A DNA stretch of 64,000 bases from Entophlyctis helioformis (taxonomy: Eukaryota > Chytridiomycota > Chytridiomycetes > Chytridiales > Chytriomycetaceae): assembly GCA_025526915.1 (NCBI GenBank), contig JAHLKH010000036.1, positions 62,001 to 126,000 of the forward strand. The letters run 5' to 3'. The notes beneath the pieces are model-generated. The model was not told the origin of the DNA. It made no database searches and saw nothing but the letters and a program-made list of their open reading frames with translations. Position numbers and translations under genes: made by a program. Shown piece by piece: positions 1 through 64,000 of the stretch (positions are counted from its first letter, which is position 1; each line of letters begins with the position of its first letter).

Positions 1-13
1 AGGTGGTACGTAC

Positions 14-188
14 GTTGCGTGAGCTCCTCCTTCTTCTTCTTCTCGACATACTTTTTGGCAAAGGCGTGGTTGATGGTGAACCCCTCGTCCTCGTCTTTGC
101 TGTTGTTGCGGCCAGAGCCAGCGCCAGAGCCAAAGCCAGAGCCAAAGCCCTGCTCAACGTCGCTGTCGTCGTCGCCCAGAATGTTCAT
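14..188 (-). CDS. KRI1: KRI1-like ribosome biogenesis protein, 5' exon (partial)
   Basis: The first exon encodes about 58 residues beginning MNILGDDDSDVEQ and ending in a conserved-looking segment FTINHAFAKKYVEKKKKEEL. It then meets a GTACGT donor at the window edge, with the next codon split after its first base. An acidic start followed by an INxxFAKKYxxKKxxEEL motif is how KRI1, a nucleolar partner of KRR1 in 40S subunit assembly, begins in fungi. Between the two lies a Gly/Ser stretch coded by imperfect repeats. The gene continues to the left of the window. Its start lies 77 bp downstream of the stop of the next gene, on the same strand. Identification rests on this short N-terminus only. 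Confidence 0.5.
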
Positions 189-265
189 GACCGAATGCGA
201 CGGAACCCGAGGAAGCAGAAAAATAATTTTCAATCAAAACGAAATACAGAATCGAAAATGTGTCA

Positions 266-3200
266 TCAGATGCGCAGCATGTCGAGGATCTGCTGGCACA
301 TGCGCTTGTACTGCCACGAGTCGCCCATGACCCGCCGGAACTGGATGCCGTACAGACCACGCCACGTGATCTTGCAGATCCCAATCTCGATGCGAACCGT
401 CTGGAAGCTGGCCGCACCGCCAGCGCCAGCCGGCGGGGCCGCACCCATGGACGCGCGGTGTGCAAGGTGGAGCGATCCGCGCGCCGCCGGTACAGGCAGA
501 AGCCCCGTGTTCTTGGATACGGACCGCGGCGGCACAACCGCAGTCGCGCTTCCATTCGCGCCGCTGCGTGTAATCGCCGCATCGCCCACATCAGACGGCC
601 GCGGCAGGTTAGGCCGCCTGCTCTCGCGCATCAGCGTCGATGCCGCAGAGAGCGGCGCGCTGGGCATGCCGGCCGACTCGGGGGCAGTCGCCTGCTCCGG
701 CGAGATGGGCGTGAGCACATCCTCCTCGGCTGAAGAGTACCCGCTCGCCGACGGCCGGCCCGTCGAGATGGTGAGCCCGCCGCTCGGCCGTGCGCGCCGC
801 TTGAACAGCGACAGGTTGGTCGCCGCCGCCGGCGTCGTGAACTCGACAATGATGACGCCGCGGCGCTCAGAGTAGACAATGCCTTGGCGCTCGCAAATGT
901 GCTTGAGCACGCGGAGCAGGTCCTCGCGGATGACGGGCGGCGACTGGGCAGACGTGTTCGACACGGTAAACAGGCCCTTGAAGAAGAGCGTCTCGATGCG
1001 GTCGTCGATGCGGCCGGTCGGCGGCGAGGGCGTCTGCTTGGAAGCATGCTGTTTGCGGTCGCGGCCAGCTCCGTGCTGCGAGAAGCGCGTAAGGTTGGAC
1101 GGCAGCGACGTCGACAGCTGCGAGTCCATGTCGTCGCCAGAAGCGTCTTCGGTGGGGCGGACGGCAGCCACGTGCACATCGGCTGCGCCACTGGCAGCAT
1201 CATCCACCGTCGACATGACAATCACGGGCGGCTCGCTGGTCGAGACGCGTGGCGGCGACACGTCCGTGGACGTTCGGGGGCTGTCCGCGTGGCTGGTGCG
1301 CACCTTGCGGCGACGCGTCATGCTCGCAAACAGTGCCGTCATGAAGCCCTTGGACTCCTTGGGACGCTCATCGTCACGCTCGAGCGACGAGCGGCTCGTG
1401 ACCACCGTCGTGGACGATGTCGACAGCTGGCTCTGCGACTCACGCGGCGTCTGGGCACGCGGCTGCGGCTGTGGCTGGGGACGCGGCTGGGGCGGCTGGA
1501 TCGCCTCGACGCCGTCCTTGCTGGCATTGCGGCGGTGACGCTCAGCCTCGTCGTTGCGTGCCTTGCGGCGCGAAAAGGTGCCAAAGATGCTCTGAGTGTT
1601 GCGTGCCGCGCGGTCATCGGTGCTTGATGTGCTGTCGCGGCCAAGGTGGTGGTCCGGGTACGTGTAGTCGATGTTGCTGCTGTTGGCACTCTGGCCGTCG
1701 ACCCAGGCAGACCGCGGCGAGTCGGTTGAGCTTGGCGCCATGCTGTCGGACGTCGACACACGGCCGCCCATGTCCGACATGGCAGACCGCGGCGACGGGG
1801 CAGCCGAGTTGGGCGACATGGGCGTCGCGCTGACGCTGTGGCTGCTCGAGGTGCTCGACCCCTTGGACGAGCGGTGGAATCCGCGGATACGCAGGCCGAG
1901 CGATTTGGTGCGTCGGATCTGCACCTCGCTCTCTCCAGCTGGACGCGGCGACGAGTTGTTCTGTGCCTGGCTCTGCGCAAGCGACGACACGGTGATGACG
2001 TCCAGACCCGGCGCGACAGAGTTGGGCGTGCCAGGCATCGCTGGAGTGGGCATGTTCCCATTGCCGTGCTGCTGCTGCTGCTGGGCATGGGTCTCGACGG
2101 GCGGCGGCGTGGGCGGTCCACGCGGCAGCTCCTTGCTCGCAATCATCGACGCGTCAGCAGGTGCAATCTCGATCGCGTTGGGGTCGCTGCTCGAAGGGCT
2201 TGCAGGGGCAGACAGAACGCCTGCTTTGCGGCTGTCCATCATGGCCGCATCCTGAGACGCAAGCGACTTGGCCGACACGGTGGACGCCTTGCGACGCGCA
2301 TTCTCCTCGGCGAGCTTCTCGCGAACAAGGTAGTACACGCTGACAATAGCTGCAGGCGGCGCTGAAATGATGCGGCCAGAGATGAGCGGGTGCACGGCGT
2401 CGGCGGGCGATGCGAGCCCGGTCTCGTTGGCAAGGGCGGCCGTGAGCTTCTCGACAATCTGCTCCTGCGTGCCAAACTCGAATCCGCGCATGCGGCTGAT
2501 GACCTCGGGGTCAAAGGGTGCGTGCAGAGGCTCGCGCGCAGGCAAATGGTTCTTGGGGGCATCGCTCTCCTTGATGATCCACGGGTGGCAACGGATCTCT
2601 TGGATGGTGGCACGCGACGCAGGATCGAGCACAAGCATGCGCGACAGCAGGTGCGCACACTCCTCGGACAGGAACGTCGGGTACTCGACGACGCCCCGCT
2701 TGATCTTGGCATGCAGGGCTGGCAGAGACGAGTCGTCAAAGGGCACCTTGCCGCACACGAGCACGTACATGATGACGCCCATGCTCCACACGTCGACCTC
2801 GGGGCCAACGTACTTTTTGGCAGACAGAAGCTCGGGGGCGGCAAAGTATAAGCTGCCGCAGAACGTCGACAGCAAGGACGTGGGCTCGTAGATGTTGGCT
2901 AAGCCGAAATCAATGACCTTGATCTGGCCGCGCTTGTCGATGAGGATGTTTTCAATCTTGAGGTCGCGGTGGACGATCGAGTTTTGGTGGCAATAGTCTG
3001 CAAGACAGCGGCAGTGAGCGCAAGAGCACGAGTTAGTGAGAGAGAGGGAGGCAGGCATTTAGAGTGGGCTGCGATGGCGGCTGCCATCAGGACAGCGCCA
3101 ACAGCGCGGCATTCATGAGAAGCAACACTCACCGACGGCCGAGATGATCTGGCGCATGAACCGGCGAGCAAACTTTTCCTTGAGCCGACCGTGCGAGATG

Positions 3201-4236
3201 ATAAAGTCGAGCATCTGCGGTCCATCAATCAGCTGCAGCAATAGAGCATCGCATATCATTCAACGTGTGAGTAGGCATCTCAATCCAAAAGCCAAAAAGC
3301 CAAACACTGCGGCCCGACGCCACGCGTCACACAGCGGTCGAGCGGCATCACACGAGCGCCAGAGTCAAAAGCCTCACATCAAAGAACAGGTAGTAAAAGT
3401 CTGCGACATGGCGACCTCTTTGAGCGGCACGATGTTGGGGATGCGACAGCAGCAGCGTCATGGAGATTTCGCGGATGATGCGCTGGTCCTCCTGCTCGAG
3501 CTTGGAGAGCGGGTGGAGGCCGATGCGCTCCGAGCCGGGCACGTCGGCAACAAACTTGGTGGGGCCGACGATCGTGTCGGGGCTGATGCCGCTGGCGAGC
3601 CGAGCGGATCTGTCAACGTCACGCAGTGGCCGTGGCACAATTTTGCACGCCACCTGCAAGAGTGTTTCAAGTTGGCGGATGTTTGGGCGACGTGGTGTCG
3701 TGGTGGTGTCGTTGTGGTGGTGGTTGTCCGGTAACGCCGAGGCCGCATGATGCAGAGCAGGCATGGGCAGCGCAGGGCGGGATGGGATCGCACAAAGGGC
3801 CAGGAACGGTTCAAGAAAGTCAGCTGTCAAGTCAGCGCCAGTCATGGCACGCCAAGGCACACCAAGGCACGCCTTGGCTGTCCATCGGAAAGACGGGCTG
3901 ACAGCAGCTAGCAAGACAGCAGCTGCAGCAGGACAGCCAGCAAGGGAAACAAAGGCGAATGCAGCAGCGCACCTGTTGGCCCGTGACGGAGCAGGTGGCA
4001 ATCTTGACCTTGCCCATGGAGCCTTGGCCGAGCGTCTTGCCGAGCGTGTAGGGCCCGACGGTCTTTGCGGGCCTGGGCTTGTGGTGCGACGTGCTGCCCT
4101 GGCGGGCAACGGTGGCGGCCGTGACCGTGGCTGCCGGTGCAGGTGCCGGTGCAGGTGCAGGCGCAGCGGCAGCAGCGGGGGCGGGGGCGGACGGGGACGA
4201 TGCAGCGGGCGACTGGGCAGCAGGCGGCATCGGCAT
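266..4236 (-). CDS. KIN1: KIN1/KIN2-type (MARK/PAR-1 family) serine/threonine kinase
   Basis: Four exons (3973-4236, 3378-3653, 3133-3232, 266-2997) give about 1123 residues, similar to yeast Kin1. The N-terminus is Ala/Pro-rich. The kinase domain starts with the P-loop [12 protein letters not shown] and continues with VACKIV (ATP lysine), [10 protein letters not shown] (catalytic loop), DFGLAN and APELLS. A long Ser/Pro/Gln-rich linker follows. The last about 100 residues end in [15 protein letters not shown]...ILDMLRI, the pattern of a KA1 membrane-binding domain. Kin1/MARK kinases act in cell polarity and exocytosis at the plasma membrane. In exon 2 the conserved [14 protein letters not shown] segment is in the +1 frame between about 3412 and 3448, with an extra C at CCCC and a missing base before TTTT. 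The two changes cancel, so an assembly error pair is likely. All three introns have GT-AG ends. Confidence 0.85.
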
Positions 4237-4692
4237 CGTGGTGGCAGTCGTGGTGGTGGCAGTAGTAGAGGTTGTCGTTGTTGTCGTTGTTGTCGTTGTC
4301 GTTCAACGCCGTTCAAGCTGTGCAGGGCGGCACGCTGTTCAGTCTATGTTGGAAGCAGTGGCAAGGGCAGCAAATGCCGGCCGCGGCATTTATCGTCGCT
4401 GCTTGGGCGTGTTTGGGGTTCCAGCCGCACACATGAAACAGCCAAAGTTGCTCGCCGCAGTCGTCGCCGTCATTGTCGCCGGTCGCAGGTCCGCGGCACT
4501 GTGGCTCTGTGGCTGGCCCGCCGGTGCACAGAGCGAAACAGGCAAACACATGCGTGCACACGGACACACGGGCACACAAACCACCGCGCGTTGGCCCGCT
4601 CGGCATCACAGCATCCACCATGGAGAAGAGCTTCTCAGTCACACGTTTCATTCGCGTCTGGCCAGGCATATGCTCGGCAGCACAGGGCCGCC

Positions 4693-7600
4693 TCACGCCT
4701 TGAGCTTCTCAAAGTTGGCAATCGACGCCGTCAGCGTCTCAATCTCGGTCGCGTATCCCTTGAGCTTGGCCGCATCGGCCTCCTTGACCTCGGCCTTGAC
4801 ACGCGCCGCATAGCCATCGCCCGCCATGACCTTTTCAAGTGCCGCAGAGAGCGCCTGCACCTTGCCCAGCTTGGTGTGCAGCTTGGCAATCTCGACATCA
4901 ATGTCAAGCTGGCCGCGCACAAGGAGGTGCACCGTCGCCGCCGACGAGATGGTCTGCAGTGCGCATCCGGACGGCGCCGCTGCGCCGTGGGCAACCGTCT
5001 CGAGCGTCTTGATGCCCCGCGTGAGGCCTCGGATAATCGCCGACTGCGATGCAATGAGCTCGCGGTGCGCGTCCGACGCCACCTCGACATACACGCTGGC
5101 ATTCGAGCGGATGTTGTACTCGGTGAGTAGCGACCGCGCGCCGGCTGCAACCGCATTGACCACCTCAAAGTCTGCCTCCGCAGCCGTAAACTCCCAGTCG
5201 GACCGGAAGACGGGGTACGCCGCCTTCATGATCGTCACGGTGTTGTCGCCGGCACGGCGAGGGATCCGCTGGAACAGCTCCTCCGTGACAAACGGCATCA
5301 TCGGGTGCAGGAGGCGGAGTCCCTGGTCCAGACACGTGTACAGCACGTCCTGTGCGGTGGCCTTGGCCTCGGGGCTCGCTGCATTGTCAATCGCTCCCTT
5401 GCACACCTCCAGGTACACGTCGCAGAGGTCGTACAGCCAGAACTGGTAGATGGTGCTGGTTGCATGCATAAAGTTGAACTGCTCCATGCTGGCGTTGGTC
5501 TCCTTGATCGCCTTGTTGAGCTTGGCAAGGATCCACTTGTCCGCAAGCGACTCCTTGCCGGTGGGCTGTACCATGCCATGCACACATCCATCCATTCGTC
5601 CGCCCATCTACACGTCAGCCAGCACATCCCATCAACAGCAGAGTCGCATAAACAACAATCCCGCTTACCGTGGCAGACGAGCGGGGCTTGTAGTCGTCTC
5701 CAAGCTTCATGAGCGCAAACCGAGTCGCGTTCCAGATCTTGTTGCAGAACTTGCGGTAGCCGTCCACGCGCTGGATGTCAAACAGAATGGTGCGACCGCC
5801 AGAAATGTACGCAAGCAGTCCAAAGCGGAGCGCATCCGTGCCGCACTCGGGGATGCCGTTGGGATAGTCCTTGCGCTGCGCCTCGGACGCACGAACAAGC
5901 TCGCGCGGGTCCAGGTTGCCCGTCTCGAGACGCTTGAGGAGCCGCTCGAGCGTGATGCCCTCCATAATGTCGTACGGGTCAATGACGTTACCCAGACTCT
6001 TGGACATCTTGCGGCCATGAGCGTCACGGATCAGCGCGTGGCAGTACACCTGCGTAAAGGGCACCTTGCCCGTCAGCTTGAGCGACAGCATGATCATGCG
6101 CGCAACCCAGAAGAACAGAATGTCCCAGCCGGTCTCGAGGAGCGTGTTCGGGAAGAGTCTGTCCATGTCGAGCGTCTGGTTGGGCCAGCCCATGATGGAG
6201 AACGGCCACAGGCCAGACGAGAACCACGTGTCCAGAACGTCGTCGTCCTGCTCAAGCGAGATGCTGGCCTTGTCGATCTTGGGGAACTTGGTGTGCGCGC
6301 GCTCAAGCGCCTCGGCATCCGTGCGGCCAGACACCCAGCGGTCAGAGTCGGCGCGGTCGTTGGCATCACCGGCAATGACGACAAAGTAGGCCGGGACACG
6401 GTGGCCCCACCACAGCTGGCGCGAGATGCACCAGTCCTGGATGTTTCGAGCCAGCGGAAGTACTCGCTCTCCGAGAACGCCGGCGCAATGGTGATCTCGC
6501 CGCTGCGCACAGCCTCGAGCGCCTGGGCCGCCATGCCCTTGCAGTTGACCCACCACTGCGGCTTCAAGAGCGGCTCGACAATGTTGCCAGAGCGAGCGCA
6601 GATGGGTAGCATCATCTTGTTGTCCGCGGTGCCAACGTACAGACCCTTCTCCTTGAGAGCCTCAAGCACGGCAACGCGGGCATCGAAGCGCTGCAGGCCG
6701 GTAAACGGCGCGCCGTTCTCGTTGACCTTGCCGTCATCCGTAAAGATGTTGATGAACTCGAGGTTGTTGCGACGGCCGACCTCAAAGTCGTTAAAGTCGT
6801 GGGCAGGCGTGATCTTGACGGCACCGGTTCCAAACTCGGGGTCGGGGTACTCGTCGGCGACAATGGGGATGCGGCGGTTCTGGAACGGGTGGATGACAAA
6901 CTTGCCGTGGAGATGCTGGTAGCGCTTGTCCGACGGGTGGACGGCAATGGCCGTGTCGCCGAGCATGGTCTCGAGACGCGTGGTGGCGACAACGATGCGC
7001 TCGTCCGAGTTCTCGACCTGGTAGGCAAACGAGATGAGCACACCAAACTCGTACGTCTTGCTTGGGTCGTGGTCGGGGACGCTCATCATCGTGCGGCCCT
7101 CGAGAGCCGTGTCCTCGACCTCGAGGTTGGACACGGCCGTCTTGAGCTTGGTGCACCAGTTGACCAGACGGTTGGCACGGTAGATGGTGCCGTCGTCGTG
7201 CAGACGGACAAAGGCCTCCTTGACCGACTCGCAAAGATCCTTGAGGCCGGAAGAGCAGTTGGGAGAAGCAAAAAGGACCGCTGTCAGCCAGCCAGGCCAC
7301 ACATCCAAGGGAAAGAGCGCATCGCCAAGGAACGGCCGTGCATCGAGCCGAACGGCGGAGCAGCGCCACTTACAGGGTCCATGGTGAACTTGGAGCGCTC
7401 CCAGTCAAACGACGAGCCGATGCGGCGCAGCTGGTCGTAGATGCGGCCAACGTACTCGTCCTTCCAGGCGTAGACCTCGTCGATAAACTTCTCGCGGCCA
7501 AGATCGTGGCGAGTGATGCCGCGCTCGCGCATGAGCTTCTTCTCACGACCACCTGGGTGGAGATGCCAGCGTGGTCCGCGCCAGGAACCCAGACGACGGT

Positions 7601-8300
7601 CTTGCCCTGCATGCGGTTCCAGCGGACGAGCGTGTCTTGGATGGCGTTGGTGAGCGCATGGCCGAGATGGAGAGCGCCGGTGACGTTGGGCGGGGGGATG
7701 GGGACGACGTAGGTGCCGGCATCCAAGGCCGAGCCGTCGGCCTTGAACTCGGGCCGGAAGAAGCCCGACTTTTCCCACCAGTCGTACCAGGCGGCCTCGA
7801 CGACCTTGGGTTGGTAGGTGGGCGGGAACGGCGCCGACAGATCCTTCTTGTCGCCCTTGGGCGTGGTGTTGACAAAGGCGACCTCGGGCACGGCGACGGC
7901 GGCCTCCTTGGGCTCCTCCTTCTTCTTCTTCTTCTCGGCCTGGGCGAGCGAACGTATGAAGGAGCGAGGCGGCACGGCATGGGGCGTTCAGGCGTGTCGT
8001 GTGGTCGTTGGTGAGTATTCTGACAGACGGACGGACAGACGGACGTATAGACAGACAGGCGGACAGATAGACAGAGAGACGCACCTCGGGCTTGGCGGCA
8101 GCAGCCTGCTTCTCGGCAGCCAGCTTGGCCTGCTTGGCCTGGAACTTGGCGAGCTTCTCGAGCCGCTTGGCCTCGTTCTTGTCGTGGTTCTTGGACTTTT
8201 CGCCGTCTGCCGGTGCATCAGCGGGCATCAGCGCAGCAGGCGGCGGGGCAGGCGCAGCAGCGGGCTGCTTGTCCTTGGAGCCGGCAGCGTTGGTGGCCAT
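4693..8300 (-). CDS. VAS1: valyl-tRNA synthetase (class I)
   Basis: Four exons (8085-8300, 7374-7939, 5669-7239, 4693-5565) encode about 1075 residues, the usual eukaryotic ValRS length. A Lys/Ala-rich N-terminal appendix precedes the catalytic core. The core carries the HIGH-type motif [15 protein letters not shown], the editing-domain stretch, [10 protein letters not shown] and the KMSKS loop [10 protein letters not shown]. It is followed by the anticodon-binding domain and a C-terminal coiled coil. The enzyme charges tRNA-Val and edits mischarged threonine. Two single-base deletions break the frame: near 7546 (after ISTQVVV) and near 6445 (within WLENIQDW). Exon lengths become a multiple of three only if both bases are restored. 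An in-frame ATG at 8684 would add 128 Arg-rich residues and may give a mitochondrial form. Confidence 0.9.
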
Positions 8301-8684
8301 GGCTCGAGCGAGTGGGCGGTGGTGGTGTTGGTGGGTGTGGTGGTTGTGGTGGTTGCAGTAGGTGAAGTGGTGCAGGCACGGGTGCAGGCACGGGTGCAGG
8401 CGGTGCGAGCGGTGCAAGAGCAGAAGGTGATCTGCGGGCAAAGACGAGCGTGCGGGTGTCGGCGGCGAGAGGTGCGGCGGCAGCGGCTTTATGGGCGGCG
8501 GGATGGATGCGGGCAGCAGGCGCAGCGGGAATGGCGGCAGCGGCAGCGGCGGCTGGCGGCTGGCGCAGCGTGCGGCCGCGGGTGGTGTCGGCCGACGCAG
8601 CGCGGATGACGGGGATGACGCGGGCGGGCGGGCAGCGGCTGCGTGTGCGTGCGGCTGCGAGCGCGGGCAGCCACGGCGAAGCAT
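8301..8684 (-). other. possible mitochondrial presequence extension of ValRS
   Basis: The ValRS frame stays open upstream of the cytosolic-type start at 8300 to another ATG at 8684. The 128 extra residues start MLRRGCPRSQPHAHAAAARP. They are rich in Arg, Ala, Ser, Pro and later His, with a single acidic residue. That composition suits a matrix-targeting presequence. In yeast, VAS1 makes cytosolic and mitochondrial ValRS from one gene by alternative starts, so the same arrangement is inferred here. It could also be simply an open 5' UTR. Confidence 0.4.
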
Positions 8685-8851
8685 CGACGGCGGGCAAGAA
8701 ATACCACGAGTCGGTGACTGCGACGAGTCAGCGGCGAGTCAGAGACGGGCGGCAGACAAGTCGGTCTGCGTCATGCGATCGCACTCGGCATCAAGGGGCA
8801 GTAAGTGCACGATGTAAAAGAACACTTCATTGGCCAACAGCCGGTGCACAA

Positions 8852-11191
8852 TCAGGCAATGGGAGCAATGGCAGCAAAGTTGGTCTTCTTGCCAGCAGCG
8901 ACAAGGTTGAACGCGTCGGCCTGAGCGCCGGTCTTGGGCGGCAGAGCCTTGAAGGCATCGGCACCCTTGAGACAGAGGGTCTTGCACTCGCCCTGAGCCT
9001 GGTTGCAGATGCGTTCGATGATGATGGCGCCGTTCTGGGCAGTGCCTGGCACGCCGATGATCTGGAACGACGTCTCGCGGCGGCCCTGGAAACCAGCACC
9101 GAACTCGATCGCGGGGAGCTTGCACTGAGCGATGAGAGCATCGCCGTTGGCGGCGGCAGCAGGAGGAGCAGCGGGCTGGTTGTTGCCGTTGTTGTTCTGC
9201 TGGTTGCCGTTGTTGTTCTGCTGGTTGCCGTTGTTGTTGTTGCCCTGAGCAGGAGGAGCACCGATGGGGTTGCCCTGGTTGTCGCGCGGCTGGATCTCCT
9301 TGAAGTTGGTGGTGATGCCAAACACCTTGTTGAACGCGTCGGCCTGAGCACCGGTCTTGTCCGGCTGGGCGGCGAATGCGGCGGCGGCAGGGATGCAGAG
9401 ATCCTGAGTGGCCTTGGGAGCCTTGCAGCGGTCACGGAGCTGGTCGCAGAGAGCACGGACGATGATGTTGCCGTTCTGTGCCGACGACTGCGAGAACGAG
9501 TCCTTGTTGACGACCTCGAAGGCAGTCTCCTTGCGGCCGTCGATGTTGAGACCGAAGCGGATCGTGGGAGGCTTGCACGAACCAAAGTCGATGTTGCCGT
9601 TGGCGGCAGCAGCAGGGGGAGCAGCAGCACCGCCTGGTTGTTGTTGTTTGCTGGTTGTTGTTGCGTTGTTGTTACGCCTGAGCAGGAGGAGCGGATGGGG
9701 TTGCCTGGTTGTCGCGAGGCTGGATCTCCTTGAAGTTGGTGGTGATGCCAACACCTTGTTGAACGCGTCGGCCTGAGCACCGGTCTTGTCCGGCTGGGCG
9801 GCGAATGCGGCGGCGGCAGGGATGCACAGGTCCTGAGTGGCCTTGGGAGCCTTGCAGCGGTCACGGAGCTGGTCGCAGAGAGCACGGACGATGATGTTGC
9901 CGTTCTGGGCCGACGACTGCGAGAACGAGTCCTTGTTGACGACCTCGAAGGCAGTCTCCTTGCGGCCATCGATGTTGAGGCCGAAGCGGATCGTGGGAGG
10001 CTTGCACGAGCCAAAGTCATGTTGCCGTTGGCGGCAGCAGCAGGGGGAGCGACAGGGGGAGCGGCAGGCTTGTCGTTGTTGGCAGCACCGAGACCACCGG
10101 CAGCAGCACCAGGGTTGGCGCACGACGAAAAGTCGGTCACAGTCACGGTCACAGTCACGATGCCGTCAGCACCCGTCTTGGTGGCAGTGGACGTCTTCTG
10201 GCCCGTGGTCGGGGTCGCGTTGTTGCCGCCTGTGGCAGCAGCGGCACCACCAGCAGCGGCACCACCACCGCCACCGAGCTTGGCCAGGAGATCAGCCTTG
10301 GAGATGGACGGCTGTGCCTTGGACTTGCCGTTCGTGAGCGTCGCCTGCGTGATGCAGTCGATCTCCTGGCCCTTGACGACCTTGCGGCCAAAGAAGTCGC
10401 CATCGCGATCGGCGATCACAGGGGTGTTGTCACAAGTGTTGCCGCCAGCAGTCGGGTCGCCGAGCTGGCCGGGAACAAACGTCGACGTCTGCAGAGCGAG
10501 GTCGGCAGCCTGGTCGGCCGTGAAGCCGAGCTTGACAAGGTTCTGGGCGAGCTTGGTCTGCGTGTCGGCGTTGGTCGACTTGCCAAGATCCGACGCGGGG
10601 TCCTGGATCTGGGTGAGACCAGCGAGCTCGGCGCTGGATGGGGGAAGAGTGGCAGAGGGAGGGAGTGGCAGAGTAGCAGAGAACATGCGTCAGCAACCAC
10701 ATTGTGCAAGAGCATGCAGCCAACCGATCACAGCAAGCTAGCCAGCCAGCAAGACAGCCACCAAAGCACGCGACTCACTTGCGAGGAGCCTTCTTGCAGA
10801 CTTCCTGAGCGAGACCGACGCCGTTGGTGTTGCGCTCAAGGATGCGGAACTGCATGCAAGTGGCGATCTCGTTCTTGTCGCCGCCGTTCTTCTTGGCGTT
10901 GTCGATACAAGCATCGGCAAGGTTCTGCTGAACACAGACGGGGTCCTTCAAGTCGGCAGGCAGGTCGGGGTTCTTCGCAAAGAGGCCAACGTTGGCCGCG
11001 AGGCCGAGCGTGCCAAAGACGACTTCGACCTTGTTCACAAAGGGGTCGTTGTTGTTGCCTTTGCGGATAACTTTACGCGTGGCGAGGAGGAGCACTTCGT
11101 GCGAGTGCTCCTGGGGAACCTCACGGCGGACGAGCGTGGGGGCGGCGTTGGCGGCCGTGGCAGCGAGAGCGAGAACAAGAGTGGTGAACAT
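8852..11191 (-). CDS. secreted repeat protein, copy A (frame disrupted)
   Basis: Exon 1 (10779-11191) encodes a signal peptide (MFTTLVLALAATAANAAPT, then a dibasic RR) and a six-cysteine N-domain. Exon 2 (8852-10633) continues after the AAC codon split by the intron. It encodes a Gly/Ala and Thr/Val-rich linker, two copies of a roughly 95-residue module (FGLNIDGRKETAFEVVNKDS ... TGAQADAFNKVFGI) and a shorter related end module. Asn/Gln-rich spacers lie between modules. I know of no function; similar secreted modules occur in uncharacterised fungal proteins. Compared with copies B-D, this copy lacks about eight single bases between 9630 and 10020 (for example AAAGTCATG for AAAGTCAATG near 10018). 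The frame is therefore broken between linker and modules. This may be assembly error in a repeated region or real decay. Confidence 0.65.
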
Positions 11192-12205
11192 GGCTTGTAG
11201 GTGGTGGATACACTGAGAATATACAAGTGTTGATGATGTGAACGACAGGTGGGGGCGACTGCCGCCTTTTATGGCCGTGATCTGTGCGGCGTGTTTCAGA
11301 AGCACGGTGGCACGAGTGCCGCTGACACTGTCGTGACAACGACGTCCCTCGGTGGCGCGCCAGGGCAGCTGATTTTGCCGCGCCACCGGAACGCGCTTGT
11401 TCGCGTGTTCGACACCCAAACCATGGCAGTGGCGAAATGATCCCTTCGGTCGTGCCTCCAGGGCGACTGTCTCGGGAGTGAAACCTGCCGAAGGAACGTC
11501 CGGCCGTTTGCGCCTTGTAACCTGGCCGTTGTGCTTCCATCTGAGCTGACCGGGTTGCACTTGGCGGCTGTTCCCGGTTTGTCCAACAAGCCGACGGCTT
11601 CTTGGAGAGCAGCAGCTTCCTGGAGAGTAGCAACCACATGATCAGTCCATGCGCTGAAGCATCACTGAAGCAGACAAGTATGGCACGATGGCCTTTCAAA
11701 CTACGACGAAGGAATGGCTGTATATTGGATGTCGGAGGTTCCTGATCGTGCGTCAGATGTGCTGAGGCATTGCCCACTGAGCCGAGCTTAGGGCTCGTGC
11801 ACGTGGCAGAGAAAATGTGGATCGTGTCGCAGACAGCAGTGATGCATGAATGATGAGACGAGAGAAAGTGGCGTTGGCTTTCCCACAGACAACCCACCGT
11901 CAATCGTATCCGACGTTGTACTGCTGGAGTAGATCGAGGCTGACTTCACTGGAGAGCAGCAGCCTCAGGATCAGTCCTTGTGTTGAAGCAGACATGCGAC
12001 GCACATGTGTTGGACGACTGCCTTGCAAACCACGGCATGCCATCACAATCGAGCAACCAGCCATTCAGTCTCTTGCACAGACATGCCATGGATTGCTGTG
12101 GATTGCTGTTCACTGATGTGTACAAGCTGCCGTCAAACACCAAACCAGAGATGGATATAGCAGAACACTTCATTGACCAACAGCCGGTGCACATCACAGA
12201 CACAA
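11192..12205. other. spacer between secreted paralogues A and B
   Basis: There is no convincing gene. The first 90 bp hold the copy A promoter. The remainder is diverged repeat of the B/C and C/D spacers, including the downstream block near 12100-12200 that ends in ATGGATATAGCAGAACACTT just beyond the copy B stop. Confidence 0.6.
11265..11274 (-). promoter_or_regulatory. TATA box of secreted copy A
   Basis: CCATAAAAGG on the minus strand lies 74 nt upstream of the copy A ATG. The same box sits in the same place before copies B (14171-14180) and C (16867-16876). Confidence 0.6.
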
Positions 12206-14097
12206 TCAGGCAATGGCAGCAAAGTTGGTCTTCTTGCCAGTGGCAATCTCGTTGTACGCGTCGGCCTGCGCACCGGTCTTGGGCGGCAGAGCCTTGAAGG
12301 CATCCGATGCCTTGTTGCAGAGGGTCTTGCACTCGCCCTGGGCACGGTCGCAGATGCGCTGGATGATGATGGCACCGTTCTGGGCAGAGCCGCCCTCGCC
12401 CTGAGCACGGAACGAGTTCTCGGTGCGGCCGTCAAAGCCAGGACCAAACTCGAGCGAGGGGAGCTTGCACTGAGCGATGAGACCGGCGCCGTTGCCAGCA
12501 GCAGCAGCACCGCCCTGGTTGTTGTTCTGCTGGTTGCCGTTGTTGTTGTTGCCCTGAGCAGGAGGAGCACCGATGGGGTTGCCCTGGTTGTCGCGCGGCT
12601 GGATCTCCTTGAAGTTGGTGGTGATGCCAAACACCTTGTTGAACGCGTCGGCCTGAGCACCGGTCTTGTCCGGCTGGGCGGCGAATGCGGCGGCGGCAGG
12701 GATGCAGAGATCCTGAGTGGCCTTGGGAGCCTTGCAGCGGTCACGGAGCTGGTCGCAGAGAGCACGGACGATGATGTTGCCGTTCTGTGCCGACGACTGC
12801 GAGAACGAGTCCTTGTTGACGACCTCGAAGGCAGTCTCCTTGCGGCCGTCGATGTTGAGGCCGAAGCGGATCGTGGGAGGCTTGCACGAGCCAAAGTCAA
12901 TGTTGCCGTTGGCGGCAGCAGCAGGGGGAGCGACAGGGGGAGCGGCAGGCTTGTCGTTGTTGGCAGCACCGAGACCACCGGCAGCAGCACCAGGGTTGGC
13001 GCACGACGAAAAGTCGGTCACAGTCACGGTCACAGTCACGATGCCGTCAGCACCCGTCTTGGTGGCAGTGGACGTCTTCTGGCCCGTGGTCGGGGTCGCG
13101 TTGTTGCCGCCTGTGGCAGCAGCGGCACCACCAGCAGCGGCACCACCACCGCCACCGAGCTTGGCCAGGAGATCAGCCTTGGAGATGGACGGCTGTGCCT
13201 TGGACTTGCCGTTCGTGAGCGTCGCCTGCGTGATGCAGTCGATCGCCTGGCCCTTGACGACCTTGCGACCAAAGAAGTCGCCGTCGGCGTCGGCCGTCAC
13301 GGGGAAGTTGTCACAAGTGTTGCCGCGCGCAGTCGGGTCGCCGAGCTGGCCGGGAACAAACGTCGACGTCTGCAGGGCGAGGTCGGCAGCCTGGTCGGCC
13401 GTGAAGCCGAGCTTGACAAGGTTCTGGGCGAGCTTGGTCTGCGTGTCGGCGTTGGTCGACTTGCCAAGATCCGACGCGGGGTCCTGGATCTGGGTGAGAC
13501 CAGCGAGCTCGGCGCTGGATGGGGGAAGAGTGGCAGAGAGAGGGAGTGACAGAGTAGCAGAGAACATGCGTCAGCAACCACATTGTGCAAGAGCATGCAG
13601 CCAACCGATCACAGCCATCAAGCAAGACAGCATGCAGCCAACCGATCACAGCCTGCAAGACAGCCACCAAAGCACGCGACTCACTTGCGAGGAGCCTTCT
13701 TGCAGACGTCCTGAGCGAGACCAACGCCGTTGGTGTTGCGCTCAAGGACACGGAACTGCATGCACGTGGCGGTCTCGTTCTTGTCGCCGCCGTTCTTCTT
13801 GGCGTTGTCGATACAAGCATCGGCAAGGTTCTGCTGAACACAGACGGGGTCCTTCAAGTCGGCAGGCAGGTCGGCGTTCTGCTCGAACAACTTGACGTTG
13901 GCCGCGAGACCGAGCGTGCCAAAGACGGCGTCGACCTTGCGCACAAAGGGGTCGTTGTTGCCGCCCTTGTTGAGGACGGCACGCGTGGCGACAATGAGCA
14001 CTTCGTGCGAGTGCTCCTGGGGAACCTCACGGCGGACGAGCGTGGGGGCGGCGTTGGCGGCCGTGGCAGCGAGAGCGAGAACAAGAGTGGTGAACAT
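12206..14097 (-). CDS. secreted repeat protein, copy B
   Basis: Two exons (13685-14097 and 12206-13514) give an intact 573-residue protein. The signal peptide and N-domain (CVQQNLADACIDNAKKN, CMQFRVLERNTNGVGL, CKKAP) match copy A. The intron splits the AAC codon of APRNAELAG. The linker contains GADGIVTVTVTVTDFSSC. One 95-residue module (FGLNIDGRKETAFE ... TGAQADAFNKVFG) follows, then a NNNNGNQQNNN spacer and an end module (LPSLEFGPGFDGRTENSF ... TGAQADAYNEIATGKK). Each module carries four cysteines at matching places, suggesting disulfides. The mature protein should be extracellular or wall-bound. No catalytic motif is visible. Exon 2 is the same length as in copy C and nearly identical, so the pair is recent or homogenised. 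Confidence 0.8.
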
Positions 14098-14901
14098 GGC
14101 TTGTAGGTGGTGGATACACTGAGAATATACAAGTGTTGATGATGTGAACGACAGGCGGGGGCGACTGCCGCCTTTTATGGCCGTGATCTGTGCGGCGTGT
14201 TTCAGAAGCCACCCGCAGAGTGGCACGAGTGCCGCCGCTGGCTGCCCAGCACAACGACGTCTCCGCTGTGGCCCCCTGTGGCGCGCGCGCTCAGGCAGCT
14301 GATTTTGTCGCGCCACCGGAACGCGCTTGTTTGCTTGCTCGCCACCCACACAATGGCAGCCGCGACAAAGTCCCTTCCGTTGTGCCTCCAGGGCGACTGC
14401 CTCGGGAGGGGGATCCGCCCACTGGACGTCAGCTGACTGGACGTCCGGCCGCCACACCTTGTAGCCGCCAACACCCTGAAGCCGCCCTCAGCCTGGCAGG
14501 CAGGCATTCATCCGAGACGAGCAAGGATGCGTCAGTGCTGACTGGGCAGCACTTGGCTGAGAAGCACTTGGCTGCATCCCCTGGTCCATCCAGGCGAGCC
14601 GACGGCTTCCTGGAGAGCAGCATCCACGAGATCAGTCCTTGCGCTGACGCCGTGCTGAAGCAGACATGCGAGGCACATGCGACGCACATGTGTTGGACGA
14701 CGACCATTCAAACCACTGAGTGCACTGAGCAGCAGCCATCACGATCGAACAACCAGCCATTCAGTCTCTCGCACAGACATGCCATGGATTGCTGTGCACT
14801 ACTGTTCACTGCTGTGTACAAGCTGCCGTCAAACACCAAGCCAGAGATGGATATAGCAGCACACTTCATTGACCAACAGCTGGTGCACACCACAGACACA
14901 A
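14098..14901. other. spacer between secreted paralogues B and C
   Basis: No gene is seen. The B promoter with TATA box at 14171-14180 occupies the left end. Most of the remainder is nearly identical to the C/D spacer (16794-17563), showing that the duplicated unit includes the intergenic DNA. Confidence 0.65.
14171..14180 (-). promoter_or_regulatory. TATA box of secreted copy B
   Basis: CCATAAAAGG on the minus strand lies about 74 nt upstream of the copy B ATG, in sequence shared with copies A and C. Confidence 0.6.
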
Positions 14902-16793
14902 TCAGGCAATAGCAGCAAAGTTGGTCTTCTTTCCAGTGGCAATCTCGTTGTACGCGTCGGCCTGAGCACCGGTCTTGGGCGGCAGAGCCTTGAAGGCATC
15001 CGATGCCTTGTTGCAGAGGGTCTTGCACTCGCCCTGGGCACGGTCGCAGATGCGCTGGATGATGATGGCACCGTTCTGGGCAGAGCCGCCCTCGCCCTGA
15101 GCACGGAACGAGTTCTCGGTGCGGCCGTCAAAGCCAGGACCAAACTCAAGCGAGGGGAGCTTGCACTGAGCGATGAGACCGGCGCCGTTGCCAGCAGCAG
15201 CAGCACCGCCCTGGTTGTTGTTCTGCTGGTTGCCGTTGTTGTTGTTGCCCTGAGCAGGAGGAGCGCCGATGGGGTTGCCCTGGTTGTCGCGCGGCTGGAT
15301 CTCCTTGAAGTTGGTGGTGATGCCAAACACCTTGTTGAACGCGTCGGCCTGAGCACCGGTCTTGTCCGGCTGGGCGGCGAATGCGGCGGCGGCAGGGATG
15401 CAGAGATCCTGAGTGGCCTTGGGAGCCTTGCAGCGGTCACGGAGCTGGTCGCAGAGAGCACGGACGATGATGTTGCCGTTCTGTGCCGACGACTGCGAGA
15501 ACGAGTCCTTGTTGACGACCTCGAAGGCAGTCTCCTTGCGGCCATCGATGTTGAGGCCGAAGCGGATCGTGGGAGGCTTGCACGAGCCAAAGTCAATGTT
15601 GCCGTTGGCGGCAGCAGCAGGGGGAGCGACAGGGGGAGCGGCAGGCTTGTCGTTGTTGGCAGCACCGAGACCACCGGCAGCAGCACCAGGGTTGGCACAC
15701 GACGAAAAGTCGGTCACAGTCACGGTCACGGTCACGATGCCGTCAGCACCAGTCTTGGTGGCAGTGGACGTCTTCTGGCCCGTGGTCGGGGTCGCGTTGT
15801 TGCCGCCTGTGGCAGCAGCGGCACCACCAGCAGCGGCACCACCACCGCCACCGAGCTTGGCCAGGAGATCGGCCTTGGAGATGGACTGCTGTGCCTTGGA
15901 CTTGCCGTTCGTGAGCGTCGCCTGCGTGATGCAGTCGCTCGGCTGGCCCTTGACGACCTTGCGACCAAAGAAGTCGCCGTCGGCGTCGGCCGTCACGGGG
16001 AAGTTGTCACAAGTGTTGCCGCGCGCAGTCGGGTCGCCGAGCTGGCCGGGAACAAACGTCGACGTCTGCAGAGCGAGGTCGGCAGCCTGGTCGGCCGTGA
16101 AGCCGAGCTTGACAAGGTTCTGGGCGAGCTTGGTCTGCGTGTCGGCGTTGGTCGACTTGCCGAGATCCGACGCGGGGTCCTGGATCTGGGTGAGACCAGC
16201 GAGCTCGGCGCTGGATGGGGGAAGAGTGGCAGAGAGAGGGAGTGACAGAGTAGCAGAGAACATGCGTCAGCAACCACGTTGTGCAAGAGCCTGCAGCCAA
16301 CCGATCACAGCCATCAAGCAAGACAGCATGCAGCCAACCGATCACAGCCTGCAAGACAGCCACCAAAGCACGCGACTCACTTGCGAGGAGCCTTCTTGCA
16401 GACGTCCTGAGCGAGACCAACGCCGTTGGTGTTGCGCTCAAGGACACGGAACTGCATGCACGTGGCGATCTCGTTCTTGTTGGCGCCGTTCTTCTTGGCG
16501 TTGTCGATACAAGCATCGGCAAGGTTCTGCTGAACACAGACGGGGTCCTTCAAGTCGGCAGGCAGGTCGGCGTTCTGCTCAAAGTTCTTGATGTTTGCAG
16601 CGAGGCCGAGCGTGCCAAAGACGGCGTCGACCTTGCGCACAAAGGGGTCGTTGTTGCCGCCCTTGTTGAGGACGGCACGCGTGGCGACAATGAGCACTTC
16701 GTGCGAGTGCTCCTGGGGAACCTCACGGCGGACGAGCGTGGGGGCGGCGTTGGCGGCCGTGGCAGCGAGAGCGAGAACAAGAGTGGTGAACAT
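14902..16793 (-). CDS. secreted repeat protein, copy C
   Basis: Exons 16381-16793 and 14902-16210 give an intact 573-residue protein with the same layout as copy B: signal peptide, six-Cys N-domain, Gly/Ala linker, one 95-residue module, Asn/Gln spacer and end module. It differs from B by scattered substitutions. For example, it has VVKGQPSDC where B has VVKGQAIDC, a change shared with copy D, and NKNEIATC where B has DKNETATC. This patchwork of shared differences suggests gene conversion between copies. Function is unknown; secretion is inferred from the signal peptide. Confidence 0.8.
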
Positions 16794-17563
16794 GGCTTGT
16801 AGGTGGTGGATACACTGAGAATATACAAGTGTTGATGATGTGAACGACAGGCGGGGGCGACTGCCGCCTTTTATGGCCGTGATCTGTGCGGCGTGTTTCA
16901 GAAGCCACCCGCAGAGTGGCACGAGTGCCGCCGCTGGCTGCCCAGCACAACGACGTCTCCGCTGTGGCCCCCTGTGGCGCCCGCGCTCAGGGCAGCTGAT
17001 TTTGTCGCGCCACCGGAACGCGCTTGTTTGCTTGCTCGCCACCCACACAATGGCAGCCGCGACAAAGTCCCTTCCGTTGTGCCTCCAGGGCGACTGCCTC
17101 GGGAGGGGGATCCGCCCACTGGACGTCAGCTGACTGGACGTCCGGCCGCCACACCTTGTAGCCGCCAACACCCTGAAGCCGCCCTCAGCCTGGCAGGCAG
17201 GCATTCATCCGAGATGAGCAAGGATGCGTCAGTGTTGACTGGGCAGCACTTGGCTGAGAAGCACTTGGCTGCATCCCCTGGTCCATCCAGGCGAGCCGAC
17301 GGCTTCCTGGAGAGCAGCAGCCTCAGGATCAGTCCTTGTGTTGAAGCAGACATGCGACGCACATGTGTTGGACGACTGCCTTGCAAACCACGGCATGCCA
17401 TCACAATCGAGCAACCAGCCATTCAGTCTCTCGCACAGACATGCCATGGATTGCTGTGGATTGCTGTTCACTGATGTGTACAAGCTGCCGTCAAACACCA
17501 AACCAGAGATGGATATAGCAGAACACTTCATTGACCAACAGCCGGTGCACATCACAGACACAA
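16794..17563. other. spacer between secreted paralogues C and D
   Basis: No gene is seen. It carries the copy C promoter and repeats the B/C spacer almost base for base until about 17310. There it changes to the version found downstream of copy A (CTCAGGATCAGTCCTTGTGTT), pointing to a recombination join inside the spacer. Confidence 0.6.
16867..16876 (-). promoter_or_regulatory. TATA box of secreted copy C
   Basis: CCATAAAAGG on the minus strand lies about 74 nt upstream of the copy C ATG. Confidence 0.6.
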
Positions 17564-19856
17564 TCAGGCAATGGCAGCAAAGTTGGTCTTCTTGCCAGTG
17601 GCAATCTCGTTGTACGCGTCGGCCTGAGCACCGGTCTTGGGCGGCAGAGCCTTGAAGGCATCCGATGCCTTGTTGCAGAGGGTCTTGCACTCGCCCTGGG
17701 CACGGTCGCAGATGCGCTGGATGATGATGGCACCGTTCTGGGCAGAGCCGCCCTCGCCCTGAGCACGGAACGAGTTCTCGGTGCGGCCGTCAAAGCCAGG
17801 ACCAAACTCAAGCGAGGGGAGCTTGCACTGAGCGATGAGACCAGCGCCGTTGCCAGCAGCAGCAGCACCGCCCTGGTTGTTGTTGTTCTGCTGGTTGCCG
17901 TTGTTGTTGTTGCCGCCCTGAGCAGGAGGAGCGCCGATGGGGTTGCCCTGGTTGTCGCGAGGCTGGATCTCCTTGAAGTTGGTGGTGATGCCAAACACCT
18001 TGTTGAACGCGTCGGCCTGAGCACCGGTCTTGTCCGGCTGGGCGGCGAATGCGGCGGCGGCAGGGATGCAGAGATCCTGAGTGGCCTTGGGAGCCTTGCA
18101 GCGGTCACGGAGCTGGTCGCAGAGAGCACGGACGATGATGTTGCCGTTCTGAGCCGACGACTGCGAGAACGAGTCCTTGTTGACGACCTCGAAGGCAGTC
18201 TCCTTGCGGCCGTCGATGTTGAGACCGAAGCGGATCGTGGGAGGCTTGCACGAGCCAAAGTCAATGTTGCCGTTGGCGGCAGCAGCAGGGGGAGCAGCAG
18301 CACCGCCCTGGTTGTTGTTGTTCTGCTGGTTGTTGCCGTTGTTGTTGTTGCCCTGAGCAGGAGGAGCACCGATGGGGTTGCCCTGGTTGTCGCGCGGCTG
18401 GATCTCCTTGAAGTTGGTGATGATGCCAAACACCTTGTTGAACGCGTCGGCCTGAGCACCGGTCTTGTCCTTCTCGGCGGCGAATGCGGCGGCGGCAGGG
18501 ATGCACAGGTCCTGAGTGGCCTTGGGAGCCTTACAGCGGTCACGGAGCTGGTCGCAGAGAGCACGGACGATGATGTTGCCGTTCTGTGCCGACGACTGCG
18601 AGAACGAGTCCTTGTTCACAACCTCGAAGGCAGTCTCCTTGCGGCCATCGATGTTGAGGCCGAAGCGGATCGTGGGAGGCTTGCACGAGCCAAAGTCAAT
18701 GTTGCCGTTGGCGGCAGCAGCAGGGGGAGCAGCGGGCTTGTTGTTCGCTACACCAACACCGAGGTTTCCAGCTCCAACGCCAGGGTTGGCGCACGACGAA
18801 AAGTCGGTGACGGTCACGGTCACGGTCACGATGCCGTCAGCACCCGTCTTGGTGGCAGTGGACGTCTTCTGGCCCGTGGTCGGGGTCGCGTTGTTGCCGC
18901 CCGTGGCAGCAGCGGCACCACCGGCAGCGGCACCACCACCGCCACCGAGCTTGGCCAGGAGATCAGCCTTGGAGATGGACGGCTGTGCCTTGGATGCACC
19001 ACCCGTGAGCGTCGCCTGCGTGATGCAGTCGCTCGGCTGGCCCTTGACGACCTTGCGACCAAAGAAGTCGCCGTCGGCGTCGGCCGTCACGGGGAAGTTG
19101 TCACAAGTGTTGCCGCGCGCAGTCGGGTCGCCGAGCTGGCCGGGAACAAACGTCGACGTCTGCAGAGCGAGGTCGGCAGCCTGGTCGGCCGTGAAGCCGA
19201 GCTTGACAAGGTTCTGGGCGAGCTTGGTCTGCGTGTCGGCGTTGGTCGACTTGCCGAGATCCGACGCGGGGTCCTGGATCTGGGTGAGACCAGCGAGCTC
19301 GGCGCTGGATGGGGGAAGAGTGGCAGAGAGAGGGAGTGACAGAGTAGCAGAGAACATGCGTCAGCAACCACATTGTGCAAGAGCATGCAGCCAACCGATC
19401 ACAGCCAAGCAAGCTAGCCAGCCAGGCAAGACAGCCACCAAAGCACGCGACTCACTTGCGAGGAGCCTTCTTGCAGACGTCCTGAGCGAGACCAACGCCG
19501 TTGGTGTTGCGCTCAAGGACACGGAACTGCATGCACGTGGCGGTCTCGTTCTTGTCGCCGCCGTTCTTCTTGGCGTTGTCGATACAAGCATCGGCGAGGT
19601 TCTGCTGGACACAGACGGCGTCCTTCAAGTCGGCAGGCAGGTCGGCGTTCTGCTCAAAGTTCTTGATGTTTGCAGCGAGGCCGAGCGTGCCAAAGACGGC
19701 GTCGACCTTGCGCACAAAGGGGTCGTTGTTGCCGCCCTTGTTGAGGACGGCACGCGTGGCGACAATGAGCACTTCGTGCGAGTGCTCCTGGGGAACTTCA
19801 CAGCGGACGAGCGGAGCGACCGCCACTGCGAGGGCGAAGACGAGGTTTGAGAGCAT
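17564..19856 (-). CDS. secreted repeat protein, copy D (two modules, different leader)
   Basis: Exons 19456-19856 and 17564-19304 give an intact 713-residue protein. From EVPQEHSHEVLIVATRAVLN onward it follows copies B and C, but the leader is unrelated in detail (MLSNLVFALAVAVAPLVRC) and so is the promoter. Exon 2 holds two full 95-residue modules (about 18420-18705 and 17970-18270) separated by NNNNGNNQQNNNN, then the end module. The extra module explains the 140-residue length difference from B and C. The first module reads FAAEKDKTGAQADAFN where the others read FAAQPDKTG. It is the outermost copy of the array and probably received its 5' end by recombination with another secreted-protein gene. 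Confidence 0.8.
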
Positions 19857-19900
19857 GGCGCTTGTTGGCTGTTGTCGGGGTAGTCGTTGCTGCCCTGCCG

Positions 19901-19910
19901 GCTTTTATAG
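19901..19910 (-). promoter_or_regulatory. TATA box of secreted copy D
   Basis: CTATAAAAGC on the minus strand lies 44 nt upstream of the copy D ATG. Position and surrounding sequence differ from the A-C promoters. Confidence 0.6.
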
Positions 19911-20121
19911 TCTCTGTCGTGGCATGGATATGGACGCCACGCTCTCCACGACGACTGTGATGGTCGTCTCCACCCACGGCTTTGAAGCATCCACGCCTAT
20001 TGTTGTGGAACAATGGCAGCCAAGCCATCGAGGGAGCTTTTCGTGGCCCAACTCGTCGGCAGCAGCAGCAAGAGGGTCATTAAGGGATAGGCGTTCATTG
20101 GGAGAGTGACGGGGGTGGACA

Positions 20122-21204
20122 CTATCGCCTCTTTCCCGAGACGTTCTCAACCTTTCTGTTGAGGATCTCGACACGGTCGCGGGTCGAGTCGGTGCGGTCA
20201 GCGATGCGGCTCATCTGGCCGCGCTGGAAGCCCAGCTCCTCGTTCATGGCGGTGCCCATCATCTTGAGGCGAGACAGGCCCGACGAGATCTCGTTGAGGT
20301 TGCTGTCAATCTCCTCCTCGACGTCGTCGCGGTCAATGCCGTGCGGGGTCGTGTACATGCGGTCGTAGCTGTTTCCCGAGCGGCCGCCGGCATGGTGGTT
20401 GGGGCCGGCGGATCTGGAGCGGGAGCGGTCGTCGCTGCGGGACTGGTCGTAGCGGCTGTTGAGGCTGTCGTTGCTGCCGCCGGCGTGGGCGTCGTAGCGG
20501 GAGCGGTAGTCGTCCTGGCGACGGTTGCGGGCGTCCCACTCTGACTCGCGCTCGCGGGCGCTCCTGCCGCTGAACTTGTCGGCCTCTTCCTGCTTCTTGA
20601 GCTCCTCCTCCTTGCGCTTGGCCTTGCCGGCACCAAAGGCGGGGATCATGAAGAAGCGGTTGACGGCCTTGAGGTAGTCCGCCTTTGCATCGCTGACCTT
20701 TGCCTGGTGCTCTGTGCGATCGAGGCGGCGCTCGATGTTGTGAAGTTGTTCTGCGAGAAGGGCCAGGGGTGTCAGTTGTGCAGTGCACACTGACGCAGCC
20801 AGCAGGCAGCAGGCAGCAGGCAGCAGGCAGCAGGCAGCAGGCAGCAGGCAGCCAGCGTGCGAACACGACGTACCCGACTGCTGGTTGAGCTTGTTGACGT
20901 TGTACTCTGCAGTCTCCTGGGCGGCATTGAGGCGCTGCAGGGCACGGCGGGTCGAGTCGCGCGAGTCGTGCTGCACCTGCTTTGTGCGGCCGTCGAGCCA
21001 GTCCGAGTTGTCCCAGTCCTCGGGGGCGTCGTCTCTGTACTGGTAGCCGGTTGCCGTTTGAGTTGTAGCCGTTACTGTTGCCACGGCTGTAGGGTCTTGG
21101 TGCGAGCGCTCTGCGGCCGAGGCGGCAGCGGCCCACTTGTTTGTGGCAGCGGGCGGGGCGGGGTCGGCGTCTGGGCTGTTGTATCTGCGGCCGTAGTTGG
21201 ACAT
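20122..21204 (-). CDS. SEC9: Sec9/SNAP-25-type t-SNARE
   Basis: Two exons (20874-21204, 20122-20750) encode 319 residues. The first SNARE helix runs from QVQHDSRDSTRRALQRLNAA through LNQQSEQLHNIERRLDRTEH, with the intron falling inside the SEQ codons. The second helix lies at the C-terminus (IDRDDVEEEIDSNLNEISSG ... RIADRTDSTRDRVEILNRKV). Between them is a charged Arg/Ser/Asp-rich linker. No membrane segment is present, as expected for Qbc SNAREs, which join a syntaxin and a synaptobrevin for exocytosis at the plasma membrane. Two Qbc helices plus length and linker fit Sec9 better than Vam7 or Spo20. The intron contains a (CAGCAGG)n minisatellite. Confidence 0.8.
   Translation of the reverse strand: MSNYGRRYNSPDADPAPPAATNKWAAAASAAERSHQDPTAVATVTATTQTATGYQYRDDAPEDWDNSDWLDGRTKQVQHDSRDSTRRALQRLNAAQETAEYNVNKLNQQSGTSCSHAGCLLPAACCLLPAACCLLAASVCTAQLTPLALLAEQLHNIERRLDRTEHQAKVSDAKADYLKAVNRFFMIPAFGAGKAKRKEEELKKQEEADKFSGRSARERESEWDARNRRQDDYRSRYDAHAGGSNDSLNSRYDQSRSDDRSRSRSAGPNHHAGGRSGNSYDRMYTTPHGIDRDDVEEEIDSNLNEISSGLSRLKMMGTAMNEELGFQRGQMSRIADRTDSTRDRVEILNRKVENVSGKRR
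20797..20851. repeat. (CAGCAGG)n minisatellite in SEC9 intron
   Basis: About seven copies of a 7-bp unit lie inside the single intron of the SNARE gene. The tract contributes a pseudo-open frame of Leu/Pro/Ala/Cys if read through. Confidence 0.8.
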
Positions 21205-21619
21205 GGATGGAAGTATGGTACAGGGGATGTGTGGGTGGGATGGACTGGGCGGGATGGATTGGGGGCAGGGGGCACGGGCGGGTTTTTATGTGCGAGAGAG
21301 CGCAGGAGAGGCAGGAGAGAGCGCCACGTTGGCCGCTCGCGGTGTTTCAACGGCGACAAGGCGAGAGCAGGCGAGGTGAGACAAGACACGAGGCAGGAGG
21401 GGGCGCCTCGCTGTCTGTCCCCTTGGACATCCCCCCTCCTTGGACACCCCTGGGGCACCGCATCTCGCCCTCAGCCCTCTCACACACTGTCTGTCCGTGC
21501 ACGACACCTCGGCCAATCAGGCGGCGGCTCTCTTTGACCGTCCATCTTCAACATCCACTTGACCATCCACTTGACCATCCAACATCCAACATCCAACATC
21601 CACCACCAACAACGTCGAC
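21205..21619. promoter_or_regulatory. divergent promoter region SEC9/EMC6
   Basis: This 415 bp between two divergently transcribed genes has no coding signal. A CCAAT sequence (GGCCAATCAGG near 21512) lies about 105 bp before the EMC6 ATG. It is followed by tandem CCATCCACTTGA and CATCCAA repeats in the presumed EMC6 5' UTR. Confidence 0.45.
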
Positions 21620-21999
21620 ATGACCAAGCAGCCGTCCGCCCACGCCCACGCCCCGCCGCCCCGCGCCCCGCTGCCCCTCGAGCTGCGCCGCGCGCCCCGC
21701 TGCTCTCGGGCGAGGCCGCCCAGCACAACTTCCGCGTCATGGACCACGCGCGCTCGTCGCTCGCCCTCTTTGCCGGCGCCGCGGCCGGCATCCTCGGCCT
21801 GCACAGCCTGGCCGGCTTCGCCTTCTACCTGGCCGCCTCGCTGGCCATGTCCGCCGTGTGGTGGGCCGCCATGCGCTGCGCCCCGGCCCGCTTCCTGCCC
21901 TCGCCCTCGCTCGTCTGGACCGCTGGCGTCTTTGACGGCCTGTCGTCCTACGTGCTCTTCTGGACCCTCGCCTACGGCCTGGTCCATGTGTACGAGTAG
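21620..21999 (+). CDS. EMC6: ER membrane protein complex subunit 6
   Basis: About 126 residues. The conserved region LLSGEAAQHNFRVMDHARSS, the first membrane segment ending AGAAAGILGL, and the C-terminal YVLFWTLAYGLVHVYE match EMC6, a small subunit of the ER insertase for tail-anchored and multi-pass proteins. The ATG at 21620 (MTKQPSAHAHAP) is one frame away from the conserved part. A single missing base between about 21685 and 21712, in a C/G-rich stretch, joins them and makes the length a multiple of three. The only alternative in-frame ATG (21738) would cut off conserved residues, so a deletion in the assembly is likely. Confidence 0.8.
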
Positions 22000-22206
22000 C
22001 AGTCGCTGTCTGGCCTTTCTGGATCTCCTTCTGGATCTCTCTCTCTTCTGGATCTCCCTCTGGATGCCTACTTGGATCTCTGTCTTGTGGATGTCCACAG
22101 GGATCTCTCTCTGGCCCGCCCCTGTCTATGCCCCACCACTCGGCCTCCTTGGTCGCCCATAATAAACTCCTCTCGTCTTGCCCTCCAATCCTCCATCTCG
22201 TCGCAA

Positions 22207-25200
22207 ATGGCTTCCATCGGAGCTGCGGCCCATGCCACCACCACCACCACCCACGGCCGCCTCGGTCGCCTCCCGCGCGCTGCCCCCGAGCGTCTCGTTT
22301 GCAAACATCTTTGGCGGCCCCGACTTTGAGCCCATCACGCCGCCGAGCTCGTCGCCCGCCTCGGACCCGCTCGCCCCACCCATGCCCGTCCCCTGCTCGT
22401 GGCCAACCGCGGCGAGATTGCCATCCGCCTCATCCGCTCGGCGCATGAGCTGGGCCTCAGAGCCATTGCCGTCTACTCGTACGAAGACAGGCTCAGCATG
22501 CACCGCTACAAGGTACCCTGCCCTGGCTCTTGCCCTTGCCCTTGCCACACCGCCTCTCTCGCCCGTCCATCCACGAGCGAGCGAGTGACGTGTCTCACGC
22601 GTATCGCCCGTGACCACCACATCGTCCCACATCGTCCCTCCTTCAAGGCCGACGAATCCTACCAGATCGCAGACCAAGGCGCCCTCACCCCCGTCGGCGC
22701 CTACCTGGCCATCGACCGCATCGTCGAGATTGCAAAGTCCCGCAACGTTGGCGCAATCCACCCTGGTCAGTGCCGTGCATCCCATCCCATCCCATCGTAT
22801 CCCATCCATCCCATCTATCGGTGCACAGTTCATCCCATCGGTGCACATCTCGCTTGATTTCCTGAATACGCGGACGCCTGGCCGCCCTTTCACATGCTGC
22901 CATCTCGCCCCCATCTCGCCCCCATCTTGCCTCCCCATCGGCACCATCTCGAGAAGCTTATCTGACCCATATCTGCCCCTCGTGGACTCCCCTGGCTGCC
23001 ATGCACAGGCTACGGCTTCCTTGCAGAGAACGCCGTCTTTGCCAAAAAGGTCGAGGACGCCGGCATTGCCTTTGTCGGCCCTTCCCCGCAACCATCGAGG
23101 CATGCGGCGACAAGACAAAGGCCCGTGCTCTGGGCAAGTCATTCGCGAGCTCCTTTTGCTCCTAGCCACCGTCTCTCCCATCTGATCGCTGCCTGGGCAG
23201 CCACTGACGTGTTGCCATGCTCCTGCAGCCATTCGCGCAGGCGTCCCGGTCGTGCCTGGAACGGATGGCCCCATTTCCACCTTGGCTGACGCTGTCGCAT
23301 TCATCGAGAAGCATGGCTTTCCGGTCATCATCAAGGCTGCCATGGGCGGCGGCGGCCGCGGCATGCGCGTGGTGCACGACCTGGACACTCTGCCGCATCT
23401 CTTTGAGCGTGCCCAGTCCGAGGCTCTCTCGGCATTTGGAGACGGCACTTGCTTCCTTGAGCGCTTTGTTGAGCGTCCTCGGCACATTGAGGTCCAGCTG
23501 CTCGGCGACCAATACGGAAACGTGATCCATCTCTTTGAGCGCGACTGCTCCGTCCAACGTCGTCACCAAAAGGTCGTCGAAATGGGCCCTGCCATGGATC
23601 TGCCGGTGAGTTGTCCATCCTTTCCTCCTCATCCTGTCCCCTTGCCCCACTCGTTAGCTCACCCAGTCCTGATGCTGCTCAACACAGGACCAAGTCCGCG
23701 AGCAGATCTTGGCGGATGCCGTCAAGCTGGCCAAGACGGTCGGATACCGCAACGCCGGCACCGCAGAGTTTCTGGTCGACAGCCAGAACCGCCACTACTT
23801 TATCGAAATCAATCCTCGCATCCAGGTCGAGCACACAGTCACCGGTGCGTTCGTCCACCTCATCCACGCATCCATCCATCCACCGACTCACTCCGTTGGC
23901 ATGGACAGAGGAGATCACTGGCATCGACATTGTCTCGGCTCAGATCCAGATCGCTCTCGGTGCATCGCTTCCTGACCTTGGTCTGACCCAAGAGGCGATC
24001 CAGGTCCGCGGTGTGGCCATCCAGTGCCGCGTCACGACGGAAGACCCGGCGCGTGGATTCCAGCCCGACACGGGCCGCATCGAAGTCTACCGCTCCCCTG
24101 GCGGCCCCGGTGTCCGCATCGACGGCGGCCCCGGTTTCTCTGGCGCTGTCATCTCGCCGCACTACGACTCGTTGCTTGCCAAATGCACTTGCACGGGCCG
24201 CAACTTTGAGGCTGTCCGTCGCAAGATGCTGCGTGCGCTGACCGAGTTCCGTGTGCGTGGCCTCAAGACCAACGTGTCGTTTCTGATCCGTCTGCTCATG
24301 CACCCGTCCTTTGTACACAACCATGGCAAGGTACACTCGCAAAAGCTGTTCACTCTCTTGCTCCTTGCTCTGCTAACTTGTGCTTCAGGTTTGGACAACC
24401 TTTATCGACGACACTCCCGAGTTGATTGAGTCGTCCTCGGGCCGCAGCCGTGGCCAGAAGCTGCTGCACTATCTTGGAGATGTTGCCGTCAACGGCAGCC
24501 GCGTCAAGGGCCAAGTTGTGAGTGTTGTCTGCATCATCCCTTCTGCCTCGTGCTGGATCTGCACGACTGTTGCTGACAGATTGCATGCATCCCGCCACAG
24601 GGCCTACCCCAACTGCAGGGGCCGCTGACTGTCCCCACCTGACATCTGTGCCACGCGAGCAGCTCGCGTCGCCTTGCCGCGAAGGATGGCGCAACATCCT
24701 GCTGTCTCATGGCCCACAGGTGTGCTGGCTCTCGCATGCTTGACAAAACATGGTCAACAGGCATGGCTCACCGACGCTCTTGCATCGAAACAGGCCTTTG
24801 CAGATGCCGTCCGTGCACACCCCGGCACTCTGATCATGGACACCACATGGCGCGATGCTCACCAGAGCCTGCTTGCGACGCGTGTCCGAACGATTGACAT
24901 TGCCCGCGTGGCCAAAGTGACGTCGCATGCGTTCAAGGCGTGCTTTGCCCTCGAATGCTGGGGCGGTGCCACCTTTGACGTTGCTCTGCGCTTCCTCTGG
25001 GAATGCCCATGGGAGCGTCTCAAGGCGTTGCGCAAGCTTGTGCCCAACATCCCGTTCCAGATGCTCCTGCGCGGTGCCAACGCTGTTGGCTACACCAGCT
25101 ACCCAGACAATGGTACTGGACTGCCCTCCATCTCTGCGATCTGCAAACGATGAGCGGTGCTGACGCTCATCACGGCTCGTCATGGGCAGTGATTTATGAG

Positions 25201-26999
25201 TTTTGCAAAAGGGCTCGCGAGTGCGGCGTTGACATCTTCCGTGTCTTTGACTCGCTCAACTACGACGAGAACCTCAAGCTCGGCATCGATGCCGTGATCA
25301 AGGCCGGCGGTGTCGCCGAGGGTGCCATCAGCTACACGGGCGATGTGTCTGACCCGACACGCACAAAGTACAACCTTGCCTACTACCTGGATCTGACGGA
25401 CAAGCTTGTGCAGGACGGCATCCACATTCTGTCCATCAAGGACATGGCGGGTCTGCTCAAGCCGTCGGCTGCCACGCTCCTTGTCAGCAGCATCCGCAAA
25501 AAGTATCCCAACCTCGTCATCCACGTCCATACCCACGACACGGCCGGCACGGGTGTTGCCAGCATGATTGCTGCGGCCCAGGCTGGCGCCGATGTGGTCG
25601 ATGCAGCCGTCGACAGCATGTCCGGTGTCACGTCGCAGCCGTCCATGGGTGCCATTGTCGGTGCGCTCAGCGGATCCCCGCTCGACACGGGCATTCCTCT
25701 CGAGCACGTGCAGGCCATCAACAGCTACTGGGAGCAGGTGCGTCTGCTGTACTCGTGCTTTGACCCCAACGTCAAAAGCTCCGACTCGGGCGTGTACCTC
25801 CACGAGATGCCCGGCGGCCAGTACACCAATCTGCTGTTCCAGAGCCAGCAGCTCGGCCTGGGTGAACAGTGGCAAGGTAAGCACGGTCTGCCTCCCCTAT
25901 CGCGTCGTCCTTTCACAAGGTGCAGTGCAACTGATCCTGACGCGTGGTTTCTGCAACAGAGGTCAAGCGAGCGTACATTATTGCCAACCGTCTGTGTGGC
26001 GATATTGTCAAGGTCACGCCGTCGTCCAAGGTCGTTGGCGACTTTGCGCAGCTGATTGTGAGTCCAGTCTCGCGGTCTCGCGGTCCACTAGTCTCGCAGT
26101 CTCGCCCACGCTAACACCATCACTTGCGGCTCTAGGTTTCCCAGAAGCTCACCGAGCAGGACATTATCGACCGCGCCGAGACGCTCTCGTTCCCGCAGTC
26201 CGTGCTCGAGTACTTCCAAGGCTACCTGGGCCAGCCGCCGTACGGCTTCCCCGAGCCCCTGCGCACACGCATCCTATCGTCGCGCAACCTGCCAGCCATC
26301 ACCGGCCGACCGGGAAAATCCCTCGCGCCGCTCGACCTCGTGCAACTGCGCGTCTCGCTGCAAGACACATGGGGCAGCAGCAACAGCAACAGCAACAGCA
26401 GCGGTCACGCCATCACAGACCTCGACGTGCTGAGCGCGGCACTGTACCCGCAAGTGTTTGCCGAGTACATGACTGTGCGCGACACGGTCGGCGACCTCTC
26501 CACGCTGCCCACGCAGTATTTCCTGGCGCCGCTGCAGACGGGCCAGGAGCTGTCGTTTGAGTTTGAGACGGGCAAGACACTCATTATCCAGCTGGTTGCG
26601 GTCGGCCCCCATAACCCGGCCACGGGTCGCCGCGACGTGTATTTCCTACTCAATGGCGAGGCGCGGGTCGTGTCGATCAATGATGAGGCGGCGGCCAAGG
26701 CGGCCAGTGCCGGCGGGGGTGCTGGCAGTGGAGGAGCAGGAGCAGCGGCAGCAGCGAGGACAAAGGCAGACGCCAAGGACAAGGCGCAGATTGGCGCGCC
26801 AATGAGCGGCGTGGTGGTCGAGGTCAGAGTCAAGGTCGGCGCAAGTGTGAGAGTCGGCGACCCCATTGCGGTCATGAGCGCCATGAAGATGGAGACGGTC
26901 GTTGCGGCTACCAAGGCGGGCGTCGTTGAGGACATTGTCGTTGCTGCAAACGATTCGCTCAGTGCCGGCGATCTCATTGCCAAGATCAAGGACGCCTGA
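22207..26999 (+). CDS. PYC: pyruvate carboxylase
   Basis: Twelve exons (22207-22512, 22648-22765, 23009-23133, 23229-23605, 23688-23844, 23909-24330, 24389-24517, 24601-24719, 24761-25112, 25190-25876, 25960-26057, 26136-26999) give about 1251 residues. The order is biotin carboxylase ([48 protein letters not shown]), carboxyltransferase ([26 protein letters not shown], metal site [23 protein letters not shown]) and the C-terminal biotinyl domain with AMKM, whose lysine carries biotin. The enzyme makes oxaloacetate from pyruvate. Single bases are missing near 23078 and 24637. The first 60 residues switch frame (stop at 22327 in the frame of the 22207 ATG), so the start is uncertain. The intron after 23133 has a GC donor. 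Confidence 0.92.
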
Positions 27000-27452
27000 C
27001 CCCCCTTCTCGTCTCTCGCCCACGCGATCCATCCATCAACCCGTCGATTCATCCATTCATCCAGTTATAAACCCCATCCTTTGTTGATCAGACGTGTTTA
27101 TTGACGGCCGCAAGTGCGAGATAATAGAGACTCGGCCATGCAGTAGATGAGCACCATGGACGGGTGAGAGTGAGCGGGAGCCGCCAGAAGAAGAATAGAG
27201 TCAGACACGAAGAAAGATAGAGGGAAACGAATATCGCCGCGATTCAAGGGTCATGGTGGCAGCAACGCGTCAAGAATCGTGCGGGCGAGTGCTGCGAGCA
27301 GGTGGTTTGGACAGAAAGAGAGAAAGAAGTAGAGAGAAAGAAGCAGAGGGAGTGAGAGAGAGTAGGCGTGCGCCGTTGTAAATGGAATGGACAGTCTATG
27401 AGCAACGCAACGCCCCCGACGATCGCGCAGAGCACGCCACGCCACGACCGCC
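27000..27452. other. convergent 3' region of PYC and the importin-alpha-like gene
   Basis: The 453 bp between two convergent stops hold no ORF of interest. They contain purine-rich [16 protein letters not shown] tracts near 27310-27360 and, at 27064, TATAAACC, which could belong to a 3' processing signal. Confidence 0.5.
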
Positions 27453-28472
27453 TTAGGCACGCGGCGCGGGAGCAGCACTTGCGCCGCCGCCGCCGCCGTT
27501 TCCGTTCTGAGCAGCAGTGCCAGCCGATGCCGTGTCACCGAACCCAGGTGCCGTGAGCGCACCGAAATGGTCCACCAGGTCCATGAACGCGTCCTGCTGG
27601 TCAGACCGCCCGCCTGCGCCGCCTCCTGCCGTCTCTCGGCCGTCGACACTCATGCCGCCGAATAATCCGAGCAGCTTGCTCGTCTCGGCCGTCGTCTGCA
27701 CATGGTGGCTGAACTCGTCCGCAAACCACCGGATGAGGATCCCGTGCACCTTGGTGGCAACCTGCTGCCGGATCGTGAGCGTCGTCATCGGCCGCCGGTG
27801 TCGCCCGCCTCCAACACGACTGCCACCACCACCGCCGCCTCCAAACGCCTTCTGTCCATCAAACAGCATCGAGTACAGACTCCGCTCGCCCGTTGCCATT
27901 CCGCCACCACCACCACCACTGCTGCTGCTGCTGCCGCCAAGTGTGCCAATCGACCCCGCATCACCACCGCCCGACTGGCGATGCGGTGACGTGTGGCCGT
28001 GATGTGCATACCCGCCATCATCATCGTCGTCGTCGGAATCCTCCTCGTCGTCGCCGTCCCCAACGCCACCAAACCCAAAACTGTACAGATCCACCGGCCC
28101 GTCCTCGTCCATCTTGTCCACGTCGTGGCCCATCGCACCCACGAGCACCTTGATGAGCTCGTCGACGCCATGCGCTTCCGCCAGGCCCGCCAGATATGGG
28201 TTCACCGGTGCTGGGCTGTCTGCCTCGCTGCCGCTTCCGTTTCCGCTTGACGCGTTGGACGCAAGGACAGACGCAGACGTAGACGCGCCAATCGCCTCCC
28301 GCGCACTCGCCGCAACCCGGTCGCCAACCTCGAGCACGTAGCCCAGCGCCTCGACGGCAGCCAGACACCCCTTGGTCTCGGGCCCCTTGGTGCCAATGTA
28401 GTTGAGCAGCGCCGGCACGCACCCATTGTACACAAGCATCCTGCCCACGTGTATCCAATCTGTCAGCCACCC

Positions 28473-28547
<75 letters not shown>

Positions 28548-30747
28548 CACACGCCTCCAAGAACAATACATCGAGACTCACGGCGAGATGGCCAGATCCC
28601 GGTGGTACGCGAGGTTGCGAATGCAGATGGACGCCTCATCGCTCAACTCCTTGACGTCGCCCAGATCCGACAGCGCGACCATGCGCTCCACCGTCCGATG
28701 CCGCTCGGCAATCTGTCTCGCATAGCTCACGCTCGTCGCCAGATTGCCAAGGATCTGGAGCACAAACACCTGCAGCGACGACCGACAGCTCTCGGGCAGA
28801 TAGTGTGGCTGCAGCATCAGCTCCGTCTGGTCAAACAGCCCCGCCTCCACGATCCACTCGTGATGGATGCGGTTGCGCGACGACGCCAGGTTGATGAGCG
28901 CGCGCAGAATCGGGTGCGTCGTGAGCATGTTGCAAGGCCGGAGAAGCTCGACAAGCCGGTGGCAGAGCGGCTCCGTGATCATCGTGTCGATGGCGGGATG
29001 CCGCCCCGACTGGTGCAGGATGCGTGCAATCGCCCAGCAGCACTCCTTGAGCAGATAGGGGTCTTGCTGGTTGAGCACGCTCGGCAGGATATGGAACGCA
29101 GGCGACATCTGCACAGCAACGCCCCCGTCATGGCATGTCAGTCTCCGAGTTGCAGCACCGTGTTTCGTGCTTGTTGCCATATGCTCGAGACATACCTGGT
29201 GCCAGTCGGGCTTGTACCGGCACATGTTGTCCACAACCCACATGGCGATGCGGAACGCTTCCTTGCGCTGTGACTCTAGCGGGAAGCTGCCTTCCCAGAT
29301 ATGCAGCAGCGGCGTCAGAGCGCCAGCCTGGAGCACAAGGTCACGGAACCCTTCGCGGTCGCCGATGATGTTGCCCAGTGCCCACGCCGCCTTTTATAGG
29401 GGGAAACCGCCATGAATACGCGTGAGCCATGCAGTCCCATCTGGCCAAGCCATTGCACAGGACATGAGCGTATCGGGATGGGCAAGCTCACCTGAGTCCT
29501 GACACCGCCGTTGGTGCTCCTGAGCATATTGACTAGGTGCGGCAGGAATCCAAGCCGCACAATCTCGGCCGTGTGCGGCGTTGGCCCAGCTATGCACCGA
29601 CAGCACGGCATCGCGGCACACGGTCAGCATCTCGCACTCTTCCATCACATTCAACACGATCCACTGCAATCTCGCTTCAGCCCTACCGGCAACATTGGTG
29701 AGGATCCACAGCGTCTCAAACTGGACACAACGATACGCGCACACGCCATGCAACAGTCAGCATTCCCAAACCCCCCAAAAGTCAGTTGCTCAATAGCAAA
29801 CACCTCACCTGGATGTCTTCAGGCACTTCAGGCGCAAGGAACCAGATCAACCGGTCGAGTGCCTTCCACTGGATCAGGTTCTCGGCATGGCCCTCGCTGC
29901 CATCTGCAAAAAGGCGTGAGCCAACACCAAACAAGCCTGTACAAGACGCATCCATGCAGGGGGCAGCAGCCAGACCCAGACCCAGATAACGTACCGCCAC
30001 AAACGTATTTGCGAATCTTGCGGATCCCCCAGAGGCAGTCGGACGCCCGGTGCGACTGGAGCGCGCGCATCCAGCCCTCCTCGTCATCGCCCAGAACCTG
30101 TGTGCGTTGGCCGGTATGGCACGATGGACGGATGGCACGATGGATGTAGCCCGACGCGTACCCAACCCCGTGTCAGCGCCAGCACTCCCAACAACACGCA
30201 CACTGACGGACGCATACGCACGCACAGAGACACACAGGCACAACAGCAAGAGCACGAGCACAAGACGCACCAGCGGTTCATGGCCGGCCTCGGGCTGCAG
30301 ACTAATCGCCTTGGTCTTTTGGATGAGCACGTCAAGCCCGCTGGCATGGTCGACACCCGTGTCCTTGAGCCGGCGTCGGGGTTTGGGTGGCGGCACGCTC
30401 GCACCCGAAGTCGCACCAGCACTCGCACTCGCACCTCGGGTCTCGCTCTCATCTGCCGGCGTCACCACGAACCCCGAGTGCGTGCTGTTGACGACAGGCG
30501 TGCCCGTCGTGCCCGTGAAGAAGGATACCGGGCCGGGAAGGTGCGTGCCGCCAAACACGGCCGTGGACGTGGACGTGGACGTGGCCGTTGACGTTGACGT
30601 GGTTGCTGGTGTGGCCGCTGTTGTCATGGACGTGGTCGTGAAGCCCGGCTTGCCCGTGCTGCTGGACGTGACGGCCGGCTCATCGACAAGGGTTGCAAGC
30701 GAGTCGGACTGCGCTGCCTGGAGGAGCTGCTGCGGTGCCGCCTGCAT
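27453..30747 (-). CDS. importin-alpha-like armadillo-repeat protein
   Basis: Eight exons (30271-30747, 29995-30097, 29809-29903, 29687-29720, 29492-29589, 29196-29390, 28582-29108, 27453-28440) sum to 838 codons plus stop. Armadillo repeats run through the middle: FETLWILTNVAAG, AAWALGNIIGDREGFRD, FRIAMWVVDNMCRYKPDW, LLKECCWAIARIL, ASICIRNLAYH, GCLAAVEALGYVLEVGD. The WxxxN ladder is that of karyopherin alpha, which carries nuclear localisation signals with importin beta. The protein is about 300 residues longer than usual. It has a Thr/Ser-rich N-terminus with only a short basic patch (PPKPRRRLKD) in place of a full importin-beta-binding domain, and a C-terminal tail with an Asp/Glu run and Gly/Ser/His stretches. 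A 34-nt mini-exon (29687-29720) is needed for the frame. Confidence 0.75.
28476..28553. repeat. (CA)n microsatellite in the importin-alpha-like gene intron
   Basis: Nearly uninterrupted CA dinucleotides with one CACCAC break occupy most of the last intron. Confidence 0.95.
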
Positions 30748-31037
30748 GATGGGTGTTTGCTGCTCCTACTTCTGCTGCTGCTCCTACTCCTGCTGCTGCT
30801 CTTGCTGCTAATGTCCAAGCGGTGCCTTGCGTTGGCGATGTGGATGCAATGTCGGAAAGGCTGTTGGGTTGCTGGTTGAGGCACCGTGTTGGTTGCTGTC
30901 GCGACGCGTTGCTCCGCGATCGCGCTGAGCCAGGCAAGCAGTGCTCACAAGGAGGGAACGGATCTACTCACTTTATGGCTTAACAGACACACGCACACGC
31001 ACACGTATGCATACACGCCATGAACGGAGCTGGCACT
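30748..31037. other. intergenic region upstream of importin-alpha-like gene
   Basis: There is no gene. It holds (GCT)-rich repeats at 30766-30810 and ACACGC repeats near 30988-31012. It should include the importin-alpha-like promoter and the 3' end of the next minus-strand gene. Confidence 0.5.
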
Positions 31038-33822
31038 TTATGGCTCATTACTTTCGTGCATCGCTTGCAGCGCGAACAAGCCAACGGCACTCTTGGCACC
31101 AGCCGGCCCATCCACGCTCGTCGGTCCTGCACTCTGGCTAGCCGGCCCCTGCACGCCACTTGCGCCTTTTGTATGTTGCTCGTCCATCCCCGTCAGAACA
31201 GACTCGATGCCATCACGACTGCCGCCAGTGCTTGACGCGCGTCCGCTCGCAGTCCATGTCCGGCCGTACGGACTGGCAGCCATGGCGCCAACGGACCGCC
31301 CACCGACGCTGGCCATGCTGCTAGTGGAGCTTCTGCCCGAATGGCCGTCGAGGATGCCCGTACCTGACGGCGAGGTTTCTGACCACCGCGACGCAAGGGG
31401 CGAGCTGGAGAACTTCCAGCGGTCGATATGGCGCGACAGCGAGCTGACACGACGCCGCTGGGCTGATGACGACGACTGTGTGCGTGCACGTGGCGGGGCA
31501 GGTGGTATCGACCCCATTGCCGCAGTCGACGTGGTCTCGACCGTGCCCGTGGTCGCAGCACGTGCGCGCGGCACAGGCACATCACCAGGCGTCTCTTCCG
31601 TATCGAACGCAAAGAGGCTAGCCAAGACAGCGTCGGATGTGTCCAAGGCATGGACAGGTGCCGCAGTGTCCTGACGCGATGCTGACCCAGACGACGGCCA
31701 TGACATGGACGCGTGGCTGGCGGGCCATACGAGGACACTTGACCTTGCGGTGGATGCATGTCCGTCGCCGTGCGCTTGGCTTGATCCGCTGTGGTCGCTG
31801 ATGGCGCTGGCCGTAGGCGTGACACCAATCAGGAGATCCATCGTGCTGAGCGACGAAACGCGCGAGTCTGTGCCGTGCGATGTGGCCGACAAGCCGCCCG
31901 TGTCGCTCGTCTCGCCTTGGTACATCTGGTACGGCTGCTGTTGGAATGGAAATGGAAAGCCGAACGCTGGGCCGGTAGCGGACATGGACACCGGCATTGG
32001 ATCGAACACGGGCGAGAACTGCGCCATCTGGAATGGCAGCAGACTGCTGAGCAAGGCCGGTGTCGGATACGGCAGAGACGGTTCGGGTTGCATGTGGGCC
32101 GTTCCAGACATGGCTGATGGCCATATAGGAGCCGAAACCGGTATGCTCGCGCTATGCAGCCCTGACAGCGGCGATCTCCTGTTCTGCACATCGACAGCCG
32201 ACCTGGCATCGCCAAAGGTGGGCGACGGTAGCACAAGAGTCTGTGGCGACGTGTCCAGCGGAAACATGAGCGGCGGCTGGCCAAGCGACTGTTGAAGCAG
32301 CTGCCTTTGCTGATCATGCTGCTGTTGAAGAAGATGCTGCATGTGCTGCTGGTACTGCACCTGGCTCGGATCGCCCATGTAGGGCAACGCGAGGAGATGC
32401 TGTGGCGGTGACATGAATGGCGAAATGAGCGCTGCCTCGGCGATGATCTGACGGCCGAAAACTGTGCACTGGACACAGGCGTTGCTGAAGCGGGCACCGC
32501 AGACAACCGCGAAGACGACGACGATGTTGCCGAACCGGCCATCGGTGGCATCCCATGCGAAAGCGAGATGGCACGATGCCGTTGCGGCGAAGACGACACG
32601 GCCGAGGCCGTGCTGGGTGTCGAGTGCGTGACTGAGCGTTTCCGGACACTGCCGGCGCTTGTCGCGCCGCTGCTGCCGCTGGACCGTCGCGAGGCCGGCG
32701 ATCGCTGCGATCCGCGATGGGCATTGTGCGACGGATGCGGGGTCTTGCCGTGCACTCCGCCGTCTCGCTGTTTTTCGATACGCAGACGCAGCTTCTTTTG
32801 GAGGGCTTCGCGCAGTGCAGCGCGATCGGATCCCTCCAGCGGCTCGACAACATACGAGGCACCTGCACCGCCCTTTATCCGTGCATTCTCTTGCTGCACG
32901 GTGTGGTCTTGCCCGCTGTTTGCGGCTGCTGATGTCGTGGCTGTGGTTGACACGTGCGATCCGCTTGTTTGCTGTGATGTTGCTGACTGGAGACTCGACT
33001 GGCTCGCGTTGAATGCCGATCGGTACGATGGAGGTTGTTGTTGAGTTTGGTGCGCACTCGCTGCGTTGGCGTTGTTGATGTTGCTGCTGCTGCTGTTGCT
33101 GCCGATGGAGTCGTTGAGCAGCTGCAGCGACCCAAAGTCGAACAACGACTGGATCGGCTGGAACGAATCGGCTCTCGCGTCTGTGCTGCCATTGGAGCCA
33201 CTTGCAGTCTGGCCCGGCATCAGCGGCTGAGTGGATGCGTCATCAGAAGAGAGCATGCCTGGCTGCTGCAGACTGAGCACCGACGACAGACTCGATGCTT
33301 TGCTGATGAGCGAGGCAGCCGATGATGACGACGCAGAAAACGGATCGTGGGCATAGAGGTGCGGCACGAATGTGTGGTTCATACCCAACAGCGATTCGAG
33401 GTCGTGCGCCAATGGCTGGCATTGTGCGGAACATCCGTGTGTGCAGCAAAAGGTTGCATGGCGAGCCGTTGCTGTTGTTGCGGCTGCTGCTGTTGCGAGA
33501 ACGCGACGGGCGGCTCTTGTACTGGCTGCGATGGCGCACAGGACGGCTGGAAGGACAGGAAGAGCGGGAGTGTGCGAGGCTCTGCGCGGCTGTTGGAAAT
33601 GATCGTTGAGGATGCAGTGCTGACGAGGCTGGGGTTGCCGATGGTGTTGCCGAGGCTGCCGATGCTGGCTGTGGGTCCAGCAGCGACACCGGCGGCTTCG
33701 AGTGTGGCTGTGGCGAGCCCTGAAGCGGCGGGATGATCCGCGTGCTGTGGCTGGGCTGCGATGGCGCTGCCGGACGACAGCGGCGGCCCGTTGACGCTCT
33801 GGTGGCTGGCTCGGTTGCTCAT
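31038..33822 (-). CDS. unrecognised Ser/Gln-rich protein
   Basis: I do not recognise this gene. Starting at the ATG at 33822 (MSNRASHQSVNGPP) and allowing one missing base near 33425 and another near 32440 gives about 928 residues ending QAMHESNEP. Without them the frame is split into three. The protein is low in complexity: Ser/Ala/Gln runs, a short helical charged segment (SDRAALREALQKKLRLRIEK, about one third in), Gln-rich HMQHLLQQQHDQQRQLLQQS, Pro/Phe/Met-rich middle, and Arg/Ser-rich patches such as RRRVSSLSRHIDRWKFSSS. No enzyme motif, signal peptide or membrane segment is seen. A regulatory or RNA/DNA-associated scaffold is possible but unproven. The 5' end lies about 380 bp from the divergent phosphatase gene. 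Confidence 0.55.
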
Positions 33823-34205
33823 GCGGACAAAGTTGAAGGGCTCGAGGGTGTGCACTGGTGGCCCTGGCTGGCTGGCTGGCTGGTTGGTGGACTGGCTGTG
33901 GGTGGTGCCGGGTTGCAACTGATGCCTGTCGGGGATGGAGATGCTGTCGCAAAGAATGCGCCGGGTGTGGATGCGACGAATCTGCCGTGGCAGGGCCATG
34001 GATGCGGCAGTTGTCTGGCCGACCAGCATCCACTCCCACGGCCCATTCATGCACGGCAGCGCAGACAATGGGCGGCCGTGCATGGCTGCTGGCGCAGATC
34101 CGATGATGCCATCTGTGCACCGTCCGGAGCGAGATGGCGCAATCTGGGCACCATCTGGTGCACACCCCGCCAATCCAACTTTCCCAAAGCGTTCGACACC
34201 ACGCA

Positions 34206-34687
34206 ATGGCCGCACCACAGTACGCCGACGCCGAGGAGCTTGCTGCGCTCATCAGAGACCCAACCAAGCAGGCCGGCAAAGACTACCTCGTCGTCGACGT
34301 GCGAGGCGACGATTTCGATGGCGGCCATATCGTCGGTGCCAAGAACGTCCCGTCGACCGACATCCTGCATGGCAGCCCAGAGTCGCAGGTCGAGGCTCTC
34401 CAGGGACCCAAGACGCTGTACTTCCATTGTGCACTGTCTCAGGGTAAGGCTGCAGCCGTCTTCCTTGTTGGCATGCACTCGGACAGTCTGCTGACACTGC
34501 CCGGTGCAGTTCGTGGTCCAAAATGTGCCAACAGATACAGCCAGACCCTGGCCAGCCTGGGCAGGGCGGCGAGCAGGAGATCAAGATCCTGCGAGGTGGC
34601 TTTGGTGGCTGGCAGGAGCTGTACAGGAACGACACCGATCTTGTCGAGGACTTCAACGCCAAGATGTGGGAGGACTTTGATCACTGA
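34206..34687 (+). CDS. Cdc25/Ych1/Acr2-type rhodanese phosphatase
   Basis: Two exons (34206-34443, 34510-34687) encode about 138 residues. The rhodanese fold shows LVVDVRGDDFDGGHIVGAKN, and the active-site loop HCALSQVRGP fits the C-x5-R signature. C-terminal KILRGGFGGWQELY and a short tail follow the small single-domain Ych1/Ibp1/Acr2 group, which act as phosphatases or arsenate reductases. The 66-bp intron splits the loop after SQ, inside the Val codon. One base is missing near 34563 (before GGEQEIKILRGG); restoring it makes the length divisible by three. Transcription is divergent from the neighbour to the left. Confidence 0.75.
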
Positions 34688-35934
34688 CGGTTGAGTGACT
34701 GTAAAACCAATATATTCCTATCTGGCTCTTCGTCTCGCTGATCATCGATCTGATGAGCATCAGCCTGTGCTCGCTGGCCGCGTCTGGTCGAGCGAGTTGT
34801 CGTTGGAACGGCTGCAGTGGCGAGCGTCAGGTTGGCGGGAGCAGCCTTATCGTCCGCGGTCTCTGCAGGCGCCAGTGCCTGCTGTCTACGCTGTGCCGAC
34901 CACCTTGGCATTGGCGGCGAGCGGCAGCTGTTGTTGTTGATTGTGAAGAAATGCCGCAATCCAGATTGGCCATTGGATTTCTCGATGCCTGATTCGAATG
35001 CTCACAACCAGACACCCGCAGCATGCTTCTGCTGACAGCAACCACCAGGAGCCTCCAGCACGGGCTACGCCTTGCCCATCCAGCACCAGCCAATCAGCCT
35101 GCCCGCCGCGGATTAACTCGATGATCACCATCAGACAATGCGACCTCAGGCCAACGGCCGCCTTTAAAAAGCACCCGCCTCTCAGACGTTTCCTCGCTGT
35201 GCGCAGTTGCAAGCTCCCACCCGCGGTCAGGTCGATTAAATTCCCGTGAGTCTCACTGCCTTTGTCTGCCCGCCCTGCCTGCCTGCCCATTCGCCTGCCC
35301 TGCCTGCCTGGCTGCCCTGCCTGTATGCCTTCTCTGCTGCTTTCTCAGCCGCTGTCCTGCCTGCCTGGCTGCCCGCCCGCCTGCCCTCCTCCATATCACT
35401 CTCTCTCTCTCTCTGTGTGCTGACGCCTTGCTCGAACGCACCTCTCTCTCCTGTGCTCGCCCACACATCGCTCTCAGTGGCCCGTAGGTCGACGACACTT
35501 TGCGGTCCCCAATCCTTACGGCTTGCCGTGGTTCGACACACCACCTTGTGCGGTTGTTGGCCAATGGATGCGAAAACTTCGCGTGTTGCAGTACTGGTGC
35601 CCGGGAGTTCCAGATAATTGCGACGCGTAGTTGTCACGCAATCCATACGGGGATCGGACCGCCGTCGCAACGACTCTCGCCTCTTCGTACGCCAAGTACA
35701 AGCGGATCACTTCAGGAGGGTGGTGTCCCCCGCCGTTTTCCTGATGCCAACCTTGCATGCGAAAACTTCGCATCGGATCACTTCAGGAGGGTGGTGTCTC
35801 ACCGCCGTTTTCCTGATGCCAACTACGCATGCGAAAACTTCGCATCATGGCCAAGAATACAAAAATACACACCTAATTTGCCACACTTGCCATCGTTGCA
35901 AACAACACGCATATCTCAGTCGCTGTCTACCAAC
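34688..35934. other. intergenic region with duplicated fragments
   Basis: There is no supported gene in about 1.25 kb. It contains a 41-bp fragment (34722-34762) identical to part of the downstream membrane-protein gene (37050-37090), CCTG/CTGCC-rich sequence at 35270-35390, a TTTAAAAAG element near 35163, and a tandem pair of about 71-bp repeats at 35704-35845 just before the next start codon. Confidence 0.55.
35704..35845. repeat. tandem 71-bp repeat with inverted-repeat core ATGCGAAAACTTCGCAT
   Basis: Two direct copies (35704-35773, 35775-35845) each end in ATGCGAAAACTTCGCAT, a 7-bp inverted repeat around AAC. A third, slightly changed core is at 35568-35584. The last copy lies 90 bp upstream of the membrane-protein ATG, so the cores are candidate dimeric-protein binding sites. 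Confidence 0.6.
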
Positions 35935-37347
35935 ATGGTCGTATTAGGAGATGACCCGCGCCTCTCGCTTGACAAGCCCAAGTTTGACATGGCCATCGAG
36001 TACATTGCAGCCATCTTCTCGAGCATCTCGTTTCTGCTGTCGCTCGGAAATGTCATCTACAACGTCCGGAACGCCCTCATGAAGCCGACGCCGTTTTTGC
36101 GCATGATTGCAGCATACTCAATCCTCATTTGCTTCGCTCTGCTGATGCAGATCGTGTGCGCCTACTTTGCCATCAATTGGCTGTCCAAGTTTTTCTACAT
36201 CTTCCCTTTCGGTCTGTCGTCGTATGCATTCGCCCTCACCCAGGCGCAGACCACACGCCTTGTTATCCCCTCGTCTGCTACTGCGGACAAGTACATCTTC
36301 AGGTGAGACTCGCTGCTCTGCTATGCCAGATGGTGCACATGATACTGTCGCGTCCGGCTCCGCATTCTGTCATCCTTCCTCTGTGTTCCATGGCCAAACA
36401 ATGCCATTGTTAGACACGAGTAATCGTTTGTTTACAGCATTGTAACTGACCAAACAATGGCATGCTCGACGCACCAGGCTGAATGTCGCACACACACTTG
36501 CGCATCTGCTGTTTGCCCCGCCCATGTACCTGATCCCGTTGATCAACTCGTTCCACGACTATGGCGGCGAGGTCGGATTCCTTGAGAGAGTGAGTTGCGC
36601 AGCCATCTGTCTATCGGCCGCACTCAAGACTCACATGCACTCCTCTAGTGGTTCAGTTTCACCGTCCTTTGGTGGGCGTACGTCTCCATCTACGATTGCT
36701 CCCAGAGCTCATGGGTTGCGTACAAAATGTACCAGTACGGAAAGACTCTGCTGAGCTCTGGCATTTCAAGCGACGGAACCGGCACTGCTGGCTCAGCGTC
36801 CCATAGCCATCTGCCGTCGTCTCGTGGAAATCTCGCATCATCGGTGGGAAGCATCCCTTTAAACGAAGTCGGTCCCAAGTCGCCGAGCCTTCCAAGGCGA
36901 CCACTACTCCCATCAAGAGCATCGAAAGAGGTATGCCGGCCACAGCCTTTTATTGCTATTGTATTGCTCCCACTAACGTGCCTTTCGATGGATTGCGAAC
37001 CAACAGCCGCGAAGCGAGCCATGCGCAAGCAGTTTGTCACTACCATCACCTGGCTCTTCGTCTCGCTGATCATCGATCTGATGAGCATCATGTGGCTCGT
37101 CATCTTCTTCATGACGGCCGCCCCATCAGGCACACAACAGAGCCGCTTCAGCAATGCATGCGGCCAGCTAGCGTCCGCCAATGGAGGCTTTCACTCGGTC
37201 GCTGCGACGATCTATTTTCAAAATATCATCGCCCTCTACCAAGCCAAGAACGCACGAGGCAGCCAAAAGACAAAGTCGAAGGACAATCTGTCCACCAACA
37301 ATCTCGCGAGCCCTCCAATGAGCCCGCCGCCTGTCCACTCGTCGTAG
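35935..37347 (+). CDS. unrecognised multi-pass membrane protein
   Basis: Four exons (35935-36302, 36478-36589, 36649-36930, 37007-37347) give about 367 residues. Hydrophobic segments are at IEYIAAIFSSISFLLSLGNV, FLRMIAAYSILICFALLMQI with FAINWLSKFFYIFPFGLSSY, LAHLLFAPPMYLIPLI, WFSFTVLWWAYVSIY, TWLFVSLIIDLMSIMWLVIF, and near FHSVAATIYFQNIIALYQ. This makes six or seven passes, a layout reminiscent of seven-helix receptors, but no family motif was recognised. A Ser/Pro/Gly-rich loop precedes the last two segments. One base is missing near 36888; with it the exon-3 end reads ATTTPIKSIER into AAKRAMRKQF and the total length is a multiple of three. Confidence 0.6.
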
Positions 37348-37465
37348 CAGTGCACTGTTTCGCACTGTGACGCCATTTCGACTCTCTTCTCTTTGCTTGC
37401 CGCTTTACTTATCACAATCGCCCACTTAATGCCACCTAACCAACTTAATGAACGAACCCCCTTTA

Positions 37466-39578
37466 CTAGCAGCAATGTTCCTTCTCGACAGTATGTCCAT
37501 GGCTGCCCGACGTTGCCACCACGTCGCCCCACAGGAAGGAGCCGAACGCGAGTCCAAGCACGACCGACGCAAACAGTCCAACATTGAACGACATCGCAAG
37601 CAGCATGCACAGATACGCGCCAGTCACCGTCACAAGTCGCAGCACCGCGCGCCAGATGCGGATCTCGGTTGGCGTCCACACCGGCTTGGTGAAGAACGAC
37701 AGAAGGCGGGACATGCACCATGGCGCTGGCCGTGCCGATGCTGCCATTGCAAACACATGGATGGCGTGTTAGTCAACGCGAGACAGACACATCACAGCAG
37801 AGCATGCCATCGCATACCGCCTGGAGACTGGTTGCGGCCGGACTCCCACGACGCCTGGCCGTCAGAGCCGTATCCATCTGTGCCGAGCTCAATGCCCGTC
37901 TCGTGGCCAGGTGGCGGTGGCACCGGCGAGACACTTGTGGAGCCATGTCCAGGCGTGGCGACGCCAAGCTTCTTGCGACGACTGGCTCCATCAGCCGGTC
38001 CAAGTGTCTGCGACGGCAATGCTCCCTGTGCAAACGCATGTCCAAGAAGCGGCGCATCAGGCTCGGTGCTGGATCCAGGCACGCCGTACGGGACGGCAGT
38101 GACCCGTTGCCACCAAGACCGCTTGCAGACGGCCCGCTTCCAGAAACGCGTCCAGCCGAGGCTGCTGCTCCTCCAATGCCGCTGTTGCTGATGCTGCCAG
38201 GCAGCCCAGCTGCTGACACGGCAACCGATGGAGTCCACTGGCTCTCGAGATGAGCACCAAGAGCCAGCAGCGCTTCGTATGCCACCGCAAGGACGAAGCA
38301 GAATGCACATGCGATCGCGTACGAGCCTGCCGTCTGCGGCACCCACGACTCCACAAGCACGTAATCGCGGTATCCAAAGTGGAAGAACATCTTCATGGTC
38401 GGTCCGCGTGGCGCATGGCGATCGTCGCCGTTGTTGCCACCGTCGCCTTCTCCGTCCGTCTGCGGACAGACTGGCAGCGACGGCTCGGCATGGCACAGCT
38501 GCTTCCATTCCTGGCACTGCAGCCAGACATTCGTGCATCGAGTGTCAGTCTGACGAGCCAAGGTGGCGCGGCTTGGTGGATCGGATCCACCGCTTGCAGA
38601 CATACGTGTGCACAGCAACAGGCAGCCCACTCAGGGAACACACACCTGCGACATGCCCGGCATGGCCAGACACAGCTGGCCGTACACATCAAACCCAGGA
38701 CACATGCCGCCGCCCGCACACTTTTCGCATCCGGCCATGTCCATCTCGCCGCAAATGTCATTGACGAGCTGCTTGGCGCGCTTTGTGGTTGGCAAGAACG
38801 GCAACGGAGGATTGGTGAAGCACTGCCGGACCACCGTGTCGGATCTGCACATCTGTTGTGGATGTTGGATGAGTGGCAGCCAGCCAGTCAGCCAGTCAGT
38901 CAGTCAGTCAGACGGATGGCTGGACGGATGGACGAGCAGCAATGCTTGCCTGTGTGTATGTGGAGCAGCCCTTCATGCGCGGCATGTCGCTGGCACAGAT
39001 GTCGGCAAGCAGGCTAAAGTCGCGGCAGAACCACTTGCTGTGCAGGCTGGGCGAGGTCTGGCACGACCGCCGCAGGCTGCATCCTGTGGAGCGTGGCCGG
39101 TGGGCAGGACGGCCGGTGGGCCAGATGTGGTTGTGGGTCCAGCGCGGTCAGCAAGCGTCCAAGCCAGGCTGTCCAAGCCAGGTTGTCTGTCCAAGCCAGC
39201 CAGGGGCAAAAACAGCGCATTTGGGAGCCACTGCTCGATGTCGCTGCGAGTGTCGCTGTGGACATCCCTTCCGACAGGCCGCCCTGTGCTGCTGCAACAC
39301 CGGCAGCAGGCGGCATGCGAGACCCGCAGGCACAGCCACCCACCGGGCATGTTGCTCATGGACCCGCACAGCGACTCGAGCGCAGCCGTCACATTGGCAG
39401 GCGGCAGCTCAAAGTCGACGCAGCTGGCTTGGCTTGGGTTGCTGGCGCACGACTCGCTGGGAGGCGCAGGCAGCGATGCTTGCGGGTGCGTGCGTGCGGT
39501 GGCTGCAGCCGCTGGCGCAGTGGCCAGACACAGGGCGGCGAGTGCCAGCAGCGTGTGCGTGAGGGAAGGCGGTGCCAT
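37466..39578 (-). CDS. Ctr-family copper transporter with Met/Cys-rich ectodomain
   Basis: Five exons (39344-39578, 38950-39083, 38646-38852, 37818-38549, 37466-37740) give about 527 residues. A signal peptide (MAPPSLTHTLLALAALCLAT) leads to a long extracellular region with repeated Met/Cys clusters: LCGSMSNMPGCSLRRSC, ICASDMPRMKGC, ICGEMDMAGCEKC, GGGMCPG, CLAMPGMSQ. Three membrane helices follow: MKMFFHFGYRDYVLVESWV into a first helix, then LCMLLAMSFNVGLF with the MxxxM copper gate, and GLAFGSFLWG with the GxxxG helix-packing motif. A cysteine pair ends the protein (EKEHCC). Ctr trimers import Cu(I). One base is missing near 38110-38150 in the cytosolic loop. The intron after 38950 has a GC donor. 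Confidence 0.85.
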
Positions 39579-39769
39579 GCGGTTGCTGCTGCTGCTGCTT
39601 GTGTGAATGCGATTGCGAATGCGCGGACAAGCGGCTGTGTGCTGTGTGCAGCATCCACGGCTGGCACGGCTGACAGCAACTGGCAGCAGATCGCTGCGGC
39701 CATTGTGCACACTCGCCAACCACCTGCAGCGCTCCTCACACACATTCTGCCACAAGCAGCCTGCCCACA

Positions 39770-40821
39770 ATGACCCGACTCGCCGCCAGATCCCTCGCAC
39801 TCGCACTCGTGCTCGCCTGCTGTCTGGCGGCCATCGCACTGCTGGCCGTCGCACTGCATCCGGCCACCAGCACGACCAACACAGGCATCGTGGACACGCA
39901 CCAGTCGCACTCTGCATCCCCGCACAGATCGTCCGCCAGACCAACAGTGCGCAGTCTGGCGTGGACACTCTGGACGCCGACGGCGTGGACGGTGCAGCCG
40001 GCAGTCCTCTGCACGACGCCAGCATCGTCACGCAGGGATCCACAGACCCGTTCGCCATCCCGCCGCATGACCCGCACCACCATGCACCAACCGCAGCCAC
40101 CACCGTCCAGGCCAAGCGCATCCTCATTGGCATCTTCACCACCGTCAGCAAGCTGCAGCGTCGCGCCATCATCCGAGCAACGTATCTGCGCGACAAGCCG
40201 TCCACAATCGACGTCTTCTTTGTGGTCGGCAGGCCAGCCTCGCAAGACGACGCCACGCTGCTCGCCTTCGAGTCCAGTCTGCACAGCGACATCATGGTGG
40301 TCAACTGCACCGAGAACATGGACGACGGCAAGACATACACGTACTTTCGCCATGTCGCACACTCGTTTGCAAACGGCACATATGCGCATGTCATGAAGGT
40401 CGACGACGACGCGTGGCTGCACCTGCGCAACCTGGACGCATGGGTGGCCAGCCTGCCGCAGCGAGGCGTCTACTTTGGCTTTGAGATTGGCCAGGCGTGG
40501 TTCATGGGCGGCATGGGCTACGGCGTGTCGTGGGACCTGGCGGTGTGGATCTCGCGCGATGCGTGGGTGGCGACGAGCATCAAGGGCCAGGAGGACGCCG
40601 TGGTCGAGATGTGGCTCAAGGCGTCTGGCCTGCTGGAGCACTGGAAGTCGCAGACCACCAGCGCGTTCTACGAGGACCCCAAGTACGGCGGCATCTGGTC
40701 GCATGCATACACGCCAGACACGATCCTCATCCACCGGCTCAAGAACGACTCGTGGTTCCTGGCGCCGTCCAGACACTTTATGCCGCAGCTGATGGACGCA
40801 AGCCTGCTGGGATACATGTGA
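39770..40821 (+). CDS. GT31-like galactosyltransferase, type II membrane protein
   Basis: About 350 residues with no intron. A basic start and hydrophobic signal anchor (RSLALALVLACCLAAIALLA) are followed by a low-complexity stem and a catalytic domain: RILIGIFTTVSKLQRRAIIR, VFFVVGRPAS, MDDGKTYTYF, and the metal-binding VMKVDDDAWLH in place of the family DxD, then FMGGMGYGVSWDLAVWI and GQEDAVVEMWL. This order matches beta-1,3-galactosyltransferase-like (GT31) enzymes of the Golgi. The stem switches frame once between about 39905 and 39945; adding one base gives 351 codons. It starts 191 bp from the divergent copper transporter. Confidence 0.75.
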
Positions 40822-40909
40822 GGATGTCGCAGATGCATCAGCAGATGGCGTCTGTCCAGCCAGTTCATGTGCACAATAAACGCTCCGCAAACTTTCACCT
40901 GCGGCTGCA

Positions 40910-42890
40910 ATGGCTCGCTCAAAGGTCGCCAGCAGCTCACGGCCGACGAGGGCCGGCACTCGGGCTGCTGCACCTGCGTCTGCGTCTGCGTCTGCCCCTG
41001 CCAGCACTCCCACTCCCACTCCCACTGCGTCGTTGTCTGCACCGACAGCGGCCACTGCCACAGCAACTGCCCAAGTGACGCCGCCACAAGCCATCGCTGC
41101 TCAGGACAGCAGCAGCCAAGACGTCGCCCAGCTTGCGTTTGGAGAGTCGCTGTGGGACATGCTGCCTGCAGAGCTGCACGAGATGATCCTCTCGTTCTCT
41201 GGCATCCTCACTCGCTTCGTCTGGGGCCGTCTCGGTCGCAGCAGCAGGCTGTCGATGCAGACAAAGGAGCAGCTGTGGCGGGAAGCTTTCGCCATCGACT
41301 GGAGCGGCGATCTGTCCAGGCTGCCAACGTTGCGCTCACTCGCCGGATGGCAGAGGCCGTGCGATCCCGCTCCATGTTCCACCGGCTGTGCGCTCGGTTC
41401 CCCGCGCTGCATGCGGCCACCAACCCCAGCTTGGAAAGGACCGACACGGCGCTCAACGCCTACAAGCCGTCGATGATGTCCCACCTGTACCGCTACCGGC
41501 TCGAGGAGATCCCTCTGCGCCATGGATGGCTCGACCTCGTCGATCTGCGGTTTCCGATTGCCGTGGCCATGGCGGCCATCAGGCTCGGCTGCGTCCACGT
41601 CATCAAGCATCTCGTCGACCGCAAGCTCATTGTGCTGAAGCGATTTGTGTCTATCGTCTGGCTGCAGCCGGTCCCCTACAAAGAGTACTACATCTTTAGC
41701 CAGAACTCTGTCTTGGACGTGATTGCAGGCACCGGCAGCATCGAGATGTTTGCAATGTTTGTGGATGCAGGTGTGGCTGGATGCACGAGCAAGGCGATGG
41801 ATCTGGCGGCATCGCACGGACATCTGGACATGGTCAAGTATCTGCACGAGCACCGGACCGAAGGATGCACAAAGGCTGCCATGGACGGCGCAGCAGCCAA
41901 CGGCCATCTGGACGTGCTGATCTGGCTGCACGAGCACCGCACAGAGGGGTGCACGCCCGTGCGATGGAGAGCGTGAGGGCGGGCCGCCTGCCAGTCGCGC
42001 AGTGGCTCATGGCAAACCGCACGGAGCAGTGGCCGAACCATGTGCTGGACCTGGCAGCAACCAGTGGCAATCTCGAGCTTGTCAAGTGGCTGCACGGGCA
42101 CGGGCACGGTCGATACAGCTGCACAGCCTCGACGATGGACAACGCAGCACTCGGCGGCAACGTCGATCTGCTTGCGTGGGTCAAGGCAAACACGGCCGAA
42201 GAGTGCACTTGCCAAGCGTACGAGAACGCAGCCATCAACGGCCATGTCGAGGCGATGCAGTGGCTGTACGACAACAGCAGCAAGCAATGCTACCCGCGTG
42301 CGTTTGCAAGCGCCGCCCAAAACGGCCAGCTCGAGTCGGTTCGCTGGCTGTACGAGCACCATCCAGAGAAACTACCAGACAACCTCATGTCAGATGCCGC
42401 AAGCTACAACCATCTCGACATCATGCAGTGGCTGATTGCGCACACCGATCTGCGACCGACTGCCGATGTGATGAAGGCGGCCGTAAGGTCGGGCCATCTC
42501 GACATTGTCAAGTACCTGCACGAGTATGGATGCGAGGCGGATACAATGGCAATGGACGATGCGGCATGCGTCGGACACCTGGACGTGATCGTCTGGCTCC
42601 ACAACAACAGGACGGAGGGATGCACCACCAAGGCGATCGATGAGGCGGCCAAGGCTGGAGCGATCGATGTTGTCGAGTGGCTGCTTGCCAACCGCAGCGA
42701 GGGCTTCACGTTCCAGGCCGTCGGCGGCATGACTCCCACCGATGTTGCCAAGATCCTTGTGCGATCGCTGAGTCCTGCTGCTCGTCGCGACATGCTCGCC
42801 GAGGCCACTCGCCGCAAGAGCAAGATGGCCATCAAGCGGCTTGCTGATCCACACTTTTGCAATATACGAGACTCTTCGCCTTTCACATGA
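40910..42890 (+). CDS. F-box-like ankyrin-repeat protein
   Basis: About 660 residues after restoring one base near 41365 and one near 41957; the total is then divisible by three. An Ala/Thr/Pro-rich start is followed by an F-box-like helix pair (LWDMLPAELHEMILSFSGIL, then FVWGRL). A run of about 12 ankyrin-type repeats follows, of the form AAxxGHLDxVxWLHxxRTEGCT (for example AASHGHLDMVKYLHEHRTEG, AACVGHLDVIVWLHNNRTEG). Such proteins are abundant, often as large families, in chytrid genomes. An SCF substrate adaptor role is possible and would fit with SKP1, but the F-box is weak. No introns are apparent. Confidence 0.75.
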
Positions 42891-43404
42891 ACACCGTTGT
42901 GCTCAACATTCTGAGCGTGCACGGCTTGGCGGGCCAGTTCGCCGATGCAGCTGTGACTTCGGGCAACTCTGTGTGGTCGGCACAGATCCGAAGCAAAGGT
43001 ACGAGCCTCCATTGACCAACAAGCCTCGAGCACTCAGCACCAGCAGCAGCAGCACACGACTCACTCGTCCACACCTGCATGCAGACGGCTCATCCGCATT
43101 CTCGCGGCCGCTGGTGGTTGCCCGCCAAGGGATAGTCGTGCGACTGGCACACTTCACTGTGGGCGAGTACGACATCGAGTACAACCCGCTTGTCGAGCTG
43201 TCCATCCAAGACTCGGGAGAATGGATACCTTTGACCATCTTTACGCACTACACGGGACACAAAACTGTCGGCGAGGATATCAGTCTTGCCGAGGCACAGA
43301 TGCAGATGGATGAGTGGGCTGCCGAGCTGGATTCGAATGGCTACGGCGATCCGACTCGAGCAGTGGCACAATCCAACCAACAAGGGCTTAAGGCAAAGCT
43401 GTAG
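42887..43404 (+). CDS. small unrecognised protein
   Basis: Two exons (42887-42998, 43130-43404) give 128 residues, divisible by three. The GGG codon of SKGIVVRLAHF spans the intron. The first exon overlaps the last codons of the ankyrin gene in another frame, so either the two transcripts overlap or the start lies elsewhere. The protein is mixed alpha/beta in look (VGEYDIEYNPLVELSIQDSG, MQMDEWAAELDSNGYGDPTR), acidic, with no signal or membrane segment. I do not recognise the family. It ends 28 bp from the convergent POP3 stop. Confidence 0.5.
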
Positions 43405-43432
43405 CAGTTTCTTGCCGGGCAACATGAACACT

Positions 43433-44711
43433 TTACTGCTGGATCTTTGGTTTCTTTGGCGATGGTTTCTGGCCGGTCTGCTGTGGCTGCCTCTGATCGC
43501 CTTGCTCTTGCTGCTGAGGCCCGTCATCGTTTGGTCGCTTTGCTGGCCGATCTGCGGATGCCTTCTTGGGCAGCTGTTGATCTTGCTTTGACGGCTTCTT
43601 CAGCTGCTGTTGCTGTTGCTGTTGCTGTTGTTGCCTGCCTGGTTTCTTCTTGATGGGGGCTGATGTCTGGATCGTGCGGATGTTTGTGGGCAGATACGCC
43701 ACCGTTCCAGCACTGCGCAGCCATGGGATGTCGATGAGTTTCAACGCAGGTGCAAGCAACTGGCACAGCTTGTTGAATCGCGGCGTGTTGGTCTGTTTGG
43801 GATGGCAACAGTCAGATCGTGGGCAGGAGTTGGACGCGAGCGCGTTCAAGAGGAGCGGACGGACGGACAGACAGACAGATCTGCATGCACGGTAGAATCA
43901 GTGGCGTACCTTGATGCCAACAGCATAGATCTGCTTTGAGCCGAGTGCCTGAGCAAGCGTGGCTTCGGCGCCAGCTGACAGAGCGCATACCAGGATGCTG
44001 GGGCTCGCGAGGAAGGCCATGGTGGGAATGTGCGCGTAAATGTGGCCAACGGGCATGTCGCCACGGCACACCAGGATGCATCGGAGGGATGCAAGATCCG
44101 CAGCAGCTCCGGCCGATGCAGACGCTGGTGTGTTGGCCACCTTGGAGGAAGCGACCTTTGGTGCCGTCTTGGCAAGTGAACGCTGCGCAATCATGCCTTC
44201 GAGCACTGCTGTGACGGCATTGATGCCCACCGCCAGATCCGTCAACGGTGCGAGCTCGGCCGCATCCTGATCGGAGGATGCAGCAAGGCCGTCGACATCC
44301 ATAGGCTTGTATTCGTCGTCTGCGGGCTTTGCGGATGACTTTGTGGGCGGCCTTGTGTGCGGTGCCCGTTGGCGAACGGCTGTCACGGATGCGACACATT
44401 CACAAAACTCTTGCAGGACGGCCATCTGCACATCCATGCCTGGCGACGGCCTGTCCACAGAGCAGTCGTCAGTCAGCGCATCGCTGTCTGCTCAGCGCAT
44501 GGCAGACAACCACGCACCAGTCGTGGACAAACGGCGTTCCAAGAACGTGCTTGAAGACGACACGGCGGTCCTGTGCCTTGACCTGCACGGCACGCGCAGC
44601 ACTGACAATGCCGGTCGACCTGTCATGTCCTCGGCCGTCTGCTCGCTGGCCACCGCCGCCGCCACGACCACTGCCGCCACGACCACTTGCACTTTGCCGA
44701 CTGCTGCTCAT
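43433..44711 (-). CDS. POP3: RNase P/MRP subunit POP3 (Rpp38-like)
   Basis: Three exons (44518-44711, 43910-44450, 43433-43792) give 364 residues. Three landmarks agree with fungal Pop3: an early RRVVFKHVLGTPF followed by a Trp-Pro split by intron 1; a central L7Ae-like core (LAVGINAVTAVLEG, LRCILVCRGDMPVGHIYAHI, LGSKQIYAVGIK); and LKLIDIPWLRSAGTVAYLPT, the C-terminal leucine/proline segment. Yeast Pop3 is about 195 residues; the excess here is a Gly/Arg start, an acidic insert and a Gln/Lys/Pro tail. The protein binds RNase P and MRP RNA in the nucleus. No frame breaks. Confidence 0.75.
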
Positions 44712-46312
44712 CAATGTCAAACTTTCGTAGAGCCCGGTTCTCCACTAGGGGTGGACTATTCCTGATTGGTCAATCTTGGTGGAATCGCTGTGATTGGTTG
44801 TTCTTGGTGGAATCGCTGTGATTGGTCGATCTAGAGAGCCCTTGAGAAGTGCTGACACTGCGCGATGCGAGCACAGCAGCAACGCGCCATGCCAGATCCA
44901 GACGCTGCTGCACTTGCCGCCCAACTGCACACAAGCAACAACGAGCCAAACGACAACGACGGCAACGCAGGCGTCAGCACGGATATGGGACAACACTCGC
45001 TTGCTGGTCGAGTCCTTCAGGGGAGACTGCGAGGCTCACTGCTCAAGGTGGCATGCAGCAGGCCGTCGAGCGGGCCGTCCCAGAGAAGCGTGGTCGTGGC
45101 CGTCTGAGAGGCGTGCCCAACAAGGCGGGCGGACAGAAGGCAGGCTGCAGACAGGCGAGCAGGTGCGTTGACTCGCTGTCTGTCCAGGCATGCTCCATTG
45201 CCCGTTGACGACGACGGCACAGCAGTCTGACGGCCGTGTCTGTGTGGTCTTGGCACTGACTGTGTGCATGTCTGATGGGTCCAAACAGCAAGGGACGTTG
45301 GCAAGACGGCCGTGAGCAGGGCGAGCTGGTTGTTGTTCAAGAGGACATCGAGAGCATTGGCATCGCAGGACTGAGCTGCCTGGTGCATTCCGACTGCCAC
45401 ATACGATGCAGCAGCAGCAGATGAGCAGCCACTGAGACGTGCTCAATGGACCGATCCTTGGAGTTGGCTGCAGGAACTGCTTGCTGGACAGCTGGATCGG
45501 CATGCCAACTTGGATGCCAAACTCGACAGTGGCAGCACACTCGATGAGCAGCACACTCGGCGACACTGATCCAGGCGAGATTGGTGAGGAGGACGCGAGT
45601 GCTGGCAGGCGTGTCTGGCCACATTGTACTTGGTGTGATGGCATCTTGGATGCGATCCACTGAGCAGCAACTGGAGTGGCCAGACAGACAGACCAAGCAT
45701 CCTCCATTCATTCAACAACCACAACGACGATGATGGCGATGATCCTGACGATCTCAGTCTTGCATGCACTGTGCTTGTTGACAAGGACGATCCAGAGCAG
45801 AGGGGCGATGCAGGCAGTGCATCAACGGCCAACCAGTCCATGGACCAGCTGGCCAGTCAGGCAACACCAACTGCATCGCACTGGGTCACAATGCAGACAC
45901 ATATCAGGGCGATCAATGGATGCAGTGGGGCATTGACTGAGAAGATGCACTCGGAGAGAGGCTCTTTGCAATGCAGCTCATGACACGCAGAGTGATGCTG
46001 CACAGTGCATATCAAGCTGCGCACTGAGTGGCATCTCATCAATGACTGTGCCAGCAACGCATGACCACACTTGAACGCCTGGCTGTTGGTGCTCGCTGCT
46101 CCCTTGATGGTTGTTGGCAGTGGGCGGCGAGTGCCTGGATGCTCGCTCTCTGTCGACTTGCTCTCTGTTTTCATGCAATGAAAAGTTCAACTCCGCCCAT
46201 CAGATCTGATCAAAGCGCGCCACTTTGGAACGCGCCGTGTTTGCCCGCAAACAAACAGATACACACACCAACACACACACACGCCCCATCACACGCACCA
46301 GCACCACGCAAC
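44712..46312. other. intergenic region with a probable decayed gene
   Basis: A three-copy CCAAT element (44764-44826) heads the region. Beyond it, plus-strand coding-like pieces appear in shifting frames: MPDPDAAALAAQLHTSNNEP from 44889, then WDNTRLLVESFRGD, then VPEKRGRGRLRGVPNKAGG (AT-hook-like, about 45077-45133), WTDPWSWLQELLAGQLDRH near 45450, and NDDDGDDPDDLSLACTVLVD near 45725. Stops separate several of them. It may be a pseudogene of a DNA-binding protein, or a gene with several assembly errors. A 223-codon minus-strand ORF over the same span has no recognisable features. Confidence 0.35.
44764..44826. promoter_or_regulatory. three CCAAT boxes at exact 28-bp spacing
   Basis: GATTGGT (inverted CCAAT) begins at 44764, 44792 and 44820. 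The intervening TCTTGGTGGAATCGCTGT is repeated with few changes. The array starts about 50 bp upstream of the POP3 ATG, so it can serve POP3 and the region to the right. Confidence 0.55.
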
Positions 46313-46663
46313 ATGACGGTCCGCGGCTACTTGAGAATGCTCAAGCTAGGCTGTGCCGTCTGGCTCTACCTTGCTGGCACAGCACTCAGCCAGGTCGTGC
46401 AGCACGTGGTCCACAGCACACTGCAGCAACAGCGACCAGCAACAACAGCAACAGCAACAGCAACAGCAACAACAGACGACTTCATCAGCAGCATGTTACA
46501 CATTGACGTGCTAAGCGTATTCTACTCGCAGCTCATCGCCACAGCATCGTTCAGCTTGCCCGACTCCAAGGATGCCTGGAAGGCTATAGTCAAGCCGGCC
46601 GTCGATGTAACAGTCAGCCGCGATCACATGACACGCGTGCAACCGGTCGCGCGTCCCACTTGA
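46313..46663 (+). CDS. small protein with hydrophobic N-terminus, unrecognised
   Basis: This 116-residue intronless ORF begins MTVRGYLRMLKLGCAVWLYL, a basic start plus a hydrophobic stretch usable as signal peptide or anchor. A Gln/Thr/Ala low-complexity link (coded by CAACAG and CAACAGCAA repeats) leads to a short domain (DDFISSMLHIDVLSVFYSQL, DAWKAIVKPAVDVTVSRDHM). I do not recognise it. The ATG lies in a clean ACACAC-rich leader. It ends about 100 bp before the retrotransposon LTR. Confidence 0.4.
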   Translation: MTVRGYLRMLKLGCAVWLYLAGTALSQVVQHVVHSTLQQQRPATTATATATATTDDFISSMLHIDVLSVFYSQLIATASFSLPDSKDAWKAIVKPAVDVTVSRDHMTRVQPVARPT

Positions 46664-46765
46664 ATCCTGACAGACCACAAGGCGACTTGCCCCAGTCGTC
46701 GCCTTGTGTACTGAAACCCGCCGTCTGTCAGGTACTGCCCATGCATATGCCTTTATTACTACAAA

Positions 46766-46949
46766 TGTAGTACTGGGCCGCCAGACGGACTTGCCGGCTG
46801 GTCTCGGGGCAGTGAGTATGCACGCAGGGGAACGGCGGGCAGACGACTGCAAGAACGGGGGAAGCCAGAGCGGCCGGTGCGGCCCGACAATGTCTGTCCG
46901 GTCACGTGGGTCACGTGGATCACGTGACCGCGACCGAGCATCCGTTACA
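46766..46949 (-). repeat. 3' LTR of the chromovirus
   Basis: 184 bp, TGTAACGG...TACTACA on the minus strand. It contains three CACGTG palindromes spaced 9 bp apart (46903, 46912, 46921). It is 76 bp shorter than the 5' LTR. Confidence 0.85.
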
Positions 46950-49900
46950 CTCCCCCCAGCGTAGACAGCCACTTATAAGAAAGAAGAGTGGATGAACAGC
47001 GACTAAGAGGATGCGGGGGCGTTGCACACACGAGAGGCAGAAGTGCGGGCAACAATGGACGCGTAGGACACAGGACGGGGAACCGTGCGCTCAGAGCGAC
47101 GAGGTGGGGCGGGATGGTTGAGAGGGGGAAGAGAAGAGAGAGAGAAGGAAGGAGGAGAAGAGGGAGGAGGGAGAGGAGGGAAAGATGGAGAGAGAGAGGG
47201 AGATGCGGGTGCAGCAGGTGCGATCGGCTCGTCAGCCGGAGCAGGTGCCGCAGGCGTGGCTGCTGCTGGAGCAGGGCCACTGGTGCAGGAGCAGGCACAG
47301 TGCGCTTGCGGCGAGAGGACTTGGATGCCTTGGGCTGCGTGGGAGCAGGCGCCGCGGCGGGGGCAGGGGCAGCCGGTGCAGGAGCCGCGCGCGTGGGCTG
47401 AGCCGGTTTGGATGCCTTGCCTTTAGGCGCCTTGGACGGCCGAGCGTGGAATGCCTTGACGAGGTCCTGGGCCTTGCGCATGTCCGCGGCTGGGACCCAT
47501 GTGTTGTCGTCGGCTGGATAACCGACCCACTTGACCAGATACTCGATCTTGCCGCGATAAGTGCGCGAGTCAACGATCCGCTCGACCTCGTAGTTGTCCG
47601 ACGTGCCGTCGTCGGCATGGTACTCGGGGTCCGGCCGGGAGGGCACATCCTTGCGGCCGGTGGGCGCAGACAGAGGGTCGACGTACGGGCAGATCCGGTC
47701 GGCATGGAACACGTTGTGGACGCGGTGCAGCGAGGCAGGCAGCGCGAGCGTGTAGTTGAGGCCAGATTCACCAGAGTCCAGGCTGGTGATGGCAAAAGGG
47801 CCAAGCCACTTGGCGGCCGTGAGCGGCGGGCGGTGCGAGTCCGCCAGCCAGGAGATGCCCTCAGCGTTGAGGAGCACCATGTCGCCGACCTTGTACGCAG
47901 GGTGACGGCGGCGACGCTTGTTTGCCTGAACGGCCATAGCTGCCTGAGCTTTGCGCCGATTCAAAATGGCCGAGTCGCGGGCAGCGGCCATGTCCAGCAG
48001 CAGGTCGCGGGCCGCGGCAGACGGTGCCAGGGCCGGCTCGGACGGGAAGGACCGCGGGTGGCGGCCAAACGCCAGGAAGAAAGGTGCAAAGCCAGACGAA
48101 GCCGACGGCGCGCAGTTGAGGCCAAAGCAGGTGGGACCGAGCAGCAGCGGCCAGTCAGAGCCGTGGTAATCGGCCGCCTTGGCGAGCGCATCCTTGATGG
48201 TGCGGATGCTGCGTTCGGCCAAGCCGTCAGTCTGCTGGTGGCGAGCCGTGCTGAGGTTCTGCTTGATCCGGGCAGCGGTGCAGAGGCTCGACCAGAAGGC
48301 CGACAGCCAGCGGGCGTCGCGGTCCGAGACGATGTCGACCGGGAAGCCCTTGCCCGAGCAGACCCAGCGAGTCAGGAAGAGCTCGGCCAGCTCCTGGGCC
48401 GACGACGAGCGGCGGCACGGGAACGCGTCGCAGAGGCCGGACAGGCGATCGACCACAACCAGAGCAGCATCAAACGCATCGTCTTGTCCGCCCGCGGGCA
48501 GGAACATGACGTCCATGGCGACGCTCGAGAAGCAGTCGTCCGGGATCGCGAGTGGATGCAGCAGGCCGTCAGGCCGGTGATTGGGCGTGCGGTGGCGCTG
48601 GCACACGTCGCATGAGGCGACATAGGCAGCAATGTCCTCAGACATTCTGGGCCAGAAGTACCGGTTCGACAAGCGGCTGGTGGTCCGCTGACGTCCCTGG
48701 TGCGCACCAAAGGGAGAGTCGTGGTAGTGGGCAAGCAGATCCGCGCGCAGAGACTGCGGCACATACAAGCGGTTGCCTTTGTACCACCACGCACCATCCA
48801 AGCACTCCATGTGCACTACGACCTTGCGGTCGGCCGGCGTGGCTGACGACGGGTCAGCCTTCCAGCCAGGCAGTCTGGAGGCGAATGGGTCGGCCGGCAA
48901 CGCCGCACGCACGTCTTTCGCCCAGTCAGAGTCAGTGCGCAGATTGGCAGCACGGATCGGGACAGGCGAGCGACAGTTTGTGCAGAGAGGGGCCTTTGAG
49001 GGATCGCGGGACAGCAGATCGGCCAGCGAGTTGAGCTCGCCAGGCACGTACTCGATGGATGTATCAAACTCCTGCAGAGACAGGACCCATCGAGCCTGCC
49101 GATCCGACAGGTGGGGCTGCGTGGCCAACCAGACCAGCGCCTTGTGGTCAGTGTGCGTGACAGAGCGCACACTGGACAGCAGATGACGGAAACGCGAGAA
49201 GAACTCCACGATGGCGAGCAACTCGCGTTCGTGGGTTGGATAGTTCATCTCGGCTGGGCTAAGCTTACGTGACCAGCAGGCCACCAGCTTCTCGCCATCT
49301 GGGTGGATCTGCGACAGGTAGCCGGCAATGACGTAGTTGCTGGCATCAGTGTAGACATGCGTTTCCAGAGCCGGGTCAAAGAACCGCAGCTCGGTTGCCT
49401 TCAACACTGCCTGTCGCAGGTCTTCCACAGCCTGCTTTTGAGCAGGGCCCCACTCCCACTTGGCATTCTTGGCTAGCAGCTTGTATAGTGGCAGCACATG
49501 GTGGCGTACGCCTTTGCAGGGTTCGGCCCACCAATGAATGACTTTAACCACACAAGCTTACCTAGCCAAGTTGCCAGAGTGGACGTGTTTGAGATGTGGG
49601 GGGCAGCTGCCATGTCCTGCAAGTGCTTTGGCGCAATGGAATAACCAGTGGGCGAGAGCACGTGACCACAGAACTCAATGTCCTGCTGCAGGATCATGCA
49701 CTTGGACGGCTTAATGTACAATTGAGCCTCCAGTAGCAGCTTGAGAACAGTGCGTAGGTGTTTGATATGCTCCTTGTACGTCGCGCTGTAGATGTAGATG
49801 TCATCCATGTACACCGAGACGCACGTGCCCAGCAGCTCATTGAGCGTCGACTGGATGGCCTGTGTAAACACAGCCGGAGCATTGGTCAGCCCAAAGGCAT

Positions 49901-50475
49901 GACCGTGAACTCAAAGTGACCAAACTGGGTGGAGAACGCAGTTTTCCACTGGTCCTCCGCCTTAACACGAATGTTAAGGAAGCCCTCGCGGATGTCAAGC
50001 ATCGAGCGGAAGGGTTTGTTTGCCAAGTTATCGCGGAGGGTCTCAATCTCCGGGATCGCACTGTGGAACTTCACCGAGATGTTGTTCAAGCCGCGGTAGT
50101 CGATGACCAACCGCAGCGAACCATCCTTCTTGCGGACAAAGAGCGTGCCGGCGCCCAAAGGCGATGACGAGCGGCGGATGTAACCTTTGGTGTACCACTC
50201 GTCCAGCTGCTTCTTGAGCGCTACGGATGCATCCTGGTTCAGTTTCTTGAGGCCACGACGCGGCGGCAGCTGCGCATCCTTAATGAAAGGGATCGCGATC
50301 TCGAACTCCGAGTCGTGCGCACGGCCTTGCGGCGGGCAGCAGACCTCGTAGTACTCGATGAATGCCTTCTGCGTCTCCTCGTCCGGGCAGACTGGAAGGT
50401 AGGGGTACTTCTCCTTCAGCTCGTCCGGGGTGAGGCCGTTTGCAGCCGCGACGCGAAGGCGCGCATCGCAGCTGC
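46945..50475 (-). CDS. chromovirus pol: RT, RNase H, integrase, chromodomain
   Basis: Reverse transcriptase runs from about 50450 to 49500 and includes FVRKKDGSLRLVIDYRGLN and the catalytic VYMDDIYIYS. RNase H follows with YTDASNYVIAGYL, THERELLAIV and TDHKALVWL. Integrase has an HHCC zinc site (HYHDSPFGAH ... CDVCQRH) and core acidic residues in AMDVMF, VSDRDARW and TDGLAERSI. The chromodomain is YEVERIVDSRTYRGKIEYLV plus KWVGYPADDNTW. Frame changes occur at the gag-pol join (about 50450), at CCTTTGGG near 49898 and near 49500, each explained by one missing base. The reading frame ends 5 bp inside the LTR. The last about 100 residues are an artefact-like Leu/Pro tail, suggesting another frame change after the chromodomain. 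Confidence 0.85.
46950..46957 (-). other. polypurine tract of the chromovirus
   Basis: GGGGGGAG on the minus strand directly abuts the TGTAACGG start of the 3' LTR, the expected plus-strand primer position. Confidence 0.7.
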
Positions 50476-53055
50476 CTCACGGTCCTCGGGCAGGTCATCC
50501 ACATAGACCAGCTCCGCGTACTCGTCAGGATGGGCGAGGATGTCCGACATGGTAACCACGATGTCAGAGTGCGGCCGGTTGTGGGAGGCAGCGGACGGCG
50601 GAGCGTCTTTGTGCTGCCAGATGTGGTGCACATCGGGGCGCGACTCGGTTGAGAAGCGGAAAACGCCGCGCCGGAAGTTGAACGACGCCTTCGCGGTTGT
50701 GCGCAGCCATGGCATGCCCAGGATGACATCATCCACACCATCGTAGACAAGGAACCGCACCTGGCTGACAGCATTAGATCTGTCCGCGAGCGTGAGGTAG
50801 ACCTCCGAATCTAGTCTCTGCAAGTTGCCGTTGGCAAACTCGAGAGTCACCGCCTGCCGGGTGAACGGCCGGGCAGCGGCGAGCAGGCCGTTGGCATCCA
50901 ACCAACGGCGAGCTACCAGATTCGCGCTGCTGCCAGTGTCCACCAGGACACTGGCACTGCGATTGTCCAGGAACACCGGGAAGGTGCACCGGTGCTTGGT
51001 GATCGGAGTCACCAGGGCAAGGTGCCCCTCCTTCAGCCGCGACGGCGGCATAACAGGGCAAGCAGGATGAACGGGGAGCCCAGAGGGCATCTTTTTATTC
51101 GCAACGCCACCCAGAGGGTCACTCTTCTTCGTCTGCGTCGCTGTACTGCGTCCCGTCGTCTGAGAACGACGAGACGGTTTCGAGCGACCGCGAGCCGGAG
51201 CCATTGCTGGTGCGCCGTCGTCACGGGCAGGGACCGATGGAGATTCGGTGTCAGCATTGGGCTTACGCACGGCTGCAGGCTTAGCCGCCGAAGCGTGCTT
51301 AGCCGCAGGAGCAGGAGGAGCCAAAGGGGGCGAGCGAACGTACCCGGGTGCCTTGGCCTTTGCCGCGATGCGCCCGACCTTAGAGTGGGGCGGGCGCTGG
51401 CTAGGCGATCGGCCAGCATGGTCGGCTGTCGCAGCAGGCGAGGCAGCCTTGCGCGTCTCCGACGCGCTGCTACTGCCGGAAGGCGCAGGAGTGGCCTTGG
51501 GCGATGAGGAGCTCCAAGAACGCGGCGACGCGGCGGCTGTCTTGCCAGAGCTGGGCGTCGACTTGGCGTCTTGGGCCTTGTGAGCGTTGGCGAGGGCAGT
51601 GGCAATTGCAATGTTACGCTCGTGTTCCTCCGCGCCTGAGTGTCGCTTGATGAACGCCTCGCGGAGGGCCGAGTAGGTCGTGAGCGAATCCCACGCCTCG
51701 GGCTTGTCCTTGATGCGCGTGCGGAGGAATGTGAGCATCTCCGCCTCCGTAAGCTGGGCGTCACCAAACAGCCGCTCGGCTGCATGTAGCCAATCCTGCG
51801 GGACACGGCCATGGCACTCAGTGGGCGCAAAGTCACGCTCCAGCTTCTGGCGAGCCTGGCCTCGGACTCGTTCCGGGGCACTGTGGCGCGACACGAGGTC
51901 CGCAAGGAAGTGGGCGAGCGTCGGGGGCGGATCGTCTGTCTTGAGCGACTTGAACCAGGCGGTGGCAAATACGCGGGCCTCGCCTGTGAGGAGCGTCAGG
52001 AGGGTTGCGCCAATGTCGCTCAGGGGGATCGCATCCACGCCGGTCGCCTTGCAGGCACTCTTGTAGGCCATCTCAATGGCAAGGACAAATGGCTCAAGGC
52101 TCTCGCGAGTGGCGTTCCAGTTGACCGTCAGCTGCGAGCCCTTGACCATGACAAGGCCGTTGAACGGCGCCTGTCTGCCAAGCGACTCCGAGAACACCTT
52201 GGCCAAGTTTGGTGCACGGGCATCCACGACTGCTGGCAGGCGAGCATCCACCGAGGATCCAGACGCGGGGGCCGGACGCGAGTCCACCGAGGACCCAAGC
52301 GCCTGGACCGGATGCTCCGCAAGCAGGGTCGCCGTGGCTGAGGCCTGCGCCAACGCGGCATTTGCCGTTTTGGTGGCCTTGGCAACGGCATCTGAGAAGA
52401 CCTGCTCCAGTGCAATCACGGATTCCGACGTGTTGGCGACGCTCTTCTGCAGGCCCCGTATGGCCTCTGAGTTGGCCTCGACGGAGTCAAAGAGTGCCAC
52501 CAGGCATTGATGGTGGAGCTGGGTGGCGCTGGAGTAGGCCTCAGCCTGCCTGGCGGCAGTGTCGCGGTCGGCCTGCAGCTGCAGCCGCAGATCATCGATG
52601 GCCGCGTGGGCAGCGGCCGCAGATGATGTGGTTGCCTTGAGTGCTCGGCTGGTGTCTGACGCCCCTGTGTGGAGGCGCACGAGTTCGTAGAACATGTGCT
52701 CTCCAGTGATGGTGAAGGGTCGCCTGGGGGCACTCCCAGCGCCAGGCTGGACGGCCGGCGTGCTGGAGAGGAACGCCTCTTGGCGCCGACCAGCGTCTGC
52801 ATCGTGGCGGCCCAACAGATCGGCCGAGGAGTGGCGGCGCGCTGGTGAGGCGCCAAAAGACGCGCCCAGAGCAGAGTCGGCCATCAAGACGGACGACGTA
52901 CCCGCAGGGTCGGGGCGGTGCTGGAACCTTGGGGGGGTGGCGTCGATGAACGAGCGGGCCGTATCGAACGAGGCCTCGCCAAGGAGGTCCTGGTCGGTGC
53001 CCAAGGGGGCGGCAGCCGAGCGAGCCGCGGGCTGGGGCGAGCGCTCGACGGCCAT
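50416..53055 (-). CDS. chromovirus gag-protease polyprotein
   Basis: One frame of 879 residues from MAVERSPQPAARS. The capsid-like region lies around TVNWNATRESLEPFVLAIEM and RVFATAWFKSL through WDSLTTYSALREAFIKRHSG, the usual retrotransposon gag pattern. A long Ser/Pro/Ala/Lys region follows in which no CCHC zinc knuckle is visible. The aspartic protease has VLVDTGSSANLVARRW and DDVILGMPWL. The product ends shortly after the protease at a stop where the reverse transcriptase continues in the -1 frame. Confidence 0.8.
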   Translation of the reverse strand: MAVERSPQPAARSAAAPLGTDQDLLGEASFDTARSFIDATPPRFQHRPDPAGTSSVLMADSALGASFGASPARRHSSADLLGRHDADAGRRQEAFLSSTPAVQPGAGSAPRRPFTITGEHMFYELVRLHTGASDTSRALKATTSSAAAAHAAIDDLRLQLQADRDTAARQAEAYSSATQLHHQCLVALFDSVEANSEAIRGLQKSVANTSESVIALEQVFSDAVAKATKTANAALAQASATATLLAEHPVQALGSSVDSRPAPASGSSVDARLPAVVDARAPNLAKVFSESLGRQAPFNGLVMVKGSQLTVNWNATRESLEPFVLAIEMAYKSACKATGVDAIPLSDIGATLLTLLTGEARVFATAWFKSLKTDDPPPTLAHFLADLVSRHSAPERVRGQARQKLERDFAPTECHGRVPQDWLHAAERLFGDAQLTEAEMLTFLRTRIKDKPEAWDSLTTYSALREAFIKRHSGAEEHERNIAIATALANAHKAQDAKSTPSSGKTAAASPRSWSSSSPKATPAPSGSSSASETRKAASPAATADHAGRSPSQRPPHSKVGRIAAKAKAPGYVRSPPLAPPAPAAKHASAAKPAAVRKPNADTESPSVPARDDGAPAMAPARGRSKPSRRSQTTGRSTATQTKKSDPLGGVANKKMPSGLPVHPACPVMPPSRLKEGHLALVTPITKHRCTFPVFLDNRSASVLVDTGSSANLVARRWLDANGLLAAARPFTRQAVTLEFANGNLQRLDSEVYLTLADRSNAVSQVRFLVYDGVDDVILGMPWLRTTAKASFNFRRGVFRFSTESRPDVHHIWQHKDAPPSAASHNRPHSDIVVTMSDILAHPDEYAELVYVDDLPEDREAAAMRAFASRLQTASPRTS

Positions 53056-53061
53056 CTGAAA

Positions 53062-53106
53062 AAAATAGAAAAATCGACGGAAAAATCGACGGAAAAATCG
53101 ATCGAC
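53062..53106. repeat. ATCGACGGAAAA short tandem repeat in element leader
   Basis: Between gag start and 5' LTR, GAAAAATCGACG is repeated about three times. I could not recognise a tRNA primer-binding site next to the LTR end at 53153. Confidence 0.6.
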
Positions 53107-53152
53107 GGCGGCGGGAAACGGCGGCCGACGGCGTCGAGAGGGCGGTTCTTGC

Positions 53153-53412
53153 TGTAGTACTGGGCCGCCAGACGGACTTGCCGGCTGGTCTCTCGGGTCA
53201 GTATGTGTGCACGTGAGGAAGGGCGGGCAGACGACTCTTCATTGGGAGGCAGCACAGACCTGGTCTCTCGGGTCAGTATGTGTGCACGCGAGGAAGGGCG
53301 GGCAGACGACTGCAAGAACGGGGGAAACCAGAGCGGCCAGTGCGGCCCGACAATGTCTGTCCGGTCACGTGGGTCACGTGGATCACGTGACCGCGACCGA
53401 GCATCCGTTACA
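53153..53412 (-). repeat. 5' LTR of the chromovirus, internally duplicated
   Basis: 260 bp with the same ends as the 3' LTR. The extra 76 bp is a tandem duplication of GGTCTCTCGGGTCAGTATGT through GGGCGGGCAGACGACT. The CACGTG triplet is at 53366, 53375 and 53384. Confidence 0.85.
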
Positions 53413-53550
53413 CTTGCCCCAGCTGTCGTCTTGTGCATCCAACCGCAGGTACCCTCCATCTCCCCTGCCTGTCCCTGCTACTGGTCTGACAATGAATATC
53501 TTGTGCATCCAACCGCAGTCCTTCCGCCTCCTCACAGATATGCACTGATC

Positions 53551-54827
53551 ATGGCATGCCACCTCACCAAGTGGAAGATTGCGATCCACATCGCGGACAA
53601 TGAGGCAACAACAGTCTGTCAGGCACTCTACTATGGCATCATCACCCAGTTTGGCCCAATGAAGGTCCTGGTAACAGATCAAGGCAGCAAGTTCACGTCC
53701 AAGGTCACTCGCCGCCTGGCACGGCAGCTACTGATCGACCAGCGATTCACGACGGCGTATCATCATCAGGCCGCCCACGGGGCAGAGCGTTTCACCAAGT
53801 ACCTCAAGGACGGGCTCAGCATCTTCACTCAGGGCGACTACCCGGCATGGGAACTGCCCATGCGATCCTTGGTCTACACGTACAACTGCTCCAAACATGC
53901 GACCACCCAGTTCACCCCGTTCTACCTCATGCACGGTTTCCAGCCGCCGACGCTGACCCACCTCAACGGGGCGGACATGCTGCCGGCGCTCAAGGAGGAC
54001 ACGGTCCGGCACCGCTTGGACATGCTACGCGCACTGCATCTCGCGCGGGCTCTGGCCGCCAAACACATCATGGATCGGCAACAGCAGTGGGGCGCAAGGT
54101 ACAACCAAGGCCGAAAGGACACATCATTCGAAGTAGGCAATTTTGTCTGGGTCTGGGCTGACGCCCAGGGCCGACCAGGGCAACCCAAGAAGTTCCGAGA
54201 CACTTGGCACCGCGAGTGCGTAGTTGTCGAGGTACGGCCCCACTCCAACTACGTGGTTCAACCCCTGGGAGACAATCGACAACCCCAAGAAGGCGGTCCA
54301 CGCCGCGTGGTCAACATCAAGAAGCTCCGGCCATTCTTTGTTCGGCAGGAGGACCCCAACAAGATTTTGAGATGGAGGACGCGTCAATGGTCACGGGTAG
54401 TGCACTATCTTTGCTGACTCAGCCGGCCACGGTGACAAGCGCAGCGGCCGACCCCAGTTCGCACGATTCGACAGTGTCCACAGGGGAACTGGAGGTGGCA
54501 GGAGGCCAGCAGCCCATGGACCTCGGATTGGTGCCTATATTGGATGAGGTGGAGCCCGCGGACGCCCGGTGTCAGAGTTCCTGCTCGAGTGCAGCGAAGG
54601 CACAGGGAACTGCGGGTCTGAGGCACAGACAAAAGGAAGAGGAGCTGTCAGGCGACAGTGTCTGTGGCAGGCAATTGAATGTGTATTCTAAGAAGTACCT
54701 GAGGCACAGACAAAAGGAAGAGGAGCTGTCAGGCGACAGTGTCTGTGGCAGGCAATTGAATAGAACAGCAAGGGGAAGGGAGAGTCGCGAGACACGGAAT
54801 TGGAAAAGCCAACAGACAATAATCTAA
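53551..54827 (+). pseudogene. integrase and C-terminal tail of the second element
   Basis: The conserved core LIMACHLTKWKIAIHI, VLVTDQGSKFTS and HGAERFTKYL matches a Ty3/gypsy integrase, with later TTQFTPFYLMHG and VGNFVWVW. In LIMACHLTKW, cysteine stands where the first catalytic aspartate is expected, and the zinc-binding part is missing. After FFVRQEDPNK the frame moves (about 54362) and continues as FEMEDASMVTGSALSLL to an acidic tail. The tail contains two 63-bp copies (54618-54680, 54699-54761; period 81 bp, so in frame). No chromodomain is seen, unlike the neighbour. Confidence 0.65.
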
Positions 54828-54948
54828 CACCCGGCGGCGGAATCCTCTCTGAGTCGCGCGACGTGTCCGGGCCACAGATCTGTACCCAAGCAGGCGCTAC
54901 GGCGCCAATTAGTACCGCTCGATTGCTCGGTTTTCTAGGAGGAGGAAG

Positions 54949-55164
54949 TGTCAACGGCCCGTATCCACGGTCGTTGGGTTCTTATGGCGTTTCAGTGTTT
55001 TACTAGGATCTTAACTTAACGATTGAAACCTATTACTACCAGCCCTCGTTCTGGAACTTTCATTCAGGTACTGTCGCCGTTTATATGCCAGTCTCCCCCA
55101 TCTCTCTGACAATGAACCCTGTGTATTACGACCGCCAGTACAACTGCCTGGCACCCATTCTACA
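54949..55164 (+). repeat. presumed 3' LTR of the second element
   Basis: Immediately after the purine run AGGAGGAGGAAG the sequence begins TGTCAACGGCCC and ends TTCTACA 216 bp later, giving TG...CA ends. A TTTATATGCC sequence near 55080 could be its TATA box. No second copy is present in the window, so the right end is a guess. Confidence 0.5.
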
Positions 55165-55266
55165 CCATCATCCCATTGCCCACTGTCCTGTTGCATGTCA
55201 TGATATTTGCTGTTTGCATCTATTTATTGGCTTTAAGGTCCACAATCCAAGCCCTTATCCTTAGTG

Positions 55267-58200
55267 TCATGCCTTGTCTTGAGACTCCAAGTGCTGCACC
55301 TTGTCCTGTAGCTCTTGGATCTTCAATTCAAGGACCGGCAGACGCTGCATCTCCAATTCAAGGACTGCCAGACGCTGCATCAGTGTGGTTGGCACCGGGC
55401 TCTCTGCAGCCATATCCGGTGTGCGGGTCAGTGGGGAGCCAGAGTCTCTTGTTGGTGTGGTGCTGTGATCGTGGCTGAGAGGGGCAATGCTGGGCAGTTG
55501 GGGTGTAGAAGGAGTCAAATCAACATGGCTTGACCCAGCAGTCTGTGCACTTGAAGCATTTGAAGTCACGTTTGTGAGAACAGTGGCGATCTTCTTCTTC
55601 TTGCGGTACTTTTTGGAAGCCGCCCTTGCAGCCTCGCGGCGACGACGCAGCACATCCTCGGCAGACGATGAGTTGTCTGACGGGGTGGAATTTACGGGCA
55701 CCTGGTTGCCGACCAAGAGTGGCAGCTGTGCGAAGGGCTGCGGGAAGTAGTTCAGCTGCTGCTGCTGAGGCTGAAGCTGCTGAAGCTGAAGCTGTTGAAA
55801 AGGCTGCTGCAGAAGCCGCTGCTGCTGCCGGAGGTTGTTGTTGTCCTGCTGAAGCTGCTGCTGAAGCTGCTGCTGAGGCTGAAGCTGCTGCAGAAGCCGC
55901 TGAACCTCTTCCGATGACAATGTTTCAACGTTGTTTGGCAGCTGAGGCTGCTGCGGCTGAGGCAGTGGGGGGTTGAACATCGCCTGAAGGTGCTGCAAAA
56001 TCTGGGAATCAGCACCTGTCCCAAAGGAGAAAAATGGGGATTGGCCTGTTGGAGGGTTGGAAGCGCCGGAGTGGTGGCCTGTGCCTGATAAAGCCCCAGA
56101 TTGGAATTGCAGGGAGGGATGGCCCTCGCTCTGGCCAGTCCCACTTGATGATTGCCAATATTCTCTACAATCACCAAGTCAGTCCCTATATGCAATCAGA
56201 ACTTTACACAATGTAATGCTTACTGTCCAGTCTGATGGGCAGAATTGCCCAGTCCAGCTGGTGTACCTTCTTGAAAAAGATTGTTGCTAACAGTACTGCA
56301 ATCACCATGTCAGTTCCTATCTGTAAACAGTCACTTGAGACAATGCAAAGCTTACAGAACAGTCAAATTGGTCAGATGACCCAGCTCAAGTGGGATGCTT
56401 CCTGACAGCTTGTTGTTGTCAAGATGCCTACAAATCATCAAGTCAGTCCATCTGCAACCAGGAACATATGCCAGTACAATGCTTACAGCTCAGTCAAATT
56501 GGCCAGTTTGCCCAGCTCACTTGGAACACTGCCTTCCAGTTGGTTTTTGGAAAGAAGCCTTCCATAATCAATTCAGTCCATCTGCAGACAGGCACATGAG
56601 ACAGTGCAATTCTTACAGCACAGTCAGATTGGTCAGATGGCCCAGCTCAGTTGGGATGCTTCCTGACAGCTTGTTGTTGTCAAGACACCTACAAATCATC
56701 AAGTCAGTCCATCTGCAACCAGGAACATATGCCAGTACAATGCTTACAGCTTAGTCAAATTGGTCAGTTTGCCCAGCTCACTTGGAACACTGCCTTCCAG
56801 TTGGTTTTTGGAAAGAAGCCTTCCATAATCAATTCAGTCCATCTGCCAGCATATACTTGAGACAGTGCAATTCTTACAGCACAGTCAGCTTCTTGAGGTT
56901 GCCAATCCACTCTGGCAGTTTAGTGAGTTGGTTGCCATACAGATTCCTGTTCATCCCACTCTGTCAGCAGTACACTCAACAAAGTACTCTTGTGAATCCA
57001 TACACTCACAGCCCAGTCAGCCAGGTGAGGTTGCCAATGGACTCTGGCAGTTGAGTGAGCTGGTTGTTCCACAGATTCCTGTTCATCCCACTCTGTCAGC
57101 AGCACACTCAACAAAGTACTCTTATGAATCCATACACTCACAGCCAAGTCAGCCAGGTGAGGTTGCCAATGGACTCTGGCAGTTGTGTGAGCTGGTTGTC
57201 ACTCAGATACCTGCCCATCTCACAGTTAGCAGTACACACAACACAGCTCTCCTGTGCATCCAAACACTCACAGCTCAGTCAGCCAGGTGAGGTTGCCAAT
57301 GGACTCTGGCAGTTGTGTGAGCTGGTTGTCACTCAGATACCTGCCCATCTCACAGTTAGCAGTACACACAACACAGCTCTCCTGTGCATCCAAACACTCA
57401 CAGCTCAGTCAGTTGGGTGAGGTTGCCAATGGACTCTGGCAGTTGAGTGAGCTGGTTGTCACACAGATCCCTGCCCATCCCACTCTGTCAGTAGTACACT
57501 CAACAAAGTACTCTTGTGCATCCATACACTCACAGCTCAATCAGTTGGGTGAGGTTGCCAATGGTCTCTGGCAGTTGAGTGAGCTGGTTGTCACTCAGAT
57601 ACCTGCCCATCCCACTCTGTCAGCAGCACACTCCACACAGCTCTCCTGTGCATCCAAACACTCACAGCCAAGTCAGCCAGGTGAGGTTGCCAATGGACTC
57701 TGGCAGTTGAGTGAGCTGGTTGCCATACAGACCACTGCCCATTTCTTCTGTCAGCAGTACACTCAACACAGTACTCTTGTGCATCCATACACTCACAGCT
57801 CTGTCAGCTGGGTGAGGTTGCCAATGGACTCTGGCAGTTGAGTGAGCTGGTTGTTCCACAGATTCCTGCTCATCCCACTCTGTCAGCAGCACACTCAACA
57901 CAGTACTCTTGTGAATCCATACACTCACAGCTCAATCAGTTGGGTGAGGTTGCCAATGGTCTCTGGCAGTTGAGTGAGCTGGTTGTTCCACAGATTCCTG
58001 CTCATCCCACTCTGTCAGCAGTACACTCAACACAGTACTCTTGTGCATCCATACACTCACAGCACAGTCAGCTGGGTGAGGTTGCCAATGGACTCTGGCA
58101 GTTGAGTGAGCTGGTTGCCATACAGACCACTGCCCATTTCTTCTGTCAGCAGTACACTCAACACAGTACTCTTGTGCATCCATACACTCACAGCTCAGTC

Positions 58201-60948
58201 AGTTGGGTGAGGTTGCCAATGGACTCTGGCAGTTGAGTGAGCTGGTTGTTCCACAGATTCCTGCTCATCCCACTCTGTCAGCAGTACACTCAACACAGTA
58301 CTCTTGTGCATCCATACACTCACAGCACAGTCAGCTGGGTGAGGTTGCCAATGGACTCTGGCAGTTGAGTGAGCTGGTTGCCATACAGACCACTGCCCAT
58401 TTCTTCTGTCAGCAGTACACTCAACACAGTACTCTTGTGCATCCATACACTCACAGCACAGTCAGCTGGGTGAGGTTGCCAATGGACTCTGGCAGTTGAG
58501 TGAGCTTGTTGCCACGCAGACCACTGCCCATCCCACTCTGTCAGCAGCACACTCCACACAGTCCTCCTGTGCATCTATACTCACAGCTCTGTCAGCTTGG
58601 TGAGGTTGCCAATGGACTCTGGCAGTTGTGTGAGCTGGTTGTCACTCAGATACCTGCCCATCTCACAGTTAGCAGTACACACAACACAGCTCTCCTGTGC
58701 ATCCAAACACTCACAGCTCAGTCAGTTGGGTGAGGTTGCCAATGGTCTCTGGCAGTCGTGTGAGCTTGTTGTTCAACAGATTCCTGCCCATCCCACTCTG
58801 TCAGTAGTGTATAGACACAAGGAGATACTCTACCAAGAAACAGCTTACAAAGTCTTGAGGTGTGAGAAGCCTCCAATATGGGGTGGCAAAGGACTCTTGA
58901 TATCCTGATGGTACATGTGGCTGTGCAGCAGATGCAACAGTCAGCATCACAATCTGTAAAGTAGGCCAGTACAAACAGCAACTTACAGTCTGACAAGATG
59001 GCCATTCTCCCACTCAAGGATCCTGTACTCAGACCCCTGGAAATTCACAACTCCATCAAAGCTCTGGGCATTGGCAGCTGTGATGCCCTTTCTGGCACGC
59101 CACTCTGGGAAAGCCTTGACCAGACGCTCAGCATCAGAGATCTTGGGCTGGGAGGCAGCATAGCCAGAGTCCTGGTTCTGGAACCGGAGAGAGACTCGAG
59201 GCAGTTGCTGATTGTCCGGGGCTGCAGGCTGTGCAGCAGGTGGCTTGAGATCCTGCCCGGCCAAGCTGATGCTGGCCATGCTGGCAACAAGTGAGCTCGC
59301 AGCAGGCTGTGCACCAAAGTCTGGCTTGGTGTGTGGCAGCATGTTGAGGCGTGCAGCAACCTGGCGGAACGTGGGCCGCTGTGCAGGGTCGTGGGCCAAG
59401 CAGTCCTCAATGATGGCCCACAGCGAGTCAGGGATGCCATCGGGGCGGTTGGGACGCTCGCCTTGAATGACCCAGTCCTTGACAATCTCGTCGTCGAACT
59501 TCTTGGCAAATGGCACCTTGCCCGTGAGCACCTGGAGGGCTGTCATGGCAAAGGCAAACACGTCCGATGGCGGTGCGAGCGTGTATCCGCGCTTGTACTT
59601 TTCCGGTGCGATCCAGCAGGTGGCACCTCCTTTGCGGTTGGTGTTGGCTGATGACGACGTCTTGATGAAGGCGAGGCCAAAGTCGGTGATGCACGCCTCG
59701 CCATCAAAGCCGATCAGGATGTTGTTGGCCTTGAGGTCGCCATGGATGACGGGGTTGGGCAGCTCGTGCAGGTGCTGCATGCCGCGGGCAGCACCGAGCA
59801 GCAGGTGGACGCGCACGGCCATTGGCGTCTCTGGCGCCTTGCGCAGAAAGGCGGCAACGTCGCTGTGCATGAGCGGCATGACGAGGAATGGCGAGTTGGT
59901 GTTGAGGCACACACGCCAGAGCGGCAGCACGTTGGGGTGGCGTAGCAGAAACCAAACGGCGGCCTCCTTCTCGATGGCTTCGATGGCCTCTCTGCCGATC
60001 GCACCACTGATGACCTTGATGGCAACGCGGCGGCCATTCCACTCGCCATGAAAGATCTGGCCATAGCTGCCCTCGCCAATCTTGCGGTCCGAGAAGATGT
60101 CAACGTCGTCAGGGTCGACAGACCATTCGTGCGGTGCAGACAGTCCACGGCCCGAGCGCATCATAATGCTCTGCTTGGTGCTTTCGAGCAGCTCGGTGGC
60201 ACGCGGACGAACCTGGTCAGGCAGCACGGCGAGCAGCTGTTCCTGGTGCTCCTTGATGGCAAGCAGTGTCTCGAGCTGCCTGTGTGGCGTGTGCGGGGCG
60301 GCATTGAGTGAGCGCAATGGTGTGGATGGCAGGCGTCAGCACAAGGGCAATGCAGCGAGTGCACAACGCGAGGTGTGGTACTCACTGCTGCTGCATGTCA
60401 AACTTGGTGGCCATGAGCTGGGCCATGAGAGTGGGCAGATCGGCCGTGTCTTGGGCAATGGCCTTGGCCACGGCGTCGGCCTGGAAGGCGACGGCAAGCT
60501 GCAGAGACTGGAAGGTGCAGGCAGGGGGGCGTCAGCACAGGAGCAGCAGGGCGGCAGCAAACGCAGGGCATGAGATGCTATGGGGTGGTGGCAACGGCAA
60601 GCAGCACACCTGTTGCAGCTGCACAAGCTCTGCATCAAGACTGCGGATGGTGTCGGCCGTCTTGCTGATGGCGAGTGCCTGCTGCAGGGCATTCTTGGCG
60701 GCCGTCTTGGCGAGGAAGCGGTCGATTCTCGAGAGCACGGCCTCGAGCTCAGCGATGTTGGCGAGCACGGCAGGACCCTGCGAGTCGCCGACTTGGTTGG
60801 CGAGCGTGACGGTCACGAGCTCGGCATGGTGGGCGAGGGCGGTGGCAGCGGCACGGTTGGTGCGCACGTTGTCGGCGAGCGAGACGATTCCCTTGACGAG
60901 CGTTTCGACGATATCGAGCGATGCCATGTTTGTTGGGAAAGTCGCCAT
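55267..60948 (-). CDS. MLKL-like domain / TKL kinase / 21-LRR / bZIP-like fusion protein
   Basis: Twenty-five exons sum to 1373 codons with no stop. Exons 1-3 are 60610-60948, 60386-60507 and 58987-60279. N-domain, residues 1-155: helical, as in MLKL-type four-helix bundles (VETLVKGIVSLADNV, LSRIDRFLAKTA, LQLAVAFQADAV). Kinase, about 215-480: GEGSYGQIFHGEW, VAIKVI, HGDLKANNIL (Gly replaces the HRD Arg), ITDFGLAF, WIAPEKYKRG. Then 21 one-repeat exons: 58849-58920; fifteen of 69 nt starting at 58715, 58585, 58455, 58324, 58192, 58061, 57929, 57797, 57666, 57534, 57402, 57272, 57142, 57010, 56878; five of 72 nt starting at 56748, 56617, 56487, 56356, 56224. The last exon, 55267-56164, holds Gln-rich sequence and RRRREAARAASKKYRKKKK, then a short leucine coil. 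No signal peptide: probably an intracellular signalling protein. Confidence 0.7.
56224..58920 (-). repeat. LRR exon-intron array, period about 131 bp
   Basis: Twenty-one units of one LRR exon plus a roughly 60-bp intron. Each exon begins after the second base of a Leu codon and ends at the same place in the next, so any number can be added or lost without breaking the frame. Introns start GTGAGTG or GTAAGC, have CTGAC or CTAAC branch sites and end GGGCAG, GTAG or GAAG. Exons 2-16 are of the LTQLPESIGNLTQLTEL type and nearly identical, introns included. Exons 17-20 are of the KLSGSIPTELGHLTNLTVL type, and exon 21 is degenerate. Confidence 0.85.
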
Positions 60949-61139
60949 GGATCATTGTCCATGGATCAAGCGGGCACGAGTGGCGGCGTGGGTATGAGTG
61001 GTTCCCGTGGAGAGACTTGTGCCTGGTTGGTTGGTCGAGCACAGAGCAGCGGTGCCTGTGCTGACAGCGTGCGGCATCCAACCACACATCGTCTGCAAGG
61101 ATCAGCCCACAGATGCCATTGCCGTTGGCCACAGCTGGG

Positions 61140-61664
61140 ATGCAGTCACGGCCGTCGCCTGCTGCTGATGCGATGACCGAGTTGGCGGTCGACGGCATGA
61201 GCATGGCCGAGAAGATGTTGGCACTGTGGCCGGTGGGGAACCTCGACACGAGCCTGGACGGGCAGCCGGTGGTCTGTGGCGGGAGAGTGCTGTCGCAGGC
61301 TGCTCGACGCAAGGGTCTTGACGGTGATGCACCATGTGGCGAGTGTGTTGATGGCGGCGGGTTGAAGGCTGCTGCCAGGGACGTAGCGCCAGATGGCCAG
61401 GTGCAGGTCGTCAGAGCCAGCCAGCCAGCCAGCCAGCAGGTTGCCGTGCTCGGACCAGGCGAGCGAGTTGACGCAACCAGTGTGGGCAGGCAGCACCAGC
61501 GAGAGCGTCATGGCGGCGAGCACGGCAAGCGAGTCGGCCACAGTCCGCTGGAAGACTGCAGGCACAGACGACGGTGGAGGAGCATCCTGGCGAGCAGCAA
61601 GCAGGGCGTGGCTGCTGCCGTGTGTCGGTGCCGTCTGTGCAGGCGAGCTGCCGAGTGTGCTCAT
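61140..61664 (-). pseudogene. WD40 protein fragment (WDTC1/DCAF-like 5' part)
   Basis: From an ATG at 61664 (MSTLGSSPAQTAPTHG) the sequence encodes a first WD repeat (LPAHTGCVNSLAWSEHGNLL, SDDLHLAIWRY), then an intron, then a second piece RFPTGHSANIFSAMLMPSTA ... IASAAGDG. This matches the start of WDTC1/DCAF8-type beta-propellers, including the TGHSANIF signature. After GDG the homology stops, and the rest of the propeller is absent. The kinase gene begins 190 bp further along the same strand. The first repeat contains a GGCT tetranucleotide run in place of the usual ASGSDD. It is probably a truncated duplicate. Confidence 0.55.
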
Positions 61665-62001
61665 GCTGCTGCTGCTGCCTGTGTTGTTGTTGGTTGTTCG
61701 CTGTTGTCGCCGTGATCTTGGCAAGATCAGTCGCGTCGGCTGCAACAGGCACGCGTATGAGTGCACGGCAGTCGTTGTGGCACGGCTGGCAGACAGCAGC
61801 AGACAGCGCAGCAATCCACACATCGAGACCCAACCACCGACAGCCAGTCCCACGCACGACGGGTGGAAGAAAGATTTTACTCGAAGGGAAACAGATCAGG
61901 CCGGGAAACGCAGTGAGCACAAAAGACGCCAACAGGAGGGTGCTAAGAAAATGTGGTTGCTGGGTTGTGCAAATGCTGGGGTTTGTGGAGTTGAGTACAC
62001 A
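61665..62001. other. spacer between SKP1 and the WD40 fragment
   Basis: No gene is seen. The right part should contain the SKP1 3' UTR and the left part the promoter of the WD40 fragment. Confidence 0.4.
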
Positions 62002-62921
62002 TCAGCGGTCCTCGCACCACTCGTTCTCCTGCAGCACGCCGATCGAGACACGCAGAAACGAAAGCAGTCAGCGGCTGGCACGCACGAGGGGCGTGTAGAG
62101 TGAGTACGGACGGGGTCTTACCTTGCGGATCTGCTCCTCTTCCTCGGGTGTAAAGTCGTTGACAATGTTAAAGGTCTGTCGAGTTGATCGGGAATTGCTG
62201 TCATGATCAATAAGTGTAAACAATGGGGGTCAGGTCATGGTGGACAGCTCAAGTGTGGGGGGCTTGCTTACCTTGCGGATCTCCTCGACGGTCTTGCCCT
62301 TGATCATGTTGGCAACCGTCTTGCAGCCAAGGTCCAAGAGGTTCTTCATGTCGAGGTAGTTGGCAGCGAGGATGATCTCAAAGAGCGTGCCCTGGTCAAC
62401 GTTGATAAACTCCTTGTCCCACTCGTCAATGTCGTCCGACGACTTGGTGACGTTCTTGCCCTCCTCCTCGGCAGCGACGGGAGCGTCGTCCTTGTGGTGG
62501 GTGGCGAACTCGATGACTGCGTGAGACAAGAGACAAGCCAGCCGGCGATGATGAGGATGAGGATGGGCGGCAGCCAAGTGACATGGCGGAGATGGCAAGA
62601 CAAAGGTGTGAGCCGACAGCAGCAGCAGCAGCAGTTGTGCAGAGGGACAGTGTGTGAAGAGCGTGCGAGCGGTTACGAGGAGGAGATGGCAGCGGATGCA
62701 AGTGCTGGCTGGTGCAGCGGGTCGAGCGTCACAGCAGCCGAGGCAGTGACGCTCTTGTCCAGCCACACGCTTGGCGGCTGTCTCACGACGGCTGTGACGC
62801 TGGACAAGAGGAGCTGCTGGCAGGCTGGCTGGCAGCGTTCGGACACCAGCCAGACAGCCAGCCAGCTGGCAGGCCGGCACGAGGTCTGGCACAGATCCAA
62901 GGCAGCAGATGCAGCAGGCGG

Positions 62922-62952
<31 letters not shown>

Positions 62953-63428
62953 GCAGGACGAGCGCAGCGGCAAACCAGGGGCCAGGGACCAGCGGCAGCG
63001 GCAGCGAGCGTGCAAGGCAAGGCAAGCAGAGCAAGCGACAGGCAAGCGGCACAGAGCGGGCAGGGAGTGGGTCGCAGGGCAGGGGGGCAGAGTGGAGACG
63101 AGAGGAGACGGGTGGAGCGTGGCGGGGCAGCAAGCCGAGGCAGCGAGGCGCTGTCCCGGCTGTCGTCCAGACAACCGACGCAGCCCACACGCCGCATCGT
63201 TTGTTCCAGCGACTTCCACGAGCAAGACAGCACATGGCACGGCACGGCACAACACAGCACAGCAAGCGTACCCTTGGCGAGGATGTGGCCCGAGACGTTG
63301 GGGAGGGGGATGGGAGCGTCGGTCTCGTCGCCGAGGTCCTCAAGCATGTTCTTGATGAGGATGGACTGGATGGCGACCTCCTTGGACACCTGGAGCGTGA
63401 TACCGTCGGAAGATGTGAGCGAGGGCAT
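62002..63428 (-). CDS. SKP1: SKP1, SCF ubiquitin ligase adaptor
   Basis: Four exons (63272-63428, 62272-62516, 62122-62175, 62002-62028) give 160 residues, the usual length. The POZ-type N-terminus ([40 protein letters not shown]) is followed by [60 protein letters not shown] and the terminal [11 protein letters not shown]1 links F-box proteins to cullin-1. Intact, with no frame breaks. Intron 1 is unusually long (755 bp) and holds a CCAG tetranucleotide run. The last exon codes only eight residues. Confidence 0.95.
62921..62954. repeat. (CCAG)n microsatellite in SKP1 intron 1
   Basis: About eight copies of the AGCC tetranucleotide. Shorter runs of the same unit recur in introns and spacers across the window (10740, 33865, 61424). 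Confidence 0.85.
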
Positions 63429-63508
63429 GCTGATGGATTGTTGTTGCGACTGAGGAGAAGTCTAAGAAACCGATGCCAGATTTTAAAAGGCCGTCATATG
63501 AGACTCTT

Positions 63509-64000
63509 TCAGTTGTGTGCCACTTGCTGCGTCAGTCGTATGACTACTGCAGCCACATAGTGTCGTGGCAGAAACACAGACACATGCCATTTTGACAGAC
63601 GGAGGCGGCTGCTGCGACGGCTGCTGCTCGATGAAAACGACAGGTGAGACGCCGCTCTCGTCGATGAGCATGAGCGACGCACGTCTCTTGACCGCTGCTG
63701 TCCGCTCGATCCATCTGCACGGCCTCGCGGCTTCTTGCCCCATGCCCGCGACAGATCCGCCCACGAGTTGCTGGCGTAACTGCGCGCCGACTTGAGCTGC
63801 TCCCCATAGCTATAGTAGCGTGCCCAGCTCTCGATACTGTCAACCAGGAACGGAATGATTGCTTGCGGAGCTACCGTCACTGCCAACCGCTGTCGCTCGG
63901 CGTCAGTTGTCGCATCATCTCACATGCCGTCACATTGCATCATATCACAGCATCTTACCGCGACTGATGACGCCTTGCAGAATATAGATGGGGCTCCAGA
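63509..64000 (-). CDS. unrecognised gene, 3' part (partial)
   Basis: Two exons (63959-64000 and 63509-63879) of a gene entering from the right. The first reads WSPIYILQGVISR up to a GTAAGA donor. The phase-matched acceptor continues VTVAPQAIIPFLVDSIESWA, then YSYGEQLKSARSYASNSWAD and an Arg/Ser-rich end. The C-terminal half may be out of frame, because another frame gives a more protein-like SLMLIDESGVSPVVFIEQ. I do not recognise the family. Confidence 0.35.

Follow-up and report, generated by a model that had tools for sequence, protein, structure and literature searches.

A gene on the minus strand of contig C36 of Entophlyctis helioformis, a member of the Chytridiomycetes (29.6-Mb assembly; positions 60948-55267 of the window, which is the whole stretch of 64,000 nucleotides analysed here), appears, on balance, to encode a cytosolic member of a chytrid family of receptor-like kinases, in which a helical bundle and a kinase are followed by an evolving array of leucine-rich repeats (LRRs) and by a tail added through a probable gene fusion. 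The gene architecture, the exon arrays, the turnover of their units, the face-biased amino acid change in the array of this gene and the origin of the tail are established at the sequence level. Judged by these data, the array is a stronger point of the gene than the tail, and its face-directed change deserves attention.

Gene model and domain architecture

The re-derived gene model has 25 exons with GT-AG borders throughout and a coding length of 4119 nt, i.e. 1372 amino acids plus the stop codon (Table 1). This agrees with the initial annotation, whose 1373 codons include the stop codon, and the borders of its kinase exon with the GTAAGT donor (58987-60279) came out the same. The common phase claimed for the LRR exons was found in 21 of 21, all of which have both borders behind the second base of a codon; this codon specifies Leu at every border but one, the end of the last LRR exon, which falls in a Gln codon. 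The 21 LRRs were likewise recovered as 21 exons, and the LRRs are a strong Pfam match from about residue 600. The acceptor at 56165, proposed to join the last LRR to the frame of the tail, holds at the sequence level, with 56224/56164 as a predicted junction. Within the last exon (56164-55267), no in-frame ATG lies upstream of the one at 55980, as had been stated.

The protein deposited for this locus (BC831DRAFT_549308, P0001 below; 1231 amino acids) also joins the array to the tail, by different splice sites. Up to the last LRRs it agrees with the 25-exon model; it lacks 56266-56016 and about 55534-55404, and its end is read in a different frame. The parts of the tail missing from it include parts conserved in a related gene on contig C29. 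The 25-exon splicing was preferred because it keeps the tail segment whose reading frame is conserved with the C29 relative.

Table 1 Features of the gene and of the sequence downstream of it (positions in the window)
Feature	Position	Strand	Basis
Exon 1: start codon and first part, MLKL-like helical domain	60610-60948	-	MLKL_N, E 0.004, below cut-off
Exon 2: rest of helical domain	60386-60507	-	re-derived exon
Exon 3: end of helical region, TKL-type kinase (residues 218-465), linker	58987-60279	-	PF07714, E 4.9e-44
LRR exon no. 1, 72 nt	58849-58920	-	re-derived exon
Fifteen 69-nt LRR exons, LxxLP type, one LRR each, same phase, introns of 61-63 nt	56878-58783	-	splice pattern
Five 72-nt LRR exons, GSIP type; fifth degenerate, ends in Gln codon	56224-56819	-	splice pattern
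Final array intron, homologous to other LRR-array introns	56165-56223	-	sequence comparison
Junction stretch, acceptor to first C29-related base	56089-56164	-	part resembles sequence downstream of C101 array
Tail: Gln-rich stretch, basic stretch, Leu-rich coil, stop	55267-56088	-	similarity to C29 gene
AATAAA hexamer	55223-55228	-	sole A[AT]TAAA on this strand, 61000-54900
Integrase core	53203-54414	+	retrotransposon piece
Gag-type protease	50416-53052	-	retrotransposon piece
RNase H, integrase zinc finger, chromodomain	46945-49548	-	retrotransposon piece

The MLKL-like helical domain claimed for the N-terminus stands at the level of the family. Six of eight N-domains compared matched MLKL_N at E ≤ 1 (best 3.3e-8), 6 of 27 related proteins did so at E ≤ 0.5 when scanned over their full length (best 2.6e-7), and the relative P0009 reached 30.7 bits, above the Pfam cut-off of 27. 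The window protein itself stays below this cut-off (17.1 bits, E 0.004). In MLKL, a four-helix bundle and a brace are followed by the kinase fold. The AlphaFold model of P0009 (771 residues, mean pLDDT 82.3, pTM 0.57) has four long helices, then helices at 130-207, the kinase and the LRRs; the predicted order is that of MLKL when the layouts of the whole proteins, and not the N-domains by themselves, are compared. In a comparison of this model with PDB chains the matches were filled by kinases and MLKL was not listed, which is not informative on the N-domain. A profile of the N-domain gave chance-level matches among PDB sequences (best E 0.059) and did not find MLKL there. The search of the genome with the MLKL_N family gave zero matches, the control not being detected either, and the NCBIfam scan returned generic matches far below the cut-off, with none for the C29 protein.

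The TKL kinase of the initial annotation was confirmed by a strong match to PF07714 (E 4.9e-44, residues 218-465). The catalytic residues whose loss would indicate a pseudokinase are all in place, namely the Gly loop (GEGSYG, 222), VAIK (239), HGDLKANN (333) and TDFG (352), and the kinase is probably active. No membrane-type hydrophobic stretch was found in the protein by hydropathy (best 19-residue mean 1.46, within the kinase), and the kinase precedes the LRRs; the protein thus departs from the plant-type LRR receptor kinases in both respects. The Pfam scan at E ≤ 1 detected no NACHT or NB-ARC domain. Of the suggested "cytosolic sensor with a releasable or nuclear effector end", the sensor layout can be retained in view of the missing membrane helix, the intact kinase motifs and the MLKL-like N-domain, whereas the effector end is unsupported.

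Kinase–LRR proteins in chytrids

By similarity searches, the gene belongs to a chytrid family with a TKL-type kinase and LRRs and without a membrane helix, members of which occur in E. helioformis, Polyrhizophydium stewartii and Batrachochytrium salamandrivorans. The protein search yielded 1580 proteins at E ≤ 0.001 among 8000 candidates scored, and the best 120 of the 1580 were examined. The top 19 matches comprise two proteins of E. helioformis (P0001 and P0016) and 17 of P. stewartii, while P0021 is from B. salamandrivorans; LRR cores are present in 18 of the 21 proteins P0001-P0021. The basidiomycete proteins among the best 120 of 1580 carry no LRR family in their Pfam annotation. The check for the same architecture in related chytrids, which the initial annotation had proposed, recovered the kinase–LRR family; the tail matched no other among the long proteins searched.

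Turnover of exon units in the LRR arrays

The exon units of the array recur about every 130-132 nt with their splice sites in register. This regular spacing, the homology of the last intron to introns elsewhere and the strong Pfam matches of kinase and LRRs place the array exons beyond chance. The splice pattern confirmed exon–intron arrays on eight contigs (C36, C223, C68, C101, C176, C27, C184 and, at 180 kb, C29), and DNA similar to the GSIP-type units is present on at least nine other contigs. Among 14 LRRs of C36 (322 amino acids), identity is 80% as the pairwise mean and 82% between adjacent repeats by a simple ungapped count. Retention of an intron would halt translation directly after the Leu of the LRR in 98 of 100 units (C36, C223, C68, C101, C176 and C27).

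On C223, the array of a related gene comprises at least 31 LRR exons and is cut off by the end of the contig. The kinase exons of the C36 and C223 genes are 94% identical (dN/dS 0.38), and the nearest exon lies in the same array for all 44 units compared (14 of the fifteen 69-nt exons of C36 and 30 of the 31 exons of C223). Since every unit compared is nearest to its own array, the units have turned over since the two genes split.

In the C223 array (C223:1-10000), the introns are far more alike than the exons, synonymous sites included; the mean difference is 0.028 in the introns, which are nearly uniform, versus 0.143 in the exons. Homogenised introns around exon variants maintained by selection have been reported for MHC genes, and one reading of the C223 pattern would be of the same kind, with introns homogenised around exon variants that selection has kept.

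Arrays of this type seem to break the assembly, since both the end of C223 and a 4703-bp contig encoding a partial array (P0033) lie within arrays. An assembler might accordingly have joined two places of the genome through near-identical repeat units. We consider such an error very unlikely at the present locus: matches elsewhere in the genome do not exceed 78% for the GSIP-type units or, among long ones, 82% for the tail, so that a second arrangement was not seen. The deposited model is no independent check on the assembly since it derives from the same contig.

On C101 (20-5340), visual inspection suggests a second type of receptor. Its N-terminal frame has no Pfam match at E ≤ 0.05, its kinase-like frame has HGS in place of HGD, and its LRR exons form a four-unit super-repeat.

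Amino acid change on the predicted binding face

The x positions of LxxLxLxxNxL were assumed to be the face codons of the LRR units. Changes were counted as the least number between distinct codons, without a tree of the units, and the p values are uncorrected. The diversity tests in C36 cover 14 of the fifteen 69-nt exons; C184b (5 units), an overlapping stretch of C184, was left out of the count of eight arrays. The six face codons of the C36 array carry 15 non-synonymous changes at 14.5 sites, i.e. 1.03 per site, as compared with 0.14 at the other codons, 0.22 at synonymous sites of the exons and 0.36 in the introns. Face change thus exceeds change at the synonymous sites (p 0.0025) as well as in the introns (p 0.0027), and C36 is the only array to pass both controls. 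Face change above that of introns was found at p < 0.05 in five of the eight arrays (C36, C223, C101, C27 and C184) and not in C68 (p 0.17), C176 (0.071) and C29 (0.068); face change above that of synonymous exon sites at p < 0.05 was found in one of eight, i.e. C36. Relative to the other codons, the face changed more in all six arrays tested (p 0.015 or less). When 20000 random sets were drawn from the non-structural codons, the observed concentration on the face was reached by 111 sets in C36, 45 in C223 and 151 in C27, and by 2976 in C68, 5032 in C101 and 14833 in C176. Over whole exons, pN/pS was not confidently above 1 in C36 (1.37; 0.51-5.26) or C223 (0.64; 0.31-1.44).

Greater variability of exons than of introns was also considered as a general proof of selection and was rejected. 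The exon difference equals or exceeds the intron difference in six of six arrays (in C36 the two are practically equal, 0.118 vs 0.116), and this alone is no proof because the synonymous sites of C223 exons vary more than introns as well (p 4e-5).

The family might serve development or nutrient sensing and not the recognition of other organisms or non-self. Plant LRR kinases act in development as well as in recognition and thus lend this reading some weight, but the face-biased change and the fast turnover of units in C36 fit a changing ligand better, and we regard a developmental or nutritional role as unlikely.

Origin and status of the C-terminal tail

A search of the genome DNA with the last exon gave 12 matches, among which, besides the exon itself, only C29:30690-31227 is long; the remaining ten cover 40-140 bases each and fall within the Gln-rich stretch or close to it. 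The tail and the C29 gene share 82% DNA identity over 55272-55824 (positions 341 to 893 of the last exon). The C29 relative is a single-exon frame of 278 residues with its own ATG, deposited as BC831DRAFT_510597. As a query it gave no further match among the 8000 candidates scored, and the window tail matched only the deposited model of its own gene among 1096 candidates of similar length. Similarity to the C29 gene starts at 56088, which corresponds to residue 34 of the relative with the frame unchanged (33 of 41 nt match at 56088-56048), and the start codon and the first 33 codons are therefore absent from the window copy. By these comparisons, the tail represents a copy of the C29 gene truncated at its 5' end, and it is private to the window gene.

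The 76 nt between the acceptor and this point (56164-56089) are of other or unclear origin. Part of them resembles sequence downstream of the C101 array (score 41, 0 of 300 shuffles), and a genome search at E ≤ 1 found the stretch nowhere else. A protein similarity at the junction (EYW/EFW, 2 of 5000 shuffles) was dropped, as the first part looks array- or C101-derived, and the C29-related sequence was kept from 56088.

The initial annotation saw a bZIP-like DNA-binding segment in the tail, which might on this basis be a working DNA-binding or nuclear effector released upon ligand sensing. This now appears very unlikely. The tail does contain a basic stretch (RRRREAARAASKKYRKKKK, residues 1247-1265) and a Leu-rich coil in frame, and the C29 relative matches bZIP_2 with E 0.0033. 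This match is, however, below the cut-off (17.9 against 22.3 bits) and covers the basic region only, and none of the bZIP families of Pfam matched the window tail at E ≤ 1. The coil starts at residue 1335, about 70 residues away, whereas in a bZIP the zipper lies directly behind the basic region. The bZIP basic region has an invariant Asn; in an alignment by eye this position is Gly in the C29 relative and Ala in the window tail. Purifying selection on the tail is not shown either, because dN/dS between tail and C29 gene is about 1 (1.09, bootstrap 0.65-2.03, 143 codons).

The same dN/dS value would suit two separate units: a kinase–LRR gene that stops within the array or shortly behind it, and a tail that is a partial C29 copy, independent or in decay, which gene finders join to the array in error. 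We find this doubtful, while granting that several observations agree with it. Among P0001-P0021, the protein ends at most 40 residues past the last LRR in 16 of the 18 that bear LRRs, the two exceptions being the window gene and the compound model P0003. Read-through at the last donor meets TAA immediately, and the C101 array, by eye, closes with a short stop-bearing exon. Codon usage at the junction is poor (-0.32 per codon, the lowest of the three frames); the junction frame is free of stops over 61 codons, as is one other frame. On the other hand, the tail copy offers no in-frame start codon before 55980, and its frame is open over about 300 codons, the neutral chance of no stop being 0.20-0.04 for 32-64 substitutions. 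The last array intron has homologues among the introns of other arrays, and the deposited model likewise joins array and tail. No A[AT]TAAA occurs between 61000 and 55229; the one copy in 6.1 kb of this strand, where about two are expected by composition, lies 39 nt past the stop codon of the tail. A fusion of array and tail is probable as a predicted gene model, perhaps an idle one: with the frame intact, the hexamer so placed and dN/dS about 1, the fusion is likely as a model and its function doubtful.

Proposed mechanism and known systems

In the mechanism that we propose, an MLKL-like helical bundle would stand ahead of a probably active TKL-type kinase and the LRR array. The concave face of the array would recognise a ligand, whose binding would release or cluster the kinase; the kinase might then trigger the helical domain, presumably to act on a membrane, or pass a phosphorylation signal on. 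The array would evolve by duplication of exon-plus-intron units of one LRR each and, because each duplicating unit is one symmetric LRR exon, repeat number and face residues could vary in frame. The tail would have been gained when a 5'-truncated copy of a lineage-specific gene landed behind the array, and it would be taken into a joined mRNA, in frame, via the last intron of the array; it may well do little.

Plant LRR receptor kinases carry 72-nt LRR exons and resemble the present gene in encoding LRRs by modular exons. The same holds for human NLR genes, where LRRs as exon modules are described as a precondition for alternative splicing of LRRs (PMC6642158). In contrast to both systems, the kinase precedes the LRRs here, no membrane helix is present and near-identical units are duplicated with their introns.

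More tentatively, the chytrid may possess an LRR recognition repertoire composed of several kinase receptors with helical effector domains. Their swappable symmetric exons would duplicate together with the introns and their face would be selected for change, further variation being possible by exon skipping, and intron retention could truncate the protein cleanly behind almost any LRR; the window copy would have captured a C-terminal output module. If true, this would be the LRR-based type of repertoire that fungi are said to lack: in the relevant portions of two surveys, LRR pattern-recognition receptors are given as absent or nearly so from fungi, LRR receptors being almost entirely absent (PMC2939053), and no LRR-bearing NLRs as found there (PMC4986451). 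With such a chytrid family, direct tests of recognition and regulated cell death would become possible in early fungi, and the evolution of repeat receptors would be seen to operate through exon–intron units, and the tail would be a case of a receptor acquiring a C-terminal piece through apparent chance fusion. Full-text literature searches gave no description of a chytrid MLKL-like/kinase/LRR-array family among the matches listed, and no paper for chytrid, tyrosine kinase-like and leucine-rich repeat in combination. Among the best 15 of 502 matches on LRR, chytrid, kinase and MLKL, no study of such fungal receptors was evident by title.

By analogy, the array resembles the selected repeats of fungal NLRs, with LRRs as its building material. 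According to the passages of PMC4986451 that treat these repeats, fungal NLRs contain WD, ANK or TPR repeats and no LRRs; as in the present gene, the C-terminal superstructure repeats are alike within a gene. Some positions of the NLR repeats are under positive selection, to which the face-biased change in C36 may correspond. The window protein differs in having a kinase and no NACHT or NB-ARC domain, and LRRs in place of WD, ANK or TPR. Its LRRs are also less alike (80% in C36, by an ungapped count with a different program) than the threshold for highly conserved repeats given in the same passages (>85% over ≥100 amino acids; PMC4986451).

HeLo-type helical effector domains are described on some fungal NLRs in part of PMC10197012, and HELL domains joined to kinase or pseudokinase domains in fungi in part of PMC12881547; the word "chytrid" is absent from the main texts of both papers. 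The likeness to MLKL and to the HELL-kinase proteins, as far as the latter are portrayed in that part (PMC12881547), consists in a predicted helical N-domain ahead of a kinase fold. The differences are that the window kinase looks active by its motifs, that a long LRR array follows and that the MLKL_N match is below the cut-off. Closer in composition are LRR-kinase genes without a membrane helix, of which four are mentioned for Batrachochytrium dendrobatidis and five for filamentous ascomycetes in the pertinent section of PMC2939053. Likened by description, the B. dendrobatidis proteins share with the window protein the combination of LRRs with a protein kinase and the lack of a membrane helix, whereas an array of one LRR per exon, an MLKL-like domain and a tail are not mentioned in that section (PMC2939053).

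Neighbouring sequences

Retrotransposon pieces lie downstream of the gene (46829-55066), and more than one piece is assumed because the domains are spread over separate frames on both strands. Terminal sequence common to other contigs ends about 200 nt past the stop codon of the tail. A 27-nt element at 55038-55064 was considered as a 3' sequence common to LRR genes, in which case the tail would be an insertion; this was rejected in favour of a retrotransposon end. The element has 14 copies in the genome at ≤1 mismatch. It was read as a retrotransposon end because four of the five stretches examined around six of the copies had no LRR exon by pattern and most copies share longer downstream sequence. 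Besides the copy behind the window tail, others occur on C27, C29 (two) and C101, at 0.26-0.64 kb past the last LRR exon found there.

Three related large frames of 452, 452 and 596 amino acids are arranged in tandem on the minus strand at 12206-19357 of the window. Two of them have no Pfam match at E ≤ 0.001 and one has only a match below the cut-off. The first two are 99% identical and the third is 79% identical.
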